From an uncultured Colwellia sp. (GTDB lineage: Bacteria > Pseudomonadota > Gammaproteobacteria > Enterobacterales > Alteromonadaceae), in contig CAJXQI010000003.1 in the NCBI GenBank assembly GCA_913058395.1, positions 186,001 to 250,000 on the forward strand: 64,000 nucleotides of DNA, given 5' to 3'. The translations under genes and the position numbers were made by a program. The stretch's first letter is position 1, and every line of letters begins with the position of its first letter. The notes under the pieces are model-generated. The model made no database searches, was not told where the DNA came from, and saw only the letters and a program-made list of their open reading frames with translations. This document shows positions 1 through 64,000 of this stretch, piece after piece.

Positions 1-25
1 AAAGCTCCTTATGGGAGCTTTTTTT
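1..25 (+). terminator. Rho-independent terminator of a gene left of the window
   Basis: An 8-bp stem (AAAGCTCC at 1-8 with GGAGCTTT at 14-21) and a 5-nt loop are followed by a run of T to 25. It would terminate a plus-strand gene lying before the window. Confidence 0.75.
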
Positions 26-64
26 ATTGCTGATAATTTCTATTGTGAAGATTAATCTTGAGAT

Positions 65-88
65 AAAAAAAAGCCCTGCAAGCAGGGC
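65..88 (-). terminator. Terminator of the dgcNA transcript
   Basis: GCCCTGC (73-79) pairs with GCAGGGC (82-88). On the minus strand the hairpin is followed by eight U residues (complement of 65-72). It lies 45 bp past the dgcA stop codon and fits termination of the leftward transcript. Confidence 0.75.
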
Positions 89-132
89 AAGACATTCATG
101 AATTAATGTCAAAGGGAACTCAAAGAGAATAA

Positions 133-1155
133 TTAACAAATAACCGTTGTTGCTTCTAAAAGTGTTGCGCTTCCACCCCAAAGTATTTCAGATAATGGTT
201 GCATAACACCTTGTTCAAACTCAAAGCCATGTTGACGATCATCACTAATTAAGAGTGGACCATCTAAATCAACAAACTTGGCTCCATTTACTAATAATGC
301 AGCAGGTGCCATGGCCAAAGAACTACCAACCATACAGCCCAACATTAAATCAAAGCCTTGCGCTTTTGCTTCTTGAGCTAATAAAACCGCTTCGGTTAAG
401 CCACCGGTTTTATCGAGTTTAATATTCACTACCTGATAACGGCCTTTTAAGTAATCAAGCTCGGCACGGGTATGACATGATTCATCTGCACATAGCGGCA
501 CAGGTGAAGAAAAGTTAATTAATGCTTGGTCTTGGCCAGCAGGCAGTGGTTGTTCAATAAGAACCACATTCAGTGCTTTTAGCTGCTCACAACAATGTTT
601 TAAGTCATCAATACTCCAACCTTCGTTGGCATCAACAATAAACTCACTGTTAGGTGCTGCTTGTTGAATCGCGGTCATTTTTTCGATGATATCTTGATTA
701 TCTAGTTTTACTTTTACTAACGGTGGATTGTTTAGTGCTGCGACGGCTTTAGCCATGGCTTCAGGGCTATCAATACTTAATGTTTGTGCGGTTATGCAAG
801 CTTGCGCGGGTGCAAGCTGTAATAATTTTGCTACTGAAGTTCCACGCTGCTTTGCTTGTAAATCCCACCAAGCACAGTCTAGTGCGTTACGTGCGGCACC
901 AGAGGGAAGGGCAATGATATATTCGTTGATGTTTTCAGTCGTAATTTTTTGTGCGGATAAAAGGTGTATTTGCTGACTAACATTATCAATAGACTCTTGA
1001 TAGCGCGCATAAGGCACTGCTTCTGACCAACCGGTATTTATGCCGTCACTAATGGCGACAACAACAACGTCTGCTTGTGTTTTAGCGCCACGAGCAATAC
1101 GAAAAACATTTTTCAATTGCAATTGTTGATGAGCAACCTGAATTGTTAGGTTCAT
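133..1155 (-). CDS. dgcA: N-acetyl-D-glutamate racemase / dipeptide epimerase-family enzyme
   Basis: A 340-aa enolase-superfamily protein of the L-Ala-D/L-Glu epimerase type. Visible signatures are the KVK acid/base motif at residues 148-150, metal ligands D175 (in VDANEGW), E201 (IEQP) and D224 (CADES), and the second catalytic lysine near 246 (NIKLDK). The gene starts 11 bp after dgcN on the same strand, so they are probably cotranscribed. In the published marine D-glutamate pathway DgcN acetylates D-Glu and DgcA racemises N-acetyl-D-Glu to N-acetyl-L-Glu. Being paired with dgcN favours this role over a pure murein dipeptide epimerase (YcjG/YkfB), but the two cannot be told apart from sequence alone. 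Confidence 0.8.
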   Translation of the reverse strand: MNLTIQVAHQQLQLKNVFRIARGAKTQADVVVVAISDGINTGWSEAVPYARYQESIDNVSQQIHLLSAQKITTENINEYIIALPSGAARNALDCAWWDLQAKQRGTSVAKLLQLAPAQACITAQTLSIDSPEAMAKAVAALNNPPLVKVKLDNQDIIEKMTAIQQAAPNSEFIVDANEGWSIDDLKHCCEQLKALNVVLIEQPLPAGQDQALINFSSPVPLCADESCHTRAELDYLKGRYQVVNIKLDKTGGLTEAVLLAQEAKAQGFDLMLGCMVGSSLAMAPAALLVNGAKFVDLDGPLLISDDRQHGFEFEQGVMQPLSEILWGGSATLLEATTVIC

Positions 1156-1166
1156 TGTGATTTCGC

Positions 1167-2165
1167 CTATGCCAACGTTGAAACGATACTGTCAGTGCCG
1201 TCACGCAGAGGATCAGCACAAGGCAAAGAAAACTGTTCACTTAGCTGTGCACAAATACGTTGACCTTCTTCAACACTCACGCTTGAAGTATTAACGGTAA
1301 TACCAACCACCTTAACATTTGGGTTTGTCAGCTTAGCTGCTTGAAGGTTTAACGCAATGGTTGCTTCAACACTAGGAAACTGGCTTTGTGGCAAACCACG
1401 CATATGGCTGCGGTTTAAGTCGTGACAAATAACTAGTGCGTCAGGTTGTGAGCCGTGTAATAACCCTAAACTTACGCCAGCAAACGCAGGGTGTGACAGC
1501 GAGCCTTGGCCTTCAATAATATCCCAATGTTCGGCGCTGTTATTTGGAGAAAGTGACTCGGTTGCCCCTGATAAAAAGTCAGAAATAACACAGTCAATGG
1601 CGATACCTTGGCCAGCGATTAAAATTCCACATTGACCTGTAGCACGAAAATCAACATCAAAACCAAGTTTCTTCATCGACTTTTCAAGGCTTAATGAGGT
1701 ATACATTTTACCAACCGAACAGTCAGTACCAACGGTAAGTAAGCGTTTACCTGTGCGTTTTACGCCAGTACCAGTAACAAATTCGGCTTTAGGATGACGA
1801 ATATCGAGCAATTGCTGTTGGGTTTGTTGTGCTTTTTCTACTATTTCTGGAAAATCGCTTAATTTATCATGCAAGCCTGAAACGATATCCATGCCGTTGT
1901 CCATTGCTTCTAGAATATAAGGTAACCATTTCTTATCAAGTACACCGCCACTGTTGGCAAAGCCTAATATGAATGACTTAGCGCCTTTAGCAGCTGCTTG
2001 TGCAATGTCCATTTTTTCAATGCCGGTGCTAACCGTACAACCGTCAACACTGTATTCACCAACACAAAGTTCAGGACGCCAATCTGCTGCACCACGTGCC
2101 ATTTTAATTGAAAGCTGGTCGGTGGCGTCACCAATAAATAACAGGTAAGGAGAAGCAATTTGCAT
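1167..2165 (-). CDS. dgcN: D-glutamate N-acetyltransferase (DUF1611 family)
   Basis: A 332-aa DUF1611-family protein with an N-terminal Rossmann-like half and a C-terminal half opening with a P-loop-like stretch, GTDCSVGKM, at residues 146-154. Members characterised in marine Pseudoalteromonas transfer an acetyl group to D-glutamate as the first step of D-Glu use. The gene lies between dgcR and dgcA with gltS upstream, the arrangement expected for that pathway. The start ATG at 2165 is preceded by an AGGAA-like ribosome site. The 123-bp gap to dgcR carries a LysR-type palindrome, so dgcNA probably has its own promoter. Confidence 0.8.
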   Translation of the reverse strand: MQIASPYLLFIGDATDQLSIKMARGAADWRPELCVGEYSVDGCTVSTGIEKMDIAQAAAKGAKSFILGFANSGGVLDKKWLPYILEAMDNGMDIVSGLHDKLSDFPEIVEKAQQTQQQLLDIRHPKAEFVTGTGVKRTGKRLLTVGTDCSVGKMYTSLSLEKSMKKLGFDVDFRATGQCGILIAGQGIAIDCVISDFLSGATESLSPNNSAEHWDIIEGQGSLSHPAFAGVSLGLLHGSQPDALVICHDLNRSHMRGLPQSQFPSVEATIALNLQAAKLTNPNVKVVGITVNTSSVSVEEGQRICAQLSEQFSLPCADPLRDGTDSIVSTLA

Positions 2166-2262
2166 AATGAAGTTCCTAAATTTAAATGCTGGAATAGCAG
2201 AGTTTTTCTAATTCCGAGCTTAACTTAGTGAGCAAACATTAAAAGTGAGAAGGCTTTTATCG

Positions 2263-2283
2263 ATCATAACCTGTGGTTATGAT
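2263..2283. promoter_or_regulatory. Candidate DgcR (LysR-type) operator upstream of dgcNA
   Basis: A perfect 21-bp inverted repeat, ATCATAAC-N5-GTTATGAT, contains a LysR-type T-N11-A core. It lies between the dgcR stop and the dgcN start, about 98 bp before the dgcN ATG. There is no T-run, so it does not look like a terminator. The inner 15 bp pattern recurs at 4707-4721. Binding by DgcR is inferred. Confidence 0.6.
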
Positions 2284-2288
2284 TCTAT

Positions 2289-3173
2289 TTAACTGTTTGA
2301 AATACCTTGGGTTAAATATGGTATAAATTCATCAATAACTTTAGATTTAGCTCTGTTTTCTAAATGCACAGCATTGATGTTAAAAGTAAGCGCAGGCTCA
2401 AACGAGGCGATAGCAACATTGTCTGACAAATTTCCTTCTGCGGTGTAGCGATCAACCACACATACGCCAAGTCCTCTGGCGACTAATCTAGCGGCAATAA
2501 AGTAGGTTTGCACCTTGATAGATGACGTAATACCAATATTTTCTTCCATCACCCGTGCCCACAACATATCAGCCAAGGGGCCGCTGTCACTTATGTCGAT
2601 AAACTCTGAATCGCAAACTTGGGTTAAGGTTAACTTATCTGGGCAATCAGGAAACTTGTCTTTTGGATAAACAATCACCAGTTCAGATTCTGCTAAAGGA
2701 ATTGAAGTAATACCCGGCATGCTATGTGGCGAGAATAAAATCGCTAAGTCGCACTTATGCTCAAGTAATGACTGCATGACAGCATCGTTATGAATGGTTT
2801 GAATATCGAAAGTGACATTTGGGTAATCTTGATGATAATTAGCAATTACATTTGGAATGGCATCAAACCCTAACGCAGGTGTTACCCCTAAAGCGATACT
2901 GCCAAATTCTGATTTTTTAATATTTTGTGCGGTATTTTTAATTGAACGCATTTGCTGATAAATCTTATCAACTTCATCAAACAGCATCTCTGCTTCATCA
3001 GTTGGAATAAGCCGACCTTTAACACGTTCAAATAAATTGAAGCCGAGTTGTAGTTCGGCATGTGACAATACTTTACTGACCGATGGTTGCGATACATGCA
3101 GTATTTTGGCTGCATTAGTAATTGAACCCGTAGTGTAAATGGCGTGAAAAATTTCAATGTGTCGTAAGCGCAT
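2289..3173 (-). CDS. dgcR: LysR-family regulator of D-glutamate catabolism
   Basis: A 294-aa LysR-type regulator. Residues 1-60 form the winged helix-turn-helix (MRLRHIEIFHAIYTTGSITNAAKILHVSQ..., with SQPSVSKVLSHAE as recognition segment). The rest is a periplasmic-binding-protein-like effector domain. It is placed between gltS and dgcN, all on the minus strand. DgcR is reported to activate dgcN and dgcA in Pseudoalteromonas, and D-Glu or its N-acetyl derivative is the likely inducer (inference). Candidate operators sit immediately downstream (2263-2283) and in front of gltS (4707-4721). Confidence 0.72.
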   Translation of the reverse strand: MRLRHIEIFHAIYTTGSITNAAKILHVSQPSVSKVLSHAELQLGFNLFERVKGRLIPTDEAEMLFDEVDKIYQQMRSIKNTAQNIKKSEFGSIALGVTPALGFDAIPNVIANYHQDYPNVTFDIQTIHNDAVMQSLLEHKCDLAILFSPHSMPGITSIPLAESELVIVYPKDKFPDCPDKLTLTQVCDSEFIDISDSGPLADMLWARVMEENIGITSSIKVQTYFIAARLVARGLGVCVVDRYTAEGNLSDNVAIASFEPALTFNINAVHLENRAKSKVIDEFIPYLTQGISNS

Positions 3174-3223
3174 TTAACGTCCTCAGTAAAGTTTGTTAGC
3201 TAATGTTTGTTAGCTAAAGTGAG

Positions 3224-4438
3224 TTAGCCACTCACAAATGGCAAGCTTAAATATAACTGTATAATCAAAGCATTGGTGATATCAATAAAAAATGCTCCAA
3301 CTAGTGGCACGACTAAAAATGCTTGTGGTGATGGACCGTGGCGAGAAACTAATGATTCCATATTAGCAACCGCTGTTGGTGTGGCTCCTAAGCCAAAACC
3401 ACAATGTCCACCAGCCATAATTGCGGCGTTATAGTTTTTACCCATCACCCTAAAGGTAATGAAATAAGCAAATAACATTAGCATGATTGCCTGAACAAAA
3501 ATCATAAATATCATCGGGCCCGCTAAACTCACCAGCTCCCATATTTTTAATGACATCAGCGCCATGGCAAGAAATATTGATAACGCCATTGTGCCCCATA
3601 AATCGATACAAGCACTACTGACTTTATACACTTTGGTGAACTCAGTGAGGTTAGTGATCACCACACCGAATAGTAATGGAATTAAAAATGCGGGTAACAC
3701 AACATCGATTGCTTTCAAAGCATCGTAGCCCATACGCCCTAAGTACATACATAGTAAAATAACGAAAAGTGTTTCCATCATTTTTCGTGGTGTTACTAAG
3801 TCGTGATCTTCAGGGTCAAAGGTAATCGTGTCGTCTAATTCTTCGTGGTAAGAGGTATCGGCTTTTAAATTATATTTTTTGATTAAGCGTTTACTGACGG
3901 GGCCACCGACTAAGCCACCTAGAATAAGTCCTAACGTTGCCGCTGCCATGGCTAATTCAAATACACTGCTATGCATGCCATATTCATTAATGAATAAATC
4001 GGCATAAGTTGCACCATTACCATGTCCGCCTGAAAGTGTGACTGAGCCGCCAATTAAGCCCATTAACGGTTCCATACCTGTGGCAGTTGCAATGGAAACA
4101 CCTATGGCATTTTGTACCAGCAGATACAAAGTGGCAACACCAAGAAAAAGCGCAACTTTTGGGCCGCCTTTAATTAATAACGTAAAGCTAGCACCTAAGC
4201 CAACTGTGGTAAAAAACACCGTCATTAATGGGTTTTTAAAAGCCATGTCAAATTGAAAATTCACATCAAAATAGACATGTGCTATTGCGGAAAGAACTGA
4301 AAACGCGATGCCACCAACAACGGGCTCTGGAATATTGTTGTTTTTAAGAAAAGTGATTTTGCTATTTAGATAATAACCGGCAAAAAGTATTAATAAAGCA
4401 ACTAAGAGTGTTTCTGCAGTAGATATTTCTATATTCAT
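3224..4438 (-). CDS. gltS: Sodium/glutamate symporter
   Basis: A 404-aa polytopic inner-membrane protein of the GltS (ESS) family, with about ten hydrophobic segments and typical glycine-rich re-entrant signatures such as SGGHGNGATYAD and GGHCGFGLGATPTA. It imports glutamate with Na+. E. coli GltS accepts both L- and D-glutamate, which fits its place as first gene of the leftward gltS-dgcR-dgcN-dgcA cluster. It ends 50 bp before dgcR. The start ATG at 4438 faces a 386-bp divergent region shared with the TonB receptor. Confidence 0.9.
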   Translation of the reverse strand: MNIEISTAETLLVALLILFAGYYLNSKITFLKNNNIPEPVVGGIAFSVLSAIAHVYFDVNFQFDMAFKNPLMTVFFTTVGLGASFTLLIKGGPKVALFLGVATLYLLVQNAIGVSIATATGMEPLMGLIGGSVTLSGGHGNGATYADLFINEYGMHSSVFELAMAAATLGLILGGLVGGPVSKRLIKKYNLKADTSYHEELDDTITFDPEDHDLVTPRKMMETLFVILLCMYLGRMGYDALKAIDVVLPAFLIPLLFGVVITNLTEFTKVYKVSSACIDLWGTMALSIFLAMALMSLKIWELVSLAGPMIFMIFVQAIMLMLFAYFITFRVMGKNYNAAIMAGGHCGFGLGATPTAVANMESLVSRHGPSPQAFLVVPLVGAFFIDITNALIIQLYLSLPFVSG

Positions 4439-4824
4439 ATGAGCATTTAACCTTTTTTAATGTGGCATATTTTCGTTTTTGGTTAGCGCATGATTCTTAT
4501 ATGGACAATGCATTGAATTTCGATTGTAAAGAGATAGTCGAACGATCAGCAGTTCAAAAACTTACGAGTGTCATAACCAAAAGCTTTACCTTGTTTGATA
4601 GCGTTACTGGATACCAACAGGAAAATTTTTTGCGCGGAAGCTTAGCATAATTAACCATAACGTAGCGCGATAGAATGAATAAATTGGCTGAATTTGTAAC
4701 TTTGCTATAACTTTAGGTTATGGGGTGTGAACGAAGTGTCAATAGTATTGCTTTCTATAATTGGGCATGGTGAATCTAGAAACTAGGATCGAATAAAAAT
4801 ATATTCGGCAACACAACATAATAA
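4439..4824. promoter_or_regulatory. Divergent regulatory region between gltS and the TonB receptor, with LysR-type box
   Basis: Non-coding, AT-rich region between divergent transcripts. At 4707-4721 it contains ATAAC-N5-GTTAT, the core of the palindrome found before dgcN. A DgcR-type regulator could act on both directions from here (inference). A 62-codon open frame at 4462-4650 shows no protein-like features and is not called. Confidence 0.5.
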
Positions 4825-7698
4825 ATGCAACTTATGACGGTGAGAGTGATGAAAGATATAACTAAAAACAGACATAAACTGAAGCATCTAAGCTTATGCG
4901 TAATTACAGCATTAGCAGCGCAAACTACTTTTATTCAACAAGCAAATGCTGAAGAAGCGGCAAAAGTAGAAGAAGTAGAACGTATTAGTATCATAGGTTC
5001 GAACATTAAAAGAGCCTCAGACATTGGTGCGTTGCCTGTAACCGCATTAACAGAGAAAGATATTGAAAATACGGGTGCTATGTCTGGTGATGAATTATTA
5101 CGTTCTATCCCTCAAATCGGTGCGGTTAACTTTGGCGCAGCAACTGGTAACGGTGGCGTTAATGATGCTCGTGGTGATGTAGCATCAATTAACTTACGTG
5201 GTGTTGGCTCAGGTAATACCTTAACACTATTAAATGGCCGTCGACTGGTTACTCATCCTGGTACGCAATCAGAAAACTTTGTTCCGGTTTCTACCTCTAA
5301 CTCAAATACCTTACCTGTTTCAGGCCTACGTTCGTTGCAAGTTTTACGTGATGGCGCAGCCGCTATTTACGGCTCTGATGCCGTAGCTGGTGTGGTAAAT
5401 TACCAATTAAAAGATGATTACGAAGGCAACCAAGTTAAATTGTCTTATGGTGGTTCAGAAGGTACTTCACTCGACGAAACAACTTTTAGTTATTTGACAG
5501 GTTTTGATTTAAACGAAGGCCGCTCGCATTTAACCGCTTCTTTTAGTTATTATGACCGTAACGGTATGATGGCAAGTGAACGTCCATATTCAGCAAGTCA
5601 TGATTTGCGTGAATACCCAGGTTTACCAGAAGAATTCATTGGTGATACCCAATTAGATAACCGTTCTACCGCAACACCTTGGGGTGATTTTCAATCAGAT
5701 GCTTTAGGTCGATTCCATATCCAACCTGACAGCAACTCTGGTTGTGTGGTTGATTTAGCAGGTGGAGTTTGTGCTGATAGTGGCAGCTTTCCTCGCGATT
5801 TACGCTTCGACCGCGGTACTACTCGCTCACTGGTTTCTGATGTTAATCGCTTAAACTTATATACTTATTTTACTCATGAAATAAACAGCGATTTAGACTT
5901 CTTTTCAGAAGTCACTTATTACAGTGCAAAAGCTGAACGTACTCGTGAACAAACCCATAACCTAACCGCACAACGTTTCCGTATTTCTGCTGATGCTGCC
6001 CACAATCCATTCGGTGAAGAAGTTTTATTACGCAGCTACCGAGCGATTGATACCGGACCTCGAAATGTTGAAGTTGACGATACTAGCTACCGAGTATTAG
6101 GTGGTTTGAAAGGTTCATATAACGATTGGGATTGGGAAACAGCGGCATTTTATACTGAAGCTGAAACAAATGATTCAGCCAACCGTATTCAAGCGAGCAA
6201 GTTTCAAGCATCCATTAATAGCACTGATCCAACATTAGCCTATAACATCTTTACCGGTGGCGATGTTAATAATCCAAATAGTGGTGATACAACGTTAAAT
6301 CCACAAAGTGTTATTGACCAGTTTATGGTTAATGTTAATCGTGATTCAAAAACTAGCTTAGCATCAGTTGATTTTAAGGTAAGTAATGGCTCACTTTGGA
6401 CATTGCCAGCAGGTGACGTTGGCATAGCAATGGGTGTTGAATTTAGACGTGAAACGTTTGAAGATGATCGCGATCCACTACTTGATGGTAGTAATCCTTT
6501 TGTTGATGCCGTTACAGGTGTCGAATTATCAGGTAGTGATGTATTGGGAAGTAGCCCAACGCCAGACTCAAAAGCATCACGTAATGTTACATCAGCTTAC
6601 GCTGAGTTTTTAGTACCACTTGTTGATTCTGGTTCTCACTATGTTGAATTACAAGTTGCAGGCCGATATGAAAACTTTTCTGATGTTGGTAGCGCAGTAA
6701 AACCAAAAGTAGCGTTATTCTGGGAACCAGCTGACTGGATTAGCTTCCGTGCATCATATGCAGGTGGCTTCCGTGCTCCAGGTTTACCACAAGTTTCAGC
6801 AGAAGGTGTACCTCGTTCAAATAGCTTATACGACCCGGTACTTGACTCAACTTATGGTATTGTTGATATTCGCAGTGGTACTACCGACTTAAAACCAGAA
6901 GATGATGAAAATACGTCATTTGGTTTGATATTTGAGCCACTTGATAACCTTACGTTCACCATAGATACTTGGAAAATTAAGCAAAAAGATCTCGTGGGTA
7001 TTTTACCTGGTTCATCACACTTACTTTATGATTCATTGCTAAGAAGCGAAGGCTCAAGCAATACTGCAGTCGTTCGTGATGCTAATACCAATGAAGTTAT
7101 TCAAATCAATAATGACTATTTGAATTTAGGCGTGAGAAATATCGAAGGTGTTGATTTCAGTTTAATTTATGATTTTGAAACAAGCTTTGGTGATTGGGAA
7201 TTTACGGTTAATGCTGCGAAACTGAATAAATTTGAGCAAGAAGCCGATTCAATTTCTGCACAACTTATTGCCGCACAAGCAGCAGGTAACCCTGCGGTTC
7301 CAGCCGATAGAACAGTTGCAGGTGCTGGTGACTTAATTAAACAAAATGGTCGCCCAGAATGGCGTGCAAGAGTTTCACTTGATTGGGATTACAATCAATG
7401 GGGCGCAGGCATTAACGCTAACTACGTCAGTGAAGTGATTGATACTAGTACTACTGCAACAACGGTTGACGACGAAGTGATTATGTTGCCAGTTGATAGT
7501 TTTACTAAAGTGAATGTATATGCAGACTACCGTTTTGCTGATGACAGTGCATTAGACGGCACTAAAATTCGCTTTGGTGTACGCAATATTGGTGACGAAG
7601 AGCCACCACTTGCTGATGAGCTAGCACATGGTTATTTCGGCGCATTGCATTCGAATCGTGGTCGTTACTTTTACATGAGCGTAAGAAAAGACTTCTAA
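4825..7698 (+). CDS. TonB-dependent outer-membrane receptor
   Basis: A 957-aa outer-membrane transporter. It has a signal peptide ending near AQTTFIQQANAEEA, a plug domain (about residues 50-190, with SNIKRASDIGALPVTALTEKDIE and the LLNGRRLV / RDGAAAIYGSDAVAGVVN signatures) and a large beta barrel ending in the aromatic YFYMSVRKDF. ATG 4849 (MKDITKNRHK) is an alternative start that gives a more usual signal peptide. The receptor is divergent from the D-Glu operon and followed by an M14 carboxypeptidase and a D-aminoacylase-like gene. A ligand containing D-amino-acid peptides, perhaps murein fragments, is inferred, and the substrate is not readable from sequence. Confidence 0.92.
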   Translation: MQLMTVRVMKDITKNRHKLKHLSLCVITALAAQTTFIQQANAEEAAKVEEVERISIIGSNIKRASDIGALPVTALTEKDIENTGAMSGDELLRSIPQIGAVNFGAATGNGGVNDARGDVASINLRGVGSGNTLTLLNGRRLVTHPGTQSENFVPVSTSNSNTLPVSGLRSLQVLRDGAAAIYGSDAVAGVVNYQLKDDYEGNQVKLSYGGSEGTSLDETTFSYLTGFDLNEGRSHLTASFSYYDRNGMMASERPYSASHDLREYPGLPEEFIGDTQLDNRSTATPWGDFQSDALGRFHIQPDSNSGCVVDLAGGVCADSGSFPRDLRFDRGTTRSLVSDVNRLNLYTYFTHEINSDLDFFSEVTYYSAKAERTREQTHNLTAQRFRISADAAHNPFGEEVLLRSYRAIDTGPRNVEVDDTSYRVLGGLKGSYNDWDWETAAFYTEAETNDSANRIQASKFQASINSTDPTLAYNIFTGGDVNNPNSGDTTLNPQSVIDQFMVNVNRDSKTSLASVDFKVSNGSLWTLPAGDVGIAMGVEFRRETFEDDRDPLLDGSNPFVDAVTGVELSGSDVLGSSPTPDSKASRNVTSAYAEFLVPLVDSGSHYVELQVAGRYENFSDVGSAVKPKVALFWEPADWISFRASYAGGFRAPGLPQVSAEGVPRSNSLYDPVLDSTYGIVDIRSGTTDLKPEDDENTSFGLIFEPLDNLTFTIDTWKIKQKDLVGILPGSSHLLYDSLLRSEGSSNTAVVRDANTNEVIQINNDYLNLGVRNIEGVDFSLIYDFETSFGDWEFTVNAAKLNKFEQEADSISAQLIAAQAAGNPAVPADRTVAGAGDLIKQNGRPEWRARVSLDWDYNQWGAGINANYVSEVIDTSTTATTVDDEVIMLPVDSFTKVNVYADYRFADDSALDGTKIRFGVRNIGDEEPPLADELAHGYFGALHSNRGRYFYMSVRKDF

Positions 7699-7727
7699 TT
7701 CTTAGCACGTGGTTTCAATAATATAAT

Positions 7728-7764
7728 ATGGCTCGGCTTTTAAAAAATAGTCGAGCCATTTTTC
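7728..7764 (+). terminator. Terminator after the TonB receptor
   Basis: ATGGCTCG (7728-7735) pairs with CGAGCCAT (7752-7759) and is followed by a short T-run. Partial termination would set receptor levels apart from the downstream peptidase genes. Confidence 0.65.
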
Positions 7765-7795
7765 TCACATTAATACTAATTTTTAAGATGTTATT

Positions 7796-8980
7796 ATGAA
7801 AAAACAACTACTTATTTGCACATGGTTATTTTCAATTGTTTTATTGGCGTCATGCGCTGAAACAACGACAGTCAATGAGAGTAATAATGCGCAAGCATGT
7901 GATACTGGCGCTGTAAAGTTAATAGCAGACTTTGAAGCAAGTCGCATGGATGAGTGTATTAACCAAGGCAACAATAAATTTGTTATTACCATTAAGCCTG
8001 AAAACACGCCAATTAATTCAAGCCCTTGGTATGCGTTTAAAGTGGTGGCGGATCAGCCAACACAAGTAAAAGTGACTATTCAAATTGCTGGCAAAAGGTT
8101 TAATCGCTACTTGCCTAAAATCAGCTACGATATGGCGACGTGGCGTACCCATACTCATAAAATTCGTGGTAAACGACTAGAATTTAATATCGATGCCTCA
8201 CCGAAAGTACTTTATATTGCTGCACAAGAAGTGATTAATAATCAGTACTATGTTGATTGGGCTAAAAAATTACAACAAATCAGTGATGTTAAACAAAGTG
8301 TTTTAGGACAATCACTACAAGGTCGTCCTATTTACAAAATTGAAAGTCACAGTGACAGTAAAGAATGGCTGGTAATTTTAGGTCGTTTACATCCGCCAGA
8401 AATAACCGGCGCGTTAGCGTTATTTCCTTTTGTTGAAACTTTATTAGCGAATAACTCATTTGCTGACAGTTTTCGCCAAAAATACAACCTGCTTATTATT
8501 CCAAATTTAAATCCAGACGGTGTTGCCATGGGCAACTGGCGTCACAATGCCAATGGCGTTGATTTAAACCGTGATTGGATCACATTCAAACAACCGGAAA
8601 CTCAGCAAGTGCATCAATACTTACAAGACCTAGTTGCTGACGGGCAAAAGATAAAATTTGCTGTTGATTTTCACTCTACTCAGCACGATGTTTTTTACAC
8701 TATGCCGGTTGATTACGGTGTTGAAGACCGCTACTTTGTTAAGCATTGGCTTGGTGCTTTAGATAAAGCCATGCCAAATTTTGAGGTGGTTCAAAAGCCA
8801 GGTAATCGACCTAACAATGGTGTTTCAAAACAATATTTTGCTGATAATTATAATGTCCATGCAATAACATATGAAATGGGTGATGAAACTAACCGTGATA
8901 ATATTGATATTATTGCCAATAACGCCGCGGTGTTATTAATGAAAACCTTGATGTCAGCAACCGATCACAATAAAGAGTAA
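7796..8980 (+). CDS. M14-family zinc carboxypeptidase, lipoprotein
   Basis: A 394-aa protein with a lipoprotein signal (lipobox LLASC). A beta-rich N-terminal domain (about 60-170) precedes an M14 carboxypeptidase domain: zinc ligands HxxE in LGRLHPPEITGA, the NGVDLNRDW substrate-binding motif, the third zinc ligand in DFHSTQHDVFY, and a probable catalytic Glu in ITYEMGDE. Lipid anchoring implies periplasmic or outer-membrane action. The stop is 7 bp before the next gene, so the two form an operon. In this setting it may trim peptides containing D-residues or gamma-D-Glu bonds, as the M14 enzyme MpaA does (inference). Confidence 0.85.
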   Translation: MKKQLLICTWLFSIVLLASCAETTTVNESNNAQACDTGAVKLIADFEASRMDECINQGNNKFVITIKPENTPINSSPWYAFKVVADQPTQVKVTIQIAGKRFNRYLPKISYDMATWRTHTHKIRGKRLEFNIDASPKVLYIAAQEVINNQYYVDWAKKLQQISDVKQSVLGQSLQGRPIYKIESHSDSKEWLVILGRLHPPEITGALALFPFVETLLANNSFADSFRQKYNLLIIPNLNPDGVAMGNWRHNANGVDLNRDWITFKQPETQQVHQYLQDLVADGQKIKFAVDFHSTQHDVFYTMPVDYGVEDRYFVKHWLGALDKAMPNFEVVQKPGNRPNNGVSKQYFADNYNVHAITYEMGDETNRDNIDIIANNAAVLLMKTLMSATDHNKE

Positions 8981-8987
8981 GTTATTC

Positions 8988-10592
8988 ATGCCAAATAGAT
9001 TCAAGCGAATTTTACCCACTGCCTTGCTAGTTAGCAGCGTATTAGCACTTTCCGCTTGTTCTGAAAACAAGCCAGCTAATGATAATAATGCCGTAAGTGA
9101 TGTAGAGCAAATAACGGTAGATACTTTAATTACCAATGGCAGTGTTTACACCGGTATTAAAACAGCACCACAAGCACTAGATATTGCGATATGTGGCAGT
9201 GAAATTTGTGGTGTGTATCCAACAGGCACGCATTCAGTTAACGCGAAAACTACCCTTGATGCTACGGGAAAAATTGTTAGCCCAGGCTTTATCGACCCGC
9301 ATACTCATACTTTAGAAGAGCTATACAGCAAAGATAAAAACAGTAACTTAAATTACCTGACGCAAGGTGTAACTACAGTTGTGAACGGTAATGACGGCGA
9401 AGGCCCGGTTGATATTGCAAAAACGGCACGCGAATTAGAAGCGAATGGTATTGGTACCAATGTCGCATTACTAGTTGGTCATGGTAGTGTACGTGAACAA
9501 GTGATGGGGCGCGCGCAACGCTTTGCCAGTGCTGAAGAATTAGCAACAATGTCACAGTTGTTAACGCAAGCGATGGAAGCTGGGGCATTAGGGCTATCAA
9601 CTGGTTTGTACTATGTGCCTGGCAGCTTTGCTAATACCGAAGAAGTGGTAACGCTAGCAAAAATAGCCAGTAAATATAACGGCATATACGATACTCATTT
9701 ACGTGATGAAAGCACTTTTAACATCGGTTTTATTGCCGCACTGGCTGAAGCAATTCATATTGCGGACACCGCTGATATTCATCTACACCTTGCTCATATT
9801 AAAGCCTTGGGCGTTGATGTTTGGGGGCAAAGTAGTGTCGCTATTGAAAAAATAGAACAAGCACAAGCACAGGGCACAAGTATTTCTGCCGACCAATACC
9901 CGTGGCTTGCCTCTGGTACTAAACTACGCAGCGCAGTTATGCCTAAATGGGTAATGGCCGACTCACAACAAGCTTTTCATCAGCGCTTAAATGATGCGAG
10001 TTTAACTGAAAAATTAAGCGCCGAAATAAAAGAAAATATTCGTCGTCGCGGTGGGCCAAAGTCTTTGCTTATTACTGCGTTTAACGACCCTGAGTTGGTT
10101 GGTTTGACTTTGGCGCAAGTTGCAGAAAAAAGAGCGATTGACCCTGTAACAACGGCAATGAAGTTGGTACAAGAAGGTGAAGTTCGTGTCGCTTCTTTTA
10201 ATATGTCGCCTAATGATGTAGAAGCTTTTATGGTGAAACCTTGGGTGGTAACTTCTTCTGATGGAACAAATGGTCATCCGCGTAAATTTGCTAGTTTCCC
10301 ACAAAAATATCAAGAATATGTTCAGAAAAAAGGCCTGCTAACTTTAGGGGAATTTATCAATCAAAGTTCAAGCAAAACCGCGAAAATATTAGGTTTTCAA
10401 GACCGAGGTCAGCTACGTAAAGGTTACCAAGCAGACATTATTGTTTTTGATGCCAATACCTTAGCAGCAAATGCCAACTTTTCGACTTGGAATAAGTATT
10501 CTTCTGGTATCGAACAAGTGTGGGTTAATGGCCAGCAAGTCATCAAAGACAGCCAGTACCAAGATAAGCTGGTAGGAAAATTTGTTCATTAA
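8988..10592 (+). CDS. N-acyl-D-amino-acid deacylase-like amidohydrolase, lipoprotein
   Basis: A 534-aa amidohydrolase-superfamily protein with a lipobox near residue 24 (LALSACSENK). The metal site begins with DPHTHT (about 105) after SPGFIDP. Further ligands probably lie in the DTHLRDE and LHLAHIKALG segments, and a late SSDGTNGHP motif is typical of the D-aminoacylase/dihydroorotase group. The family removes N-acyl groups from D-amino acids or opens related amides. It is cotranscribed with the M14 peptidase and adjacent to the N-acetyl-D-Glu genes, so it may process N-acylated D-amino acids or D-terminal peptides in the periplasm (inference). Confidence 0.8.
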   Translation: MPNRFKRILPTALLVSSVLALSACSENKPANDNNAVSDVEQITVDTLITNGSVYTGIKTAPQALDIAICGSEICGVYPTGTHSVNAKTTLDATGKIVSPGFIDPHTHTLEELYSKDKNSNLNYLTQGVTTVVNGNDGEGPVDIAKTARELEANGIGTNVALLVGHGSVREQVMGRAQRFASAEELATMSQLLTQAMEAGALGLSTGLYYVPGSFANTEEVVTLAKIASKYNGIYDTHLRDESTFNIGFIAALAEAIHIADTADIHLHLAHIKALGVDVWGQSSVAIEKIEQAQAQGTSISADQYPWLASGTKLRSAVMPKWVMADSQQAFHQRLNDASLTEKLSAEIKENIRRRGGPKSLLITAFNDPELVGLTLAQVAEKRAIDPVTTAMKLVQEGEVRVASFNMSPNDVEAFMVKPWVVTSSDGTNGHPRKFASFPQKYQEYVQKKGLLTLGEFINQSSSKTAKILGFQDRGQLRKGYQADIIVFDANTLAANANFSTWNKYSSGIEQVWVNGQQVIKDSQYQDKLVGKFVH

Positions 10593-10664
10593 CTGAATTT
10601 GGAAATATAGCCAATTTTGAACCATAGTTAGGTTATTAGCTCGTAGTTCTATGAGGATAAGTTA

Positions 10665-11411
10665 ATGGCAAAATATGGCTTTATTTTAACTTGTTTGATC
10701 TGTCTGAACCTTCACGCTTATGAAGCAGAAAGACGAGTTATTAGAGCGGCTGTCGCTGAAGAATTTAAAGATGGGCTGCACAGTAAATACTTAAAATATT
10801 TTGCTGACAAACTCAATGTAACGCTTGAATTATCCACTATGCCTTTTGCTAGGCGTTTGCTTCAAATAGAAAATGGCAAACTAGATTTAATTGTTGGTAT
10901 TCAAAGAACTGAAGAACGACAAGATGAGTTTATTTATATTCTGCCACATTATGAAACCCTGTCGTATCGTGTTTTTACTTTAAAAGAAAACCATCAAAAT
11001 ATAAAAACCTATCAAGATCTTACCGGTAAATATGTTGGCATTAATCGTTACTCTAAATACTTTAGTTCTTTTGACAATGATGATGAAATCAATAAATTCA
11101 GAGCGTCAGGAGTTCTACAAAATATCGAATTACTATTGCGTAATCGCATTGATGCTTTTATGCATTATGAGGAAAGTACCTTGCCGTTATTAGCAAAAAT
11201 AGGGGAAAAAAATAGTATTGTAAAAACGCTTTATCAGCCAGAGTATGAAACTCGTCATTACCTCGCAATATCAAGTCATTCGCCACTAAAAGCTCGTAAG
11301 ATCGAGCTAGAAGAAATAATTAAAACTGCTATTAGTAATAAAGACTTACTGACCATTCGTTTAAATCATTATGCCGATATTCATATGCGCGATGCTGCGT
11401 TAGCACAGTAG
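10665..11411 (+). CDS. Periplasmic solute-binding protein (SBP_bac_3-like)
   Basis: A 248-aa protein with an N-terminal signal peptide (MAKYGFILTCLICLNLHAYEAE). It is followed by an extracellular solute-binding fold of the amino-acid family (RRVIRAAVAEEF..., MPFARRLLQIENGKLDLIVGIQRTEERQD, YQDLTGKYVGINRYS). No permease or ATPase lies nearby, so it is an orphan binding protein that could feed a remote transporter or act as a sensor. It starts 72 bp after the deacylase and may share its transcript. The ligand is unknown. Confidence 0.75.
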   Translation: MAKYGFILTCLICLNLHAYEAERRVIRAAVAEEFKDGLHSKYLKYFADKLNVTLELSTMPFARRLLQIENGKLDLIVGIQRTEERQDEFIYILPHYETLSYRVFTLKENHQNIKTYQDLTGKYVGINRYSKYFSSFDNDDEINKFRASGVLQNIELLLRNRIDAFMHYEESTLPLLAKIGEKNSIVKTLYQPEYETRHYLAISSHSPLKARKIELEEIIKTAISNKDLLTIRLNHYADIHMRDAALAQ

Positions 11412-11474
11412 AGCATTGTAGTGCTTGGCAGCATGAGTCATCACATCAGTATTTGCTAATTTATACGTTGAAGC

Positions 11475-11654
11475 TTAGTTATAACCCAACACATAGTTAG
11501 GTGTACCTTCGTCTAATAATTCTAACATTTTACTCAGTAATGGCGCGTTTGCTGGTGTCGCACTTTCACTCTGCTTAGCAATGCTTTTTGCTATTAAATA
11601 ACTGCGTTCTTCGTCATTTTGCTGTTCATTATTTTGATTATGGGTAATGTTCAT
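11475..11654 (-). CDS. Small hypothetical protein (59 aa)
   Basis: Short open frame found by hand: ATG at 11654, stop at 11475. The product is hydrophilic, with an Asn/Gln-rich N-terminus (MNITHNQNNEQQND) and a more ordered C-terminus ending in NYVLGYN. No membrane segment, no recognised family and no strong ribosome site. It is the only coding candidate in the 490 bp between the binding protein and ahpC, lies antisense to both, and could be spurious. Confidence 0.4.
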   Translation of the reverse strand: MNITHNQNNEQQNDEERSYLIAKSIAKQSESATPANAPLLSKMLELLDEGTPNYVLGYN

Positions 11655-11788
11655 TGTCTACTCTGATATGACCGTATGGATATTGTTATCTTCTACCGTG
11701 TGACAAAAATTGAACAGCATTAAAGTTTTAGAGATCTATAAAGTAAAGTTATAGCAGGTCGCTTCAACCTACATATTCTCAACCATTA

Positions 11789-11854
11789 ATAGTTTTAATC
11801 TATCAAATTTATAAATTTAAACGATTGTACCTATCTCAAGGTTCGTCTTAATAT
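11789..11854 (+). promoter_or_regulatory. ahpC promoter with OxyR-binding site
   Basis: ATAG-N7-CTAT-N7-ATAA-N7-CGAT at 11789-11825 matches the OxyR tetramer consensus ATAG-N7-CTAT-N7-ATAG-N7-CTAT in 14 of 16 core bases, with the preferred T and A inside the outer spacers. It abuts a -35 TTGTAC (11825-11830) and, 18 bp on, a -10 TAATAT (11849-11854), the geometry of OxyR-activated promoters. ahpC begins 48 bp later. Confidence 0.8.
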
Positions 11855-11902
11855 TATCCCAACTTAAACAGCACAAACTTTTACACACAAGTGGAGATAA
11901 GC

Positions 11903-12472
11903 ATGTATCAATCAATTATCAATTCAAAAATTAAACCTTTTAACGCAACAGCATTTAGTAACGGTGACTTCGTTGAAGTTTCAGAAGCAGATGTTGCTGG
12001 CAAATGGTCAGTGTTCTTCTTCTACCCAGCTGACTTTACGTTTGTATGTCCGACTGAATTAGGCGACATGGCTGACCACTACAGCCAGCTACAAGAAATG
12101 GGCGTTGAAGTTTACTCAGTATCTACTGACACACATTTTACGCATAAAGCATGGCACGACAGTTCAGACACTATTAACAAAATTCAATATCCAATGATTG
12201 GTGACCCAACAGGAAAAATTACACGTAATTTCGGTGTGATGATCGAAGATGATGGTTTGGCATTACGCGGTACTTTTGTGATTAACCCTGAAGGTGAAAT
12301 AAAAATTGCTGAAGTACATGACCTAGGTATTGGCCGCTCAGCAAAAGAATTAGTTCGTAAAATTCAAGCTGCACAATATGTTGCAGAGCACGACGGTGAA
12401 GTATGTCCAGCTGCATGGCAGCCAGGTGCTGAAACATTAGCTCCTTCTTTAGACTTAGTTGGCAAAATCTAA
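11903..12472 (+). CDS. ahpC: Alkyl hydroperoxide reductase subunit C (peroxiredoxin)
   Basis: A typical 2-Cys peroxiredoxin of 189 aa. It has the peroxidatic Cys in [12 protein letters not shown] (about residue 47) and the resolving Cys in GEVCPAAW (about 166). It reduces H2O2 and organic peroxides and is recycled by AhpF encoded next. The frame can be extended to a GTG at 11891, but GGAG just before ATG 11903 and the family N-terminus ([13 protein letters not shown]) favour ATG 11903. A near-consensus OxyR site lies upstream. Confidence 0.96.
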
Positions 12473-12605
12473 AAGCCAAATTTAAAAAACTAAGTCTTAA
12501 TCTGTCGCGGTGTTATCAACTCATGCCGCGGCAGTACCTAGAGTAAAGTAAAACCAAAAACTTAAAAGTTTCCCAATTCAATATTCATTTTCCAAGGAAT
12601 AAACC

Positions 12606-14207
12606 ATGCTAGATACGAACTTAAAGCAACAACTAACGACCTATTTACAAAATTTAACCTCGGCTGTTGAATTGTCGATATTTTTAGGTGATGACCTTAA
12701 ATCAAAAGAATTAAAATCATTAGTGTCAGACATTGCCGAAATGTCGACGTTAGTGACAGTAGTAGAAGCTGACCCAACCAATGAACGTGTGCCATCAATG
12801 CTGGTTAAATCAGTAAAAACAGGTGGTGAAATACGTTTTGCCGGTGTGCCTATGGGTCACGAGTTTACCTCTCTGGTTTTGGCGTTATTGCACAGTGGTG
12901 GACACCCAATAAAACTTGATAAAGAAGTTATCGAGCAAGTAGCCGCTTTAGAAGGCGAATATAGCTTTGAAACTTACATTTCCTTGAGCTGTCAAAATTG
13001 TCCTGATGTTGTACAAGCATTAAATATGATGGCAGCAATTAACCCGCAAATTAAACATGTGATGGTTGATGGCGCGCTTTTTCAAGAAGAAGTTTATAAA
13101 CGTGATATTTTATCTGTTCCCGCGGTATATCTAAACGGTCAGGTGTTTGGTCAAGGCAGAATGACCATTACCGAAATTTTAAATAAAGTTGATACCAACG
13201 CTGGTGCTCGCCAAGCAGCAGTTATTAATGAAAAAGAAGCCTTTGATTTACTAGTGATTGGTGGCGGCCCAGCAGGTGCCGCCTCTGCTATTTACAGCGC
13301 ACGAAAAGGTATTCGCACGGGTATTGTTGCCGACCGGTTTGGCGGACAAGTGCAAGATACTATGGCAATAGAAAACTTTATTTCAGTCAGCGCTACAGAA
13401 GGGCCTAAATTGGTGGCTAGCCTAGAGGCGCATGTAAAAGACTATGACGTTGATATTATGAATGATCAGCGGGTGAAAAATATTATTGAAAGTGATGAAG
13501 AAGGCGGCCTAATCACCGTTGAACTAGAAAATGGTGCTAGCTTGCAAACCCGTTCTACCATTATTGCTACTGGGGCAAGATGGAGAGAAATGAACGTTAC
13601 CGGTGAACAAGAATATCGTGGCAAAGGTGTTGCTTACTGCCCGCATTGTGATGGCCCATTATTCAAAGGCAAATCAGTTGCGGTAATTGGTGGTGGTAAC
13701 TCAGGTATTGAAGCGGCAATTGATTTAGCCGGTATTGTTGAACATGTTACCGTGTTGGAGTTTGATTCTGTATTACGTGCTGATGCCGTATTGCAAAATA
13801 AGGCGCGTTCATTAGCCAATATTGAAATCATTGTTAATGCTCAAACCACAGAGGTACTAGGTAATGGTAAGCATGTTACGGGGCTAAACTACTTGAATCG
13901 TGCGACTAACGAGCAAGAAAATGTCGAACTTGCCGGGATATTTGTACAAATTGGTTTAGTGCCAAACTCACAGTTTTTACAAGGCAGTGTTGAATTAACT
14001 GAACGCGGTGAAGTCGTTACTAATCAAAAAGGCGAAACCAATATGGCAGGTGTTTATGCCGCAGGTGACGTAACTGATTCGCCATTTAAACAAATTATCA
14101 TTGCCATGGGCAGTGGCGCAACAGCAGCACTAGGCGCATTCGATTACTTAATTAGAACGCCTAACCCTAATGAACTAACTGCAGAAAACCAAGAAGTAGC
14201 GGCGTAA
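12606..14207 (+). CDS. ahpF: Alkyl hydroperoxide reductase subunit F
   Basis: A 533-aa flavoprotein disulfide reductase that passes electrons from NADH to AhpC. The N-terminal double-thioredoxin domain (about 1-200) has the redox pair CQNC near residue 130. A thioredoxin-reductase-like part follows, with the FAD motif GGGPAG (about 220), active-site YCPHCDG (about 345), NAD(P) motif GGGNSG (about 362) and the C-terminal [12 protein letters not shown] flavin motif. It lies 133 bp after ahpC in the same direction. Length is close to the 521 aa of the E. coli protein. Confidence 0.96.
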
Positions 14208-14251
14208 GCTATTTACGTGTCACCAATGTTAGAATTTTTAGTTAGAATTTT

Positions 14252-14285
14252 AAAAGCGCATACTCTCGCCGAGTTGCGCTTTTTG
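14252..14285. terminator. Bidirectional terminator between ahpF and oxyR
   Basis: AAAAGCGCA (14252-14260) and inner ACTC pair with GAGT and TGCGCTTTT (14275-14283), leaving a 5-nt loop and one bulge. U-runs on both strands suit the convergent genes. Confidence 0.8.
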
Positions 14286-14300
14286 TTCTAACAGAGCGGA

Positions 14301-15203
14301 TTAGTCTTTAAACAAAGGCGCTACTGATTCGCGAACAGAAGTAGCAATAGCTCTAACGCAATCCATTCTTGCATAACCTGATCGGCACAATAGTGATATT
14401 TCTCGTATTGGCTCTGGCTGTGAAAAAGGAATGTAGCGAATGTCTTTATTCGACAACGGATTTAATGTTGCCAATTTTGGTAGCAATGTAATGCCCATAT
14501 TACTCGCGACCATATAACGCAAAGTTTCTAAGCTTGTTGCCCTAAAACTATGGTCTTCTTCTGCACCAGCACTAAAACAATAGCCCATGGCTTGGTCTCT
14601 TAAGCAGTGACCGTCTTCCAAGGTAAGAATTTTCTGCTGTTGCAAGTCGTCAAAACTAACTTGCTTTTTACCTGCAAACTCGTGCTGTTGAGAAGTTGCC
14701 ATTACCAATGGCTCGGCAAATAAATCATAACGTTCAAAGCGCTCCATTTCAGGCAACCAAGGTAAAATTAAAATATCGAGCTTACCTTGCTCTAACTGCT
14801 GAAGAAGATCTTTAGTTCTGTTTTCATGTAGATAAAAGTTAATTTTAGGTAAGGCACTATTTAACGCAGGTATAATATGGGGCAAAGCGTAAGGTGCTAA
14901 CGTTGGAATTAAACCAATATGTAAATCACCCGATAAAGGGTCAAGTAATGCTTTTGCTGCCTCTTCAAAATTACTCGCCGCGTTTAGCACTTGCCTGGCT
15001 TCTTGAATCAGTTTTTCACCGGCTGGCGTTAGCATAACATTCCGTGTTTTTCGCTCGATTAAGGTGAGCTTTAATCTTTGTTCAAGCTTTTGAATTTGTC
15101 CGCTCAAGGTTGGCTGACTAACAAAGCATGCTTCTGCGGCATGGCCGAAGTGTTTATGTTCAGCGATAGCAATCAAATACTCTAAATCACGAATTTTTAT
15201 CAT
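14301..15203 (-). CDS. oxyR: Hydrogen-peroxide-sensing LysR regulator OxyR
   Basis: A 300-aa LysR-type regulator. It has an N-terminal winged helix (MIKIRDLEYLIAIAEHKHFGHAAEACFVSQPTLSGQIQKLE) and a regulatory domain holding the two redox cysteines in LEDGHCLRDQAMGYC, the same arrangement as Cys199/Cys208 of E. coli OxyR. Peroxide forms a disulfide there and turns on antioxidant genes. It is convergent with ahpCF, whose promoter holds an OxyR-type site. Confidence 0.95.
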   Translation of the reverse strand: MIKIRDLEYLIAIAEHKHFGHAAEACFVSQPTLSGQIQKLEQRLKLTLIERKTRNVMLTPAGEKLIQEARQVLNAASNFEEAAKALLDPLSGDLHIGLIPTLAPYALPHIIPALNSALPKINFYLHENRTKDLLQQLEQGKLDILILPWLPEMERFERYDLFAEPLVMATSQQHEFAGKKQVSFDDLQQQKILTLEDGHCLRDQAMGYCFSAGAEEDHSFRATSLETLRYMVASNMGITLLPKLATLNPLSNKDIRYIPFSQPEPIREISLLCRSGYARMDCVRAIATSVRESVAPLFKD

Positions 15204-15419
15204 AGGTAGTAACTATCAAAATATAGATATTAATTTGTATTGATTATACTAAATGACAGCAACTGTTTTGCATAGTATTGATAAATGCTTGCTCACTTTC
15301 ATATGTAGTACTATTATTTTCTTGTTTCTATTTGATTTTACGCATTAAATGATAAATCTTATTAGCGTAAGAGAAGGATAGAAATTATAATGTACTTGCT
15401 TACCTGATCCCTGTCGCTA

Positions 15420-17273
15420 ATGAGATTAAATATGAAATTGACCATAAAACAAAAACTGTACTTGATCGTATCTTTGGTTGTAATAAGTCTATTTGGCTTA
15501 TATGTCGAAAATTCAGCAAATCAAAGCAAAATCGCAAACCTTGTAGGAATAAAATCTGAATTGAAAGACCTTCAAGTGGCAATGTTGCAATTGCGACGCA
15601 GCGAAAAGGATTTCTTGCTACGAAAGGATGCAAAATATCAGCTAACATTTGATAAAACCTATCAACAAACTCAGCAGTTATTATCTGATATAGAGCCGCG
15701 TTTATTGGCAACTGATATTTCAGGTGATGAACTGTCGATAATTAAAGTGAATTTAACTCGTTATCAACAAACATTTGATGACTTGATTAAAGCGTCTGTT
15801 GCCAAAGGCTTAGACAAAGATTCTGGTGTATACGGCAACTTAAGAGCGGCAACACACGAGCTTGAAAGTGGTATTGAAGCAATAGGTGACTTTGAATCAC
15901 AAGTGTACCTATTGACTTTAAGACGTCATGAAAAAGATTTTATATTACGCAGTGACAATAAATATGTTGGTCGTTTATCAGACACCGCTAATCAGCTTCG
16001 TAGCCGTTTAAGTAATGCTGAAAACCGAGAACAACTGGAAACTTATGTAGATGAGTTTAATAAGTTTTTCGAAATATCTAAAAAAATTGGTTTAGATTCA
16101 AAATCAGGTATACGCGGAACTATGCGTGCTGCGGTACACAGTGTTGAAGAAAAACTGGATAAAGAAGTACTGTTGATAAATAACTATATTGAAAAGAATA
16201 TAGTGCAAACACAACAGCAGCATTTAGTAGTTACCATTGTTGTTTTATTAATTATTACCAGCTTAATAATTCTTGTTGCCAGACAAATTATTGCGCCATT
16301 AAATAACTTTTCTGCACGAATTTCTGAGATTAGAGAATCGAACGATCTTACGCAACGTACAGAAGAGCGCCATGATGAAATTGGTGTTATTTCAAAAGAG
16401 TTTAATATTTTTATGGCGCATTTTCAGGCCTTAATTCAAAGTATTAATCAGACAGTCGATTCATTAAGTCAATCGTCAGAAGTTGTTTCGCGTAGTGTGG
16501 CAAAAACCACAGAAGGTATTGTTAACCAATCTCAAGAAAGCGATATGGTGGCAACAGCGGTCACCGAAATGGGCATTGTAGCAGGCGAAATAGCCAATAA
16601 TGCACGCATGACCAAAGACAAAACTGATGAAGCTTCAGTTAAAGCCGTTGAAGGAAAAGAAAAACTTGATAGTACTGTGGTTAATATCAACGAATTATCA
16701 GAGAAGTTAATTAACGCCGGTGAAGAAATAGTACAACTACAGGAAAAGAGTAACGGTATTACTTCGGTGCTTGAAGTTATCAAAGGAATAGCAGAACAAA
16801 CTAACTTATTGGCATTAAATGCGGCAATTGAAGCGGCCAGAGCTGGCGAACAAGGGCGAGGTTTTGCTGTTGTTGCTGATGAAGTAAGAACACTTGCAGT
16901 GCGAACTCAAGATTCCACAGCAGAAATTACTGCCATCATTAATGAATTACAAGCCACCACATCTGAAATAGTTTTAACGGTAAATACCTGTAAAGAACAA
17001 GGCATCAACAGTGTAAACCAAGCACAAGACACTGAAGTTGTTCTAAATGAAATTATTACCGACGTTAACGCCATTGCAGAAATGACAGTATTAGTAGCAA
17101 CAGCTGTTGATCAACAAGCGGTAGTGGTTAAAGATGTTGATGAAAATATCATTCGTATTCGAGACATTGGTGAGCAAGTCGCCAATGACTCACAAGAGAA
17201 CTCTCAAGCCAGTGATGACGTTGCCGCACTAGCGAGTGAACTGCATGAAGAAGCTAGCATTTTCAAAATTTAG
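15420..17273 (+). CDS. Methyl-accepting chemotaxis protein with helical bimodular sensor
   Basis: A 617-aa chemoreceptor. A membrane segment near residues 8-30 and a second near 270-290 bracket a periplasmic all-helical domain. Its two related halves repeat the [16 protein letters not shown] / [16 protein letters not shown] motif, which fits the HBM ligand-binding family. HAMP and a cytoplasmic signalling hairpin follow, with the conserved tip [20 protein letters not shown]. No C-terminal CheR-docking pentapeptide is visible (ends EASIFKI). ATG 15432 is an equally good start. It is an isolated gene with a terminator on its 3' side, and the ligand is unknown. Confidence 0.9.
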
Positions 17274-17295
17274 TCCTGCTATTATTCTTATCACT

Positions 17296-17330
17296 CTCAT
17301 CAGCAAATACCTTATTTGCTGATGAGTTTT
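17296..17330 (+). terminator. Terminator of the chemoreceptor gene
   Basis: A perfect 14-bp stem (17296-17309 with 17313-17326), a 3-nt loop and then TTTT. Confidence 0.85.
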
Positions 17331-17531
17331 CTACATATTACCCAGCAAAAACTTTGTTGTACTTAAGTTCTGTATTCTTAAATAAATATTTAATTCCGTT
17401 GTCTTTTTTTATGTTCCTTTACTATAAATAAATGAGCGAATATAAAACCATTATTGATAAAAACTTGGTTTAAACAATATTCGATTATTGCTGAAACGAG
17501 CTTTTATAAATAACAATAAGAAGGGAATTCA

Positions 17532-18194
17532 ATGAAATTTATTACCGCCTTTATACTCATCTGCCTGACGGCATGTACCGCTACAGAAAAAGGCAAAAAC
17601 CAAGCCCAAAAAACTAACTACTCCGGTTTTTTAAGTGATTATAGCCAGCTAAAAAAAGTGGATGTTGGTGATGATTCAGATTTGCTGCGATTTTTTGACC
17701 GTAAAATTAAAGAGAACGGTTATGAAAATATCATGCTTGACCCTGTCACTTTTTATCCTGCGCCTAAAGCGAGTGAAACCATTTCTAATAAAGCGTTAAC
17801 AAACATCGGTGCTTACTTTAATAACACGGTTTTAAATGTCGCCAAAGAATCAGGCAAGTTAGTTGAAACGGCTGGCGCTAAAACAATGCGAGTAAAAATG
17901 GCGATAACCAGCATTGATGTTACCGACAGTAAGTTATCAGCGTATCAATACGTGCCTATCGCATTTCTTGTTACCGCAGCTAGTGGTGGCCTTAGTGAAA
18001 TGGATGTGAAATTTCAAATAGAAACTGAATTAACTGACTCACTAACAGGCGAAGTACTTGGCGCAGCAATTAAACAAGGCTTTGGCGAAAAACTTGATGA
18101 TAGTGAACAAGCACTGACGTTAGACAATGTAAAACCCCTTATAGATAACTGGGCGACGACGATGAAAAGCACGTTAACTGAGATCTTAAAATAG
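17532..18194 (+). CDS. DUF3313-family lipoprotein
   Basis: A 220-aa protein with a lipoprotein signal (MKFITAFILICLTACTATEK; Cys15). The body resembles DUF3313 proteins: GFLSDYSQLKKVD near the N-terminus, then alternating strands and a final helix. AGGGAATTCA lies just before the ATG. It is followed 10 bp later by the YiaW-like gene and then the YiaV-like gene, so it is probably part of an envelope operon. Molecular function is unknown. Confidence 0.75.
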   Translation: MKFITAFILICLTACTATEKGKNQAQKTNYSGFLSDYSQLKKVDVGDDSDLLRFFDRKIKENGYENIMLDPVTFYPAPKASETISNKALTNIGAYFNNTVLNVAKESGKLVETAGAKTMRVKMAITSIDVTDSKLSAYQYVPIAFLVTAASGGLSEMDVKFQIETELTDSLTGEVLGAAIKQGFGEKLDDSEQALTLDNVKPLIDNWATTMKSTLTEILK

Positions 18195-18204
18195 GAGAGC
18201 GTTT

Positions 18205-18546
18205 ATGGATTACGCAGCATTATTTCTAGTATTTTTTGTCGGCATTGTCATTTTTTATGGCATCATCGTTATTCATGATATCCCCTATGAAATTGCAGTA
18301 CATCGTAACCACCCTCATCAAGACGCCTTGCATGTTGCTGGTTGGGTAAGCCTATTTACCCTGCATGTGCTTTGGCCATTTTTATGGATTTGGGCAACCT
18401 TATATCGTGAAGATAGAGGCTGGGGCTTCAAACATCAAACCGAGAGTAGTCATTCAGAACTAGCGCAATTAACTCAAGAAGTTGAAACACTAAAAGCTGA
18501 GTTGAATATAATTAAGCAATCGCTTAAAACTGTGGAGGAACAATAA
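18205..18546 (+). CDS. DUF3302 inner-membrane protein, YiaW-like
   Basis: A 113-aa protein with two hydrophobic segments (about residues 5-25 and 45-65), the family-like EIAVHRNHPHQDALHVAGW region, WPFLWIWATLYRE, and a C-terminal coiled coil. It lies 1 bp ahead of a HlyD-type gene, as yiaW precedes yiaV in E. coli. The role is undefined. It may form a small membrane partner of the adaptor protein. Confidence 0.75.
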   Translation: MDYAALFLVFFVGIVIFYGIIVIHDIPYEIAVHRNHPHQDALHVAGWVSLFTLHVLWPFLWIWATLYREDRGWGFKHQTESSHSELAQLTQEVETLKAELNIIKQSLKTVEEQ

Positions 18547-18547
18547 T

Positions 18548-19696
18548 ATGGATTTAATTATTATTCTTACCTACACCGCTATTTGTACGGTTATTTTTAA
18601 AGTCTTTAAAATCCCGTTAAATAAATGGTCAGTGCCAACAGCAGCTTTAGGTGGTGTATTCATTTTGGGTGCGTTGTTGATGTTGATGAATTACAACCAT
18701 CCATACGCAAAATATGGCAAGGAAGTATTTGTTAGTATTCCTATTGTGCCCAATGTGAGTGGTACGGTAAAAACTGTTGATGTTATTGCCAATCAGCCCA
18801 TACAAAAAGGTGATTTACTGTTCACGCTTGACCCAACACCGTTTCAAGCAAAAGTTGATCAAATATCTGCCTTACTAGCTGATGCAAAAAGTAGTGATTT
18901 ACAAAATGATCAAAAACTTCAAACTGCAATAGCCAATGTTGCTAAAGCGAAAGCTGATAAAGAACGTAACTATTCAAATTACCAACGCTACCTAAAAGGT
19001 AAAGAAAAAGCCGGTGTAAACTCACCTTTTACTGAGCAAGAGCTTGAGAACAGAAAGCAGCTATTTGAAGCATCTAACTCAAAACTACTTGCCGCTCAGT
19101 CAGAGGAAAAAAGAGTTAAACTAATTGCCGATGCTGAAATATTAGGTTTGAACCCACAAGTAGCACAACTGCAAGCACAATTAGACAAAGCCTTATTTGA
19201 CTTAGCAAGTACGCGTGTTTACGCACCAACAAACGGCATGGCAACGCAAGTTGCGTTACGACCAGGTGTTCGAGCAGCCTCTTTACCACTTCGACCAGTA
19301 ATGACTTTCATACCGAATGAAAAGCGTGTTTTTGCTGGCTTGTTTTGGCAAAATTCATTATTAAAAATGAAAGCAGGGCTAGACGCAGAAGTGATTTTAG
19401 ACAGCGTTCCCGGCCACGTTTTTAAAGGCAAACTGGTTCAGCTATTACCTGCAATGTCGGAAGGTGAATTTCAAGTTAATGGCCAGCTAATTTCTGCCAA
19501 TAGACTTGCTGCGCATGGTTTTGCTATTGGGCTTATTGAGCTAGAAGAAGACTTGTCAGATTATGGCTTACCTTTTGGTATTCAAGGTAAAGCTGTGGTG
19601 ATAAATCATGATAGTGACCCGCTACATGTTTCTTTAATGAGACGGATTTTACTGCGAATGATGGGGTGGATTAATTATGTTTACCCGATTAAGTAA
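18548..19696 (+). CDS. HlyD-family membrane fusion protein, YiaV-like
   Basis: A 382-aa protein. Two N-terminal membrane segments (residues 3-45) are followed by a lipoyl/barrel-sandwich hybrid domain split by a long coiled coil (KVDQISALLADAKSS... to LAQLQAQLDKALFDLASTRVYAP) and a beta-barrel domain (VFAGLFWQNSLLKMKAGLDAEVIL). Such adaptors bridge inner-membrane pumps to the outer membrane. No pump is encoded nearby. YiaV/YibH proteins normally stand with only a DUF3302 partner, as here. Confidence 0.82.
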   Translation: MDLIIILTYTAICTVIFKVFKIPLNKWSVPTAALGGVFILGALLMLMNYNHPYAKYGKEVFVSIPIVPNVSGTVKTVDVIANQPIQKGDLLFTLDPTPFQAKVDQISALLADAKSSDLQNDQKLQTAIANVAKAKADKERNYSNYQRYLKGKEKAGVNSPFTEQELENRKQLFEASNSKLLAAQSEEKRVKLIADAEILGLNPQVAQLQAQLDKALFDLASTRVYAPTNGMATQVALRPGVRAASLPLRPVMTFIPNEKRVFAGLFWQNSLLKMKAGLDAEVILDSVPGHVFKGKLVQLLPAMSEGEFQVNGQLISANRLAAHGFAIGLIELEEDLSDYGLPFGIQGKAVVINHDSDPLHVSLMRRILLRMMGWINYVYPIK

Positions 19697-19742
19697 CATC
19701 AATTGAGTAATGTGTTACTTGCGTGAAATACCTTTTATATTA

Positions 19743-19784
19743 ACTTATAACGTCGCTTAAATTTTAGCGACTTTATAAGTTTTA
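19743..19784. terminator. Long hairpin after the yiaWV-like operon
   Basis: ACTTATAA-C-GTCGCT (19743-19757) pairs with AGCGAC-T-TTATAAGT (19766-19780), a 15-bp stem with one mismatch and an 8-nt loop, then TTT. Probable terminator marking the last conventional gene before the cassette array. Confidence 0.6.
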
Positions 19785-20127
19785 CTTTGAATTTTATAAC
19801 TTTCAAAATTAAGAAGCCATGTCACTTTATTAATAAACCTTAGTAATAATCTCAAAGTTATCGGCTTAATCTATAGCGCTTTGATGTCATTAATTTGTAT
19901 GGCTCTATATTGGTATTGCGGTTGTTTAGCTGTTCTTTTTTATTATGTTAATAACATGCCTTGTTTATGCTTGAATATCTCAATGCTCACTTTCTCGTGT
20001 TTTGGAAAAGATTGATTAGATAAGGTGATACTGATAACGTACTAAAATTATTGATAAAAATGTGTTGTGATGATTGCAAGTACTCTAGGTTGATTTTGTA
20101 TTAATCGGGAATTCGCACTAATACACT
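19785..20127. other. AT-rich spacer left of the cassette array
   Basis: About 340 bp with no credible open frame. No integrase gene or palindromic attC is seen. It is the expected place for an integrase/attI platform, but none is present. Confidence 0.5.
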
Positions 20128-20134
20128 GTTAGGT
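20128..20134 (+). other. Leftmost core site of the cassette array
   Basis: GTTAGGT fits the GTTRRRY recombination core and gives the 5' edge of cassette 1. No attC-like palindrome precedes it, so it may be an attI remnant or a secondary insertion point. Confidence 0.55.
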
Positions 20135-20154
20135 GAAAAGGAGATTAAGCATCT

Positions 20155-20514
20155 ATGGATAATCCATCAACTTTATTAGTTGTTCAAGAGCTTCTTATTT
20201 CAAAAAAGTTTTACGTTGATGTCCTTGGTCTAATTCTTGTCGAAGAATATGAAGACAGTTTAAAGCTTAAAAGTGGCTCACATAATGTGTTCATGTTTGG
20301 AGGAGCAATGGAGGCAACAACCTATGAACACGGGTATAATTCAAATTCATCATTGGTGCTTACTGTTAGTAATTTGGATAACAAAATTAAAGAGTTAAAA
20401 TCAAAAGGTGTTGTTTTTGTTCATAAATATCCTAATGAAAATCGATGGGGTCGCTATGCAGCTTTTAAGGATCCATCAGGCATCGTAAATGAACTAATGG
20501 AGTTTTTCACCTAA
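20155..20514 (+). CDS. VOC-superfamily (glyoxalase/bleomycin-resistance-like) protein, cassette 1
   Basis: A 119-aa single-domain protein with the vicinal-oxygen-chelate pattern: VQELLISKKFYVDVLGLILVEEYEDSLKLKSG at the start and WGRYAAFKDPSGIVNELMEF at the end, including a probable metal-binding Glu. Members are often lyases, isomerases or drug-binding proteins, and the substrate cannot be predicted. AAAAGGAG lies well placed before the ATG. The reading frame ends inside the attC R'' element, typical of cassette genes. Confidence 0.8.
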   Translation: MDNPSTLLVVQELLISKKFYVDVLGLILVEEYEDSLKLKSGSHNVFMFGGAMEATTYEHGYNSNSSLVLTVSNLDNKIKELKSKGVVFVHKYPNENRWGRYAAFKDPSGIVNELMEFFT

Positions 20515-20606
20515 TAAGAAAATAAACAAGGACGCGTAACAGTTGGCTACGCTTCGCTACACAATTTTAGCCAACTATTACTTAGCCTGTTATTTAGGCG
20601 TTAGGA
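20509..20606 (+). other. attC site of cassette 1
   Basis: R'' ACCTAAT (20509-20515) and R' GTTAGGA (20600-20606) enclose an imperfect palindrome with perfect arms AGTTGGCT (20541-20548) and AGCCAACT (20569-20576). Length 98 bp. The VOC stop lies within R''. Confidence 0.8.
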
Positions 20607-20611
20607 TCGTC

Positions 20612-21577
20612 ATGCTCAATACGGATAGAGTGAATTCAAATAATGAAAATAGTGCTTTTAGTGGCACTGTAGAATGGAAGCCCATTAAATCTATCTGGTT
20701 TTTGACTCACCTCTTAGCGACTATTTTAATTGCTCCAGTTGTTTTATCTATTTCCGCATTTTTGGTGTTTATAGCTCTTACTGCGATTACATTATGCTTT
20801 GGACATTCCTTAGGAATGCATAGGTTACTTATTCATCGTTCATATGAATGTCCGAAATGGATGGAGTATTTGTTCGTATATCTCGGTGTCTTAGTTGGGA
20901 TGGCGGGCCCAATAGGCATGATGATTCAACATGATCTACGTGATTGGGCGCAAAGACAACCTCAGTGTCATGATTATTTATTACATGGCTCAAAAATACT
21001 AAAGGATGGATGGCGGCAATTAAATTGTGATCTTGTACTAAACAACCCACCCGAATTTAATATAGAAGAATCGGTATCCTTAAATAAGTTTTACCTATTC
21101 ATTGAAAAAACGTGGATGCTTCAGCAATTAGTTCTAGCCATTCCTTTATTTCTTATCGGTGGTATATCTTGGTTAGTTTGGGGCGTTTCTGTCCGAATTG
21201 TAATATCTGTTGGTGGCCATTGGCTAATTGGTTACTTTGCCCATAATAAAGGTGATAAAACTTGGGAGGTTGAAGGAGCTGCAGTGCAAGGTCACAACAT
21301 TAAAGTAGCGGGTTTCCTTTCTATGGGGGAGGCATGGCATAACAATCATCATGCTTACCCGGGCTCTGCAATGTTAGGTTTGTACAGTGACGAACCAGAT
21401 CCAGGTTGGTGGGTATTAAACGCTTTGCATAATCTAAGAATAGTCAAAAACATTAAGTTGCCCAAGCAACTGCCGGTTCGCTCAGAGTTGGTAGCGGTTT
21501 CAGATAATATTGATAACCGTGTTGAGCGAGTGCCTGAAGACTGTGAAGTTGCAAAGTTTATACGAAAAGGCAGCTAA
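20612..21577 (+). CDS. Membrane fatty-acid desaturase, cassette 2
   Basis: A 321-aa polytopic desaturase (acyl-CoA/acyl-lipid delta-9-like fold) that would insert a double bond in fatty acyl chains. Histidine boxes are visible: GHSLGMHRLLIHR, the central HDLRDWAQRQPQCHD, and EAWHNNHHAYPGSA near the C-terminus. The open frame extends back to 20543, but those codons lie in attC1. ATG 20612, 5 bp after the R' core, is the likely start. No strong ribosome site precedes it. It is a large cargo for a cassette and plausibly adaptive for cold-water membranes (inference). Confidence 0.85.
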   Translation: MLNTDRVNSNNENSAFSGTVEWKPIKSIWFLTHLLATILIAPVVLSISAFLVFIALTAITLCFGHSLGMHRLLIHRSYECPKWMEYLFVYLGVLVGMAGPIGMMIQHDLRDWAQRQPQCHDYLLHGSKILKDGWRQLNCDLVLNNPPEFNIEESVSLNKFYLFIEKTWMLQQLVLAIPLFLIGGISWLVWGVSVRIVISVGGHWLIGYFAHNKGDKTWEVEGAAVQGHNIKVAGFLSMGEAWHNNHHAYPGSAMLGLYSDEPDPGWWVLNALHNLRIVKNIKLPKQLPVRSELVAVSDNIDNRVERVPEDCEVAKFIRKGS

Positions 21578-21648
21578 CAGAACAATATACGTTCTGCTTC
21601 GCTTCAAATTTTTGTAAACAGTTTTAGTCTCTTATTAATGCGTTAGTT
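21572..21648 (+). other. Degenerate attC site of cassette 2
   Basis: R'' AGCTAAC (21572-21578, covering the desaturase stop) and R' GTTAGTT (21642-21648). It is shorter (77 bp) than its neighbours and the central palindrome is weak. Confidence 0.55.
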
Positions 21649-21678
21649 TGCAATCGAGCTCTGTCACACTAGGATAGT

Positions 21679-22233
21679 ATGAATAACACAAAAGTAGTTG
21701 CAATCAGTGGAACATCTGGTGCGGGGAAAACCACAATTGTTAAAGAGTTAGCTAATGAGTTTGATTGCTCATTTCTTCTTTTTGATGATCATACTGACAA
21801 AAGTACATACCCTCAAAACATGAAAAATTAGTTTAATAATGGAGCAAACGTTTCACTGATTAAAACACCAAGATTTGTCACTTCATTGGAAAGCTTAATT
21901 TCGAAAAATAGAAATCGTTTTATTTTTATTGAAGAGCCATTTGGTAAAGAACGTGATTCTATGTCGTCATTAATAGACTATGTTGTTTTGTTAGATCAGC
22001 CCATGGAATTGTGTCTATCTCGTATTATCAAAAGGCATACTGAACAACCGAACTCTGATTCGATATGCGCTATATCTAATTACTTGGATAAATATGAAGA
22101 TCACTATCGAGATATTTATATCTCAGCTGTTGAACAAGTTAGAATTAACTCTGATTTAATATTTAACGAAGTAGTTTCAATTAAAGAGATAGTTAATTAT
22201 ATTGGTAACTGGTTGAAAAGTAATGAAAACTAA
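21679..22233 (+). pseudogene. P-loop kinase-like protein interrupted by an amber codon, cassette 3
   Basis: From ATG 21679 the frame reads MNNTKVVAISGTSGAGKTTIVKELANEF, a clear Walker A motif of the uridine-kinase/adenylate-kinase type. It meets TAG at 21829-21831 (codon 51) and then continues open in the same frame to 22233. The second part keeps protein character (FIFIEEPFG, YVVLLDQPMELCLSRIIKRH, like the DxPxxxxLxRRxxR lid of nucleoside kinases). A single TGG-to-TAG change explains the break (KNxFNNGANVS). An internal start at TTG 21886 would lack the P-loop. It is either recently inactivated, a sequencing error, or read through. Intact length would be 184 aa. Confidence 0.75.
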
Positions 22234-22329
22234 CAAGGAGGTTAAGCAGGGACTGCTAACAGTTTGCTCGGTTCCGATTCGCTACGCATTTTAGCAAACT
22301 ATTATCAGCCTCATAGTGTGGCGTTAGGC
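22228..22329 (+). other. attC site of cassette 3
   Basis: R'' AACTAAC (22228-22234) is the exact complement of this cassette's 5' core GTTAGTT. R' is GTTAGGC (22323-22329). Arms AGTTTGCT (22261-22268) and AGCAAACT (22293-22300) are perfect. Length 102 bp. Confidence 0.85.
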
Positions 22330-22367
22330 GAAACTCTAATCTCGGTGTATTTAAAAGGAATTGATAA

Positions 22368-22958
22368 TTGACAGAATCATTCATTGTATTAATCACAGCT
22401 ACGGTACTTTTACTTGGCTCTCCCGGACCAGCACCATTAGCGTTAGCGGCTACAGGGGCGACATTTGGTGTTAAAAAAGGTATTCCATTTTTAGCTGGTA
22501 TATTAGTTGGGCTTAGTGTTGCAATTTTTGGTGCTACTGTTGGGTTGGCTGCGTTGTTTTCTCAGTTTCCAAGTTTTCGTGTTATATGCCAAGTCGTTGG
22601 CGGGGTATATATTTTATATATCGCATTTAAAATCGCTTCGGCGCCTATTATTGATTCTCATAAAGCTCAAATTGCCCCTAACTTTAAAGATGGCTTCATT
22701 CTTAATTTGTTAAACCCAAAAGCTTACGCGGCATTTTTAGCTATATTTTCTCAGTTCTTGTTACCTTTCTCAGATACCACAATTGGTTACATTGTTACTG
22801 GCTTAACTTGTCTAACGGTGGCGACTTTAGTTGATACTCTCTGGTTAATGTTTGGCGGCTTACTACGCCCTATATTTTCCAATCCTAAACAAGCAAGAGT
22901 AATTCGCATAGTGTTCGCCATTTTTATGGTAATGGCTGTAGTCTATGCATTGGTGTAA
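22368..22958 (+). CDS. LysE/RhtB-family exporter, cassette 4
   Basis: A 196-aa inner-membrane protein with about six hydrophobic segments and the LysE/RhtB signature near the N-terminus (LLGSPGPAPLALAATGATFGVKKGIPFLAGILVG), plus NPKAYAAF in the middle. The family exports amino acids and analogues. The start appears to be TTG 22368 (TESFIVLI), 6 bp after AAAGGAA. It is complete, and the length is close to the family norm of about 205 aa. Substrate unknown. Confidence 0.85.
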   Translation: MTESFIVLITATVLLLGSPGPAPLALAATGATFGVKKGIPFLAGILVGLSVAIFGATVGLAALFSQFPSFRVICQVVGGVYILYIAFKIASAPIIDSHKAQIAPNFKDGFILNLLNPKAYAAFLAIFSQFLLPFSDTTIGYIVTGLTCLTVATLVDTLWLMFGGLLRPIFSNPKQARVIRIVFAIFMVMAVVYALV

Positions 22959-22962
22959 ACTC

Positions 22963-23063
22963 GCCTAACAAGGCAATTAAGTGGGACTACTAAAGCTTGG
23001 CTCGGTTCCACTCCGTTTCACACTATAACCATATATTATCAACCCCTTATTGGCGCGTTAGGT
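22963..23063 (+). other. attC site of cassette 4
   Basis: R'' GCCTAAC (22963-22969) is the perfect complement of the cassette's own 5' core GTTAGGC, and R' is GTTAGGT (23057-23063). Central arms are imperfect. Length 101 bp. Confidence 0.8.
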
Positions 23064-23067
23064 ATTT

Positions 23068-23463
23068 ATGAAAAGTGTATTTGTAATTCTACTATCCGTG
23101 ACATTATTTACCGGGTGTCAATCAACTAAAAAGCAAGAAGATGTTGTAACTCCTGTGGCTATGTCGCATACAGCTGTCATGGGAATTTCAGCCTTTTATT
23201 ATTGCGCCAATAATCGATGGCCATCATCTATTGATCAAATTAAAGAGTATGAGGTGCAATGTAAAGCAATGCCTAATATCAATGTAAATTGGAGTAAACT
23301 TAAAAGTATTTCAAATTACACTAGTAAACCGAATTACAAGTTAACTTCTAAAATTAAACAGCCTGATGATAATTTAATTGAATTATCATCAGGCCAAATA
23401 GCGCCAGTCTGTGACGGAAATAACGCAGAGTTACAAAGCGCTTACGTTAATATGTATGTGTAA
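23068..23463 (+). CDS. Hypothetical small lipoprotein, cassette 5
   Basis: A 131-aa protein with a clear lipoprotein signal (MKSVFVILLSVTLFTGCQSTKK; Cys17). Behind it comes a short globular part with CANNRWPSSIDQIKEYEVQC, two cysteines that could pair, and a C-terminal cysteine (IAPVCDG). No family recognised. The ATG lies only 4 bp after the R' core, so it has no ribosome site of its own and may depend on sequence from the preceding attC. The normal attC at its 3' end is missing, and an IS30-type element begins about 17 bp after the stop. Confidence 0.65.
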   Translation: MKSVFVILLSVTLFTGCQSTKKQEDVVTPVAMSHTAVMGISAFYYCANNRWPSSIDQIKEYEVQCKAMPNINVNWSKLKSISNYTSKPNYKLTSKIKQPDDNLIELSSGQIAPVCDGNNAELQSAYVNMYV

Positions 23464-23479
23464 AATATTTAGTCTCAAC

Positions 23480-24481
23480 TTTGAAGTGCAACCAAAGTAA
23501 TTATTCATAAAAGCATTCCTGTGGTGTTTTATAGCCCAGTCGTTTTCTTGGTCTTGTATTTAATTTAGCGGCGATGACATTACATCGTTGCTGAGTTAAG
23601 CCTTCCATCGATGTTCCTTTAATCAAATATTGTTTTATCAAACCATTGGTATTTTCATTCGTACCACGCTCCCAAGAGTGATGTGGGTTGGCAAAGTAAT
23701 AAGGGCAGTTAGTTGCTTCTTCAACTTTCTTATATTGATGAAATTCAGTACCGTTATCTGAAGTGATAGTTTTAAATTCCCCAGGCATTGTACTCATTAG
23801 CTTTATCGTTCGGTTATTGGTTGATTTGGTTGTTCTATCGTTTAACTGGCCTATTAACGTGTAGCCAGTTTTTCGCTCAACGAGTGTGACAATGCAATGT
23901 TTAGAGCCTTTTCCCATGACAGTATCTATTTCCCAATGGCCTTTGGTTTTACGCGTTTCTACTTCGCTAGGCCGGTCAGCTATGTTGCGCTTATCGGCAA
24001 GTCGGCCTCGGCTGTCATAGGCTTTGTAGCGCTTACGCCTTCGTTTATTTGCACAACGTAACTGCTTCCATAACAAGCCGCCTTTCTTTTTATCACGCCA
24101 AATATAGCGATAAATAGTCTCATGACTAAAGCAGCGAAGACCTTGGCGTTTTAAATGCCCAGTTATTTGTTCAGGACTCCATTGTTTGCGTAATAGCTGC
24201 CTAACAATGGTGTAATCTTTCTCTGTAAAATGTTGGTTTCGCCGTGAACGTCTATGCCTTGCTCGTGTCCGTCGTTGAGCTTTTGTTGGTCGATAAGAGC
24301 CATCAATAATCCAGCAACTGTTACGGTTTACCTCTCGATAAATCGTACTTCTGTCTCTATTCTTTGCTTTTGCAATGTTAGTAAAGCTTAAGCCTTGCCT
24401 TTTTAATGCGGCTAACGTATATCTATCATCTTCGGTGAGCTGCTTGTAATTCATAGTGTTTTACTTCTTGGCGGGAGCAAA
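23480..24481 (-). mobile_element. IS30-family insertion sequence (about 1.0 kb)
   Basis: A single transposase gene fills the element. Terminal inverted repeats are only tentatively placed: TTTG-N11-AAGTAA occurs at the left end (from about 23480) and, inverted, at the right end (to about 24481). No certain target duplication is seen. It sits where the attC of cassette 5 should be and faces against the cassettes. Confidence 0.65.
23501..24454 (-). CDS. IS30-family transposase
   Basis: A 317-aa DDE transposase. The N-terminal helix-turn-helix (MNYKQLTEDDRYTLAALKRQGLSFTNIAKAKNRDRSTIYREV) recognises the ends. The catalytic core shows D in HWEIDTVMGKGSK, D in TSDNGTEFHQY and E in GTNENTNGLIKQYL. 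It appears full length and intact, so the element may be mobile. It lies opposite in direction to the cassette genes. Confidence 0.92.
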   Translation of the reverse strand: MNYKQLTEDDRYTLAALKRQGLSFTNIAKAKNRDRSTIYREVNRNSCWIIDGSYRPTKAQRRTRARHRRSRRNQHFTEKDYTIVRQLLRKQWSPEQITGHLKRQGLRCFSHETIYRYIWRDKKKGGLLWKQLRCANKRRRKRYKAYDSRGRLADKRNIADRPSEVETRKTKGHWEIDTVMGKGSKHCIVTLVERKTGYTLIGQLNDRTTKSTNNRTIKLMSTMPGEFKTITSDNGTEFHQYKKVEEATNCPYYFANPHHSWERGTNENTNGLIKQYLIKGTSMEGLTQQRCNVIAAKLNTRPRKRLGYKTPQECFYE

Positions 24482-24533
24482 AAACTAAGGATATAGCAGT
24501 TCATCGTTTTTATTAAATTGGGTGTTATATGCT

Positions 24534-24854
24534 ATGAATAATAAATCACTAAAAGTTATGACGGATTACGGTTGCTTTCCAATCTGGCATTACGGTGGAA
24601 ATAATTTCGGAGATATCGATCCCGTATCGTTAGGGCTATCTGAAGGGCTTATTTCTAGCTTAATGAGTTGGGCTGCTACTTATGACTCAACTTTAGATCC
24701 TGCTGATCCTACAAACGCAGGATTTCCTTCAAACATTGAAGAAAATAATTTCGTAAGAAACGGTCTGGCTCTTGCAAAAAAATTGAAAGCAGAGTTAAAG
24801 AGTTACGACATATATTATTTTCAAAATGGTCAATGTTTTGAAGTGCGCATATAA
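24534..24854 (+). CDS. Hypothetical small acidic protein, cassette 6
   Basis: A 106-aa cytoplasmic protein with no membrane segment or signal. It has a compact pattern: a short N-terminal strand (VMTDYGCFPIWHYGG), a central LSEGLISSLMSWAATYDSTLDPADPTNAGF, and a helix (RNGLALAKKLKAELKSY). I recall similar uncharacterised proteins but no named family, and an immunity or adaptor role would be a guess. The frame opens at a GTG at 24522 within the cassette core, but ATG 24534 is preferred. The stop overlaps the attC R'' element. Confidence 0.6.
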   Translation: MNNKSLKVMTDYGCFPIWHYGGNNFGDIDPVSLGLSEGLISSLMSWAATYDSTLDPADPTNAGFPSNIEENNFVRNGLALAKKLKAELKSYDIYYFQNGQCFEVRI

Positions 24855-24947
24855 CAAGTCACTCAAGCAGGACAAATAAAGCTTGGCTTTGTCACTGCGT
24901 GCCAGATTATAGCCAAGCATTATTTGCCCCTTAGTGAGGCGTTACCA
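24849..24947 (+). other. attC site of cassette 6 (end of array)
   Basis: R'' ATATAAC (24849-24855) exactly complements the cassette's 5' core GTTATAT (24524-24530). Arms GCTTGGCT (24881-24888) and AGCCAAGC (24911-24918) are perfect and extend further with one mismatch. R' is GTTACCA (24941-24947), off consensus, and marks the junction with ordinary chromosome. Confidence 0.8.
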
Positions 24948-25207
24948 AGAAGTGGTTTATTGTCACTGTTGTCCAAATAAATAGTATTCTCCATTGATTA
25001 TTTATCTGTTAATTCAATTTCCCCTAGTTAAGCACATACTTCTTTGTATGAGAGTTTTATTGTTTTATCAAAAACTACATAGATGAACTCTATATTTTGA
25101 AAGTGATTTTATATTTAAAGTTTAACCATGCCGGTTTTTTTATTTTTAAACTGAAAACCACACATGTGGTTATTTGTTCAGCAATATATCTTGCGTTTAT
25201 TTACAGC
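24948..25207. other. Spacer between cassette array and lexA promoter
   Basis: AT-rich, no supported gene. A 63-codon frame (25097-25288) overlaps the LexA boxes and the lexA start and is not credible. A possible lexA -35 (TTGCGT) lies at 25191-25196. Confidence 0.5.
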
Positions 25208-25244
25208 CTGTATACAATACCAGTAACACTGTTTAAAAACACAG
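25208..25244 (+). promoter_or_regulatory. Two LexA boxes in the lexA promoter
   Basis: CTGT-N8-CCAG at 25208-25223 (one mismatch) and a perfect CTGT-N8-ACAG at 25229-25244, 5 bp apart, as in front of E. coli lexA. The first overlaps a likely -10 (TACAAT, 25213-25218). This indicates autorepression and SOS induction. Confidence 0.85.
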
Positions 25245-25275
25245 GCTTGCTAGTTGAGTCGCTTAAGGAATTACT

Positions 25276-25890
25276 ATGCGCCCTTTAACACCTAGACAAC
25301 AGCAGATTTTTGATCTGATCAGAGAAAAAATTTCAGAAACGGGTATGCCACCTACACGTGCAGAAATAGCAAACTTTTTTGGTTTTAAGTCGGCTAATGC
25401 GGCAGAAGAACATTTAAAAGCATTGGCTAAAAAAGGTTATATTGAAATGCTGCCAGGTACCTCGCGTGGTATTCGTTTAGCGGAAGAATTCATTGAAGAA
25501 GATGGCTTACCGTTAATTGGTCGTGTTGCAGCTGGTGAACCGATTTTGGCGCAGGAACATGTAGAAGAACATTACAAAATTGATGGTACTTTATTCCGCC
25601 CAGCCGCAGATTATTTGCTGCGTGTTAACGGCGAGAGTATGAAAGATATTGGTATTATGGACGGTGATTTATTGGCTGTTCATCAAACCACTGATGTTAA
25701 AAACGGCCAAGTAATTGTTGCGCGTGTTGAAGATGATGTAACCGTTAAGCGTTTTAAACGTGAAGGTGATGTAGTGTATTTACATGCTGAAAATGAAGAT
25801 TTTGACCCGATCAAAGTTGATTTAACTAGCCAAAATTTTAATGTTGAAGGCATTGCGGTTGGCGTAATTCGCGCTGCTGATTGGATGTAA
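25276..25890 (+). CDS. lexA: SOS-response repressor LexA
   Basis: A 204-aa protein. The N-terminal winged helix ([50 protein letters not shown]) binds LexA boxes. The C-terminal S24 peptidase domain has the Ala-Gly self-cleavage site in RVAAGEP (about 85), the catalytic Ser in GESMKDIG (about 120) and the Lys in VTVKRFK (about 157). RecA-stimulated self-cleavage opens the SOS regulon. AAGGAA lies shortly before the ATG. Its neighbour is an integron cassette array, and LexA is the known repressor of integron integrases in other bacteria. Confidence 0.97.
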
Positions 25891-26434
25891 AATCCCTTAA
25901 AGTTACCTCCTTTGTAACTTTGCTTTATGTATGTTTTTTGTGCAGGTTTTTAGTGGTTTACACTGTTTTTAATCTGCACTTTCCTATCTTTAAATATGTT
26001 TCCATTCTCTAAGCTCTATTTTTATAGAACAATTCTCATTCACCAGATCTATTCATCTAATTAGATTGTTTTTTGTGCAATATGTAATGTGGTGATTTAT
26101 TAATTTTTCTGCATGATGATCACACCTTGAACAAAATTTAAACATATCGTTCATCCCTTTAAAATTGCAGGTATTGTCTTGTTTAGGGTTATTACTCTAT
26201 TGTATTTATTAGCTTTTATTTATAGTGCTTTTGAAATTTTGATTTGACCCAGATCAAGTTTTAAGTAATTCTAGTCTAGAAAACGTACAAACATAACAAA
26301 TAGGGCGCAATTGACAGTTGTCTAAAAAAGCGTCACTTAAATAATAATAAATGTATGAGTAAAGCAGCTGATTTATCACGTTGATTTAATGATTCATTAG
26401 TATGTTTTACCTTAAAGGGTGAAGGAGATGTCGA
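25891..26434. promoter_or_regulatory. Upstream region of the cytochrome oxidase operon
   Basis: A 544-bp non-coding stretch. A weak hairpin (AAAGTTAC 25899-25906 with GTAACTTT 25914-25921) could end lexA transcription. An FNR/ANR-like motif, TTGAC-N4-ATCAA, lies at 26244-26257. No further feature is supported. Confidence 0.45.
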
Positions 26435-28009
26435 GTGAAAAGACGTAACCTAGGTTTGCTGTTGCTAGGGGGCTTGTTGTCTAGTTCGGTTTGGGCAGAT
26501 ATGCCGCTGAACTTGACCAAAGGTGTTACGGAGGTCAGTAGAGACGTATATGATTTACATATGCTAGTGCTCTATATCTGTACTGCTATTGGTGTTGTGG
26601 TATTTGGTGCCATGTTTTGGTCTATGGTGTTTCACCGTAAATCAAAAGGTTTTAAACCATCAACCTTCCATGAAAGCACAAAAGTAGAAATTCTATGGAC
26701 TGCGATTCCAGTAGTCATTCTTATTGGCATGGCTGTTCCCGCCACTTATACGCTCATTGATATGGAAAATAATGATGATGCGGATTTGACGGTTCAAATA
26801 ACAGGCTCGCAATGGAAGTGGCACTATAAGTACTTCGATCAAGATGTTGAATTCTATTCAGTACTCTCTACACCCAGAGATCAATATGAAAACCAAGATG
26901 GCACTTCAGCAGAAAAAGGTGAAAACTATCTGCTAGAAGTTGATCGTCCTTTGGTTATTCCTACCAATAAAAAAGTACGTTTTGTCATTACTTCAGACGA
27001 CGTTATTCACGCTTGGTGGGTACCGGCATTTGCCGTAAAACAAGATGCAAACCCTGGTTTTATAAACGAAGCTTGGACCAAGGTTGATAAACCTGGCACC
27101 TATCGTGGCCAATGTGCCGAGCTATGTGGTAAAGACCACGGCTTTATGCCAATTGTTGTTGAAGTTAAGTCTGAAGCAGATTATGCGATTTGGCTTGATG
27201 AGCAAAAGCAAATGAAAGCGAACGCAGCAGCAGCTGAAGCCGCTTCATTAAATGCTTCGGTTTCTATGGACGAACTAATGCAATTAGGTGAAACAACTTA
27301 CACCGCATATTGTGCTGCTTGTCATCAGGTTAGTGGTCAAGGTTTACCACCAGCATTTCCAGCGCTTAAAGGCAGTGCAGTTGCAACAACTGGCTCTGCT
27401 AGTGAACATATTAATATTGTTTATAACGGTAAAGCAGGCACAGGCATGCAAGGTTACGGTAAGCAATTAAGCTTGAAAGAAATTGCTGCAGTAGTGACTT
27501 ATGAGCGTAATGCTTGGGGCAACAACACTGGTGATGCAGTGCAAGCTGCAGATGTTCAAGCTGCTGCTGGCGGTGCAATCGAAAGTATGACTGATACCGT
27601 TAAACAAGCTGCCGCTGAAGTAAAAGAAGAAGTTACTCAAGCAATTACGCAAGAGGTGGCAAAAGTGATACCTGCTGAAGATTTATCTAAGGTTTATAGC
27701 CAAGATGAATTGATGACTATGGGTGAAAAAGTTTACATGAGCGCATGTGTTGCTTGTCACCAAGCTAGCGGCGAAGGTATGGCGCCAGTTTTTCCTGCAC
27801 TTAAAGACAGCCCTATCGCGAAAGGCGATATAGGCGTGCATATAGATATGGTGCTTAACGGTAGTAAGAAAAATCCAGCGATGGCAGCATTTGGCGGCCA
27901 ATTAACTAAAACGCAAATTGCTGCGGTAGTGACTTACGAGCGTAATGCTTGGGGTAACAACACCGGTGATTTAGTCCAGCCAGCAGATGTTGCTGCTAGT
28001 GCGAAGTAG
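26435..28009 (+). CDS. coxB: Cytochrome c oxidase subunit II with two C-terminal cytochrome c domains
   Basis: A 524-aa protein: signal peptide, two membrane segments (about 40-65 and 85-105), and a cupredoxin domain with the CuA site CAELCGKDHGFM (about 227-238). Two c-type cytochrome domains follow, with heme motifs CAACH (about 293) and CVACH (about 438), joined by an Ala/Glu/Val-rich linker. It accepts electrons from cytochrome c and passes them through CuA to subunit I. The two cytochrome modules are strikingly alike, even at DNA level. GTG start with GAAGGAGA upstream. First gene of the cox cluster. Confidence 0.95.
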   Translation: MKRRNLGLLLLGGLLSSSVWADMPLNLTKGVTEVSRDVYDLHMLVLYICTAIGVVVFGAMFWSMVFHRKSKGFKPSTFHESTKVEILWTAIPVVILIGMAVPATYTLIDMENNDDADLTVQITGSQWKWHYKYFDQDVEFYSVLSTPRDQYENQDGTSAEKGENYLLEVDRPLVIPTNKKVRFVITSDDVIHAWWVPAFAVKQDANPGFINEAWTKVDKPGTYRGQCAELCGKDHGFMPIVVEVKSEADYAIWLDEQKQMKANAAAAEAASLNASVSMDELMQLGETTYTAYCAACHQVSGQGLPPAFPALKGSAVATTGSASEHINIVYNGKAGTGMQGYGKQLSLKEIAAVVTYERNAWGNNTGDAVQAADVQAAAGGAIESMTDTVKQAAAEVKEEVTQAITQEVAKVIPAEDLSKVYSQDELMTMGEKVYMSACVACHQASGEGMAPVFPALKDSPIAKGDIGVHIDMVLNGSKKNPAMAAFGGQLTKTQIAAVVTYERNAWGNNTGDLVQPADVAASAK

Positions 28010-28021
28010 GGAGGCGTTATA

Positions 28022-29626
28022 ATGACTACAGATGTAATTAATGATCAATCCGAACATGATTCACATGACGGTGAGCATCATGATCATAAAATGACCGGCC
28101 TTAAACGTTGGTTATATACTACAAACCATAAAGATATTGGTTCCATGTACCTATGGTTCTCTTTCATTATGTTTTTAACCGGCGGCGTAATGGCACTGGT
28201 TATTCGAGCTGAGTTATTTCAGCCGGGACTACAGATAATTGAGCCAGACTTTTTTAACCAAATGACCACAGTACACGGTTTGATTATGGTTTTTGGCGCA
28301 ATAATGCCAGCGTTTACTGGTTTGGCTAACTGGATGCTACCTATGATGGTAGGCGCGCCAGATATGGCTCTTCCACGTTTGAATAACTGGAGTTTTTGGA
28401 TTCTACCATTTGCTTTCGCTATTTTATTATCGTCTTTCTTTATGGAAAGCGGTGCACCAAACTTTGGTTGGACGTTCTACGCGCCATTATCAACAACCTA
28501 CAGTAACGGTAGTACAGCGTTTTTTGTTTTTGCTGTTCATATCATGGGTATCTCATCAATTATGGGCGCTATAAATATTGTCGTCACCATTATGAATATG
28601 CGTGCTCCAGGTATGACTTACATGAAAATGCCATTGTTCGTTTGGACATTCTTCATTACGGCTTACTTACTTATAGCGGTTATGCCGGTGCTCGCGGGGA
28701 CCGTTACTATGGTGTTAACCGATACCTACTTTGGCACTAGCTTCTTTGATGCCGCTGGTGGTGGTGACCCTGTTATGTTCCAGCATATTTTCTGGTTCTT
28801 TGGACACCCTGAAGTTTACATCATGATTTTGCCTGCTTTTGGTATTGTTTCTACTACCATTCCAGCATTCTCACGTAAAAAACTCTTTGGTTATAGTTCA
28901 ATGGTTTACGCGACAGCATCAATTGCTTTCTTGTCGTTCATTGTTTGGGCTCACCATATGTTTACTACGGGTATGCCGTTATTTGGTGAACTGTTCTTTA
29001 TGTACTGTACGATGTTAATCGCAGTACCTACGGGCGTGAAAGTATTTAACTGGGCAGCAACCATGTGGCGTGGCTCAATTAGCTTTGAAACGCCAATGTT
29101 GTTCTCTATTGCCTTCGTTATTTTGTTCACTATTGGTGGTTTCTCTGGCTTGATGCTAGCAATGACACCGGTTGATTTTCAATATCACGATACTTACTTT
29201 GTTGTTGCTCATTTTCACTATGTATTAGTTACGGGTGCGCTATTCTCCATTTTTGCGGGGGCTTATTACTGGTTACCTAAATGGACTGGCTACATGTACA
29301 ACGATACGTTAAGTAAGTGGCATTTTTGGTGTTCATTAATTTCGGTGAATTTATTGTTCTTCCCAATGCACTTTTTAGGATTAGCGGGTATGCCTCGTCG
29401 TATTCCTGATTATGCCTTGCAGTTTGCTGATTTTAACAAGTGGGTCAGTATTGGTGGCTTTGCCTTTGGACTCTCACAATTAATCTTCTTAGTATTGGTG
29501 ATTAAATGTGTGAAAGGCGGCGAAAAAGCCCCTGCAAAACCTTGGGATGGAGCGGAAGGTCTAGAATGGACAGTGCCAAGCCCTGCGCCATACCACACCT
29601 TTGAAACACCACCAAAAATTGATTAG
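28022..29626 (+). CDS. coxA: Cytochrome c oxidase subunit I
   Basis: A 534-aa heme-copper oxidase catalytic subunit with twelve membrane segments. Recognisable are the heme a ligand region TTVHGLIMVF, the CuB/cross-linked Tyr region WFFGHPEVYIMILPAFG, the second CuB pair VWAHHMFTTG, and HDTYFVVAHFHYVL with the heme a3 ligand. It reduces O2 to water and pumps protons. The N-terminus has a His/Asp-rich tail (HDSHDGEHHDHK). It lies 12 bp after coxB with GGAGG upstream. Confidence 0.97.
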   Translation: MTTDVINDQSEHDSHDGEHHDHKMTGLKRWLYTTNHKDIGSMYLWFSFIMFLTGGVMALVIRAELFQPGLQIIEPDFFNQMTTVHGLIMVFGAIMPAFTGLANWMLPMMVGAPDMALPRLNNWSFWILPFAFAILLSSFFMESGAPNFGWTFYAPLSTTYSNGSTAFFVFAVHIMGISSIMGAINIVVTIMNMRAPGMTYMKMPLFVWTFFITAYLLIAVMPVLAGTVTMVLTDTYFGTSFFDAAGGGDPVMFQHIFWFFGHPEVYIMILPAFGIVSTTIPAFSRKKLFGYSSMVYATASIAFLSFIVWAHHMFTTGMPLFGELFFMYCTMLIAVPTGVKVFNWAATMWRGSISFETPMLFSIAFVILFTIGGFSGLMLAMTPVDFQYHDTYFVVAHFHYVLVTGALFSIFAGAYYWLPKWTGYMYNDTLSKWHFWCSLISVNLLFFPMHFLGLAGMPRRIPDYALQFADFNKWVSIGGFAFGLSQLIFLVLVIKCVKGGEKAPAKPWDGAEGLEWTVPSPAPYHTFETPPKID

Positions 29627-29637
29627 TTGGACACAAA

Positions 29638-30222
29638 ATGAATAACGGTGAACCGCAAGATAAAGTATCAAAGCAAGCACAGGTGAACGCTAAAGACGTA
29701 TCAGTGAAAAAAACAGTTAAAAAGCTGATGTTGATTGTGTTTGGTATGTTTGGCTTTGGCTTTGCGATGGTGCCGTTATATGACGTTTTTTGTGATATCA
29801 CTGGATTAAACGGTAAACCGTCTAATGTTGCTGCAACGTACAACGCCGCAACAATAGATACAGAACGTACGATTACCGTGCAATTTCTGACTCGAACGGC
29901 TAAGGGTATTCCTTGGAAGTTTGAGCCGATGATGAACGAAATAAAAGTTCATCCAGGTGAAAGAAAAACAGTTAAATTTTATGCCAAAAACGAGTCTGTA
30001 AATGACATTGTCGGACAAGCAGTGCCGTCAGTTTCACCGGGTAGGGCTGCGGTTTATTTTCAAAAGATTGAATGCTTTTGTTTTAATAGTCAGCCACTAA
30101 AATCCACGGAGGACGTTGAAATGGGATTGCAGTTTTATGTTGATTTAGACTTACCTGACGACGTTTCTACCATCACCCTATCTTACACTTTGTACGATAT
30201 TACAAGCTCGGTTGATTCTTAA
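29638..30222 (+). CDS. ctaG: Cytochrome c oxidase copper assembly protein
   Basis: A 194-aa Cox11/CtaG protein. It has one N-terminal membrane segment (about 30-50) with YDVFCDITGLNGK and a periplasmic immunoglobulin-like domain with the copper-binding CFCF motif in KIECFCFNSQPL. It delivers copper to the CuB site of subunit I. Placed 11 bp after coxA and before coxC, the usual order. Confidence 0.95.
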   Translation: MNNGEPQDKVSKQAQVNAKDVSVKKTVKKLMLIVFGMFGFGFAMVPLYDVFCDITGLNGKPSNVAATYNAATIDTERTITVQFLTRTAKGIPWKFEPMMNEIKVHPGERKTVKFYAKNESVNDIVGQAVPSVSPGRAAVYFQKIECFCFNSQPLKSTEDVEMGLQFYVDLDLPDDVSTITLSYTLYDITSSVDS

Positions 30223-30252
30223 GTGCAGTGCACTTAAATAAGGGGAACAACA

Positions 30253-31137
30253 ATGACAACAAAAGAATACGAAAGTTATTACGTACCAGCGCAAAGTAAA
30301 TGGCCAATAGTTGGTGCTATTGCCTTGTTTTTAATTGCGGTAGGTGCAGGCAATTATGTTGCAAATTTAAATAATCCTGAAAGTGTTGGTGGCGGTTGGG
30401 TATTGCTAGCGGGTATCGCACTGATTATTTATATGATGTTTGGCTGGTTTAACAATGTTATTACCGAGTCAATGTCAGGAAAATATAGTCATCAAATGGA
30501 CAATTCATTCCGCCAAGGTATGAGTTGGTTTATTTTTTCAGAAGTAATGTTTTTCGCCGCTTTTTTTGGTGCTTTACTTTACGCCAGAACATTTTCGGTG
30601 CCGTGGCTTGATGGTGCTGGCAACAATGCCGCAACAGCTGCCATTTTATGGCCTGACTTTACCGCCACTTGGCCATTAATAAAAACCCCTGATGGTACTG
30701 AAACTACCGGGATGGGTTGGTATGGCTTACCATTAATTAACACCATTTTATTATTAACTTCGTCAATTACTGCACATTTTGCTCATGTAGCATTAGAGCA
30801 AGAGAAACGTGGTTTATTGAAGTTTTGGTTAGGTTTAACGGTTGTTTTAGGCATTATCTTTTTGTATTGCCAAGGCTTAGAGTACGCTCATGGTTATGCT
30901 GATGAAATGAAGCTATACCTCGATAGTGGTATCTACGGTAACACCTTTTATTTGCTGACTGGTTTCCATGGTATGCACGTTACTTTGGGTACCATTATGC
31001 TGTTGGTGATGTTCATTCGAGTATTAAAAGGGCATTTCACACCGAAAAACCACTTTGCCTTTCAAGCGGCAAGTTGGTATTGGCATTTTGTTGATGTAGT
31101 TTGGGTAATACTGTTTGTGTTTGTTTATATTGTCTAA
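30253..31137 (+). CDS. coxC: Cytochrome c oxidase subunit III
   Basis: A 294-aa inner-membrane protein with seven hydrophobic segments. Signatures are MSWFIFSEVMFFAAFFGALLYAR, HFAHVAL, LTGFHGMHVTLGT and the C-terminal SWYWHFVDVVWVILF. It is a structural subunit stabilising the oxidase core. A good AGGGGAACAAC precedes the ATG. A hairpin follows and the next gene is on the opposite strand, so the first cox transcript probably ends here. Confidence 0.96.
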   Translation: MTTKEYESYYVPAQSKWPIVGAIALFLIAVGAGNYVANLNNPESVGGGWVLLAGIALIIYMMFGWFNNVITESMSGKYSHQMDNSFRQGMSWFIFSEVMFFAAFFGALLYARTFSVPWLDGAGNNAATAAILWPDFTATWPLIKTPDGTETTGMGWYGLPLINTILLLTSSITAHFAHVALEQEKRGLLKFWLGLTVVLGIIFLYCQGLEYAHGYADEMKLYLDSGIYGNTFYLLTGFHGMHVTLGTIMLLVMFIRVLKGHFTPKNHFAFQAASWYWHFVDVVWVILFVFVYIV

Positions 31138-31150
31138 CTAGTTTTACTTT

Positions 31151-31188
31151 GGAAGTGCGCAATGAGTTTTATTTTTTGCTGCACTTCC
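31151..31188. terminator. Hairpin between convergent coxC and DUF2909 genes
   Basis: GGAAGTGC (31151-31158) pairs with GCACTTCC (31181-31188), and the loop side can extend the stem. No strong U-run. Confidence 0.45.
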
Positions 31189-31221
31189 TTAGTCACTTCT
31201 ACAAAACTCCCAAATAATAAT

Positions 31222-31431
31222 TTAAAACGGACGTGGGTTAGGTGTGATCACTCCCGTGAGAATACCGACTAATAATAATATTATGATGACGACAGAAGTA
31301 ATGACGCGTCGACCAATAAATTTAGACATAGGTGGCTTATTTGGATCATTTTTATTCATGATAAATAAAGCTCTAAACAGGTTATAAACCATAAAGGCTA
31401 ATAAGCCGACAACAATAATTTTAATTAACAC
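31222..31431 (-). CDS. DUF2909 small membrane protein
   Basis: A 69-aa protein with two hydrophobic helices (about 3-25 and 45-64) separated by a polar loop, NKNDPNKPPMSKFIGRRV. Small twin-helix proteins of this family are often encoded inside gammaproteobacterial cox clusters, here on the opposite strand between coxC and the SURF1 gene. A role in oxidase assembly is suggested only by this placement. Confidence 0.8.
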   Translation of the reverse strand: MLIKIIVVGLLAFMVYNLFRALFIMNKNDPNKPPMSKFIGRRVITSVVIIILLLVGILTGVITPNPRPF

Positions 31432-31497
31432 AGCATTCTCTCTTTTATTTTTTGTTTTTAGTTAGTGAGCTCTCAGTTAGTCAACATGCGGTAGTCT

Positions 31498-32247
31498 ATG
31501 AATTCGGAATCACTTCAGCACAAGTTAAAACTTTTAAATTGGCCGATAGTTATATTTACCATGCTAGTATTTTCGTTATTAATCAAGCTTGGATTTTGGC
31601 AAATTGACCGAGCGCTTGAAAAAGAAGAGCGTCAGCAACGCATCAGTGAATTAAGCCAACAACAGGCACTTTCGTTAGCGCAGGTATTAGCACTTAGCGG
31701 CTTACAAGACGGTATTAATGATTTACCTATTCAACTTGATGGTAAATTTGATGGCGATAAAGTTTTTCTACTAGATAACCAACCTGACAAAGGCCGCTTC
31801 GGTTATCGCGTTTATCAAATTATTGAAAGTTATGGTCATGCCATATTGGTTAATTTGGGCTGGGTTCAGGGGGCTATCGACCGTAATGTACTGCCAGAAA
31901 TAACGGCAATTACAGGACAGCATGCTATTACGGGGCATGTGCGAAAAATTGAAATAGGTATTCAATTACAAGCACAAAATTTTGTTAATCCATCGTGGCC
32001 ATTACGAGTTCAGCAAATTGAATTAGACAAATTTTCACAATTAATTGGCAAGAAACTATTGCCCTTTGTTGTTTACTTAGATAAAAAAGAGAGTATTGGT
32101 TACAAAAAGAACTGGCAGCCCATCGTAATGCCTCCAGAAAAACATCGGGCGTATGCCTTTCAATGGTTTAGTTTAGCCATTGCTTGGATAAGCTTAATGA
32201 CTTGGGCAGCAATAAAAATGAGTAAAAATAACAAAGATTGCAATTGA
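31498..32247 (+). CDS. SURF1-family cytochrome oxidase assembly protein
   Basis: A 249-aa protein with two flanking membrane helices (about 17-36 and 222-240) and a periplasmic domain. SURF1 marks are WPIVIFTMLVFSLLIKLGFWQIDRA at the start, LLDNQPDKGRFGYRVYQI and LVNLGWVQG in the centre, and the C-terminal KHRAYAFQWFSLAIAW. The family helps insert heme a into subunit I. It opens the second cox-related operon, running to sco. Confidence 0.92.
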   Translation: MNSESLQHKLKLLNWPIVIFTMLVFSLLIKLGFWQIDRALEKEERQQRISELSQQQALSLAQVLALSGLQDGINDLPIQLDGKFDGDKVFLLDNQPDKGRFGYRVYQIIESYGHAILVNLGWVQGAIDRNVLPEITAITGQHAITGHVRKIEIGIQLQAQNFVNPSWPLRVQQIELDKFSQLIGKKLLPFVVYLDKKESIGYKKNWQPIVMPPEKHRAYAFQWFSLAIAWISLMTWAAIKMSKNNKDCN

Positions 32248-32307
32248 TAATAAGTAATAAAAGTACCGATACCGACACCTAAAAACAAGAATAAAAGGCT
32301 GAGTTGT

Positions 32308-32868
32308 ATGAGTTCTTCAGAATTAAAAAAATCGCGCCGCAGTATGCTAATTCTCTTAGCGGTATTTATCATTCCCATCGTGTTGGCTAAATTAGCCTTA
32401 AATCAACAATGGTTCAATTATGGTGTTACTAACCAAGGTCAACTAATAGAAAATGAATTAACCTTAGCTAAGCTAGGTTTAAATATAGATGATTTTGACC
32501 ATCAATGGTTGATGTTGTACACCTTGCCAGAAAATTGTGATGAGCAGTGTGAAAAAACCTTAATTAGCGTTAATAATACCTATATTGCTTTAGGTAAAGA
32601 AATGCCACGTGTTAAACCTGTGGCGTTAACACAACAAACTTTAACAGCTGAACAGTCAGATAAAATTCAAATTAAAAAATGGCATGTTCAAGCCATGCCT
32701 GCATTAGCGAAAACTACTATTTCGCAATCACAAGTATTCATTGTTGATCCTTTAGGTAACGTCATTCTTAGCCATATGCCACCTGCAGATGTAGAACAAT
32801 TACCAGGGTTTGGTAAAGCTATTTTGGCTGACTTCAAAAAGTTACTGAAATATTCAAGGATTGGCTAA
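32308..32868 (+). CDS. Membrane-anchored Sco-like thioredoxin-fold protein
   Basis: A 186-aa protein with one N-terminal anchor (about 13-30) and a periplasmic domain. The pattern LMLYTLPENCDEQCEKTL (CxxxC) followed later by VFIVDPLGNVILSH parallels the Sco copper chaperone (CPDVC and VLINPAGNV). The distal Sco histidine is not obvious and the loop regions are shorter. It is a family often left as hypothetical in cox clusters. A redox or copper-delivery role in CuA assembly is inferred. Its stop is directly followed by the ctaA ATG. Confidence 0.7.
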   Translation: MSSSELKKSRRSMLILLAVFIIPIVLAKLALNQQWFNYGVTNQGQLIENELTLAKLGLNIDDFDHQWLMLYTLPENCDEQCEKTLISVNNTYIALGKEMPRVKPVALTQQTLTAEQSDKIQIKKWHVQAMPALAKTTISQSQVFIVDPLGNVILSHMPPADVEQLPGFGKAILADFKKLLKYSRIG

Positions 32869-33876
32869 ATGAGAACGCAAAGTTTTTCCGATATTAGAAA
32901 ACTGGTTTTTGTCAGTATTTTACTGGCAATTCTAGTGGTCAGTTTAGGTGCTTATACGCGTTTAACGCATGCCGGTTTAGGTTGCCCTGACTGGCCTGGT
33001 TGTTACGGTTTGCTTGATGTTCCCGAAACCAGTGAACAAATTAGCCTTGCTGAACAAGCATTTCCAGAGCGCCCCGTTGAGCCTGAAAAAGCATGGAACG
33101 AAATGATCCATCGTTATTTCGCTGGCACGCTAGGTTTATTTATTTTAATCATTGCTCTTATGTCATTAAAAAGGCGATCACAAGGTGGACCAGTTGGCTT
33201 GCCGATACTGATTTTACTAGTGGTGATATTTCAAGCGGCATTGGGCATGTGGACCGTAACTATGAAGTTAATGCCTGTGGTTGTTATGGGGCATTTATTA
33301 GGTGGCTTTACCACGCTGTGTTTATTGCTTTTATTGTATTTACGCTTGAGTGATTACCGCGTACCTGGCGGTGACTTTGCGTTAAAAAAATATACTAAGT
33401 TTGCCTTTGTCGGCATCTTTATTTTGGCAGGACAAATTGGCTTAGGAGGTTGGACATCGTCGAACTATGCCGCGCTAACTTGTACAGAACTACCTATTTG
33501 CCAAGCGGGTTGGATAGATCAACTGACCTTTGAACATTCTTTTGATTTAGTGCCACCAGAGAAAGAGAGTTATGAGTTTGGTCATTTAGACCATGCTTCT
33601 CGGGTCACAATTCATGTTATGCATCGTATCGGCGCAATGGTCACGACGGTATATTTATTTTGGTTGGTATTCAGTATTTATCGCCGAGCGCAATCTCCAT
33701 TTTTTAAAAATGCTGCGATGAGCTTAGGCTTTATTCTCAGTGTACAAGTTGGCTTGGGTATTAGTAATGTTTGGTTTTCATTACCACTCAGTGTTGCCGT
33801 TAGTCACAACGTAGTGGCGGCCATGTTAATGATGTCATTGATCACAATGACATACAGTTTAAAACGTAAAGTATAG
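32869..33876 (+). CDS. ctaA: Heme A synthase
   Basis: A 335-aa COX15/CtaA protein with about eight membrane segments in two four-helix bundles. Family motifs are GAYTRLTHAGLGCPDWPGCYG, EMIHRYFAG (heme-ligating His), the second-bundle GQIGLGGWTSSNYAALTCTELPICQ, HVMHRIGA and SHNVVAAM. It oxidises the C8 methyl of heme O to give heme A. It is immediately downstream of the Sco-like gene and 9 bp ahead of ctaB. Confidence 0.95.
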   Translation: MRTQSFSDIRKLVFVSILLAILVVSLGAYTRLTHAGLGCPDWPGCYGLLDVPETSEQISLAEQAFPERPVEPEKAWNEMIHRYFAGTLGLFILIIALMSLKRRSQGGPVGLPILILLVVIFQAALGMWTVTMKLMPVVVMGHLLGGFTTLCLLLLLYLRLSDYRVPGGDFALKKYTKFAFVGIFILAGQIGLGGWTSSNYAALTCTELPICQAGWIDQLTFEHSFDLVPPEKESYEFGHLDHASRVTIHVMHRIGAMVTTVYLFWLVFSIYRRAQSPFFKNAAMSLGFILSVQVGLGISNVWFSLPLSVAVSHNVVAAMLMMSLITMTYSLKRKV

Positions 33877-33885
33877 GGGCAGATT

Positions 33886-34803
33886 ATGAGTGAAAGTAGC
33901 ACAATAGCAGCGAGCCATAGCGCACCTAGTACGCCAATTTGGCGTGATTATTATGAAATTACTAAACCGCGTGTAGTGGCATTATTAGTACTAACAGCAC
34001 TAGTTGGTATGTGTTTATCGAGTCCTGGGGTAATTCCGTGGCAAGTATTAGTACCGTCGATGATTGGCATTGGCTTTTTGTCTTCTGCAGCAGCGGCGAT
34101 TAATCATATTGTTGATGAACGTATCGATAGTGTCATGGGCAGAACCCACAACCGCCCATTGCCAAATGGCAGATTGACAGCGCGTAATGCTTCAATGTTT
34201 GCCATGACATTAGCAGTGACAGGCTTTGCGATTTTATATAGCTTTGTTAACCCGTTAACTGCATGGTTAACGTTTTCAGGTTTAGTTGGTTATAGCTTTG
34301 TTTACACCATGTATTTAAAGCGCGCAACGCCGCAAAACATTACTATTGGCGGTTTAGCGGGGGCGATTCCACCGTTACTTGGTTGGACAGCAATGACCAA
34401 TGAAGTACATCCAAATGCGTTATTGCTTGTGTTGTTAATTTTCACTTGGACACCACCACATTTTTGGGCGTTAGCGATTCATCGTAAAGATGATTATGCA
34501 AAAGTTAATATTCCCATGCTGCCGGTAACGCATGGTGTTAACTTTACTAAAACACAGATTTTACTTTATACCGTTTTGCTCTTTGTTGTAGGCTTGTTAC
34601 CTTATTTAGTAGGCATGAGTAACTGGTTATATTTAATTGGTGCAGTGGTATTAAATTTAATATTTTTTGCTTATGCGTGGAAATTAAAGTTCAACGCTGA
34701 TGAAAATACCGCAATGGATACCTTTAAGTTTTCAATTGTCCATTTAATGGCGTTATTTATCATCCTATTGCTTGATCACTACTTATTACCGGTTGTTGGC
34801 TAA
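33886..34803 (+). CDS. ctaB: Protoheme IX farnesyltransferase (heme O synthase)
   Basis: A 305-aa UbiA-type prenyltransferase with about nine membrane segments. The first Asp-rich motif is in [23 protein letters not shown] and the second substrate motif is in [37 protein letters not shown] is a typical N-terminus. It converts heme B to heme O, supplying CtaA. The stop overlaps the start of sco by one base (TAATG), implying translational coupling. Confidence 0.96.
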
Positions 34804-35456
34804 TGAATAAAGTTATTACACTTATTGTCGCGTTGGGGGCTTTAATTGCAGGTGTTGTTTTATTTGGTCAATTAAGTAAAAAAGCACCAGCAGAATTTGC
34901 TTTGCATTATCAACAAGCAAGGGAAATAAAGTCATTTCAGTTAACCGATCAGCTTGGTGAAAGCTTTACGAATGAGTCGTTGAAAGGGCAATGGAGTTGG
35001 GTATTCTTTGGCTATACTTCCTGTCCTGATGTTTGTCCTACAACCTTGCAGGAAATGAACTTCATTTATGATGAACTAAAAGCCGTTGCCAATAACAATC
35101 AGGTGCTATTAGTTTCGGTTGATCCACAGCGTGATACACAAGAAAAACTCGCCAGTTATATTGGTTATTTTAATCCTGAGTTTAAAGCTTTACGTGGCGA
35201 CCACGGTGCCTTGTTTCCGTTTGCTCGTAATTTAGGTTTGATGTATGCGATTACAGAGCCTGAAGAAGCGATGAAGGATGACCATGGACAAAGCGTGGAA
35301 AACTATTTAGTTGATCACAGTGCTTCACTGGTGTTGATTAATCCGGCTGGCAACGTTGAAGCTATTTTTAAACCTGAACAGGCACTTGGCCAAGTACCTG
35401 TGATTGAAGGCGATAAACTGGTTAGTGATTTTGCTAAAATAGTCGCCTTATACTGA
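34803..35456 (+). CDS. SCO1/SenC copper chaperone
   Basis: A 217-aa membrane-anchored thioredoxin-fold protein. Copper ligands are visible as the CxxxC in FFGYTSCPDVCPTTLQEM (about 74-78) and the His in VDHSASLVLINPAGN (about 178). It helps load copper on CuA of CoxB. Last gene of the ctaA-ctaB-sco group, convergent with the deacetylase 13 bp away. Confidence 0.93.
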   Translation: MNKVITLIVALGALIAGVVLFGQLSKKAPAEFALHYQQAREIKSFQLTDQLGESFTNESLKGQWSWVFFGYTSCPDVCPTTLQEMNFIYDELKAVANNNQVLLVSVDPQRDTQEKLASYIGYFNPEFKALRGDHGALFPFARNLGLMYAITEPEEAMKDDHGQSVENYLVDHSASLVLINPAGNVEAIFKPEQALGQVPVIEGDKLVSDFAKIVALY

Positions 35457-35469
35457 GTTAGTTAACGGA

Positions 35470-36519
35470 TTAAAGTGGATACCATTGACCGTTTTCTTTT
35501 AGGATAAACCAAGGTTTAGAAAACCAATAATAGCGACCAGGTTCACTAAGACTTGGCGCAGTACAGTTACAGCGTACACGACCACTTGGTAACGGTGCGC
35601 TGTAATTGATAGTAAACATTTCATCACCTTGCCATTCAATTTTTTGTAGACCTAAACCAGAAATATAACAATGTAATTGTGCGGGATTAAAATCGTCAAC
35701 TTCAACATTGAAAGTGACCGAGGTTGATTGCCCTTTGTTAAACAGGGTTCCTTGGTTTTCTTCTGCCAAAGTGATGTTAAACGGCAATGAGTTTAACTTG
35801 TCACGCAAGCTTGAAATTTGGTCGTAAGGTTGTGACGCTGGGAACCTTGGAATACTTGTAGTATCAGTGTCTAAACCAACAGCGCCTGATTGCTGACTAA
35901 AGGCGATAAAGTTATTTGCTTGTACCCATTGTTGAATTTCTGGTGTGTATTCGCCGTATGGGTAGGCGAAATAACGCCAGCTTTGTCCTGTTTTCTCTTC
36001 AATTAATTTTTCTGCCGCTAACAATGATGCTGTATTTTGTTCCAACCATGCTTGTTGAGTTATTCCTGCTGGAGTCCGTGCTAAAGAATCATGTTCCATA
36101 CCATGATTGGCAATAATTACGCCGTCATCAGCCATTGCTTTTAGCTGTTGCCATGATAAGTAGCTGGTAGAATTTCGCTCTACAATGCTAGGGTTTACAA
36201 AAATACTAAATGGAAAATCATACTTATCTAAAATAGGTTTACCATTGGTCAAAATGTCTAAATAGGCATCGTCAAACGTGATAACCACTGACTTATTGGG
36301 TAAGGTTTTTTGCTGTTTAAGCGAATTTGCTAATGTTGATAATGGGATCACTTTAAAGTCGTGATCTTTAAGATACTGCATGTGCAGTGAAAATTGCTCC
36401 GGAGAAATACTGGTACTAGCAGGAGTTGTGTCGCTAACATGGTGATATTGGAGAATGACAGTGGCAAAACTTGTCATGTGAAGACAATAGCACAGCGCTG
36501 CCAACAGGCGGTATTTCAT
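35470..36519 (-). CDS. Secreted polysaccharide deacetylase-family protein
   Basis: A 349-aa protein with signal peptide (MKYRLLAALCYCLHMTSFA) and a NodB-homology carbohydrate esterase 4 domain. The metal/catalytic motifs are VITFDDAYLD (about 78-87) and HGMEHDSLART (HxxxH). YFAYPYGEYTPEI follows. A C-terminal beta-domain has four cysteines (LHCYISGL, VRCNCTAP). It resembles the deacetylase half of PgaB. Probable substrate is an N-acetylated polysaccharide in the periplasm. No biosynthesis cluster adjoins it. Confidence 0.85.
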   Translation of the reverse strand: MKYRLLAALCYCLHMTSFATVILQYHHVSDTTPASTSISPEQFSLHMQYLKDHDFKVIPLSTLANSLKQQKTLPNKSVVITFDDAYLDILTNGKPILDKYDFPFSIFVNPSIVERNSTSYLSWQQLKAMADDGVIIANHGMEHDSLARTPAGITQQAWLEQNTASLLAAEKLIEEKTGQSWRYFAYPYGEYTPEIQQWVQANNFIAFSQQSGAVGLDTDTTSIPRFPASQPYDQISSLRDKLNSLPFNITLAEENQGTLFNKGQSTSVTFNVEVDDFNPAQLHCYISGLGLQKIEWQGDEMFTINYSAPLPSGRVRCNCTAPSLSEPGRYYWFSKPWFILKENGQWYPL

Positions 36520-36620
36520 GGTAATCTTCCTAAGATATTAAGAGGGCTTCAAGCTCTCGCCTAAAATAGCTTTTTTTCTACTATTTATATAGCCCATTTG
36601 CCAACAAAGGTCGGCTTTTT

Positions 36621-37952
36621 TTGAAATTCAATGATATAGAACGTCATAAGCAACTATTTATTCTTGCTTTGCCGATGATTTTGTCAAATATTACTGCTCC
36701 ACTTCTTGGTTTAGTTGACACGGCAGTCATTGGACACCTTGATTATGCTTATTATTTAGGTGGCAGTACTGTTGGTGCGATGATCATCACCGCAATAACC
36801 TGGCTGTGTGGTTTTTTACGCATGTCGACTACCGGATTATCTGCACAAGCTTTTGGCAAAAATGATAGCCAGTTAAATTGTTTAATATTACTGCGCGGTA
36901 TTATCGTCGCGTTTACTATTGGGCTTTTCGTTATTCTTTTTCAAACATTCTACCTAGACCTCGCCTTGTCTTTGGCTGGCGGCTCAGAACAAGTACAGTT
37001 TTATGCCCGTGAATATAGTGCTATTCGGGTTTGGGGTTTACCTGCCGCATTAGCAAATTTAGTTATTCTTGGCTGGCTACTGGGTAATCATAAAGCCAAG
37101 GTTGTGCTGTGGCTGGTTGTTGCAACTAACTTGATTAACTTACTACTTGATTTGATTTTCGTTATCGGATTCTCATTGCAAGTAAAGGGCGTTGCCTTAG
37201 CAACATTGATTGCTGAGTACAGCGGTTTATTGCTTGGTTTAGCACTGGTTTATCATCATTTTAAAGATAAATTTATTGCTGTTTTTTCAAATTATAAGCA
37301 AGTGCTAAATGCAGTTGTAGAACGTACTGCTTTACTTAGCTACTTCAAGCTTAATCGTGATATTTTGATCAGAACATTATGCTTGGAAGTCTGTTTTATT
37401 TTTATGACTTTCCAAGGCGCTCGACTCGGTGATGATGTAGTTGCAGCCAACGCGATTCTAATGAATTTTCTGTTATTAATTTCCTTTGGTTTAGACGGTG
37501 TAGCCAATGCGGCAGAAGTGATGGTAGGAAAAGCGAAGGGTGAGAACAATCAAAAGGGCATGTTTGTGAATGTTAATATTGCGCTATTTTGGACGGGAAT
37601 TTTCGCTCTGGCATATAGTTTGGTATTTTATTTTGCTGGCCGTTATTTTATCGCTAGTATTTCCACTATTCCTGAAGTGGTTGACTATGCGTTGCAGCAT
37701 ATCGGCTGGATTATCGCACTGCCACTAATAGCTTGTTGGTGTTATTTATACGACGGTGTTTATGTTGGTTTAATGCAGGCAAGTATTATGAGAAATAGTA
37801 TGTTGATTGCAACGTTTGGTTGTTTCTTCCCTGTGTGGTGGTTATTAAGGGATTATGGTAATCATGGTTTGTGGGCAGCGTTTTCGGTGTTTATGCTTGC
37901 ACGTGGTGTAACTTTAGCATGGCATTATCAGCGAAACAGGTTGAGTTTTTAA
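36621..37952 (+). CDS. MATE-family efflux transporter, DinF-like
   Basis: A 443-aa inner-membrane protein with about twelve hydrophobic segments. MATE features include LALPMILSNITAPLLGLVDTAVIGHL at the N-terminus and GLDGVANAAEVMVGKAKG at the start of the second half. It would export cationic compounds using Na+ or H+. TTG 36621 is the best start. Although DinF of E. coli is LexA-regulated, no LexA box is visible here. The last 4 bp overlap the convergent small membrane gene. Confidence 0.88.
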   Translation: MKFNDIERHKQLFILALPMILSNITAPLLGLVDTAVIGHLDYAYYLGGSTVGAMIITAITWLCGFLRMSTTGLSAQAFGKNDSQLNCLILLRGIIVAFTIGLFVILFQTFYLDLALSLAGGSEQVQFYAREYSAIRVWGLPAALANLVILGWLLGNHKAKVVLWLVVATNLINLLLDLIFVIGFSLQVKGVALATLIAEYSGLLLGLALVYHHFKDKFIAVFSNYKQVLNAVVERTALLSYFKLNRDILIRTLCLEVCFIFMTFQGARLGDDVVAANAILMNFLLLISFGLDGVANAAEVMVGKAKGENNQKGMFVNVNIALFWTGIFALAYSLVFYFAGRYFIASISTIPEVVDYALQHIGWIIALPLIACWCYLYDGVYVGLMQASIMRNSMLIATFGCFFPVWWLLRDYGNHGLWAAFSVFMLARGVTLAWHYQRNRLSF

Positions 37953-38185
37953 CGTTTGCTGCGATTGACAATATGGTATAAACGATTGGCAAATAAGCCA
38001 ATATAACCGTAGATAGCGATAAGGCAACCAAGCGCTAAAACAGCGATGCCAATAATTTGCCAAATGTGGCTGTAGTATACACCGATAAATATTAAAGCGG
38101 CGCCGAAAACAAAAAGACCAAGTCCACATAAAAATAGCTGCATGCTACGTTGTGGGTCTTGGCCTAGTTTTTCTAATAATGACAT
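37949..38185 (-). CDS. Small inner-membrane protein (78 aa), unknown
   Basis: Two strongly hydrophobic helices (about residues 16-38 and 41-63) with a Lys/Arg-rich C-terminus (NRLYHIVNRSKR), giving a hairpin topology with cytosolic ends. No family recognised. It lies 28 bp after nfuA on the same strand, so it may be cotranscribed, and its 3' end overlaps the MATE gene by 4 bp. Confidence 0.65.
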   Translation of the reverse strand: MSLLEKLGQDPQRSMQLFLCGLGLFVFGAALIFIGVYYSHIWQIIGIAVLALGCLIAIYGYIGLFANRLYHIVNRSKR

Positions 38186-38213
38186 GGTGCTAGCTAACTT
38201 ACGCTATACAAGC

Positions 38214-38795
38214 TTAGTAATATGAATGTTCACCGCGTTCGTGTTCTGTCATATCACGTACACCTTTAATTTCACCAGCCATCATTTCTAGCAATTGCTT
38301 TTCAATGCCGTCTTTAACCGTTACATCGATTTGCGCACAACCGTTACAGCCGCCGCCAAATTGTAGCACTGCATAACCGTCTTCAGTGATTTCCATTAGC
38401 GTACATTCGCCGCCATGGCCTGCAAGTTGTGGATTAACTTCGGCTTTTAAGAAGTAGTCAACACGTTCAAATAATGGCGCGTCGTCAGCAACTTTACGTA
38501 ACTTAGCATTTGGCGCTTTCAAGGTTAATTGAGAGCCCATTTGATCTGTCGTAAAGTCAATTTCTGCTTCTTCTAAAAATAACTTACTGTCGGCATCGAT
38601 ATAAGCTGAAAACTTTTCAAACTTTAATTCAATATCATCAGGTTCTACAGCGTCCGCAGGACAGTATGATACGCCACACTCAGCGCTCGCTGTTCCTGGA
38701 TTTACAACAAACACACGAATACTCGTGCCTTCAGCTTGTTGAGACAGTAGTTTTACAAAATGCTCTTGTGCAGTTTCTGAAATATTAATCATCAT
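38214..38795 (-). CDS. nfuA: Iron-sulfur carrier / biogenesis protein NfuA
   Basis: A 193-aa protein with a degenerate A-type domain (about 1-95) and a C-terminal NifU-like domain bearing the cluster-binding CxxC in [13 protein letters not shown] (about 150). It carries [4Fe-4S] to client enzymes. The second ATG (38792) is an equally likely start. In E. coli nfuA adjoins gntX and bioH. Here comF and bioH follow after one inserted peptidase gene. Confidence 0.95.
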
Positions 38796-39036
38796 ACTAT
38801 TTTACTCTTTACCACTGGGATTGAACGTTCAATACCCGACTATATCACTCAAGTATAGGCATTTTACTCTGCTCTGTCATTTGGTGCTAGTACTTGTTGG
38901 TATAATTTATGTACCAAGTCGAATAAATCTAAAAAAGCTCAAATTATTGCAAAATTTGTTGTCGATTTAATGCCATAGCTGGTTCATTAAGTAATATTTT
39001 GCTATTTTATCCAACAATTAAATAAGGAAATCTTAT

Positions 39037-41601
39037 ATGTTGTTATTGTTGTCTCGAACCTTGGTATTAATGCTATTTATTGCATCATTGACCGTTAATT
39101 TTACTGCGCATAGTGCCGATGTAAGTACCTACTTACCAAATGGTGCTAAATATAGTGAAAACGTGCCAACGCCAAAATCCTCTTTGGGCTTTGGTATTGG
39201 TGAACGTCATCCGCGTCATGATCAAGTTTTGCATTACTTGCAACAAGTAGCGACAGCATCATCTCGAGTTACCATAGAAGAAATGGGCCGTACGACTCAG
39301 TTTCGTTCACAAGTATTATTGACTATTTCTAGCCCAGAAAACTTAGCTAACATTGACCAAATTTTAGCTCGTCGCGCTGATATTGAAGCGTCAGCTAAAG
39401 ACCCTGTTGTTGTCTGGCTAGGTTACAGTGTTCATGGCGATGAAATTAGTGGTACAAATGCCGCTATGGTGGTGGCGTATCATTTAGCTGCTTCTGAAGA
39501 TGAAGCTGTTAAAGACATGCTTAACGACACCATTATCGTCATTGAGCCGAGCCTTAACCCTGATGGTATGGACCGATTTGTAAATTGGGTAACTACACAT
39601 CGAGGTATTACCGAAAATCCTGATCCGAATCATATTGAACATCACCAAAACTGGCGCACTGGTCGTACTAACCATTTTGGCTTTGACTTAAATCGTGATT
39701 GGTTATTGTTGTCACAAAAAGAAAGTCAAAATCGCATCCCTTACTTCCATCAATACCAACCTAATGTTTTAGGAGACTTTCATGAAATGGGGGCAAATGG
39801 TAGCTATTTCTTCCAGCCAGGTATTCCAACTCGCACACATCCATTAACACCGGCTAAGAACACAGAATTAACACAGTTATTAGCGACTTACCATGCTAAG
39901 GCACTTGATGGTAAAGATCGTTTATATTACAGCGAAGAAAGCTTTGATGATTTTTATTACGGCAAAGGCTCTACCTATCCAGATATCAATGGTGGTATTG
40001 GCGTGTTATTTGAGCAGGCAAGTAGCCGCGGCTTTCAACAAGATAGTGTTAATGGCTTATTGACCTTTGAATATGGTGTGCAAAACCATGTATTAACATC
40101 ACTTTCAACCATTGAAGGTGCCTGGAAAAACCAAGCGAAGTTTAAAAGCTACCGCAAAGACTTTTATCAACTAGCTCAACAACAAGCGAGTGATGAAAAC
40201 TTTAATGGTTATATTTTTACCGAAGCGAAAGACAATTATCGCTTAAAGGCTTTCTTAAATAAGCTACAACAACATCAAATTAAAGTTTACCCGTTAACTC
40301 AAGACTATAAAATTCATGATAAAACCTATATTGCTGAGCAAAGTTTTTATATTCCATTAGCTCAACCACAATATCGTGTCATTAAAGCCTTGTTCAATCA
40401 GCAGAAGAACTTCCAAGACAACACCTTTTATGATGTTTCAGGTTGGACACTGCCACTAGCAATGAATATTAAATTTGCCCAAGTCGGCCGTACTTGGGGC
40501 TTAAAAACCCAAGATTCACCTTGGCAACTAAGCAGTGAAAAAACGCTTGAAACTGTTAGTTCAGCCTATGCCTACGCTTTCGAATGGCATGACTTTTTAG
40601 CGCCTAAATTATTAAATAAACTTACAAGTGCTGGCATTAATACTAAGGTGGCGACGAAAGTATTTTCAGCAACCGTTAACGGCGTAACGAAAGCATTCGA
40701 CAAAGGCACTATTATTATTCCTGCTGGAAACCAAAACGTTGATAATTGGCGCAATATTTCTAGTGACTTTGCAGCGAATAACCAAATACCTCTTATTGCT
40801 TTAGATACTGGTTTAACGGTTAAAGGGATAGATCTTGGCAGTAGCTCTTTCCGTCCAATTTCAGCACCTAAAGTATTAATGGTTGGTGGTAAAGGTACGT
40901 CTCAGTATGAAGCGGGTGAAATGCTTTACTACCTTGATAACTTATTAGAGATTCCCGTGACAGTTGTTGAAATGCAACGATTGGCTGCTGTGAATTTTGC
41001 TGACTATAGCCATATCATCATGGTTGATGGAAAATACGGCAAGTTAAATGGTGCGGTATTAAATAAACTTAAATCATGGTTAGCTAGCGGTGGCGTGGTG
41101 TTTGCTCAAAAGCGTGCTGCACGTTGGTTATCAGATAAAGAATTGCTGAAAATAGACTTTGTTAGTAAAGATCATATCGACCAATTGTTTGATACGGAAA
41201 AGCTCACCTATGGTGACAAAGAGTCATTAGCAGGCAGAAAACGTATTGCAGGTGCTATTTATCAAGCAGAACTCGATACCAGCCATCCACTTGCTTATGG
41301 TTACCAAAACAGCGAGTTACCAGTATTTCGTAACAGTACGGTGATTATGGAACAAACTACAACACCATTTATCAGTGTTGCCAAATATAGTCATGCACCT
41401 TTGATGAGCGGTTACACCGATCAAAATTTGGTTAATCGCGTTGCAAATAATCCAACACTTGTTGCTCATAATGTTGGTAAAGGGCGAGTGATTGCCAGTA
41501 CTGATGACTTGGTTTTCCGCGGCTACTTTTTAGGTAGCATGAAAATCATTGCCAATAGCTTGTTCTTTTCAAAAGCTTTTAGCGCTCGTCCTGCAGAATA
41601 A
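39037..41601 (+). CDS. Large secreted M14-family metallopeptidase
   Basis: An 854-aa protein with an N-terminal signal (LVLMLFIASLTVNFTAHSADV). The M14 domain occupies roughly residues 60-380: zinc ligands HxxE in YSVHGDEISGTN, FDLNRDWLLLSQKE for substrate binding, and a third ligand in LGDFHEMGANGSYFF. A long C-terminal half (about 480-850) has a glutamine-amidotransferase-like alpha/beta fold appearance (VLMVGGKGTSQYEAGEMLYYLD, IIMVDGKYG). Such fused peptidases are common in marine gammaproteobacteria and process exogenous peptides. Divergent from nfuA over 241 bp. Confidence 0.88.
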   Translation: MLLLLSRTLVLMLFIASLTVNFTAHSADVSTYLPNGAKYSENVPTPKSSLGFGIGERHPRHDQVLHYLQQVATASSRVTIEEMGRTTQFRSQVLLTISSPENLANIDQILARRADIEASAKDPVVVWLGYSVHGDEISGTNAAMVVAYHLAASEDEAVKDMLNDTIIVIEPSLNPDGMDRFVNWVTTHRGITENPDPNHIEHHQNWRTGRTNHFGFDLNRDWLLLSQKESQNRIPYFHQYQPNVLGDFHEMGANGSYFFQPGIPTRTHPLTPAKNTELTQLLATYHAKALDGKDRLYYSEESFDDFYYGKGSTYPDINGGIGVLFEQASSRGFQQDSVNGLLTFEYGVQNHVLTSLSTIEGAWKNQAKFKSYRKDFYQLAQQQASDENFNGYIFTEAKDNYRLKAFLNKLQQHQIKVYPLTQDYKIHDKTYIAEQSFYIPLAQPQYRVIKALFNQQKNFQDNTFYDVSGWTLPLAMNIKFAQVGRTWGLKTQDSPWQLSSEKTLETVSSAYAYAFEWHDFLAPKLLNKLTSAGINTKVATKVFSATVNGVTKAFDKGTIIIPAGNQNVDNWRNISSDFAANNQIPLIALDTGLTVKGIDLGSSSFRPISAPKVLMVGGKGTSQYEAGEMLYYLDNLLEIPVTVVEMQRLAAVNFADYSHIIMVDGKYGKLNGAVLNKLKSWLASGGVVFAQKRAARWLSDKELLKIDFVSKDHIDQLFDTEKLTYGDKESLAGRKRIAGAIYQAELDTSHPLAYGYQNSELPVFRNSTVIMEQTTTPFISVAKYSHAPLMSGYTDQNLVNRVANNPTLVAHNVGKGRVIASTDDLVFRGYFLGSMKIIANSLFFSKAFSARPAE

Positions 41602-41613
41602 AACTAATGCAAA

Positions 41614-42390
41614 TTAGCTAGGTAACGCTAAACAAATGCTGAGGAGTGTAATGGTTTGCACTCCTCTTTTTTTCAGCAGTTTGCAAATTTCATTGGCCGT
41701 TGTGCCTGTTGTTACTACGTCATCAATTAAAATTACGTGTTCAGCAAATTCACCTAAATATGCTGAATTAATACGAAATGCATTTGCTAAATTCTTTCTT
41801 CGTGCCACACCTGATTTTCCTACTTGGCTCTGCGTAATCTTCTTTCGTATCAGTAACTCTGGCTGATAGTTGTAATTAAATTGTTTTGCGAAGCGCTTAG
41901 CAATTAAATGTGCCTGATTAAATCCACGTTCTTGCCACTTGCTGATATGCAGCGGTACGCTAAGCACTAAAAGCTGTTCTGCAACCTTTGGTTCTTCGAC
42001 TGCAGATAAGTATTGTTGCCAACGTTGAGCTAACAAATAAGCCAATAACCCAGCTAATTCTGTTTTCCCTTGGTATTTCAGCTGATTAATCCAAGTAGAA
42101 AAAGGCCACTGGTAAGGCGCTAAACTGAATAAGTGATCAAAAGTCGTTTTAGGTAAGGCTTGCTTAATCGCTGGCCATGATAATAAATCGAACCCAATTA
42201 AATCTTCTTTAAAGTAAGGTAAATCAGCTTGGCAATATTGGCAAAGTAGTTGATGCTGTTGGCAAGCATTACCGCACAAAGTGCAGCAACTTATCAATAG
42301 CCTTATCTTTTTAATCAACAGTGGTAATGTTTGCTTCAAACTTAACGCCATTTCACTATTGAGCTTGTTGCCAAATTCCATTTTTAGCAT
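41614..42390 (-). CDS. ComF/GntX-family phosphoribosyltransferase-like protein
   Basis: A 258-aa protein with an N-terminal zinc-finger-like region (CCTLCGNACQQHQLLCQYCQADLP) and a C-terminal type I phosphoribosyltransferase fold whose PRPP loop is VILIDDVVTTGTTANEI. ComF homologues support DNA uptake in competent bacteria, while GntX in E. coli helps DNA utilisation. The gene is divergent from bioH (46 bp), as gntX is in E. coli. The leading MLK may be extra: ATG 42381 is also possible. Confidence 0.88.
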   Translation of the reverse strand: MLKMEFGNKLNSEMALSLKQTLPLLIKKIRLLISCCTLCGNACQQHQLLCQYCQADLPYFKEDLIGFDLLSWPAIKQALPKTTFDHLFSLAPYQWPFSTWINQLKYQGKTELAGLLAYLLAQRWQQYLSAVEEPKVAEQLLVLSVPLHISKWQERGFNQAHLIAKRFAKQFNYNYQPELLIRKKITQSQVGKSGVARRKNLANAFRINSAYLGEFAEHVILIDDVVTTGTTANEICKLLKKRGVQTITLLSICLALPS

Positions 42391-42435
42391 CCATTGGTTA
42401 AACTATGCGCTCATCCGTTATAGAGCGTAGTAAGC

Positions 42436-43224
42436 ATGGCAGAAAGATTGAAAATTGCGAGCCAAGGACAAGGCATTCCATTAGTTTTTATTCATGGCTG
42501 GGGGCTTAACTCAGCTGTTTGGCAACCATGTTTAGAGCAGCTAAAATCAGACTTTGAAGTTATCACTGTTGATCTACCTGGGTTTGCAACAAATAACTCG
42601 TATCAAGTGAGTGAATATTCGCTAGTTGAAATTGCCGATGCTATTCAACAAGCAATAGGGAAGCCTGCAGTTTATATTGGTTGGTCGTTAGGTGGCTTAG
42701 TGGCAAGTCAAATAACTCTTACCCATCCTGAACAAGTAGTTGGGTTGGTAACCGTGGCTAGCTCGCCGCAATTTGTAGAACGTGAAGCTTGGCCAGGTAT
42801 TAAAGAAAGTGTTTTGGCAATGTTTCATCAGCAACTTGCACAAGATACGACAAAAACCATCAGTAATTTTTTAAAAATTCAAGCCATGGGTAGCCCGAAC
42901 ATTAGGCAAGACATTAAAAAACTTCGTGATCTAGTTATGCAATATGAGCAGCCTAATCAACAAGTACTAGACGACTCATTGCAGTTGTTAGAAACGTCTA
43001 ATTTATCAAATAGACTAAGCGATATTCATCAGCCGTTTTTGCGTTTGTATGGCAAGCTGGATGGCTTAGTACCTAAAGGTGTTATTCCTTTGATTAACAG
43101 CCTTGTGCCCGATAGCGATCATTTTATTTTTGAACAAGCATCACATGCGCCGTTTATTTCTCACCAAACTGAATTTTTAACAGTACTGAAAAGCTGGTTG
43201 TTAGAACATATTGAAAAAGACTAA
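42436..43224 (+). CDS. bioH: Pimeloyl-[ACP] methyl ester carboxylesterase
   Basis: A 262-aa alpha/beta hydrolase. The nucleophile elbow is GWSLGG (about residue 81), the catalytic Asp lies in LYGKLDGLVPK and the His in QASHAPFISHQ. It hydrolyses pimeloyl-ACP methyl ester to close the BioC-BioH branch of biotin synthesis. The neighbourhood with comF and nfuA matches E. coli. Confidence 0.92.
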   Translation: MAERLKIASQGQGIPLVFIHGWGLNSAVWQPCLEQLKSDFEVITVDLPGFATNNSYQVSEYSLVEIADAIQQAIGKPAVYIGWSLGGLVASQITLTHPEQVVGLVTVASSPQFVEREAWPGIKESVLAMFHQQLAQDTTKTISNFLKIQAMGSPNIRQDIKKLRDLVMQYEQPNQQVLDDSLQLLETSNLSNRLSDIHQPFLRLYGKLDGLVPKGVIPLINSLVPDSDHFIFEQASHAPFISHQTEFLTVLKSWLLEHIEKD

Positions 43225-43325
43225 ATTGTTTACTTTTTAGAGTTTTTGGTTAATAATTGAACGCATAATTACACGAATATATTTGTTTAGAACTCGCGAT
43301 AAATAAATATATTTAGGAGAATATT

Positions 43326-43613
43326 ATGGAAATACAATCAGCCTTTAATGCTGGCGTGCAAGGCTTTCAGCAAGCAACAGAAGAAGCAAATAAAGCCGCA
43401 ACTGATATCGCACGTAATACACTTTCAGATAATGAAGCGAATGTAGAGCCTACGTCTAACAGTGCTGCAACAACATCCGCTGTTAATGAGCCGAATGGTT
43501 TAACTGAATCCATTGTTAATTTGCGTGTTGCAGAAGTACAAGCGCAAGCTTCTGCTGAAGTCATTCAATCAGCAGATGAAAACCTCGGTACGTTAATTGA
43601 CGTGCGAGTTTAA
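43326..43613 (+). CDS. Small Ala/Asn-rich protein, partner of the downstream metalloprotease gene
   Basis: A 95-aa hydrophilic, low-complexity protein. An N-terminal MEIQSAFNAGVQGFQQATEEANKAA amphipathic helix, an Asn/Ala/Thr-rich middle and a C-terminal helix (VNLRVAEVQAQASAEVIQSADENLG) resemble surface or flagellar-type helical ends. No named family. AGGAGA precedes the ATG, and the gene ends 6 bp before the SprA-like gene, so the two are coexpressed. Confidence 0.7.
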   Translation: MEIQSAFNAGVQGFQQATEEANKAATDIARNTLSDNEANVEPTSNSAATTSAVNEPNGLTESIVNLRVAEVQAQASAEVIQSADENLGTLIDVRV

Positions 43614-43619
43614 ATTCCG

Positions 43620-44621
43620 ATGAATATCACCCCGCAAGCATTTAATGCTCCGATACAAACTGCAGTTAACCTGCAGACGGATAGCTTGCGCCGTGAAAAT
43701 CAGCAACGAGAAGTTATTGCTAAGCCTGAAGCCGCGAATCAATCTGCGGGTGAAAAAGGGGTAGCTTCAGACAAAGAACGTGGTCGCACGCCTGCACAGA
43801 ACAATGAACAAGTTGATTTTGCTAATTTACGTAAGCAAGCAGAACAAGCTAGTGAGTCAATAAGTGGTGGAACTGGTGGTAATGAAGGTTCTGCACAAGA
43901 CTCGCAACAAGATGCTTCACAAGACCCTTCCAACGAAAATAATGAACAAAATAACACTGGTTCAGAATCAGTTGATGGCCAAGATACTGCAATTACTGAG
44001 CAACAAGCTAATGCAGAAGCTTTTGCTGAAAAACAAGTTATTAGAAATTTGGAAATTCGTGATAAAGAAGTACGTACTCACGAAATGGCTCATGCGGCAG
44101 TAGGCGGAGCATTTACTGGTTCGCCATCATATTCATATGAAATTGGTCCTGATGGTAAAAAATATGCGGTTGAGGGTGAAGTTGCCGTCGATTTGACACC
44201 TATTGCGGGTGACCCTAAAGAAACTATCGCTAAAATGAAGAAGGTGCAAGCTGCTGCTTTAGCGCCGGCTAGTCCATCGGCGCAAGATACACGCGTTGCT
44301 GCTTCTGCTGCAAGTATCATCGCTGAAGCGCAAGCAGAGTTAATTGCCCTAAATTCAGAAGATGCTGAGGTAAAGCCAACTGCAGGTAATTTATATCGCG
44401 ATAAAGAGGTTTTGGCACAAGACGACAATAGCTTTGAAAATAACGAAAGTAGCAAAGCGTTTGACCGCCAAATTCAGCAAACCTTATCATCACAGGATGC
44501 TATTGTGCCTAGTCGTCCAACTGCGATAGATGAACGTGCAGGGCGCATTGAACAGTTTTATTCAACAATTAATCAGGCATATGAAAAGCCACCGAGCTTT
44601 CAATTTGAGTTGATTGCCTAG
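43620..44621 (+). CDS. SprA-related putative metalloprotease
   Basis: A 333-aa protein. A disordered Gln/Asn/Ser-rich N-terminal third (to about 135) is followed by a conserved block: IRNLEIRDKEVRTHEMAHAAVGGAFTGSPSYSYEIGPDGKKYAVEGEV, containing an HEMAH zinc-binding motif (about 158-162). Then comes an Ala-rich helix, KMKKVQAAALAPASPSAQDTRVAASAASI. This matches the SprA-related family annotated as putative metalloproteases. No signal peptide. Function unknown. Confidence 0.8.
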   Translation: MNITPQAFNAPIQTAVNLQTDSLRRENQQREVIAKPEAANQSAGEKGVASDKERGRTPAQNNEQVDFANLRKQAEQASESISGGTGGNEGSAQDSQQDASQDPSNENNEQNNTGSESVDGQDTAITEQQANAEAFAEKQVIRNLEIRDKEVRTHEMAHAAVGGAFTGSPSYSYEIGPDGKKYAVEGEVAVDLTPIAGDPKETIAKMKKVQAAALAPASPSAQDTRVAASAASIIAEAQAELIALNSEDAEVKPTAGNLYRDKEVLAQDDNSFENNESSKAFDRQIQQTLSSQDAIVPSRPTAIDERAGRIEQFYSTINQAYEKPPSFQFELIA

Positions 44622-44673
44622 TTAGTTTTACTGTTAATTTAACTCACTTTTGAATGACTATATCCAGATAATA

Positions 44674-44699
44674 AAAAAGCCTGCAACTGCAGGCTTTTT
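44674..44699. terminator. Bidirectional terminator between the SprA-like gene and pyrE
   Basis: AAAAAGCCTGCA (44674-44685) pairs with TGCAGGCTTTTT (44688-44699). U-runs on both strands serve the convergent genes. Confidence 0.85.
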
Positions 44700-44726
44700 A
44701 CGTTTTGCGATAATATCAGCTAATGA

Positions 44727-45368
44727 TTAAATACCGTAGTCCTGACGATACTTCTTGATACTTGCTAGACTGTCAGCCATATCTGGCTTCTCTTCTAAGT
44801 AAGTGATTAAATCTGCTAATGTTACGATAGAAATAACTTTAGTATTGAAATCACGTTCAACTTCTTGAATGGCAGAAAGTTCAGCACGACCTTTTTCTTG
44901 TCTATCTAAAGCGATAAGCACGCCTGATAATTCAGCGCCATGTGCTTTAATGATTTCCATTGATTCGCGAATAGCCGTGCCAGCAGTGATCACGTCATCA
45001 ACTAACATTACTTTACCTTCAAGTGCAGAGCCAACTAAGCTGCCACCTTCACCATGGGTTTTTGCTTCTTTACGGTTAAAGCAATATGGCATGTCGATAT
45101 CGTAACTATCAGAAAGCGCTACGGCAGTCGTTGTCGCAATTGGAATGCCTTTGTAAGCGGGACCAAACAACAAGTTGTAGTCAATTTTTGAGTCTTGTAA
45201 TGCTGCCGCATAAAAACGACCTAAGCGCGCTAAATCACCACCAGTATTGAATAAACCGGCATTGAAAAAATAAGGGCTAGTACGGCCAGACTTTAGTGTA
45301 AATTCGCCAAAGCGTAATACTTGTTTAGATAATGCAAACTCAATAAAGTCGCGTTGATAATCTTTCAT
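44727..45368 (-). CDS. pyrE: Orotate phosphoribosyltransferase
   Basis: A 213-aa enzyme joining orotate and PRPP to OMP in pyrimidine synthesis. Motifs are [18 protein letters not shown], the catalytic loop [13 protein letters not shown] and the PRPP-binding [16 protein letters not shown]. The frame extends 2 codons to a TTG, but ATG 45368 with AGGA upstream gives the same length as E. coli PyrE. It lies 20 bp downstream of rph on the same strand, the conserved rph-pyrE operon. Confidence 0.97.
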
Positions 45369-45388
45369 AATCAATTCCTATCGGTTTC

Positions 45389-46102
45389 TTAGTTTAAAGC
45401 GGCTTTTTGGATATCAAATAATTCATTGATGCCATTTTTTGCAAGTTCTAACATTTGCTGCATTTCGTCGAAGCTAAATGGTTCTTCTTCAGCAGTACCT
45501 TGCACTTCAATTAGCTTACCGGTTTCAGTCATTACTACGTTCATATCAGTATCGGCTGCTGAATCTTCAAGGTATTCTAAATCAGCAATTGGCTCGCCTT
45601 TGTAGATCCCAACAGAAACAGCGGCAATCATGTGCTTAAGTGGGTTGTTATTGATAATACCTTTCGCACGCATATGGTTTAATGCATCAACTAATGCAAC
45701 ACAAGCACCAGTAATTGACGCAGTACGAGTACCACCGTCTGCTTGAATTACGTCACAATCAACGGTAATCGTATTTTCACCTAAAGCAACTAAATCTACT
45801 GCTGCGCGTAACGAGCGGGCGATTAAACGAGAAATTTCTAAGGTACGGCCACTTTGCTTGCCGTTAGCAGCTTCACGACGCATACGAGTATGCGTTGAGC
45901 GAGGTAACATACCGTATTCAGCAGTGATCCAGCCTTTACCTTGACCTTTTAGAAAACGTGGAACACCTACTTCAACAGTAGCAGTACATATAACTTTCGT
46001 GTCACCAAACTCAATAAGTACTGAGCCTTCCGCATGAGCTGTAAATTGACGTGTAATGGTTACAGGGCGAATTTGCCCTAAAGTTCTGCCGCTTGGACGC
46101 AT
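45389..46102 (-). CDS. rph: Ribonuclease PH
   Basis: A 237-aa phosphorolytic 3'-5' exoribonuclease that trims tRNA 3' ends. Family features are [18 protein letters not shown] at the N-terminus, [15 protein letters not shown], the phosphate site [10 protein letters not shown], and [19 protein letters not shown]. The longer frame (to 46165) adds 21 unrelated residues. AGGAATTTCAAC immediately before ATG 46102 and the canonical MRPSGR start fix the shorter form. Confidence 0.97.
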
Positions 46103-46386
46103 GTTGAAATTCCTATCGTAGTATAATTGCTGCGCATTATAATCGTTCGGCTGACAATTTGACATAATGACATTGCAGTATTTTGAAATATTGAAAAAAT
46201 AATTTCGGGTCGTTGGTGAAGATTTATTCTTTAGCCAAAATTGCTAGGGCACGTGGAAAGATGCCGGCATTTTCCCTTAAAGCAATATTAGCCATATGTG
46301 GAATAATTTGCTTCAAGAGAAAATTCTTTATTATCTATACCGGCTAAATCGTTTTAAACAATATTTCATTTTTAATTTTATGCTTG

Positions 46387-46884
46387 TTAAGCAGCATTAG
46401 CACTTTCTATTGCTGGGAATAGTGTCTTTCTCATTTCATCTGGGTTGTAGGCATATTCAGCTGAAAAACGGTGCAATTTAAGTGATGCAGATGCGCATAT
46501 TTCGTCAACGAACTTATCTCTTTCAACATTTTTAGGTTGGGTATGACGGCTGTCATCAAATTCAACAACTGCCATAACGGCCAGACTAATGGGGTCACAT
46601 AAAATATAGTCAAAGTGCTTTGAAGAAATTTGGTTAAACGCGCTTTGCCATTGAGTTTTATTTAAACCCGGTTGTGGTTTGATAACATCAGCAACTCTAA
46701 TTTTGACAAACACTTTGGCGTTTACCCCGCATGCTTGATTAAGCGCTGCTAGAAATGTTCTTTCTGCGGGGGTGAATAACGGACCTTTTAAAGAATAAGA
46801 AACAGGAACTTCTTTAACCGTACTCCCCCGTGAGATAAGTAAAAAAACAACGAACAAAGCTACAAAACCTAGAATATAAAACAT
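46387..46884 (-). CDS. DUF2726 membrane-anchored protein
   Basis: A 165-aa protein with one N-terminal membrane helix (about 2-19) and a cytosolic DUF2726 domain: FTPAERTFLAALNQACG, VFVKIRVADVIKP, FDYILCDPISLAVMAVVEFDDSRH and KFVDEICASASL. The fold resembles a restriction-endonuclease-like core (the CDP-xx-VVEFDD part) seen in DUF2726/topoisomerase-zinc-finger proteins. No biochemical role is established. It stands alone between rph and the thioredoxin operon. Confidence 0.8.
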   Translation of the reverse strand: MFYILGFVALFVVFLLISRGSTVKEVPVSYSLKGPLFTPAERTFLAALNQACGVNAKVFVKIRVADVIKPQPGLNKTQWQSAFNQISSKHFDYILCDPISLAVMAVVEFDDSRHTQPKNVERDKFVDEICASASLKLHRFSAEYAYNPDEMRKTLFPAIESANAA

Positions 46885-47120
46885 GAATCACCCTTTAACT
46901 TTCTTAATGCCAAACTATTTTTAATTAACTAAACAGGCTAACAGCATGAAATGAGTGATTCAATGGCGTGTAATGTCGTGTAATAATTTTTAAAAGTCAT
47001 GAATATGGCTTTCTGAGTACAACAATTAACTATTATGAAATATAGTTAAATAAAAGAAGGTCATTCTATTGTGTGTTTATCTTCAATTGCTATTGAGTAT
47101 CAAGGAAATAGAGAAAATTT

Positions 47121-47657
47121 ATGAAATTTCATCTGCTTATTGTTTTATTTTTATCCAGTTTACTTACCCTAGATGATGCGAGTGCAAAAGACACCGCAGT
47201 AAATATAACTAAAGAATTACCATTATACAGTCAAGTTTACGATGACAAGCGTGACCCATTTAAAGATGCGCAAGCAGCTATCAAATTAGCACAAGAAAGT
47301 GATCGTAACGTTTTAATTGAGATTGGCGGCACATGGTGCACTTGGTGTCACAAAATGGATGCATTTTTAGCTAAAAATCCAAAGGTTTATCAACAATTAC
47401 ATAGTAAATACGTACTGCTGAAAATAAGCGTTAGTGATAGCAACGAAAATGAAGCGTTTATGAAGTCGTTACCGCCTGTACAAGGTTACCCGCATATGTA
47501 TGTGTCAACCAATAGCGGCCGTATGTTGCTTTCAAAAGATACTGCGGAACTACTCGATAACTTAGAATATTCTGTAGAGTATTGGTCAGAATTTTTAGAT
47601 AAGTGGCAGGTGAAAAATAACAAGGAAAATGACAATGTCTCAAGTGCAAAAGGCTAA
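47121..47657 (+). CDS. Periplasmic thioredoxin-fold protein
   Basis: A 178-aa protein with signal peptide (MKFHLLIVLFLSSLLTLDDASA) and a thioredoxin-like domain whose active site reads GGTWCTWCHKMD (CxxC about residues 75-78), similar to the DUF255/YyaL-type WCHVM motif. The 3' end overlaps the next gene by 29 bp, so it is cotranscribed with a gluconate-dehydrogenase-like subunit 3 and a GMC oxidoreductase. It may keep cysteines of the exported oxidoreductase reduced or correctly paired (inference). Confidence 0.85.
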   Translation: MKFHLLIVLFLSSLLTLDDASAKDTAVNITKELPLYSQVYDDKRDPFKDAQAAIKLAQESDRNVLIEIGGTWCTWCHKMDAFLAKNPKVYQQLHSKYVLLKISVSDSNENEAFMKSLPPVQGYPHMYVSTNSGRMLLSKDTAELLDNLEYSVEYWSEFLDKWQVKNNKENDNVSSAKG

Positions 47658-48372
47658 AACTGTGCCGCAAGTTAAGTCATTTTTTGACAAAAATTTTCGT
47701 ACACCTAAGTGGCTACAAAAGAAAGTTTCGCGTCGTAGCGCGTTAAAGTCGGCGGCAGGCGCAACTATGATAGCAGCTATGCCAATGCGCAGTTGGTCAG
47801 CTGTTACCGCTAATAAGCTTGATGGCGCATTGAAAACCGACCCTTGGTTAACGTTAGATGCCGTATTGGCTCATTTATTACCTGAGTCACCAACAGGGCC
47901 AAGCGCGAAAGAAATTCAAGTAACGCAGTATTTGTACAACGTGGTTTTTCAACAGCCAACAGAAGAAGCCGAAATTGAATTTATTTATAAAGGTGTCGGC
48001 TGGCTAAATGGCTTTAGTACTAGCCAGTTGCAGAAAAACTTTGTGCTATTAACTTTCAATGAAAAAGAAAGCATTCTACGCGCTATTAGTAAATCAACGG
48101 CCGGTGAGAACTGGTTAAGCAATTTAGTTGGTTATATTTTTGAGGCCATGCTGTCCCCACCAAGTTATGGCGGTAATCCAAATGGCATTGGTTGGCAATG
48201 GTTAGAGCATCAAGCTGGGTTTCCACTGCCGCAAGCAGGACAACGTTACTATGAACTACCAGGCAAACTGCCGATAGTGTTAAATAGCAAAATGTCGACT
48301 GCTAATAAAACAACGCAAGTGGTTAGTCATCAGCAATATATCGGTAAGCAAGTAGGAACTCGAAAAGCATGA
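47629..48372 (+). CDS. Gluconate 2-dehydrogenase subunit 3-family protein with Tat signal
   Basis: A 247-aa protein with a twin-arginine-type signal near residues 35-60 (KKVSRRSALKSAAGATMIAAMPMRSWSA). A helical domain of the gluconate 2-dehydrogenase gamma-subunit family follows (LTLDAVLAHLLPES, FVLLTFNEKESILRAI, GGNPNGIGWQWLEHQAGF). Start ATG 47629 or 47635. It overlaps the GMC gene by 4 bp (ATGA). Small subunits of this type accompany the FAD subunit to the periplasm by the Tat route. No cytochrome subunit is encoded beside them. Confidence 0.85.
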   Translation: MTMSQVQKAKTVPQVKSFFDKNFRTPKWLQKKVSRRSALKSAAGATMIAAMPMRSWSAVTANKLDGALKTDPWLTLDAVLAHLLPESPTGPSAKEIQVTQYLYNVVFQQPTEEAEIEFIYKGVGWLNGFSTSQLQKNFVLLTFNEKESILRAISKSTAGENWLSNLVGYIFEAMLSPPSYGGNPNGIGWQWLEHQAGFPLPQAGQRYYELPGKLPIVLNSKMSTANKTTQVVSHQQYIGKQVGTRKA

Positions 48373-50093
48373 AATATGATATTTGTATAGTGGGTAGTGG
48401 CGCTGGCGCGTCACCTGTTGCTTATACCTTAGCCAAAGCGGGCGCTAAAGTGTTAGTGCTAGAAAAAGGTGCGTGGTTAACGGAAAAAGAGTTTTATAAA
48501 GACGAATTAGCCATTAGCTTACGCGATGCGTATAACCCTAAGCTTGAAGATGAACAGCACGTTATCGAAGAAGAATATGAAACTGAAGATGGCGAAAGTT
48601 TTTGGCAAGGTGAAGCGACAAGTGAGTCGGGGTGGAGCTTTTGGAATGGCACCGTTGTCGGTGGCTCTTCTAACTTTATGAGTGGCTATTTTCATCGCTT
48701 AAAGCCCATCGACTTTCGCCTAAAATCAGAATTTGGTGCCATTGAAGGTGCCAATGTAGAAGATTGGCCAATTGACTATGATGAACTTGAACCTTATTAC
48801 GCCATGGTTGAAAAAGTAGTCGGCGTGTCAGGTCGAGTTTCTGAGCATCCACATCAAGAGCCTCGCTCAACAGATTTTCCATTTCCACCTGTTGCAGAAA
48901 ACGCAATATCATCATGGATAGATGAAAGTTCAAAAGAGATTGGTTACCACGCAGTTCCAGTGCCACGCGCCATTTTGTCACAGCCTGCCATGGGCAGAAA
49001 TAGCTGTGAATATTCAGGTTACTGTAGCAGCTATGGCTGTGCATCAGGCGCAAAAGGTAGTGGCCGAGCAGCATTGCTTAATCACGCAGTCGCCACTGGG
49101 AATTGCACCATAACGCCACATGCAAAAGTGTATAAAATTGAAACTGATAGCCAAGGCGAAATTTCGGGTGTGCTTTATTACGACAAAGCTGGGCGTAAGC
49201 AAGTCGCAACGGCGAAATATTATGTTGTAGCGTGCCAAGCGGTAGAAACCTCACGTTTATTATTAGCATCAAAGGGCGAAAAGTTTCCTAACGGCATTGC
49301 TAATAACACCGGACATGTTGGTAAAAATTTAATTTTTAGTGGTGGCGGAACCGGTCGCGGCGACTTCTTCTATAAAGATTTAACCAAAGAAAAACAGGCG
49401 CAATTAAAGCAAGTAGGGCCTTTTATTAATCGCGCGTTACAAGACTGGTACCAGATTGATGATAAAGCCTTTAACGGTTTTAATCGTGATGGTAAAGCTA
49501 AGGGCGGCACAATAGATTTCCTCTTTTATCAAAACCCTATTGCTCGTGCGCAGAGTACCAAATGGCAATACGATGAAGCGCAAGACAGCGAAAAACTAAT
49601 TTGGGGTGAAGAACTTAAACAAAGCATGAAAACAGAATTCACCACCTATAAAACCTTACGTTTTGAAGTGTTTAACGACTGGCTACCAACCGATAATTGT
49701 TTTGTCGACTTGGATGATGACGTTACTGATAAGTGGGGCGATCCGGTAGCAAAAATACGTATTGGTGCCCATAACCACGATTTAGATGTTGGTGAGTACT
49801 TAGCTGAAAAAGCTGAAAAATTACTGACAGAAATGGGGGCAACTAATATCTCGTCATCAGTAAGTAGTGCACCTGCTTCGAACTTAATGGCTGGTGGTTG
49901 TCGTTTTGGTAACGATCCTAAAACTTCAGTACTAAACAAAAACTGTCAAGCGCATGAAGTTGAAAACCTATTCGTTACTGATGCCTCATTCATGCCAACT
50001 GGTGGCAGTGTGCCTTACACTTTTACTATTTATGCCAATTCATTCCGTGTGGCTGACCACATCAAAGAGCGTTGGCAGAAAAGTGCTAGCTAA
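48369..50093 (+). CDS. GMC-family FAD-dependent oxidoreductase (large subunit)
   Basis: A 574-aa flavoprotein. It starts directly with the dinucleotide motif (MKYDICIVGSGAGASPVAYTLAKAGAKVLVLEKG) and has no export signal, so it probably travels with the Tat-bearing small subunit. GTVVGGSSNFMSGYFHRL is the GMC signature. The C-terminal part reads NLMAGGCRFG (about 505-514), ENLFVTDASFMPTGGSVPYTFTIYANSFRVADHI. The histidine expected just before the GGC stretch and the NPT motif of canonical members are absent. It oxidises an alcohol or sugar-type substrate, identity unknown. Confidence 0.88.
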   Translation: MKYDICIVGSGAGASPVAYTLAKAGAKVLVLEKGAWLTEKEFYKDELAISLRDAYNPKLEDEQHVIEEEYETEDGESFWQGEATSESGWSFWNGTVVGGSSNFMSGYFHRLKPIDFRLKSEFGAIEGANVEDWPIDYDELEPYYAMVEKVVGVSGRVSEHPHQEPRSTDFPFPPVAENAISSWIDESSKEIGYHAVPVPRAILSQPAMGRNSCEYSGYCSSYGCASGAKGSGRAALLNHAVATGNCTITPHAKVYKIETDSQGEISGVLYYDKAGRKQVATAKYYVVACQAVETSRLLLASKGEKFPNGIANNTGHVGKNLIFSGGGTGRGDFFYKDLTKEKQAQLKQVGPFINRALQDWYQIDDKAFNGFNRDGKAKGGTIDFLFYQNPIARAQSTKWQYDEAQDSEKLIWGEELKQSMKTEFTTYKTLRFEVFNDWLPTDNCFVDLDDDVTDKWGDPVAKIRIGAHNHDLDVGEYLAEKAEKLLTEMGATNISSSVSSAPASNLMAGGCRFGNDPKTSVLNKNCQAHEVENLFVTDASFMPTGGSVPYTFTIYANSFRVADHIKERWQKSAS

Positions 50094-50246
50094 AGGTGGT
50101 TTTTTACTTCTTTTACCGTAAAGCCGTTTAAGTACAGGAAGTTACCGGTTTTTCCTAAAAGTTTTAAAATGTGATACTTCTGTTAAGATTTCGTAATGTG
50201 ACTACTGCATACTTAATTAAATTACTTTAGCTTGGACGAATTTAAG

Positions 50247-51182
50247 ATGCATAGAAAAAAATTGATAATGGTGCTGATTTCGCTGTGTATAACAGCTTGT
50301 GGTGGTGGCTCGGGCTCGGGAACAGTTGAAAATACGTTACCACCAGTTCCTGCCCCAGCGCCAACAATCTTAAAAGGGGCGTTTTTTGACTCAGCAGTTG
50401 AAGGATTAAACTATCAAACGGCTACTCAGAATGGAACTACAACCACAGAGGGGGAGTTTAACTATATTGCTAACGAAACAGTAGTGTTCTCAATTGGTGG
50501 TATTGAATTTCCAGCAACACTTGGTGCGCCATATGTAACGCCATTAAACGTGTTTGCAACTGAAGATCTTACAAATGTAGCGGTTGTAAATATGATCCGA
50601 TTATTACAAAGCCTAGATTTAGATGGTATTGCTGAAAACGGTATTGAAATACCAGAGATGGCGCACGTTTTAGCAAGTGACTTAACAATAGACTTTGCTG
50701 ATGATAGCTTTGATTCTCAAGTTCAAGAAATTGTTGAGAATAGCGGAGGCGTATACCAATCATTAATTAGTGCAGATAAAGCATTGTCTCACTTTCAAAA
50801 CACGTTGAGTACACTTAACGGAGAGAATACTTCAGGCTGTACAAGTACCCACGACAAAGTAGGCTTTACCGGAAGTTTTCAAACTCTAGCTCACAACGTA
50901 TCGGGACAAGCGACAATTATTGATGACTGTACAATTGAAATTAGCAGCTTTGATTATGACGGCGGCGGTCCTTTAGTTTATTTCTACGGGGCAATCAATG
51001 AAGAATATGCCGGGAATAATTCTTTTGCTGTTGGTGACCGAATTGATGGTCAAGTGTTCGAAAACTCTCAAATTACCTTACGACTACCTCAGGGAAGAAC
51101 ATTAGATGACATGGACGGATTAAGTGTCTGGTGTGCTGATTTTGATGTTAATTTTGGAAATGTGGAGTTTACCGCACCCTAA
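50247..51182 (+). CDS. Hypothetical lipoprotein with Gly/Ser and Pro-rich linker
   Basis: A 311-aa lipoprotein: MHRKKLIMVLISLCITACGGGSGSG with lipobox ITAC, then a PPVPAPAP linker. The first domain (FFDSAVEGLNYQTATQNGTTTTEGEFNYIANETVVFSIGGIEFP...) resembles repeats seen in many gammaproteobacterial surface lipoproteins, where VEGLxY...GxTxxxGxFxY precedes an I-G-G strand. The C-terminal half has two to three cysteines and is beta-rich. The longer frame to TTG 50232 is less likely than ATG 50247. It may be secreted to the cell surface, function unknown. Confidence 0.75.
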   Translation: MHRKKLIMVLISLCITACGGGSGSGTVENTLPPVPAPAPTILKGAFFDSAVEGLNYQTATQNGTTTTEGEFNYIANETVVFSIGGIEFPATLGAPYVTPLNVFATEDLTNVAVVNMIRLLQSLDLDGIAENGIEIPEMAHVLASDLTIDFADDSFDSQVQEIVENSGGVYQSLISADKALSHFQNTLSTLNGENTSGCTSTHDKVGFTGSFQTLAHNVSGQATIIDDCTIEISSFDYDGGGPLVYFYGAINEEYAGNNSFAVGDRIDGQVFENSQITLRLPQGRTLDDMDGLSVWCADFDVNFGNVEFTAP

Positions 51183-51298
51183 ACCATATCAACCCTAAAT
51201 ATTTTTTATGATATAGATAAATGCCCGGAAACTAGATCCCTGATCTCAGCTAGGGCATAATCCCAGTTATTGACCATATTAAACATTTAGGAAATTCT

Positions 51299-52162
51299 AT
51301 GATCCACAGCATGACAGCATTTGCTCGCCATGAAGTAAAAGGCGAGTGGGGCAATGCGGTTTGGGAAATCCGCTCTGTAAATCAACGTTTCCTCGAAACT
51401 TATTTTCGTTTACCTGAACAATTTCGCAGTATAGAGCCAGTATTACGTGAACGCTTTCGTAAGCAATTAAATCGCGGCAAAGTAGAATGTAACTTACGTT
51501 TTAATGCTAATCCGGGTGAAAAAAGTAATTTATCAATGAATACCGCGCTTGCTGAAAATTTGCTTAAACATGCAAATTGGATCAATGAGCAAACATTGAA
51601 TAGCCAAGTTAACCCGTTAGAAATTATGCGTTGGCCTGGTGTGATGGAAGCTGAAGAATCAGACATGAATGCCATTCAAGCTGAAATTCTTGCTGGCTTT
51701 GACCAAGCACTGAAAGACTTTATTGTTGCCCGAGCTGATGAAGGCGCCAATATGAAAGCGCTTATTGAGCAACGCCTTGATGGTATTGTTGAACAGTCAG
51801 AAGTTGTCAAAGGGCATATGCCTGAAGTTATTGCATGGCAACGCAAACGTATTACCGATAAATTTTCAGATGCGAACATCGAGCTTGAATCATCACGTGT
51901 TGAACAAGAGCTTGTGTTGTTAGCGCAAAAAATGGATGTTGATGAAGAAATTGACCGCCTATTTAGTCACGTAAAAGAAACTCGTAGTATTTTGAAAAAA
52001 GGTGGCGCACAAGGCCGTCGTTTAGACTTCATGATGCAAGAGTTTAACCGAGAAGCGAATACCTTAGGCTCAAAATCAATTAACGCTGATATCACTAATT
52101 CAGCTGTTGAATTGAAAGTACTAATTGAGCAAATGCGTGAGCAGATCCAGAATATCGAATAA
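51299..52162 (+). CDS. yicC: YicC-family endoribonuclease
   Basis: A 287-aa protein with the YicC N-terminal domain (MIHSMTAFARHEVKGEWGNAVWEIRSVNQRFLETYFRLPE) and the DUF1732 C-terminal domain (KKGGAQGRRLDFMMQEFNREANTLGSK). YicC proteins are reported to cut RNA, including RyhB in E. coli. AGGAAATTCT precedes the ATG. In E. coli yicC is next to rph and divergent. Here about 5 kb of oxidoreductase and lipoprotein genes lie between them. Confidence 0.93.
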   Translation: MIHSMTAFARHEVKGEWGNAVWEIRSVNQRFLETYFRLPEQFRSIEPVLRERFRKQLNRGKVECNLRFNANPGEKSNLSMNTALAENLLKHANWINEQTLNSQVNPLEIMRWPGVMEAEESDMNAIQAEILAGFDQALKDFIVARADEGANMKALIEQRLDGIVEQSEVVKGHMPEVIAWQRKRITDKFSDANIELESSRVEQELVLLAQKMDVDEEIDRLFSHVKETRSILKKGGAQGRRLDFMMQEFNREANTLGSKSINADITNSAVELKVLIEQMREQIQNIE

Positions 52163-52459
52163 CGGCTCAATTATTTTTAAATGAGTTATGTAACACCTAA
52201 AACCATCAGCAGTCTATACTACCCTTGCGTTAGCGGGCTGTGATGGTTTCATTTCCACCTTGTAACCTTCTTTAATCGTCATTCGCAATAGTTAAAAATG
52301 ATGAGCAGAATAATCACTATTCCCATACTATCCGCTTAGTTTTTTATAATTAAATCAGTTACTTTTCTTAAGTTATATTTTCAATGGTTTTAATTAACAT
52401 TGTAGCCTTGTCTTCATTTAGCTAAGATGAATCATTCGCAATTTTTACTGAGTAATACA

Positions 52460-53776
52460 ATGAAAACTATAGCATTTATAACAACCGTTTTATGCCTCGC
52501 TGCTAGTTCATTAAGCTACGCTGCAAATGACAAGGTAAAATCAGTAAAGGCTGCTATGCCTGAGCTTATGACGTTATATAAAGATTTACACCAAAGCCCC
52601 GAGCTTTCTAGTTATGAGTTTAATACCGCTAAAAAATTAGCTAAAAATGCGCGTGAGCTTGGTTTTGAAGTGACAGAAGGTGTTGGTGGAACTGGTGTTG
52701 TTGCGGTGTTAAAAAATGGTAAAGGCCCAACAGTATTGGTTCGAGCGGATATGGATGCCTTACCCGTAAAAGAACAAACTGGATTAGCATTTGCGTCAAA
52801 GGTTACCACTACCACTGAAGAAGGCTTACAAAGCCATGTAATGCATGCCTGTGGACATGATACCCACATGACAAGTTGGGTCGGTACAGCCAAATTGCTT
52901 AGTGAAAACAAAGCTGATTGGTCAGGCACGTTAGTAATGATATTACAGCCAGCTGAAGAGCGTGGTCGCGGTGCAAAAGACATGCTAGCCGACGGTCTAT
53001 ATGAACGCTTTCCAAAACCTGATTACGCCTTAGCATTTCATAATTCTGCTGGCTTAAAAGCGGGTGTTATTGGTTATACTTCAGGCTTTACCCTTGCCAA
53101 TGTTGATAGTGTAAATGTTTTAGTGAAAGGTGTCGGCGGCCACGGGGCTTACCCGCACGCAACGAAAGACCCTATCGTATTAGGCGCTCGTATTGTTGGT
53201 GCTTTACAAACCCTTGTTAGCCGTGAATTAGACCCGCAAGATGCCGCTGTTGTCACCGTAGGCAGTTTTCAATCAGGTACTAAGCACAACATCATTTCAG
53301 ATCAGGCATTATTATTACTAACCGTGCGTAGCTACTCTGATGAAACCCGCCAAAAATTAATTGATGGCATTACTAGAATAGCGAAAGGCGAAGGTATTGC
53401 GATGGGCTTACCGGAAGACTTGTTGCCGGTAGTTACCGTAAAAGACGAATACACGCCTGCGGCTTATAACGAACCTGAATTTACCAAAGCAATGGCTAAA
53501 TTATTTACTAGCGAGTTTGGTAAAGAACGAGTAAAAGAAGTGCCACCAGTAATGGCAGGAGAAGACTTCAGTCGTTATTACCGCGCAGATAAAAACATTA
53601 AAAGCATGATATTTTGGGTTGGTGGCGTACCGCACGATAAATGGCAATCAGCGCAAGAAACAGGTGAAACCTTACCATCACTGCATAGCCCGTTTTGGGC
53701 ACCTGATGCTGAAAAAGTGATTGCGACAGCGACCCAAGCCATGAATAGCGCTGTGCTAACTATATTGGCGAAGTAA
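52460..53776 (+). CDS. Secreted M20-family amidohydrolase
   Basis: A 438-aa protein starting at ATG 52460 (MKTIAFITTVLCLAASSLSYA signal peptide). The frame's first ATG at 52427 would put 11 polar residues in front. Metal and catalytic motifs of M20D amidohydrolases are visible: VLVRADMDALPVKE, HACGHDTHM, LQPAEERGRGAKDML, VGGHGAYPHATKDPI, PPVMAGEDFSRYYR. They cleave N-acyl-amino acids, hippurate-like substrates or peptides. The export signal implies periplasmic action. No operon partners. Confidence 0.9.
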   Translation: MKTIAFITTVLCLAASSLSYAANDKVKSVKAAMPELMTLYKDLHQSPELSSYEFNTAKKLAKNARELGFEVTEGVGGTGVVAVLKNGKGPTVLVRADMDALPVKEQTGLAFASKVTTTTEEGLQSHVMHACGHDTHMTSWVGTAKLLSENKADWSGTLVMILQPAEERGRGAKDMLADGLYERFPKPDYALAFHNSAGLKAGVIGYTSGFTLANVDSVNVLVKGVGGHGAYPHATKDPIVLGARIVGALQTLVSRELDPQDAAVVTVGSFQSGTKHNIISDQALLLLTVRSYSDETRQKLIDGITRIAKGEGIAMGLPEDLLPVVTVKDEYTPAAYNEPEFTKAMAKLFTSEFGKERVKEVPPVMAGEDFSRYYRADKNIKSMIFWVGGVPHDKWQSAQETGETLPSLHSPFWAPDAEKVIATATQAMNSAVLTILAK

Positions 53777-53826
53777 CCAGAATTAATGTCATAGCTAAAC
53801 CACCGTTAAATGATGGATTTTTACAA

Positions 53827-53863
53827 GTAACCTTTGCGAGTACCTTTTACTAGCAAAGGTTAC
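53827..53863. other. Strong hairpin ahead of yceH
   Basis: The 16-bp arm 53827-53842 pairs with 53848-53863 with one mismatch and a 5-nt loop. No T-run follows. It may be a terminator or processing structure for the amidohydrolase mRNA, or a leader element of yceH, whose ATG is 52 bp on. Confidence 0.5.
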
Positions 53864-53915
53864 AGTTAATTCGTAGAGCTCTATTATTAAAAGTTTTAAA
53901 AAGGATGCCTTCAGT

Positions 53916-54614
53916 ATGATCACACTATCCGCAGAACAATGCCGAATTATCGGCATCATGTTAGAAAAAGAAACCACCACACCCGAGCAATATCCAATGT
54001 CGTTAAATGGCATTACCACCGCTTGTAATCAAAAAAGTAACCGTGAACCTGTTATGTCATTGTCAGAATCTGACGTGCAAAATAGTATCGATGAACTGTC
54101 AAAAATGAACCAATTAATGATAGATCATAAAGCCTCTGGTCGAGTCAGCAAATATTATCATTATTTCTGTGATACTGAATTTGGCAATTTAAAGTTTAGC
54201 CCACAACAAAGATCGATTATTTGTGTGCTATTACTGCGCGGGCCGCAAACGCCGGGTGAATTAAGAACTCGCACCACACGTTTAGCTGATTTTGCCGATG
54301 TAAGAGAAGTGGAAACTGCCTTAGAGCAATTACAAAACTTAAACGGGCAAACACTGGTTAAAAAACTCGAACGTCAACCAGGAAAGCGTGAATCTCGTTA
54401 CGTGCATTTATTTTCTGATGTTGATGAAAGCTATGGTGTCGAATCTAACGTTGCTCAAACGGAAGCTGCTCTCTCAGAAAGTACTTCTTCAGCAATTGCT
54501 CCTTCTGTAAGTAATAACCAACTAGCTCAGCGAGTCACGGCACTAGAAGAACAAATTGCTTCATTAACAGAGCAGGTAGCTTGTTTAACTGAGTTGCTTG
54601 AAGATAAGTGCTAG
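53916..54614 (+). CDS. yceH: YceH-family (DUF480) protein
   Basis: A 232-aa protein with two tandem winged-helix domains: ITLSAEQCRIIGIMLEKETTTPEQYPMSLNGITTACNQKSNREPVM (1-80) and FSPQQRSIICVLLLRGPQTPGELRTRTTRLADF (about 90-170). A linker and a C-terminal coiled coil follow (RVTALEEQIASLTEQVACLTELLED). The family is widespread in gammaproteobacteria with no settled function, although the fold suggests DNA or protein binding. Confidence 0.92.
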   Translation: MITLSAEQCRIIGIMLEKETTTPEQYPMSLNGITTACNQKSNREPVMSLSESDVQNSIDELSKMNQLMIDHKASGRVSKYYHYFCDTEFGNLKFSPQQRSIICVLLLRGPQTPGELRTRTTRLADFADVREVETALEQLQNLNGQTLVKKLERQPGKRESRYVHLFSDVDESYGVESNVAQTEAALSESTSSAIAPSVSNNQLAQRVTALEEQIASLTEQVACLTELLEDKC

Positions 54615-54717
54615 TTGAGTTAATTGGCATTTATCATTAGCTGGGGTAACACTCATTTAGCTTTTTTTGTATACAATACACCTCAATCTATTAGAGTAAA
54701 ATCGAAGAAGGGTATTC

Positions 54718-57700
54718 ATGAATCAAACGGGCATTTATGAGCAACTAATTACTCAATTAGTTGAACAAAATTTGGATCGTGAAACTTTTCATGTTGGCGA
54801 ACGTTTATTAGAGGCTGGCGAAGCCGCAACTTGGCTATCACGATTCTTAACTCGAATTATAGAAATAGCTATGGACTCAGTGCCAAATGGTGATGCTAGA
54901 ATTCATCAACAAATAAGCCTCGCGAATACGATTGTGAAATGGCTTAGTACACATATCAGAGATGACAAGTTAATCAATGAGAATTTACTCGATAGCCAAG
55001 GAAAAATTCTTACTGCACTGTTTGATAAATCTAATCCAATAGCGGCTGATTTACCCAAGTATGTTGAGTCAATCATGCCATTAACGGGTTTAACGCAAAG
55101 TGAATTGTTCTGTGGTAGTAACGTAGGAGTATCATTAGAGACTGAAATTAAAAGAGAGATACTTTCTTCTGACAAAATATATTGGCTTGTCTCATTTATT
55201 AAATGGACAGGTATTCGGATATTTAAGAAAGAGCTAGAATTTTTTACTCGCAGTGGTAGGCAATTAAAAATAATTACAACCTCTTATATGGGCGCGACTG
55301 ATGCAAAGGCTGTCGAGTTTTTAGCATCACTGCCTAATACTGAGATAAAGCTGAGCTACAATACCAATCGTGAACGACTGCATGCCAAATCTTATTTGTT
55401 TATACGTAATACCGGTTTTCATACGGGTTATATTGGCTCATCCAATTTATCTCATTCAGCATTAACCAGTGGTTTGGAATGGAATCTAAAAATTACTTCG
55501 CAAGAAATCCCGCACATTATTGAAAAATCACTCAGTACTTTTGAGACCTATTGGGAATCTCCTGACTTTGAACACTTCGATGGTGAAGTTGCGAGTCGAG
55601 AAAAGCTTAATAACGCACTACAAGAAGCAAAAGGCAGTTTTAATAACTCAACACCAAGTTTTTATTTCGATATCAAACCTCACTCGCATCAGCAAACCAT
55701 ACTGGAAAAGCTACAGGTTGAACGAGAGTTACATAATCGTTATCGGAACTTGGTGGTAGCTGCAACTGGAACAGGAAAAACCATTATCTCTGCTTTTGAT
55801 TTTTCACGTTTTTATCAGCAGAACCCTGAAGCCAACTTTTTGTTTATTGCTCATAGAGAAGAAATTTTAAAACAAGCATTGGGTGCATATCGTGGCGTAT
55901 TAAAAAATAGTGCTTTTGGTGAGTTGTGGGTAGGTAGTAATAAGCCAAGTAAGTATCAGCACCTATTTGCATCAATTCAAAGTTTAAACAATCAAATTGA
56001 TGCCTTAGCGCTAAGTGAAGATTACTTTGATTATATTGTTATTGATGAAGTTCATCATATTTCAGCCAATAGCTACCGCGGTATATTAAAGCACTTTAGC
56101 CCAAAAATATTATTGGGCTTAACGGCGACACCTGAACGACATGATGGCACTGATATCCTAAGCGATTTCTGTAATGTTATTGCGGCGGAAATTAGATTAC
56201 CCGAAGCGATAAATCAACGCCATCTTTCTCCATTTCAATACTTTGGTATAGATGATGATACCGATTTAACTAAAATATCATGGTCAAAAGGCCGTTATGA
56301 TATTGCCGAGCTAACGCATCTTTATACTTATGACGATCGACGAGTTTTACGCATTATACAAAGTCTCGAAGAAGTGGTTACTGATATACCTCAAATGCGA
56401 GCGCTGGCGTTTTGCGTTAGTAAAGAACATGCAAATTTTATGGCAAAAAAATTCACCCTACATAACATTGCTTGCGGTGTATTAATCAGTGATAACAGTA
56501 AAGACCGTGAATTTTTACAGCAGCAGTTAAGATCAAAACAAATCAATGTCCTGTTTGTCGTCGATATATTTAATGAAGGTGTCGATATTCCAGAATTAGA
56601 CACCTTGCTATTTTTACGGCCTACCGAAAGCTTAACAATATTTCTTCAGCAGTTAGGTCGAGGGTTACGACTAACAAACGACAAAGAATGTTGTACTGTT
56701 TTAGACTTTGTTGGCAATTCACGTCCTGAATATGACTTTTCGCATAAATTCAGAGCATTAGTGGGAAAAACCAATCAGGCTATAGCGAAAGAAGTTAAAC
56801 AAGGTTTTCCTCACCTACCATTAGGTTGCCGTATTGAGTTGCAAGAAAACACGCAAGCGATGATCCTTAAAAATATTAGTCAAGCGACGTTAAACAAAAA
56901 TAAATTGCTTAACTTAATAACTAACTTCCCACATATAACGAACTTATCCTTAACGCTCAGCAATTTTTTACAAATTTACCCAAATATTACCTTAGAAGAT
57001 GTATATAAAGTTAAAAATGGCAAGTTTGGAGGCTGGTCAGTATTGCTTACCGTAAGCAAAGGACAAGAAATAGCCGACGATAAAAAAGATATTTTTAGCG
57101 CATATTATCGAGCAATTAATAACAGACTACTTAATTGCTCATCTATTTCGTATTTACGTTTTATTAAAGCGCTGTGCGATAACAACTTTTTGATATCGAC
57201 AACTAGCATGGATAAAGCTTCTCAATATCGTCAGCAACAATTCGCGTTGATGTGTCATTATGATTTTTGGGACAAAACAGGTCATCAAGCAGGGTTTAGG
57301 GATCTCGCAAAAAGTTTACTCGCGTTAAAAGATAAAACACTTAAAGCTGAGTTAAGCGAAGTCATTGCTATGCTTATTCAGCGCCTTGAAGTCGCTGAGT
57401 TTGATATGCCGAAGGTTAATAACTCGGCAGTCGATTCGTCACCACTTAAAATGCATGTCCGTTATCCGAAAGAACATATTCTTGTGGCTTTTGGTGATAG
57501 TACTTTTAGTAAAAAATCATCGAGTCGTGAAGGTGTTTTGAATATTGCTGAAGCAAATACTGAATTGTTATTCGTAACGTTGGATAAATGTGAAAAGCAA
57601 TTCTCTGCCACAACCATGTACCACGATTATGCTATTAGCCCAATGTTATTTCACTGGCAAACGCAAAACAGTACTAGACCAGATTCAGGTCGCGGTTTAA

Positions 57701-57915
57701 CTTATATTAAACAGAAAGAACGTAATAAAACCTTCCTGTTATTTGTCCGTGAACAAGGCAAAGATGAAAACGGCAGAACTATGGGATTCGTCAATTTTGG
57801 TCCAGTAGATTTTGTTAAATATGAAGGTAGTCAACCGATGAATATAACATGGCAGCTTAAACACCCCATGCCTGCATATTTGTGGCATGAAACAGCTAAA
57901 TTGGCAGTAGGTTAA
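54718..57915 (+). CDS. PLD-nuclease / SF2 helicase / DUF3427 fusion protein
   Basis: A 1065-aa three-part protein. Residues about 140-290 form a phospholipase-D-like nuclease domain (HAKSYLF at about 222, then GSSNLSHSAL). Residues about 325-680 form a superfamily-2 helicase: Walker A ATGTGKT (about 350), IDEVHH (about 442), GLTATPERHDG, and QQLGRGLRL of motif VI. The C-terminal 250 residues match DUF3427 (HYDFWDKTGHQAGFRDL..., HVRYPKEHILVAFGD, LTYIKQKERNKTFLLFVRE). Single-gene PLD-helicase-DUF3427 proteins are mostly uncharacterised. DNA repair or restriction of foreign DNA is plausible. It has a solitary promoter region and no methylase nearby. Confidence 0.88.
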   Translation: MNQTGIYEQLITQLVEQNLDRETFHVGERLLEAGEAATWLSRFLTRIIEIAMDSVPNGDARIHQQISLANTIVKWLSTHIRDDKLINENLLDSQGKILTALFDKSNPIAADLPKYVESIMPLTGLTQSELFCGSNVGVSLETEIKREILSSDKIYWLVSFIKWTGIRIFKKELEFFTRSGRQLKIITTSYMGATDAKAVEFLASLPNTEIKLSYNTNRERLHAKSYLFIRNTGFHTGYIGSSNLSHSALTSGLEWNLKITSQEIPHIIEKSLSTFETYWESPDFEHFDGEVASREKLNNALQEAKGSFNNSTPSFYFDIKPHSHQQTILEKLQVERELHNRYRNLVVAATGTGKTIISAFDFSRFYQQNPEANFLFIAHREEILKQALGAYRGVLKNSAFGELWVGSNKPSKYQHLFASIQSLNNQIDALALSEDYFDYIVIDEVHHISANSYRGILKHFSPKILLGLTATPERHDGTDILSDFCNVIAAEIRLPEAINQRHLSPFQYFGIDDDTDLTKISWSKGRYDIAELTHLYTYDDRRVLRIIQSLEEVVTDIPQMRALAFCVSKEHANFMAKKFTLHNIACGVLISDNSKDREFLQQQLRSKQINVLFVVDIFNEGVDIPELDTLLFLRPTESLTIFLQQLGRGLRLTNDKECCTVLDFVGNSRPEYDFSHKFRALVGKTNQAIAKEVKQGFPHLPLGCRIELQENTQAMILKNISQATLNKNKLLNLITNFPHITNLSLTLSNFLQIYPNITLEDVYKVKNGKFGGWSVLLTVSKGQEIADDKKDIFSAYYRAINNRLLNCSSISYLRFIKALCDNNFLISTTSMDKASQYRQQQFALMCHYDFWDKTGHQAGFRDLAKSLLALKDKTLKAELSEVIAMLIQRLEVAEFDMPKVNNSAVDSSPLKMHVRYPKEHILVAFGDSTFSKKSSSREGVLNIAEANTELLFVTLDKCEKQFSATTMYHDYAISPMLFHWQTQNSTRPDSGRGLTYIKQKERNKTFLLFVREQGKDENGRTMGFVNFGPVDFVKYEGSQPMNITWQLKHPMPAYLWHETAKLAVG

Positions 57916-57960
57916 TTAGTGCTTAGCAACGGCTATAAGGTAAAATGCTAGTTCGAAAAA

Positions 57961-58365
57961 TTACTGCTGATGAACCAACCCGGTTTCATCATTTTCAAAC
58001 CCATGGCAAATATAGCCAACTACTGTTCGTTTTTTCTTGGCAACTTGATGAAAGTGCTCATAACCAACCGAAAAGGCAAAAGGGTTGGCGTTGTAGTCGG
58101 CATAAGACTGATCAGCACCGTTCTTAGCTTCTCTAGCACCTGCAGCGAACGAACTTAAAAAGTCATCTCGGTTGTTAATCAAAATGGTGGTCGCGCCAGC
58201 GCCGCCTTCTACCAGCTCTAAGGCGCCTAATTCTATGTACTTATCAACAACGGTGTTATTGAAGAACCCGCTGTATTGCTCAGTTTCAATATCATAAGAA
58301 ACGGCAGAGTCATCGCTTGCTTCCATTAATGACACAAATAACTCTCTTACTTTTTTTGAAATCAC
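57961..58365 (-). CDS. Hypothetical protein (134 aa)
   Basis: A soluble alpha/beta-type protein, acidic overall, with no signal or membrane segment. Conspicuous stretches are YDIETEQYSGFFNNTVVDKYIELGALELVEGG, TTILINNRDDFLSSF and a His-containing tail (VGYEHFHQVAKKKRTVVGYICHGFENDE). GTG start with AGGAACAACCT upstream. Convergent with the helicase gene, with stops 45 bp apart. I do not recognise a family. Confidence 0.65.
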   Translation of the reverse strand: MISKKVRELFVSLMEASDDSAVSYDIETEQYSGFFNNTVVDKYIELGALELVEGGAGATTILINNRDDFLSSFAAGAREAKNGADQSYADYNANPFAFSVGYEHFHQVAKKKRTVVGYICHGFENDETGLVHQQ

Positions 58366-58477
58366 AGGTTGTTCCTTTTACATAGTCTTTGATAAGTATC
58401 GGCATTTTAACAGGTCTACATTTGACTCATTAATTAATCTGATTGGTTTACTGACTTAAATATGGGGCTTAATATAC

Positions 58478-58505
58478 TAAAAAGCAGTCCGGTTAGGGAC
58501 TGCTT
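58478..58505 (-). terminator. Terminator of the DUF3185 gene
   Basis: AAGCAGTCC (58482-58490) pairs with GGACTGCTT (58497-58505). On the minus strand it is followed by a U-run, and it lies downstream of the DUF3185 stop. Confidence 0.7.
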
Positions 58506-58633
58506 GCGTTAAAAAAAACAATAACTTTTACGTTAATTGTTTTAATTTTTACCAAAGCGTGAAGTGGGAACAGTTCCGTTCGAATAATTTATACGAATAG
58601 TTATTGCAGCATATTATTAGAGGGAGTTTACGC

Positions 58634-58825
58634 TTACTTTAGCCTTGTGATACCAACTAAAACGGCAATTACGCCGCCAGCCATTCCTGCCCAGGCTTCA
58701 ATCGGTGTATCGCCGTTTATTGTGCGGCTTAACTGAGCGCTAGCTGAGTCATAGATGTTGTAACCCCACATAGCTAAAACAACACCGACTATGATAAGAA
58801 TTACACCAATAATTTTATTATTCAT
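58634..58825 (-). CDS. DUF3185 small membrane protein
   Basis: A 63-aa protein with two hydrophobic helices (about 4-24 and 43-61) linked by a polar loop containing SAQLSRTINGDTPIEAW, the conserved block of the family. AGGAG precedes the ATG. Function unknown. It lies in a run of small membrane and osmotic-stress-type genes on the minus strand. Confidence 0.82.
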   Translation of the reverse strand: MNNKIIGVILIIVGVVLAMWGYNIYDSASAQLSRTINGDTPIEAWAGMAGGVIAVLVGITRLK

Positions 58826-58864
58826 TGTTACTCCTCATTAATTTTATTGTTGAAACGGATAACT

Positions 58865-59026
58865 CTATTTTTTTGTGATTAGCCAAATAGCATGCAAAAT
58901 ACCTGGAACATAAAAGAATAGGCATAGCACTATATTGATTAACAAATCTTTTCCTACTCCGCTTTTTAAAAATACGGCTATAGGCGGCAGCAACAATGCC
59001 AAGATAATATGTATAAGTTTATTCAT
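58865..59026 (-). CDS. Pmp3/YqaE-family membrane peptide (53 aa)
   Basis: A short gene found by reading the minus strand between the DUF3185 and aquaporin genes. The sequence runs MNKLIHIILALLLPPIAVFLKSG, then a central VGKDLLINIVLCLFF, YVPGILHAIWLI and a terminal TKK: two hydrophobic helices with the PPIAVFL, LINIxLxxxxYxPGxxHAxW signature of the UPF0057/Pmp3 family. Members are induced by salt or cold and affect membrane potential in fungi and plants. AGGAAATC lies before the ATG. Confidence 0.88.
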   Translation of the reverse strand: MNKLIHIILALLLPPIAVFLKSGVGKDLLINIVLCLFFYVPGILHAIWLITKK

Positions 59027-59053
59027 AATAGATTTCCTGTCGTTTTAGTTTTG

Positions 59054-59755
59054 TTAGGAATTTTCTTCGCTTTCAAGCCATCGGTAGACTATGCCAGCTA
59101 AAATTGCACCTACGATTGGCGCCAACCAGAATAGCCATAATTGTGATACTGCCCAGTCGCCCTGAAAAATAGCAACACCGGTGCTTCTTGCTGGGTTAAC
59201 TGAGGTATTAGTAATAGGGATGCTAATAAGGTGAATAAGGGTCAGGCCTAGGCCAATAGCGATAGGAGCAAAACCTTGTGGTGCACGTTTGTCTGTGGCG
59301 CCTAAAATAATGATAAGAAACATAAAAGTCATTACTATTTCAGTAACGAGTGCAGCGGTTAAGCTGTATCCACCAGGTGAGTGTTCTGCGTAACCATTTG
59401 AAGCAAAGCCAGCTGTTACGTCAAAGCCTGTTTGCCCTGTAGCAATAACGTATAGCACTGCTGCGCCTGCCATACCGCCTATAACCTGTGCAAATATATA
59501 TGGTGCAAGTTCAGCGGCGGGGAATCTGCCGCTTGACCAAAGACCAATTGAAACAGCGGGGTTAAGGTGACAGCCCGATATATGTCCAATCGCATACGCC
59601 ATGGTTAATACGGTTAGGCCGAATGCCAAAGAGACACCTAATAAGCCAATGCCAACATCTGGAAATCCAGCGGCCAGCACGGCACTACCACAACCACCAA
59701 GTACTAACCAAAAAGTGCCAATAAACTCAGCACTCAATTTTTTTGTTAGTGTCAT
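59054..59755 (-). CDS. aqpZ: Aquaporin Z
   Basis: A 233-aa major-intrinsic-protein channel with six membrane helices and both NPA boxes ([14 protein letters not shown] and [19 protein letters not shown]). It has aquaporin-type selectivity positions (F, H, Arg after the second NPA). It conducts water across the inner membrane. The open frame begins at 59821, but AAGGAAGACAAA directly before ATG 59755 and the family start [21 protein letters not shown] set the start there. Confidence 0.95.
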
Positions 59756-59861
59756 TTTGTCTTCCTTTATTAAAATAGATACATAGTTTTTATTGAGTTT
59801 GGTCATAAATATCCAAGTCACTTGATGAGGCTTGGATATTTATGTTTTTAACTTTTATTTA

Positions 59862-60920
59862 CTACTTTTTACTTACAACTTCTTTAATTGTAGTTTCTAT
59901 TTTCGCAACTACACGGCGGTTTATATTATGGTCAGCACGTGTATTTCCTTTAGAAATTAACTGTGTTTCACCAAAGCCTGTTGCAGATAAACGGCTAGCG
60001 TCAATATTAAACTTACTGATTAAGGTGTTTTTAACGGCATCAGCGCGTTTTTGGGAAAGCATTAAGTTATATGCATCATTACCTGCTGCAGAGCTATGAC
60101 CTTCAATATCAACCGTTGTGTTTTTGTATGCTTTCATGAAGTCAGCTAAGCGTTGAATATCATTTAGCATTGCCGGCTGAAGTTGTGAGCTATTGTTTTC
60201 AAAAGTAACATTTAAATTAATTGCTGCTGTTTTTTCTGCATACAATGCACAGCCTTTTGAGTCGACTTTTACGTTAGCTGGCGTGTTAGTGCAATTGTCA
60301 TGTTTGTCGTTAATTCCGTCGTTGTCAGCATCAACAACCATTACTTTTTTCACTACTGGTTTAGGTGTTACCACTTTTTTTACTGCTTTATTAACGATGG
60401 GAGATTTTTTTACATCACCAAAAGCGTATTGTAAGCCGAATTTAAAACCTTGGTCGGTATAACCATAATCTACATCGCGGTAAACAACGGCTTCACCGAA
60501 TACAGAAAAACGATCATTTACTTGAAAGGCATGACCCGCACCAACATTAATGGCGTTGTAGCTTTTTACATTATTAAAACGTTTTACACCGGTGAAAAGA
60601 TAAAAATTGCTGTCTTCAACTTTATAAATAGCATCTAAACCTGCGCGAGTTCCGTAATCATGATCACGGCCATTGTTAATTTCGTAACGCGTTTTTGCTA
60701 ATTCGAAGCGTGCATTCCATTGGTCATTAATAATTTTTTGTAAATCAATACCAATACCTTTACCAGCTTCAATTTGTTGCCAGTCAATGTTGTTTTCTTT
60801 ACTTGTACTTGATTTTATATAATCGCCAAATACGCCTACTTTCCATGTTTCATCAATGTTTTCTGCCGCTAAAGGTGAGCTAATTAGTGCGGCTAACAAA
60901 GTAATGTTGAACGTTTTCAT
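59862..60920 (-). CDS. OmpA-family outer-membrane protein
   Basis: A 352-aa protein with signal peptide (MKTFNITLLAALISSPLAAEN), an N-terminal eight-stranded barrel-like region (about 25-170) and a thrombospondin type-3-like calcium loop (DADNDGINDKHDNC). It ends in an OmpA-like peptidoglycan-binding domain (about 225-345) with VTFENNSSQLQPAMLNDI, IEGHSSAAGNDAYNLMLSQKRADAV and NRRVVAKIE. It tethers the outer membrane to the cell wall. Single gene, with a roughly 270-bp upstream region shared with the MscS operon. Confidence 0.9.
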   Translation of the reverse strand: MKTFNITLLAALISSPLAAENIDETWKVGVFGDYIKSSTSKENNIDWQQIEAGKGIGIDLQKIINDQWNARFELAKTRYEINNGRDHDYGTRAGLDAIYKVEDSNFYLFTGVKRFNNVKSYNAINVGAGHAFQVNDRFSVFGEAVVYRDVDYGYTDQGFKFGLQYAFGDVKKSPIVNKAVKKVVTPKPVVKKVMVVDADNDGINDKHDNCTNTPANVKVDSKGCALYAEKTAAINLNVTFENNSSQLQPAMLNDIQRLADFMKAYKNTTVDIEGHSSAAGNDAYNLMLSQKRADAVKNTLISKFNIDASRLSATGFGETQLISKGNTRADHNINRRVVAKIETTIKEVVSKK

Positions 60921-61189
60921 GGATAAATCCTTATTGAGTTTTATGTAATATTTCTTATTTGTTAGCCCTATAACGGATGGGGAAAGTAAAAGTCACAAAT
61001 TTTATTTATTTTTTTTATTTAATGAAGAAAACGGTAAAAATTAATGGATTAGCGTAAAATGCACACGATTTTTGAGTGGTACGGGTATATATCCAACAAT
61101 AAGAATAAAATTTATACAAAATTAATGTGACTTTTTAACAGGCCAACCGTTAAAGGGTTAAGCAATGAGAAGTATTGCTGGAGGATGAA

Positions 61190-61456
61190 GTGAAAGACAT
61201 TGAAAAAAACATAGCAGAAGAGTTAAAAAATAGTTCTGAATTAGCTTTTAGTACTTCCGATGATGAATTATTTAAGCGTGCAACAGTAACCGCCAATAAC
61301 CAGCAGGGGACGAAAGATCTTTTAGCACTGGGTATGGCGTCAATTTGGGTTGTTTTTGTCAGCATATTTATGAAAATTTTAAAGCCAATATTTAAGCAAA
61401 TGGCAAATAACTCAGAAAAGATAAGTACTACTACAACAAATAACGGGAATAAATAA
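61190..61456 (+). CDS. Small single-span membrane protein (88 aa)
   Basis: Hydrophilic N-terminus (VKDIEKNIAEELKNSSELAFST...), one membrane helix (about residues 48-68, LALGMASIWVVFVSIFMKIL) and a Ser/Thr/Asn-rich tail. GTG 61190 is preferred over TTG 61175 because GGAGG stands 5 bp before it. The stop overlaps the ATG of the channel gene (TAATG), implying coupled translation and perhaps a channel accessory role. No family recognised. Confidence 0.75.
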   Translation: MKDIEKNIAEELKNSSELAFSTSDDELFKRATVTANNQQGTKDLLALGMASIWVVFVSIFMKILKPIFKQMANNSEKISTTTTNNGNK

Positions 61457-62280
61457 TGGATACTGATAACATCACTGAAAAAGCATACTCGGGCTTTATC
61501 GCTATTTGGCAAAAAGTGGTAACCTTTTTACCGGATTTAATTGTCGCCATTCTATTTTTACTTGCTGGTTGGTTGATTTCATCGCTGATTAAAAGCTTTT
61601 TGAATAAGTCGCTAACTAAAATTGGTTTTAATACTTTTTTAGATAAACTTGGTTTAGATACTTTACTGAAAAAAATGGAAGTAACGGTTACTGGCAGCCA
61701 AGTGGTTGCGAGTATTATTTCTACCTTCTTCTTATTAATATTTTTATTAGCTGCTTTGGATATTTTAGGGCTAACAATTCTTTCAGGCTTGATTGACACC
61801 TTAATACTATTTTTACCTAAATTGCTTGCTTCGCTTGCCGTATTATTATGTGGCTTTTTTGTTGCGCAAATTGTTTTTAATGGCGTGAAAATAGCGGCTA
61901 AAAACACTGGTGTTGATTACGGCCGCTCGGTTGCTGAAGTATGTCGCGGTATTATCATCGTTATTACTGTTTCATTATCAATTACCCAACTCGATATTGA
62001 TGTTTCGCTACTTAATAACATTATGACCGTGGTTATTGCCAGTGTTGGCTTGGCTGCCGCTATTTCGTTAGGCATTGGTACAAAGTCAATGGCTCAAGAA
62101 ATTGTTGCCGGCGTGTATTTACGAGAAATGTATCAAGTAGGCGATACGATTGAAGTAAAAGACATCAAGGGAACCTTGGCTTCTATTGGCAGTGTGGCGA
62201 GTAAAGTAATGGGTGAAGGTGAGTCAATGACAACTGTACCTAATACTTTTTTGTTAGCTAATAAAGTTACTAAGCAATAA
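61456..62280 (+). CDS. Mechanosensitive-channel-family protein (MscS-like, TM_helix type)
   Basis: A 274-aa membrane protein. Repeated TM_helix segments (FLPDLIVAILFLLAGWLISSLIKSFLNKSL and FLPKLLASLAVLLCGFFVAQIVFNGVKIAAK) precede a short MscS-like pore and beta domain (GLAAAISLGIGTKSMAQEIVAGVYLREMYQVGDTIEVKDIKGTLASIG). The cytoplasmic domain is shorter than in E. coli MscS (ends VTKQ). Such channels open on membrane tension. Followed 17 bp later by a sigma-factor gene. Confidence 0.85.
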   Translation: MDTDNITEKAYSGFIAIWQKVVTFLPDLIVAILFLLAGWLISSLIKSFLNKSLTKIGFNTFLDKLGLDTLLKKMEVTVTGSQVVASIISTFFLLIFLLAALDILGLTILSGLIDTLILFLPKLLASLAVLLCGFFVAQIVFNGVKIAAKNTGVDYGRSVAEVCRGIIIVITVSLSITQLDIDVSLLNNIMTVVIASVGLAAAISLGIGTKSMAQEIVAGVYLREMYQVGDTIEVKDIKGTLASIGSVASKVMGEGESMTTVPNTFLLANKVTKQ

Positions 62281-62297
62281 CTGGGATTTTTTAACGT

Positions 62298-62831
62298 TTG
62301 ACTACGTTTAATGAACGTCAGCTTGTTGCTTTAGTACAAGAAAACTTGCCTTATGACACGCGTTTATTTCAGCAGTTAATTACACCGTATTTACCTTTAT
62401 TAAAGGGATATTGTGCAAAGCTGCTGAATAACCAGTCTGATGCGGAAGATGTTGTACAAGAGATAATTATTAAGATACTCACCCAGTTGAAAAACTTTAA
62501 GTGGTCAGTGTCTTTTAAAGCGTGGCTGTTCAAAATTGCTCATAACGAGTGTATTAACAAAATAAGAAGTCGGCGTTGGGATACCATTGAGCAAAATGAA
62601 GAATATCTAGAAAACTTAGTTGCTGATGAAAGTAATCATGAAGACTTGGCGACGGCACTCTCTTCATTAATGGTCAATTTATCATTTGCTGATCGTAATA
62701 TTATGCTACTACGTTATCGCACTGAGTTAGAGTTTCAGGAAATAGCTGACATTTGTCATTTAAAGCTTTCTGCTGTGAAAATGCGTCACAAAAGAGTGAT
62801 AGAGTTTTTGCAAGGGCAATTAAAAGAGTAG
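62298..62831 (+). CDS. ECF-type RNA polymerase sigma factor
   Basis: A 177-aa sigma-70-family factor of group 4. Region 2 reads LNNQSDAEDVVQEIIIKILTQLKNFKWSVSFKAWLFKIAHNECINKIRSR. Region 4 reads LSFADRNIMLLRYRTELEFQEIADICHLKLSAVKMRHKRVIEFLQ. TTG start. No anti-sigma factor is encoded downstream, so control may come through the membrane genes before it in the same operon (inference). Confidence 0.9.
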   Translation: MTTFNERQLVALVQENLPYDTRLFQQLITPYLPLLKGYCAKLLNNQSDAEDVVQEIIIKILTQLKNFKWSVSFKAWLFKIAHNECINKIRSRRWDTIEQNEEYLENLVADESNHEDLATALSSLMVNLSFADRNIMLLRYRTELEFQEIADICHLKLSAVKMRHKRVIEFLQGQLKE

Positions 62832-62924
62832 TTTTGTTGATGTTCATTTGGCGGTGTTGGGTGCTGTAGAGAGCTCAACATTCACCGGTGGCAAGTGTTT
62901 AATTAGCATGGGTAAAGCTAAATA

Positions 62925-62959
62925 TTAAGGTAACTGACATCAGTTGCCAGTCACCTTAA
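62925..62959. terminator. Hairpin between the convergent sigma-factor and protease genes
   Basis: TTAAGGTAACTG (62925-62936) pairs with CAGTCACCTTAA (62948-62959) with one mismatch. No U-run. Probable bidirectional transcription end. Confidence 0.5.
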
Positions 62960-62976
62960 TCTGCATTGAGCTTAAC

Positions 62977-64000
62977 TTAACTACCCAGTATTTTAAGTGG
63001 CAGCGATAATGCGTCGTTACCTGTTTGACCAACCAGCCAAATAATAGCGCCTAAGCCTGCAACCGTAATGACATACCATATTGCTGATACAATTTGTGCA
63101 TAGCGATTAAGTGGTAGTAACTGACTTAAATGTCGACTTTTATATTCGAAGAATATTTCAATGCTACCAATGGCCAGTAAAAAGCCTAATAACGCTAAAC
63201 CAAAGTGATAACTAATATAAATACCAAATACCGCACCTAATATACAAGCCACTAAACCTAACTTTGAATTAATTGAAAAGGCGATGCTTTTAAGCACGTG
63301 GCCACCGTCTAATGGTAATATCGGCAATAAGTTAAATAAATTCAGCAGGGCATTAAATACCGCGATGCCCGCCAGTATTTCAATATCAGTCAGCCAATAT
63401 CCCACTAAGCAGGCGATAGAAAGTATTAAGCCGAAGAAGGGCCCCATGATGGAAATAACGATATCTTGCCAGCGGGTATTAATTTTGTCGTCGCTAAGCG
63501 CTAAGCCGCCAACAAAAGGAATGAGGTAAATACCTTTGGTTTTCAAGCCAAAGTATTTCATTGCCTTAATATGACCATATTCATGAAAAACCAAACAAAG
63601 AATTAATGCGATGGCAAATTCGATTGAGAATAACAAGCTATAAGCGGCCAAACTACCGGCAGCAAAAAGAACTTTAATGACTTTAGCACTTTTCAATAGC
63701 TTTAAACCAAGACCTGCTAAGCCAATGAAGCTAAATTTAATCGGTTGCTTTTCACCTTGGACTACTTGACGTTGTTCTATGTCTTTTTCATCGAGGGAGT
63801 TGTCGAGTATAAGCTCGTTATTCACTAACAGTTGGAACTGCAATGTAAAAGGCTGCCATTGTAGGGAGCCATTAAGTTCAACCTGTAGTTCGCCTTGTTC
63901 AGTTTGCAAGGCAAATTGATGCAAGAAAGACTCGTTGTCAGCATTAGCGTTAATCTGTGACACACAGGTTTCGTCCCAAAATAGCTGTTGCCACCCGGCC
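62977..64000 (-). CDS. Site-2-protease-family (M50) membrane metalloprotease, 5' end beyond the window
   Basis: At least 341 codons are visible. The N-terminal soluble region is followed by several membrane helices with the zinc motif in LVFHEYGHIKAMKYFGLK (HExxH) and the second motif LPILPLDGGHVLKSI (DGG). It would cleave within or near membranes. A GTG at 63963 could start the frame, but the frame stays open to the right edge with protein-like sequence (GWQQLFWDETCVSQ), so the true start probably lies outside. Convergent with the ECF sigma gene. Confidence 0.85.
   Translation of the reverse strand, partial: AGWQQLFWDETCVSQINANADNESFLHQFALQTEQGELQVELNGSLQWQPFTLQFQLLVNNELILDNSLDEKDIEQRQVVQGEKQPIKFSFIGLAGLGLKLLKSAKVIKVLFAAGSLAAYSLLFSIEFAIALILCLVFHEYGHIKAMKYFGLKTKGIYLIPFVGGLALSDDKINTRWQDIVISIMGPFFGLILSIACLVGYWLTDIEILAGIAVFNALLNLFNLLPILPLDGGHVLKSIAFSINSKLGLVACILGAVFGIYISYHFGLALLGFLLAIGSIEIFFEYKSRHLSQLLPLNRYAQIVSAIWYVITVAGLGAIIWLVGQTGNDALSLPLKILGS

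Follow-up and report, generated by a model that had tools for sequence, protein, structure and literature searches.

A probable DgcR-controlled module for scavenging D-glutamate from gamma-D-glutamyl peptides in a Colwellia genome

A TonB-dependent receptor, two lipoprotein hydrolases and an exported CapA-family protein probably form, together with dgcR, gltS, dgcN and dgcA, a single DgcR-controlled module which scavenges D-glutamate (D-Glu) by freeing it from gamma-D-glutamyl peptides (Table 1). Small gamma-D-glutamyl peptides would enter the periplasm through the receptor and be prepared or bound by the CapA-family protein, the M14 lipoprotein would take off the residue on the gamma-carboxyl of D-Glu, and the D-aminoacylase-like lipoprotein (hereafter the deacylase) would cleave an acyl or aminoacyl group from its amino group. 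D-Glu would then be imported by GltS, or by an NhaC-like carrier in relatives, acetylated by DgcN and converted by DgcA from N-acetyl-D-Glu to N-acetyl-L-Glu, with a deacetylase encoded elsewhere yielding L-Glu; we infer the direction of transport and every substrate. Muropeptides such as L-Ala-gamma-D-Glu-mDAP seem the most likely substrate, at about an even chance, with an MpaA-like action of the M14 enzyme and cleavage of L-Ala-D-Glu by the deacylase; amidase, AmpG and amino-sugar genes were not recognised by eye in the few arm loci whose open reading frames were read. Peptidoglycan D-Glu is an important component of marine organic matter and is consumed slowly. The known dgc pathway starts from free D-Glu; the module would account for where that D-Glu comes from.

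Table 1. Features of the island and its surroundings (window positions, except where contig C3 is given)
Feature	Position	Strand	Details
CapA/PGA_cap gene, exported; island member left of the window	G000:C3:182353-184419		
dgcA, predicted N-acetyl-D-glutamate racemase	133..1155	-	340 aa; NCBIfam NF042940 434.6 bits, cut-off 400
dgcN, predicted D-glutamate N-acetyltransferase	1167..2165	-	332 aa; NCBIfam NF041892 504.6 bits, cut-off 480
Putative DgcR operator ATAACCTGTGGTTAT, dgcN promoter	2266..2280	.	13/14 consensus matches
dgcR-type LysR regulator	2289..3173	-	294 aa; Pfam HTH_1 + LysR_substrate
gltS, sodium/glutamate symporter, predicted D-Glu uptake	3224..4438	-	404 aa; TIGR00210 442.3 bits, cut-off 310.75
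Putative DgcR operator ATAACTTTAGGTTAT, divergent gltS/TonB-receptor promoter	4707..4721	.	
TonB-dependent receptor	4825..7698	+	957 aa; Pfam TonB_dep_Rec_b-barrel + Plug
M14 metallocarboxypeptidase lipoprotein; predicted cut C-terminal to gamma-D-Glu	7796..8980	+	394 aa; Pfam PF00246 Peptidase_M14 66.6 bits, cut-off 21.6
D-aminoacylase-like amidohydrolase lipoprotein; predicted D-Glu release from N-acyl/N-aminoacyl group	8988..10592	+	534 aa; Pfam Amidohydro_3 87.8 bits, cut-off 29.7
Family 3 solute-binding protein, possible lineage-specific addition	10665..11411	+	Pfam SBP_bac_3 39.9 bits

The window is the whole stretch of 64,000 nucleotides analysed, positions 186001-250000 of contig C3 of the source genome (G000), and genes outside it are given in C3 coordinates. 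All seven island genes that the earlier note had listed, from dgcA to the deacylase, are intact open reading frames with exactly the bounds it gave; DgcA, DgcN and GltS score above curated cut-offs, the adjacent dgcN and dgcA both above those of NCBIfam, and dgcN is a single match in the source genome. The LysR gene has no NCBIfam model above cut-off among the 25 of 54 matches listed, and the name dgcR is given by position and by conservation alongside dgcN. Lipobox-like N termini are present in the M14 protein (LASC) and the deacylase (LSAC), as judged from the identical copy L017 by pattern matching. The closest named genome found is Cognaticolwellia mytili (DgcN 99%), and in Cognaticolwellia the island possibly extends to the right with the solute-binding protein, a family 3 member of which is also close to the arm (receptor, M14 and deacylase) in L002-L006 and G006. 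Calling the island complete, as had been done from the window, was too strong, because the CapA/PGA_cap member outside it was missed and no gene for passing from N-acetyl-L-Glu to L-Glu was recognised within the island.

The proposed coupling of the dgc genes to a dedicated arm is borne out by a recurrent layout and a shared putative operator. Comparison of dgcN neighbourhoods, as suggested in the earlier note, places the trio beside dgc genes in 7 of 14 DgcN loci (one pattern-based scan of named genomes, Pseudoalteromonas phenolica included), and, within the order, in 8 of 394 genomes; in a ninth, G096, it is split over contigs. The layout is kept in Colwelliaceae, P. phenolica and families f1, f7 and f16, and because it recurs in half of these DgcN loci and in genomes of several families its conservation is more than chance. 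Family f4 keeps the arm with dgcR and has no adjacent dgcN, and dgcR accompanies the arm in G003, G111 and G006, where dgcN is not adjacent. Nor does the trio occur mostly without dgc genes in the order: deacylase orthologs are found in 14 of the 394 genomes (15 matches, G263 at 38% identity being excluded as an ortholog), dgcN is present in 11 of the 14 and itself adjacent in 9 (the split G096 included), and M14 shares a fetched stretch with dgcR, gltS or a substitute carrier in 13, the exception being G121.

The promoters of these genes share a palindrome, ATAACC-N3-GGTTAT flanked T-N11-A, which is a putative operator that DgcR would bind. With a matrix trained on nine dgcN promoters from arm-less loci and 505 promoters as controls, all 16 dgcN promoters outside the training set exceed the 99th percentile of the controls (15 exceed the control maximum), the receptor promoters of 19/19 loci score above the best control, and 11 of 15 CapA promoters exceed the 99th percentile, the other four showing no good site; the M14 upstream regions have none (0/19). 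The motif was first spotted by eye across all promoters, and so the choice of training sites was not blind. The top-scoring control promoter (12.1) itself sits inside the window (gene at 23.5-24.5 kb). Exact copies of ATAACYNNNRGTTAT occur at four places in the 4.39 Mb source genome, the dgcN promoter site among them, and as a loose form of the pattern is no commoner there than its reversed control (4 places against 6), only location is informative. Of the five operator-like places inspected outside modules, three fall within predicted open reading frames (G152 has two of these, G134 the third), and the two in the source genome adjoin unrelated genes, a murJ-like gene in one case, which the site precedes by about 14 bp. 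In G006 the deacylase and CapA genes lie apart from the receptor-M14 pair and each has a 12/14 site close upstream. In G160 a gamma-glutamyltransferase gene takes the place of the deacylase behind M14, and it too has a 12/14 site upstream. As far as promoter sequences go, the gene set is apparently under joint DgcR control, and the operator with four marker genes would serve as a regulon signature for finding and testing such loci.

That the arm serves an unrelated nutrient and the dgc genes are merely next door is very improbable. Related M14-receptor pairs without dgc genes do exist, with no operator-like site of at least 12 matches nearby in eight loci, and within the order the deacylase is absent from 46 of 57 genomes that have dgcN (57 of 66 were used, the remaining 9 matching at 35-39% only; neighbourhoods were fetched for part of the 57, other modules being expected to surface when the genomes were searched for deacylase, M14 and CapA). 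However the palindrome precedes dgcN and the receptor throughout the tested loci and also the receptor in another order, and the linkage persists while the exit enzyme and carrier change; on account of the operator and these swaps the trio as a chance neighbour was rejected.

The M14 protein has H199, E202, N258, R259, H293 and E360 invariant in an alignment of 17 sequences, in line with the zinc and catalytic set of the M14 family (HxxE, Asn-Arg, His, Glu). Membership of the MpaA equivalog was rejected as the score of 27.7 bits is far below the cut-off of 157, and its PDB matches show a likeness to cytosolic-carboxypeptidase-like enzymes. An invariant Lys is present where acid-preferring M14 enzymes would presumably carry a basic residue. 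In G111 and G152 M14 and deacylase are fused into one protein, which suggests consecutive steps on one substrate.

By sequence and by fold the deacylase is nearest in the PDB to D-aminoacylases and OngB, which take the first nine places among the Foldseek matches of its AlphaFold model (pLDDT 81). With AfDam, BbDam and PpOngB (PMC12017989) it shares the fold and the HxH, His, Lys, Asp and Arg positions, but it is a lipoprotein, has an insertion loop that could not be aligned, and in place of the metal-ligand Cys (Cys96/97) carries Asp136, which is invariant in 14 sequences; L065 and L067, from other orders, have Asp there too. No Arg was seen at the spacing of BbDam Arg295, the residue for the gamma-carboxylate, and the loop is unaligned by HMMER to the D-aminoacylases listed, BbDam not being among them. 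The earlier D-aminoacylase-like label is a prediction from the fold and most active-site residues, the metal-binding position being Asp instead of Cys. An OngB-type GlcNAc1A deacetylase is compatible with the fold and disfavoured by the genomic context.

It is unlikely, though arguable, that the locus scavenges free N-acyl-D-amino acids or diverse D-residue peptides, with no single polymer and with D-Glu one of several products. The deacylase is about equally near to D-aminoacylase, OngB and N-acyl-D-Glu deacylase structures, a DadA-like gene lies at the locus in G636 and G731, and receptors diverge strongly among close relatives (that of L004 matches at 53%, its DgcN at 89%), so that ligands may differ; yet most arm loci have the regulator, palindrome and carrier that go with the D-Glu genes, and DgcN and DgcA are D-Glu enzymes by annotation.

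The CapA gene, whose role in the module is presumed, ends 1.6 kb outside the window; the 1.7 kb that separate it from dgcA hold an ArgR-like and a PEP-CTERM-like gene. Orthologs were counted in 14 of the 394 genomes (16 matches, G302 and G366, 31%, excluded), with M14 in 14/14 and the deacylase in 13/14 (Fisher p 2e-19 and 3e-22, uncorrected for relatedness); for M14, 11 of 25 genomes carry only a more distant gene unlinked to deacylase or CapA, and P. phenolica has no CapA within 21 kb around the locus. The best fold match is MslH (E 5e-21; 16% identity in the structural alignment), a lasso peptide epimerase (PMC10406935) with dyads His88/Asp91 and His295/Asp11 and metal ligand His261. Both dyads have counterparts in H207/D210 and H339/D116, invariant in 16 sequences (His88, Asp91 and His295 aligned by HMMER, Asp11 by motif only; alignment A4 holds 13 of 16 full-length sequences, leaving out the near-duplicates L002 and L027, and L022), but because the same positions serve in phosphoesterases they are no proof of epimerase activity. 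In contrast to MslH, Ser307 is at the place matching His261 (by motif), leaving one of the four metal ligands not conserved, and the protein is exported with extra N-terminal and CBM-like C-terminal domains; against the MslH equivalog model it reaches 50.2 bits, the cut-off being 700.

The main rival to muropeptides as substrate is poly-gamma-glutamate, with CapA binding the polymer or oligomers, M14 (and gamma-glutamyltransferase in some relatives) trimming them, the deacylase splitting the last dipeptide, and D-Glu and L-Glu being imported. The recurrence of CapA/PGA_cap as a member is in keeping with this, as are the M14 likeness and invariant Lys noted above and the gamma-glutamyltransferase genes that G160, G006, G384 and G405 carry close to the module, dgcN or the deacylase. 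Membership of CapA in a synthesis operon seems unlikely and was rejected for the source genome, because no PgsB was detected there and CapA is its sole PGA_cap match; the module would give a biological setting to an orphan exported PGA_cap/CapA protein in a bacterium without detectable PgsB. However the epimerase MslH has the PGA_cap fold too, the same Lys is present in M14 genes outside the module, and gamma-PGA is not known to be a major marine D-Glu pool. Further, PghP-type gamma-PGA hydrolases belong to a different family, M86 (PMC6506827), and are absent among the PDB matches of M14. Overall a poly-gamma-glutamate locus appears improbable.

Murein tripeptide recycling by MpaA-YcjG-PepD of E. 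coli also relies on an M14 enzyme, which there cleaves the gamma-D-Glu-DAP bond, and on an epimerase of the DgcA-like family (the YcjG model scores 332.5 bits in the island, cut-off 343); by prediction the module differs in its exported enzymes, the freeing of D-Glu outside the cytosol, the outer-membrane receptor and the N-acetyl route. The DgcN/DgcA/DgcR D-glutamate pathway of Pseudoalteromonas sp. CF6-2 is reportedly that of Yu et al. 2023 (ISME J 17:537). PMC12363236 cites that paper. Common to both are dgcN and dgcA equivalogs above cut-off and a LysR regulator upstream, whereas here a TonB receptor, M14, deacylase and CapA are linked to them with a common putative operator. No description of such an arm was found among the open-licence papers listed, and two dgcN papers contain no mention of TonB.

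Some relatives seem, from gene content, to keep the module and change the last-step enzyme, which may be DgcN/DgcA, LysA-like or DadA-like; in P. phenolica and others an NhaC-like carrier replaces gltS. The dgc genes are not obligatory for the arm, since three genomes (G003, G111, G152) have a LysA-like and two of another order (G636, G731) a DadA-like enzyme at the locus. Of the DadA-like enzymes, L065 of G636 scores 350 bits, short of the subfamily cut-off of 383, and the likeness of the L066 copy was judged by eye alone. Induction of a D-amino acid dehydrogenase by D-glutamate is reportedly, by its title, the subject of Naganuma 2018. Two of the three LysA-like genomes (88% and 95% complete) have no dgcN match. 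Like diaminopimelate decarboxylase and the D-amino acid decarboxylases engineered from this family (PMC8277567), the LysA-like enzymes have the PLP-Lys and both distal-carboxylate Arg, but Glu315, there the distal amine contact, is Phe in 3/3 and Glu in 4/4 canonical LysA (G111, G152, G003 and the source genome), and so DAP is an unlikely substrate and D-Glu fits. A second DAP decarboxylase was rejected on this ground and because canonical LysA is encoded elsewhere in the same genomes. A rather doubtful generalisation would be a class of modular outer-membrane D-Glu utilisation loci, run by DgcR through the operator ATAACC-N3-GGTTAT and directed at one particular polymer that contains D-Glu (poly-gamma-glutamate or the stem peptides of peptidoglycan), in which a secreted CapA-family peptide epimerase makes D-residue peptides cleavable by M14 and three exits are interchangeable, one being a natural LysA-family D-glutamate decarboxylase feeding the GABA shunt. 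The module would also give a biological setting to LysA paralogs that are not expected to use DAP. An omega-aminotransferase and a succinate-semialdehyde dehydrogenase gene are not beside the LysA-like gene in G003 and G152; in G111 they adjoin it.

All seven genes assigned by the earlier note to an island in which a dgc operon is coupled to a dedicated uptake arm are intact at the given coordinates, with gltS-dgcR-dgcN-dgcA in that order on the leftward strand and the TonB receptor, an M14 metallocarboxypeptidase lipoprotein and a D-aminoacylase-like amidohydrolase lipoprotein (the deacylase) running rightward. DgcA, DgcN and GltS score above NCBIfam cut-offs and the three arm proteins above Pfam cut-offs; the M14 and deacylase genes are separated by seven bases and both have lipobox-like N termini. 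The source genome (G000) is 4.39 Mb and 99.96% complete, with the window at G000:C3:186001-250000; among named genomes, Cognaticolwellia mytili is the closest of those found. The proposed coupling of the dgc genes to the arm is supported by conservation, gene fusion and a shared putative operator, with the substrate and regulation of the module being predictions from sequence. No description of the arm was found in the open-licence literature searched, mostly at title level.

Among the 14 DgcN loci from named genomes returned by one pattern-based scan, receptor, M14 and deacylase occur in the same place in seven (L002-L008: five Cognaticolwellia/Colwellia, one Litorilituus, one Pseudoalteromonas phenolica) and none of the three occurs in the other seven (L009-L015). 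Within the order, 57 of 394 genomes have dgcN orthologs (66 including distant homologs), 25 have M14 matches and 15 have deacylase matches (14 at 47% identity or more). The three arm genes adjoin dgcR-dgcN-dgcA in eight genomes (G000, G134, G041, G061, G073, G272, G303 and G165, the deacylase of the last truncated by a contig end), and G096 has the same arrangement divided between two contigs, each of which breaks off within the same carrier gene. In G160 the receptor and M14 genes lie beside dgc and a gamma-glutamyltransferase replaces the deacylase. The arm accompanies dgcR and/or gltS in G003, G111 and G152, where no dgcN is adjacent, though G003 carries one elsewhere. In G006 dgcR-gltS-receptor-M14 lies at the start of a contig with the deacylase 25 kb away, and G121 has an unlinked receptor-deacylase pair. 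Genome by genome, then, the arm is rarely found without dgc-type genes, yet the deacylase is absent from 46 of the 57 dgcN genomes.

Loci L043, L045 and L049-L052 hold related pairs of M14 and TonB receptor genes but no dgc genes, and these pairs may represent a wider peptide-uptake family; DASS carriers adjoin the pairs in L043 (scanned) and L045 (by eye), and those in L049-L052 sit behind sigma-factor and FecR-like genes (by eye). A cluster in G405 (L067) combines deacylase, GltS, TonB receptor and two gamma-glutamyltransferase-like genes, without dgc or operator.

M14 and deacylase are fused in two genomes: G111 has a single 880-aa ORF with both Pfam domains, and in G152 a joint open frame, truncated by the start of the contig, spans at least 827 aa. 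Fusion of this kind is consistent with the two enzymes acting in succession on the same substrate.

A palindrome, ATAACCTNAGGTTAT, was first noticed by eye between dgcR and dgcN in related loci, as well as upstream of the receptor and CapA/PGA_cap (capA) genes; its T-N11-A form is a usual one for LysR sites. A matrix for this putative DgcR operator was trained only on nine dgcN promoters of loci lacking the arm, the sites being picked with the by-eye consensus, and was set against 505 control promoters. All 19 receptor promoters score above the control maximum, as do 15 of 16 dgcN promoters outside the training set (16 exceed the control 99th percentile) and 9 of 15 capA promoters (11 exceed that percentile), counts which are not independent since several loci are close relatives, the window and L002 being nearly identical. 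The matrix finds the operator upstream of M14 in 0 of 19 cases and upstream of dgcR in 3 of 28, two of them within the receptor's intergenic region. The best control promoter scores 12.1 and lies in the window itself (see table), possibly as a further operator target, possibly by chance. Only two sites with at least 12 of 14 matches occur in the window, where mononucleotide shuffles give 0.4 expected per 64 kb.

Genome-wide, a loose exact pattern occurs at four places in G000, two of them in the island, and a reversed control pattern at six, so the evidence for the operator rests on location and not number. One of the four precedes a murJ-like gene, probably by chance. A stricter pattern allowing up to one mismatch occurs at 80 places in 16 further genomes against 40 for the reversed control; among the 13 exact matches listed (none from G061), 11 are in modules and two, in G152, lie inside predicted ORFs. 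Operator-like sites also precede the G160 gamma-glutamyltransferase gene, the G003 LysA-like gene, the separated deacylase gene and the capA gene of G006, and the receptor gene of the pair in G121; in G636 and G731, from another order, one lies between the receptor and dgcR-like genes. In eight M14-receptor loci that are more distant and lack dgc, neither gene is preceded by a site with 12 or more matches.

Coordinates of features in and around the island
Feature	Location	Remark
Island	window 133-10592	
Putative operator site	window 2266-2280	
Putative operator site	window 4707-4721	
Third operator site	79 bp before capA	12 matches
TonB receptor	window 4825-7698	
Peroxiredoxin (AhpC-like), AhpF-like reductase, OxyR-like LysR gene	window 11891-15203	after the island; named by eye
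Gene behind best-scoring control promoter	window 23500-24454 (-)	
capA	G000:C3:182353-184419	outside the window, 1.7 kb past dgcA
ArgR-family paralog	L016:18444-18941	G000:C3, left of the window, between capA and dgcA
Operator-like palindrome	G000:C11:24944-24958	about 14 bp upstream of murJ-like gene (named by eye)
LysA-like PLP enzyme	L040:14487-15770	Glu315 to Phe; at place of dgcN/dgcA
LysA-like PLP enzyme	L041:13492-14799	Glu315 to Phe; at place of dgcN/dgcA
LysA-like PLP enzyme	L044:3832-5109	Glu315 to Phe; at place of dgcN/dgcA

The genes described for the island are present, and the module is larger than described, taking in an exported CapA/PGA_cap protein encoded outside the window, and more modular. 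CapA matches occur in 18 compared loci. In 16 of them the fetched stretch also holds receptor and M14, and the other two are the left flank of the window and half of the divided G096 locus; the CapA match is partial in L005 and L006, at the locus edge. There is no match in 21 fetched dgcN loci without the arm, nor in the fetched stretch of the P. phenolica locus. With two of 16 matches left out, both at 31%, orthologs occur in 14 of the 394 genomes; M14 is present in every one of these and the deacylase in 13. CapA is the only PGA_cap match in G000, where PgsB has no match. Its predicted model (13 sequences, pLDDT 81) best matches the lasso peptide epimerase MslH (E 5e-21), with the next unrelated hit at E 1.6e-8 and carbohydrate-binding modules among further hits. 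CapA retains the two His/Asp dyads of MslH, without variation among 16 sequences; however, one metal ligand is Ser in CapA, its score falls far short of the MslH cut-off and the dyad positions are also common to phosphoesterases. CapA is a possible epimerase. An ArgR-family paralog adjoins capA in L002, L003, L004 and L007 also, and as N-acetyl-L-Glu, the product of DgcA, is an arginine precursor, a regulatory link is possible.

Most arm loci have DgcN/DgcA as the exit enzyme, and the carrier is GltS or an NhaC-like protein. In G003, G111 and G152 a LysA-like PLP enzyme is found at the locus, with the canonical LysA elsewhere in each genome, and in G636 and G731 dgcR-like, DadA-like, M14 and deacylase genes are collinear (DadA-like at 350 bits against a cut-off of 383 in G636, by eye in G731). 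The LysA-like enzyme keeps the PLP Lys and both Arg for the distal carboxylate, and residue 315 is Phe in 3/3 against Glu in 4/4 canonical LysA; Glu315 of LysA binds the distal amine of DAP, according to PMC8277567. From these residues the predicted substrate would be a D-amino acid bearing just a carboxylate at its distal end, e.g. D-Glu, yielding GABA, which makes the enzyme a predicted D-glutamate decarboxylase. An omega-aminotransferase and a succinate-semialdehyde dehydrogenase gene adjoin the LysA-like gene in G111. The common currency of the exchanges is predicted to be a D-amino acid, and D-Glu where dgc is present.

As to where D-Glu would come from, PMC10845958 gives peptidoglycan as an important marine source. 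Two hydrolases would be enough to free D-Glu from L-Ala-gamma-D-Glu-mDAP, the M14 enzyme predicted to cut the gamma-D-Glu-DAP bond, as MpaA does, and the deacylase, as an N-acyl-D-amino acid hydrolase, the L-Ala-D-Glu bond, a scheme which matches the two lipoproteins and their fusion. Poly-gamma-glutamate would also fit as substrate, the gamma-glutamyltransferase partners and the CapA family both pointing to gamma-glutamyl bonds. In M14 a Lys 15 residues before the catalytic Glu is invariant in all 33 sequences (of 35) whose motif can be read, at what we take, by counting, to be the position where acid-specific relatives are expected to carry a basic residue, but it is not discriminating, since M14 genes from outside the module carry it invariantly too. 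The deacylase shares the fold and most active-site residues of the D-aminoacylases, with Asp instead of the metal-ligand Cys in 14/14 aligned sequences; for this reason it is not classed here as an N-acyl-D-Glu deacylase, though it may work like one.

The receptor matches at 53% in L004 and L005, as against 89% for the neighbouring dgcN, a divergence between close relatives that suggests replacement or diversifying selection. The peroxiredoxin gene downstream of the island is also found in L002-L004.
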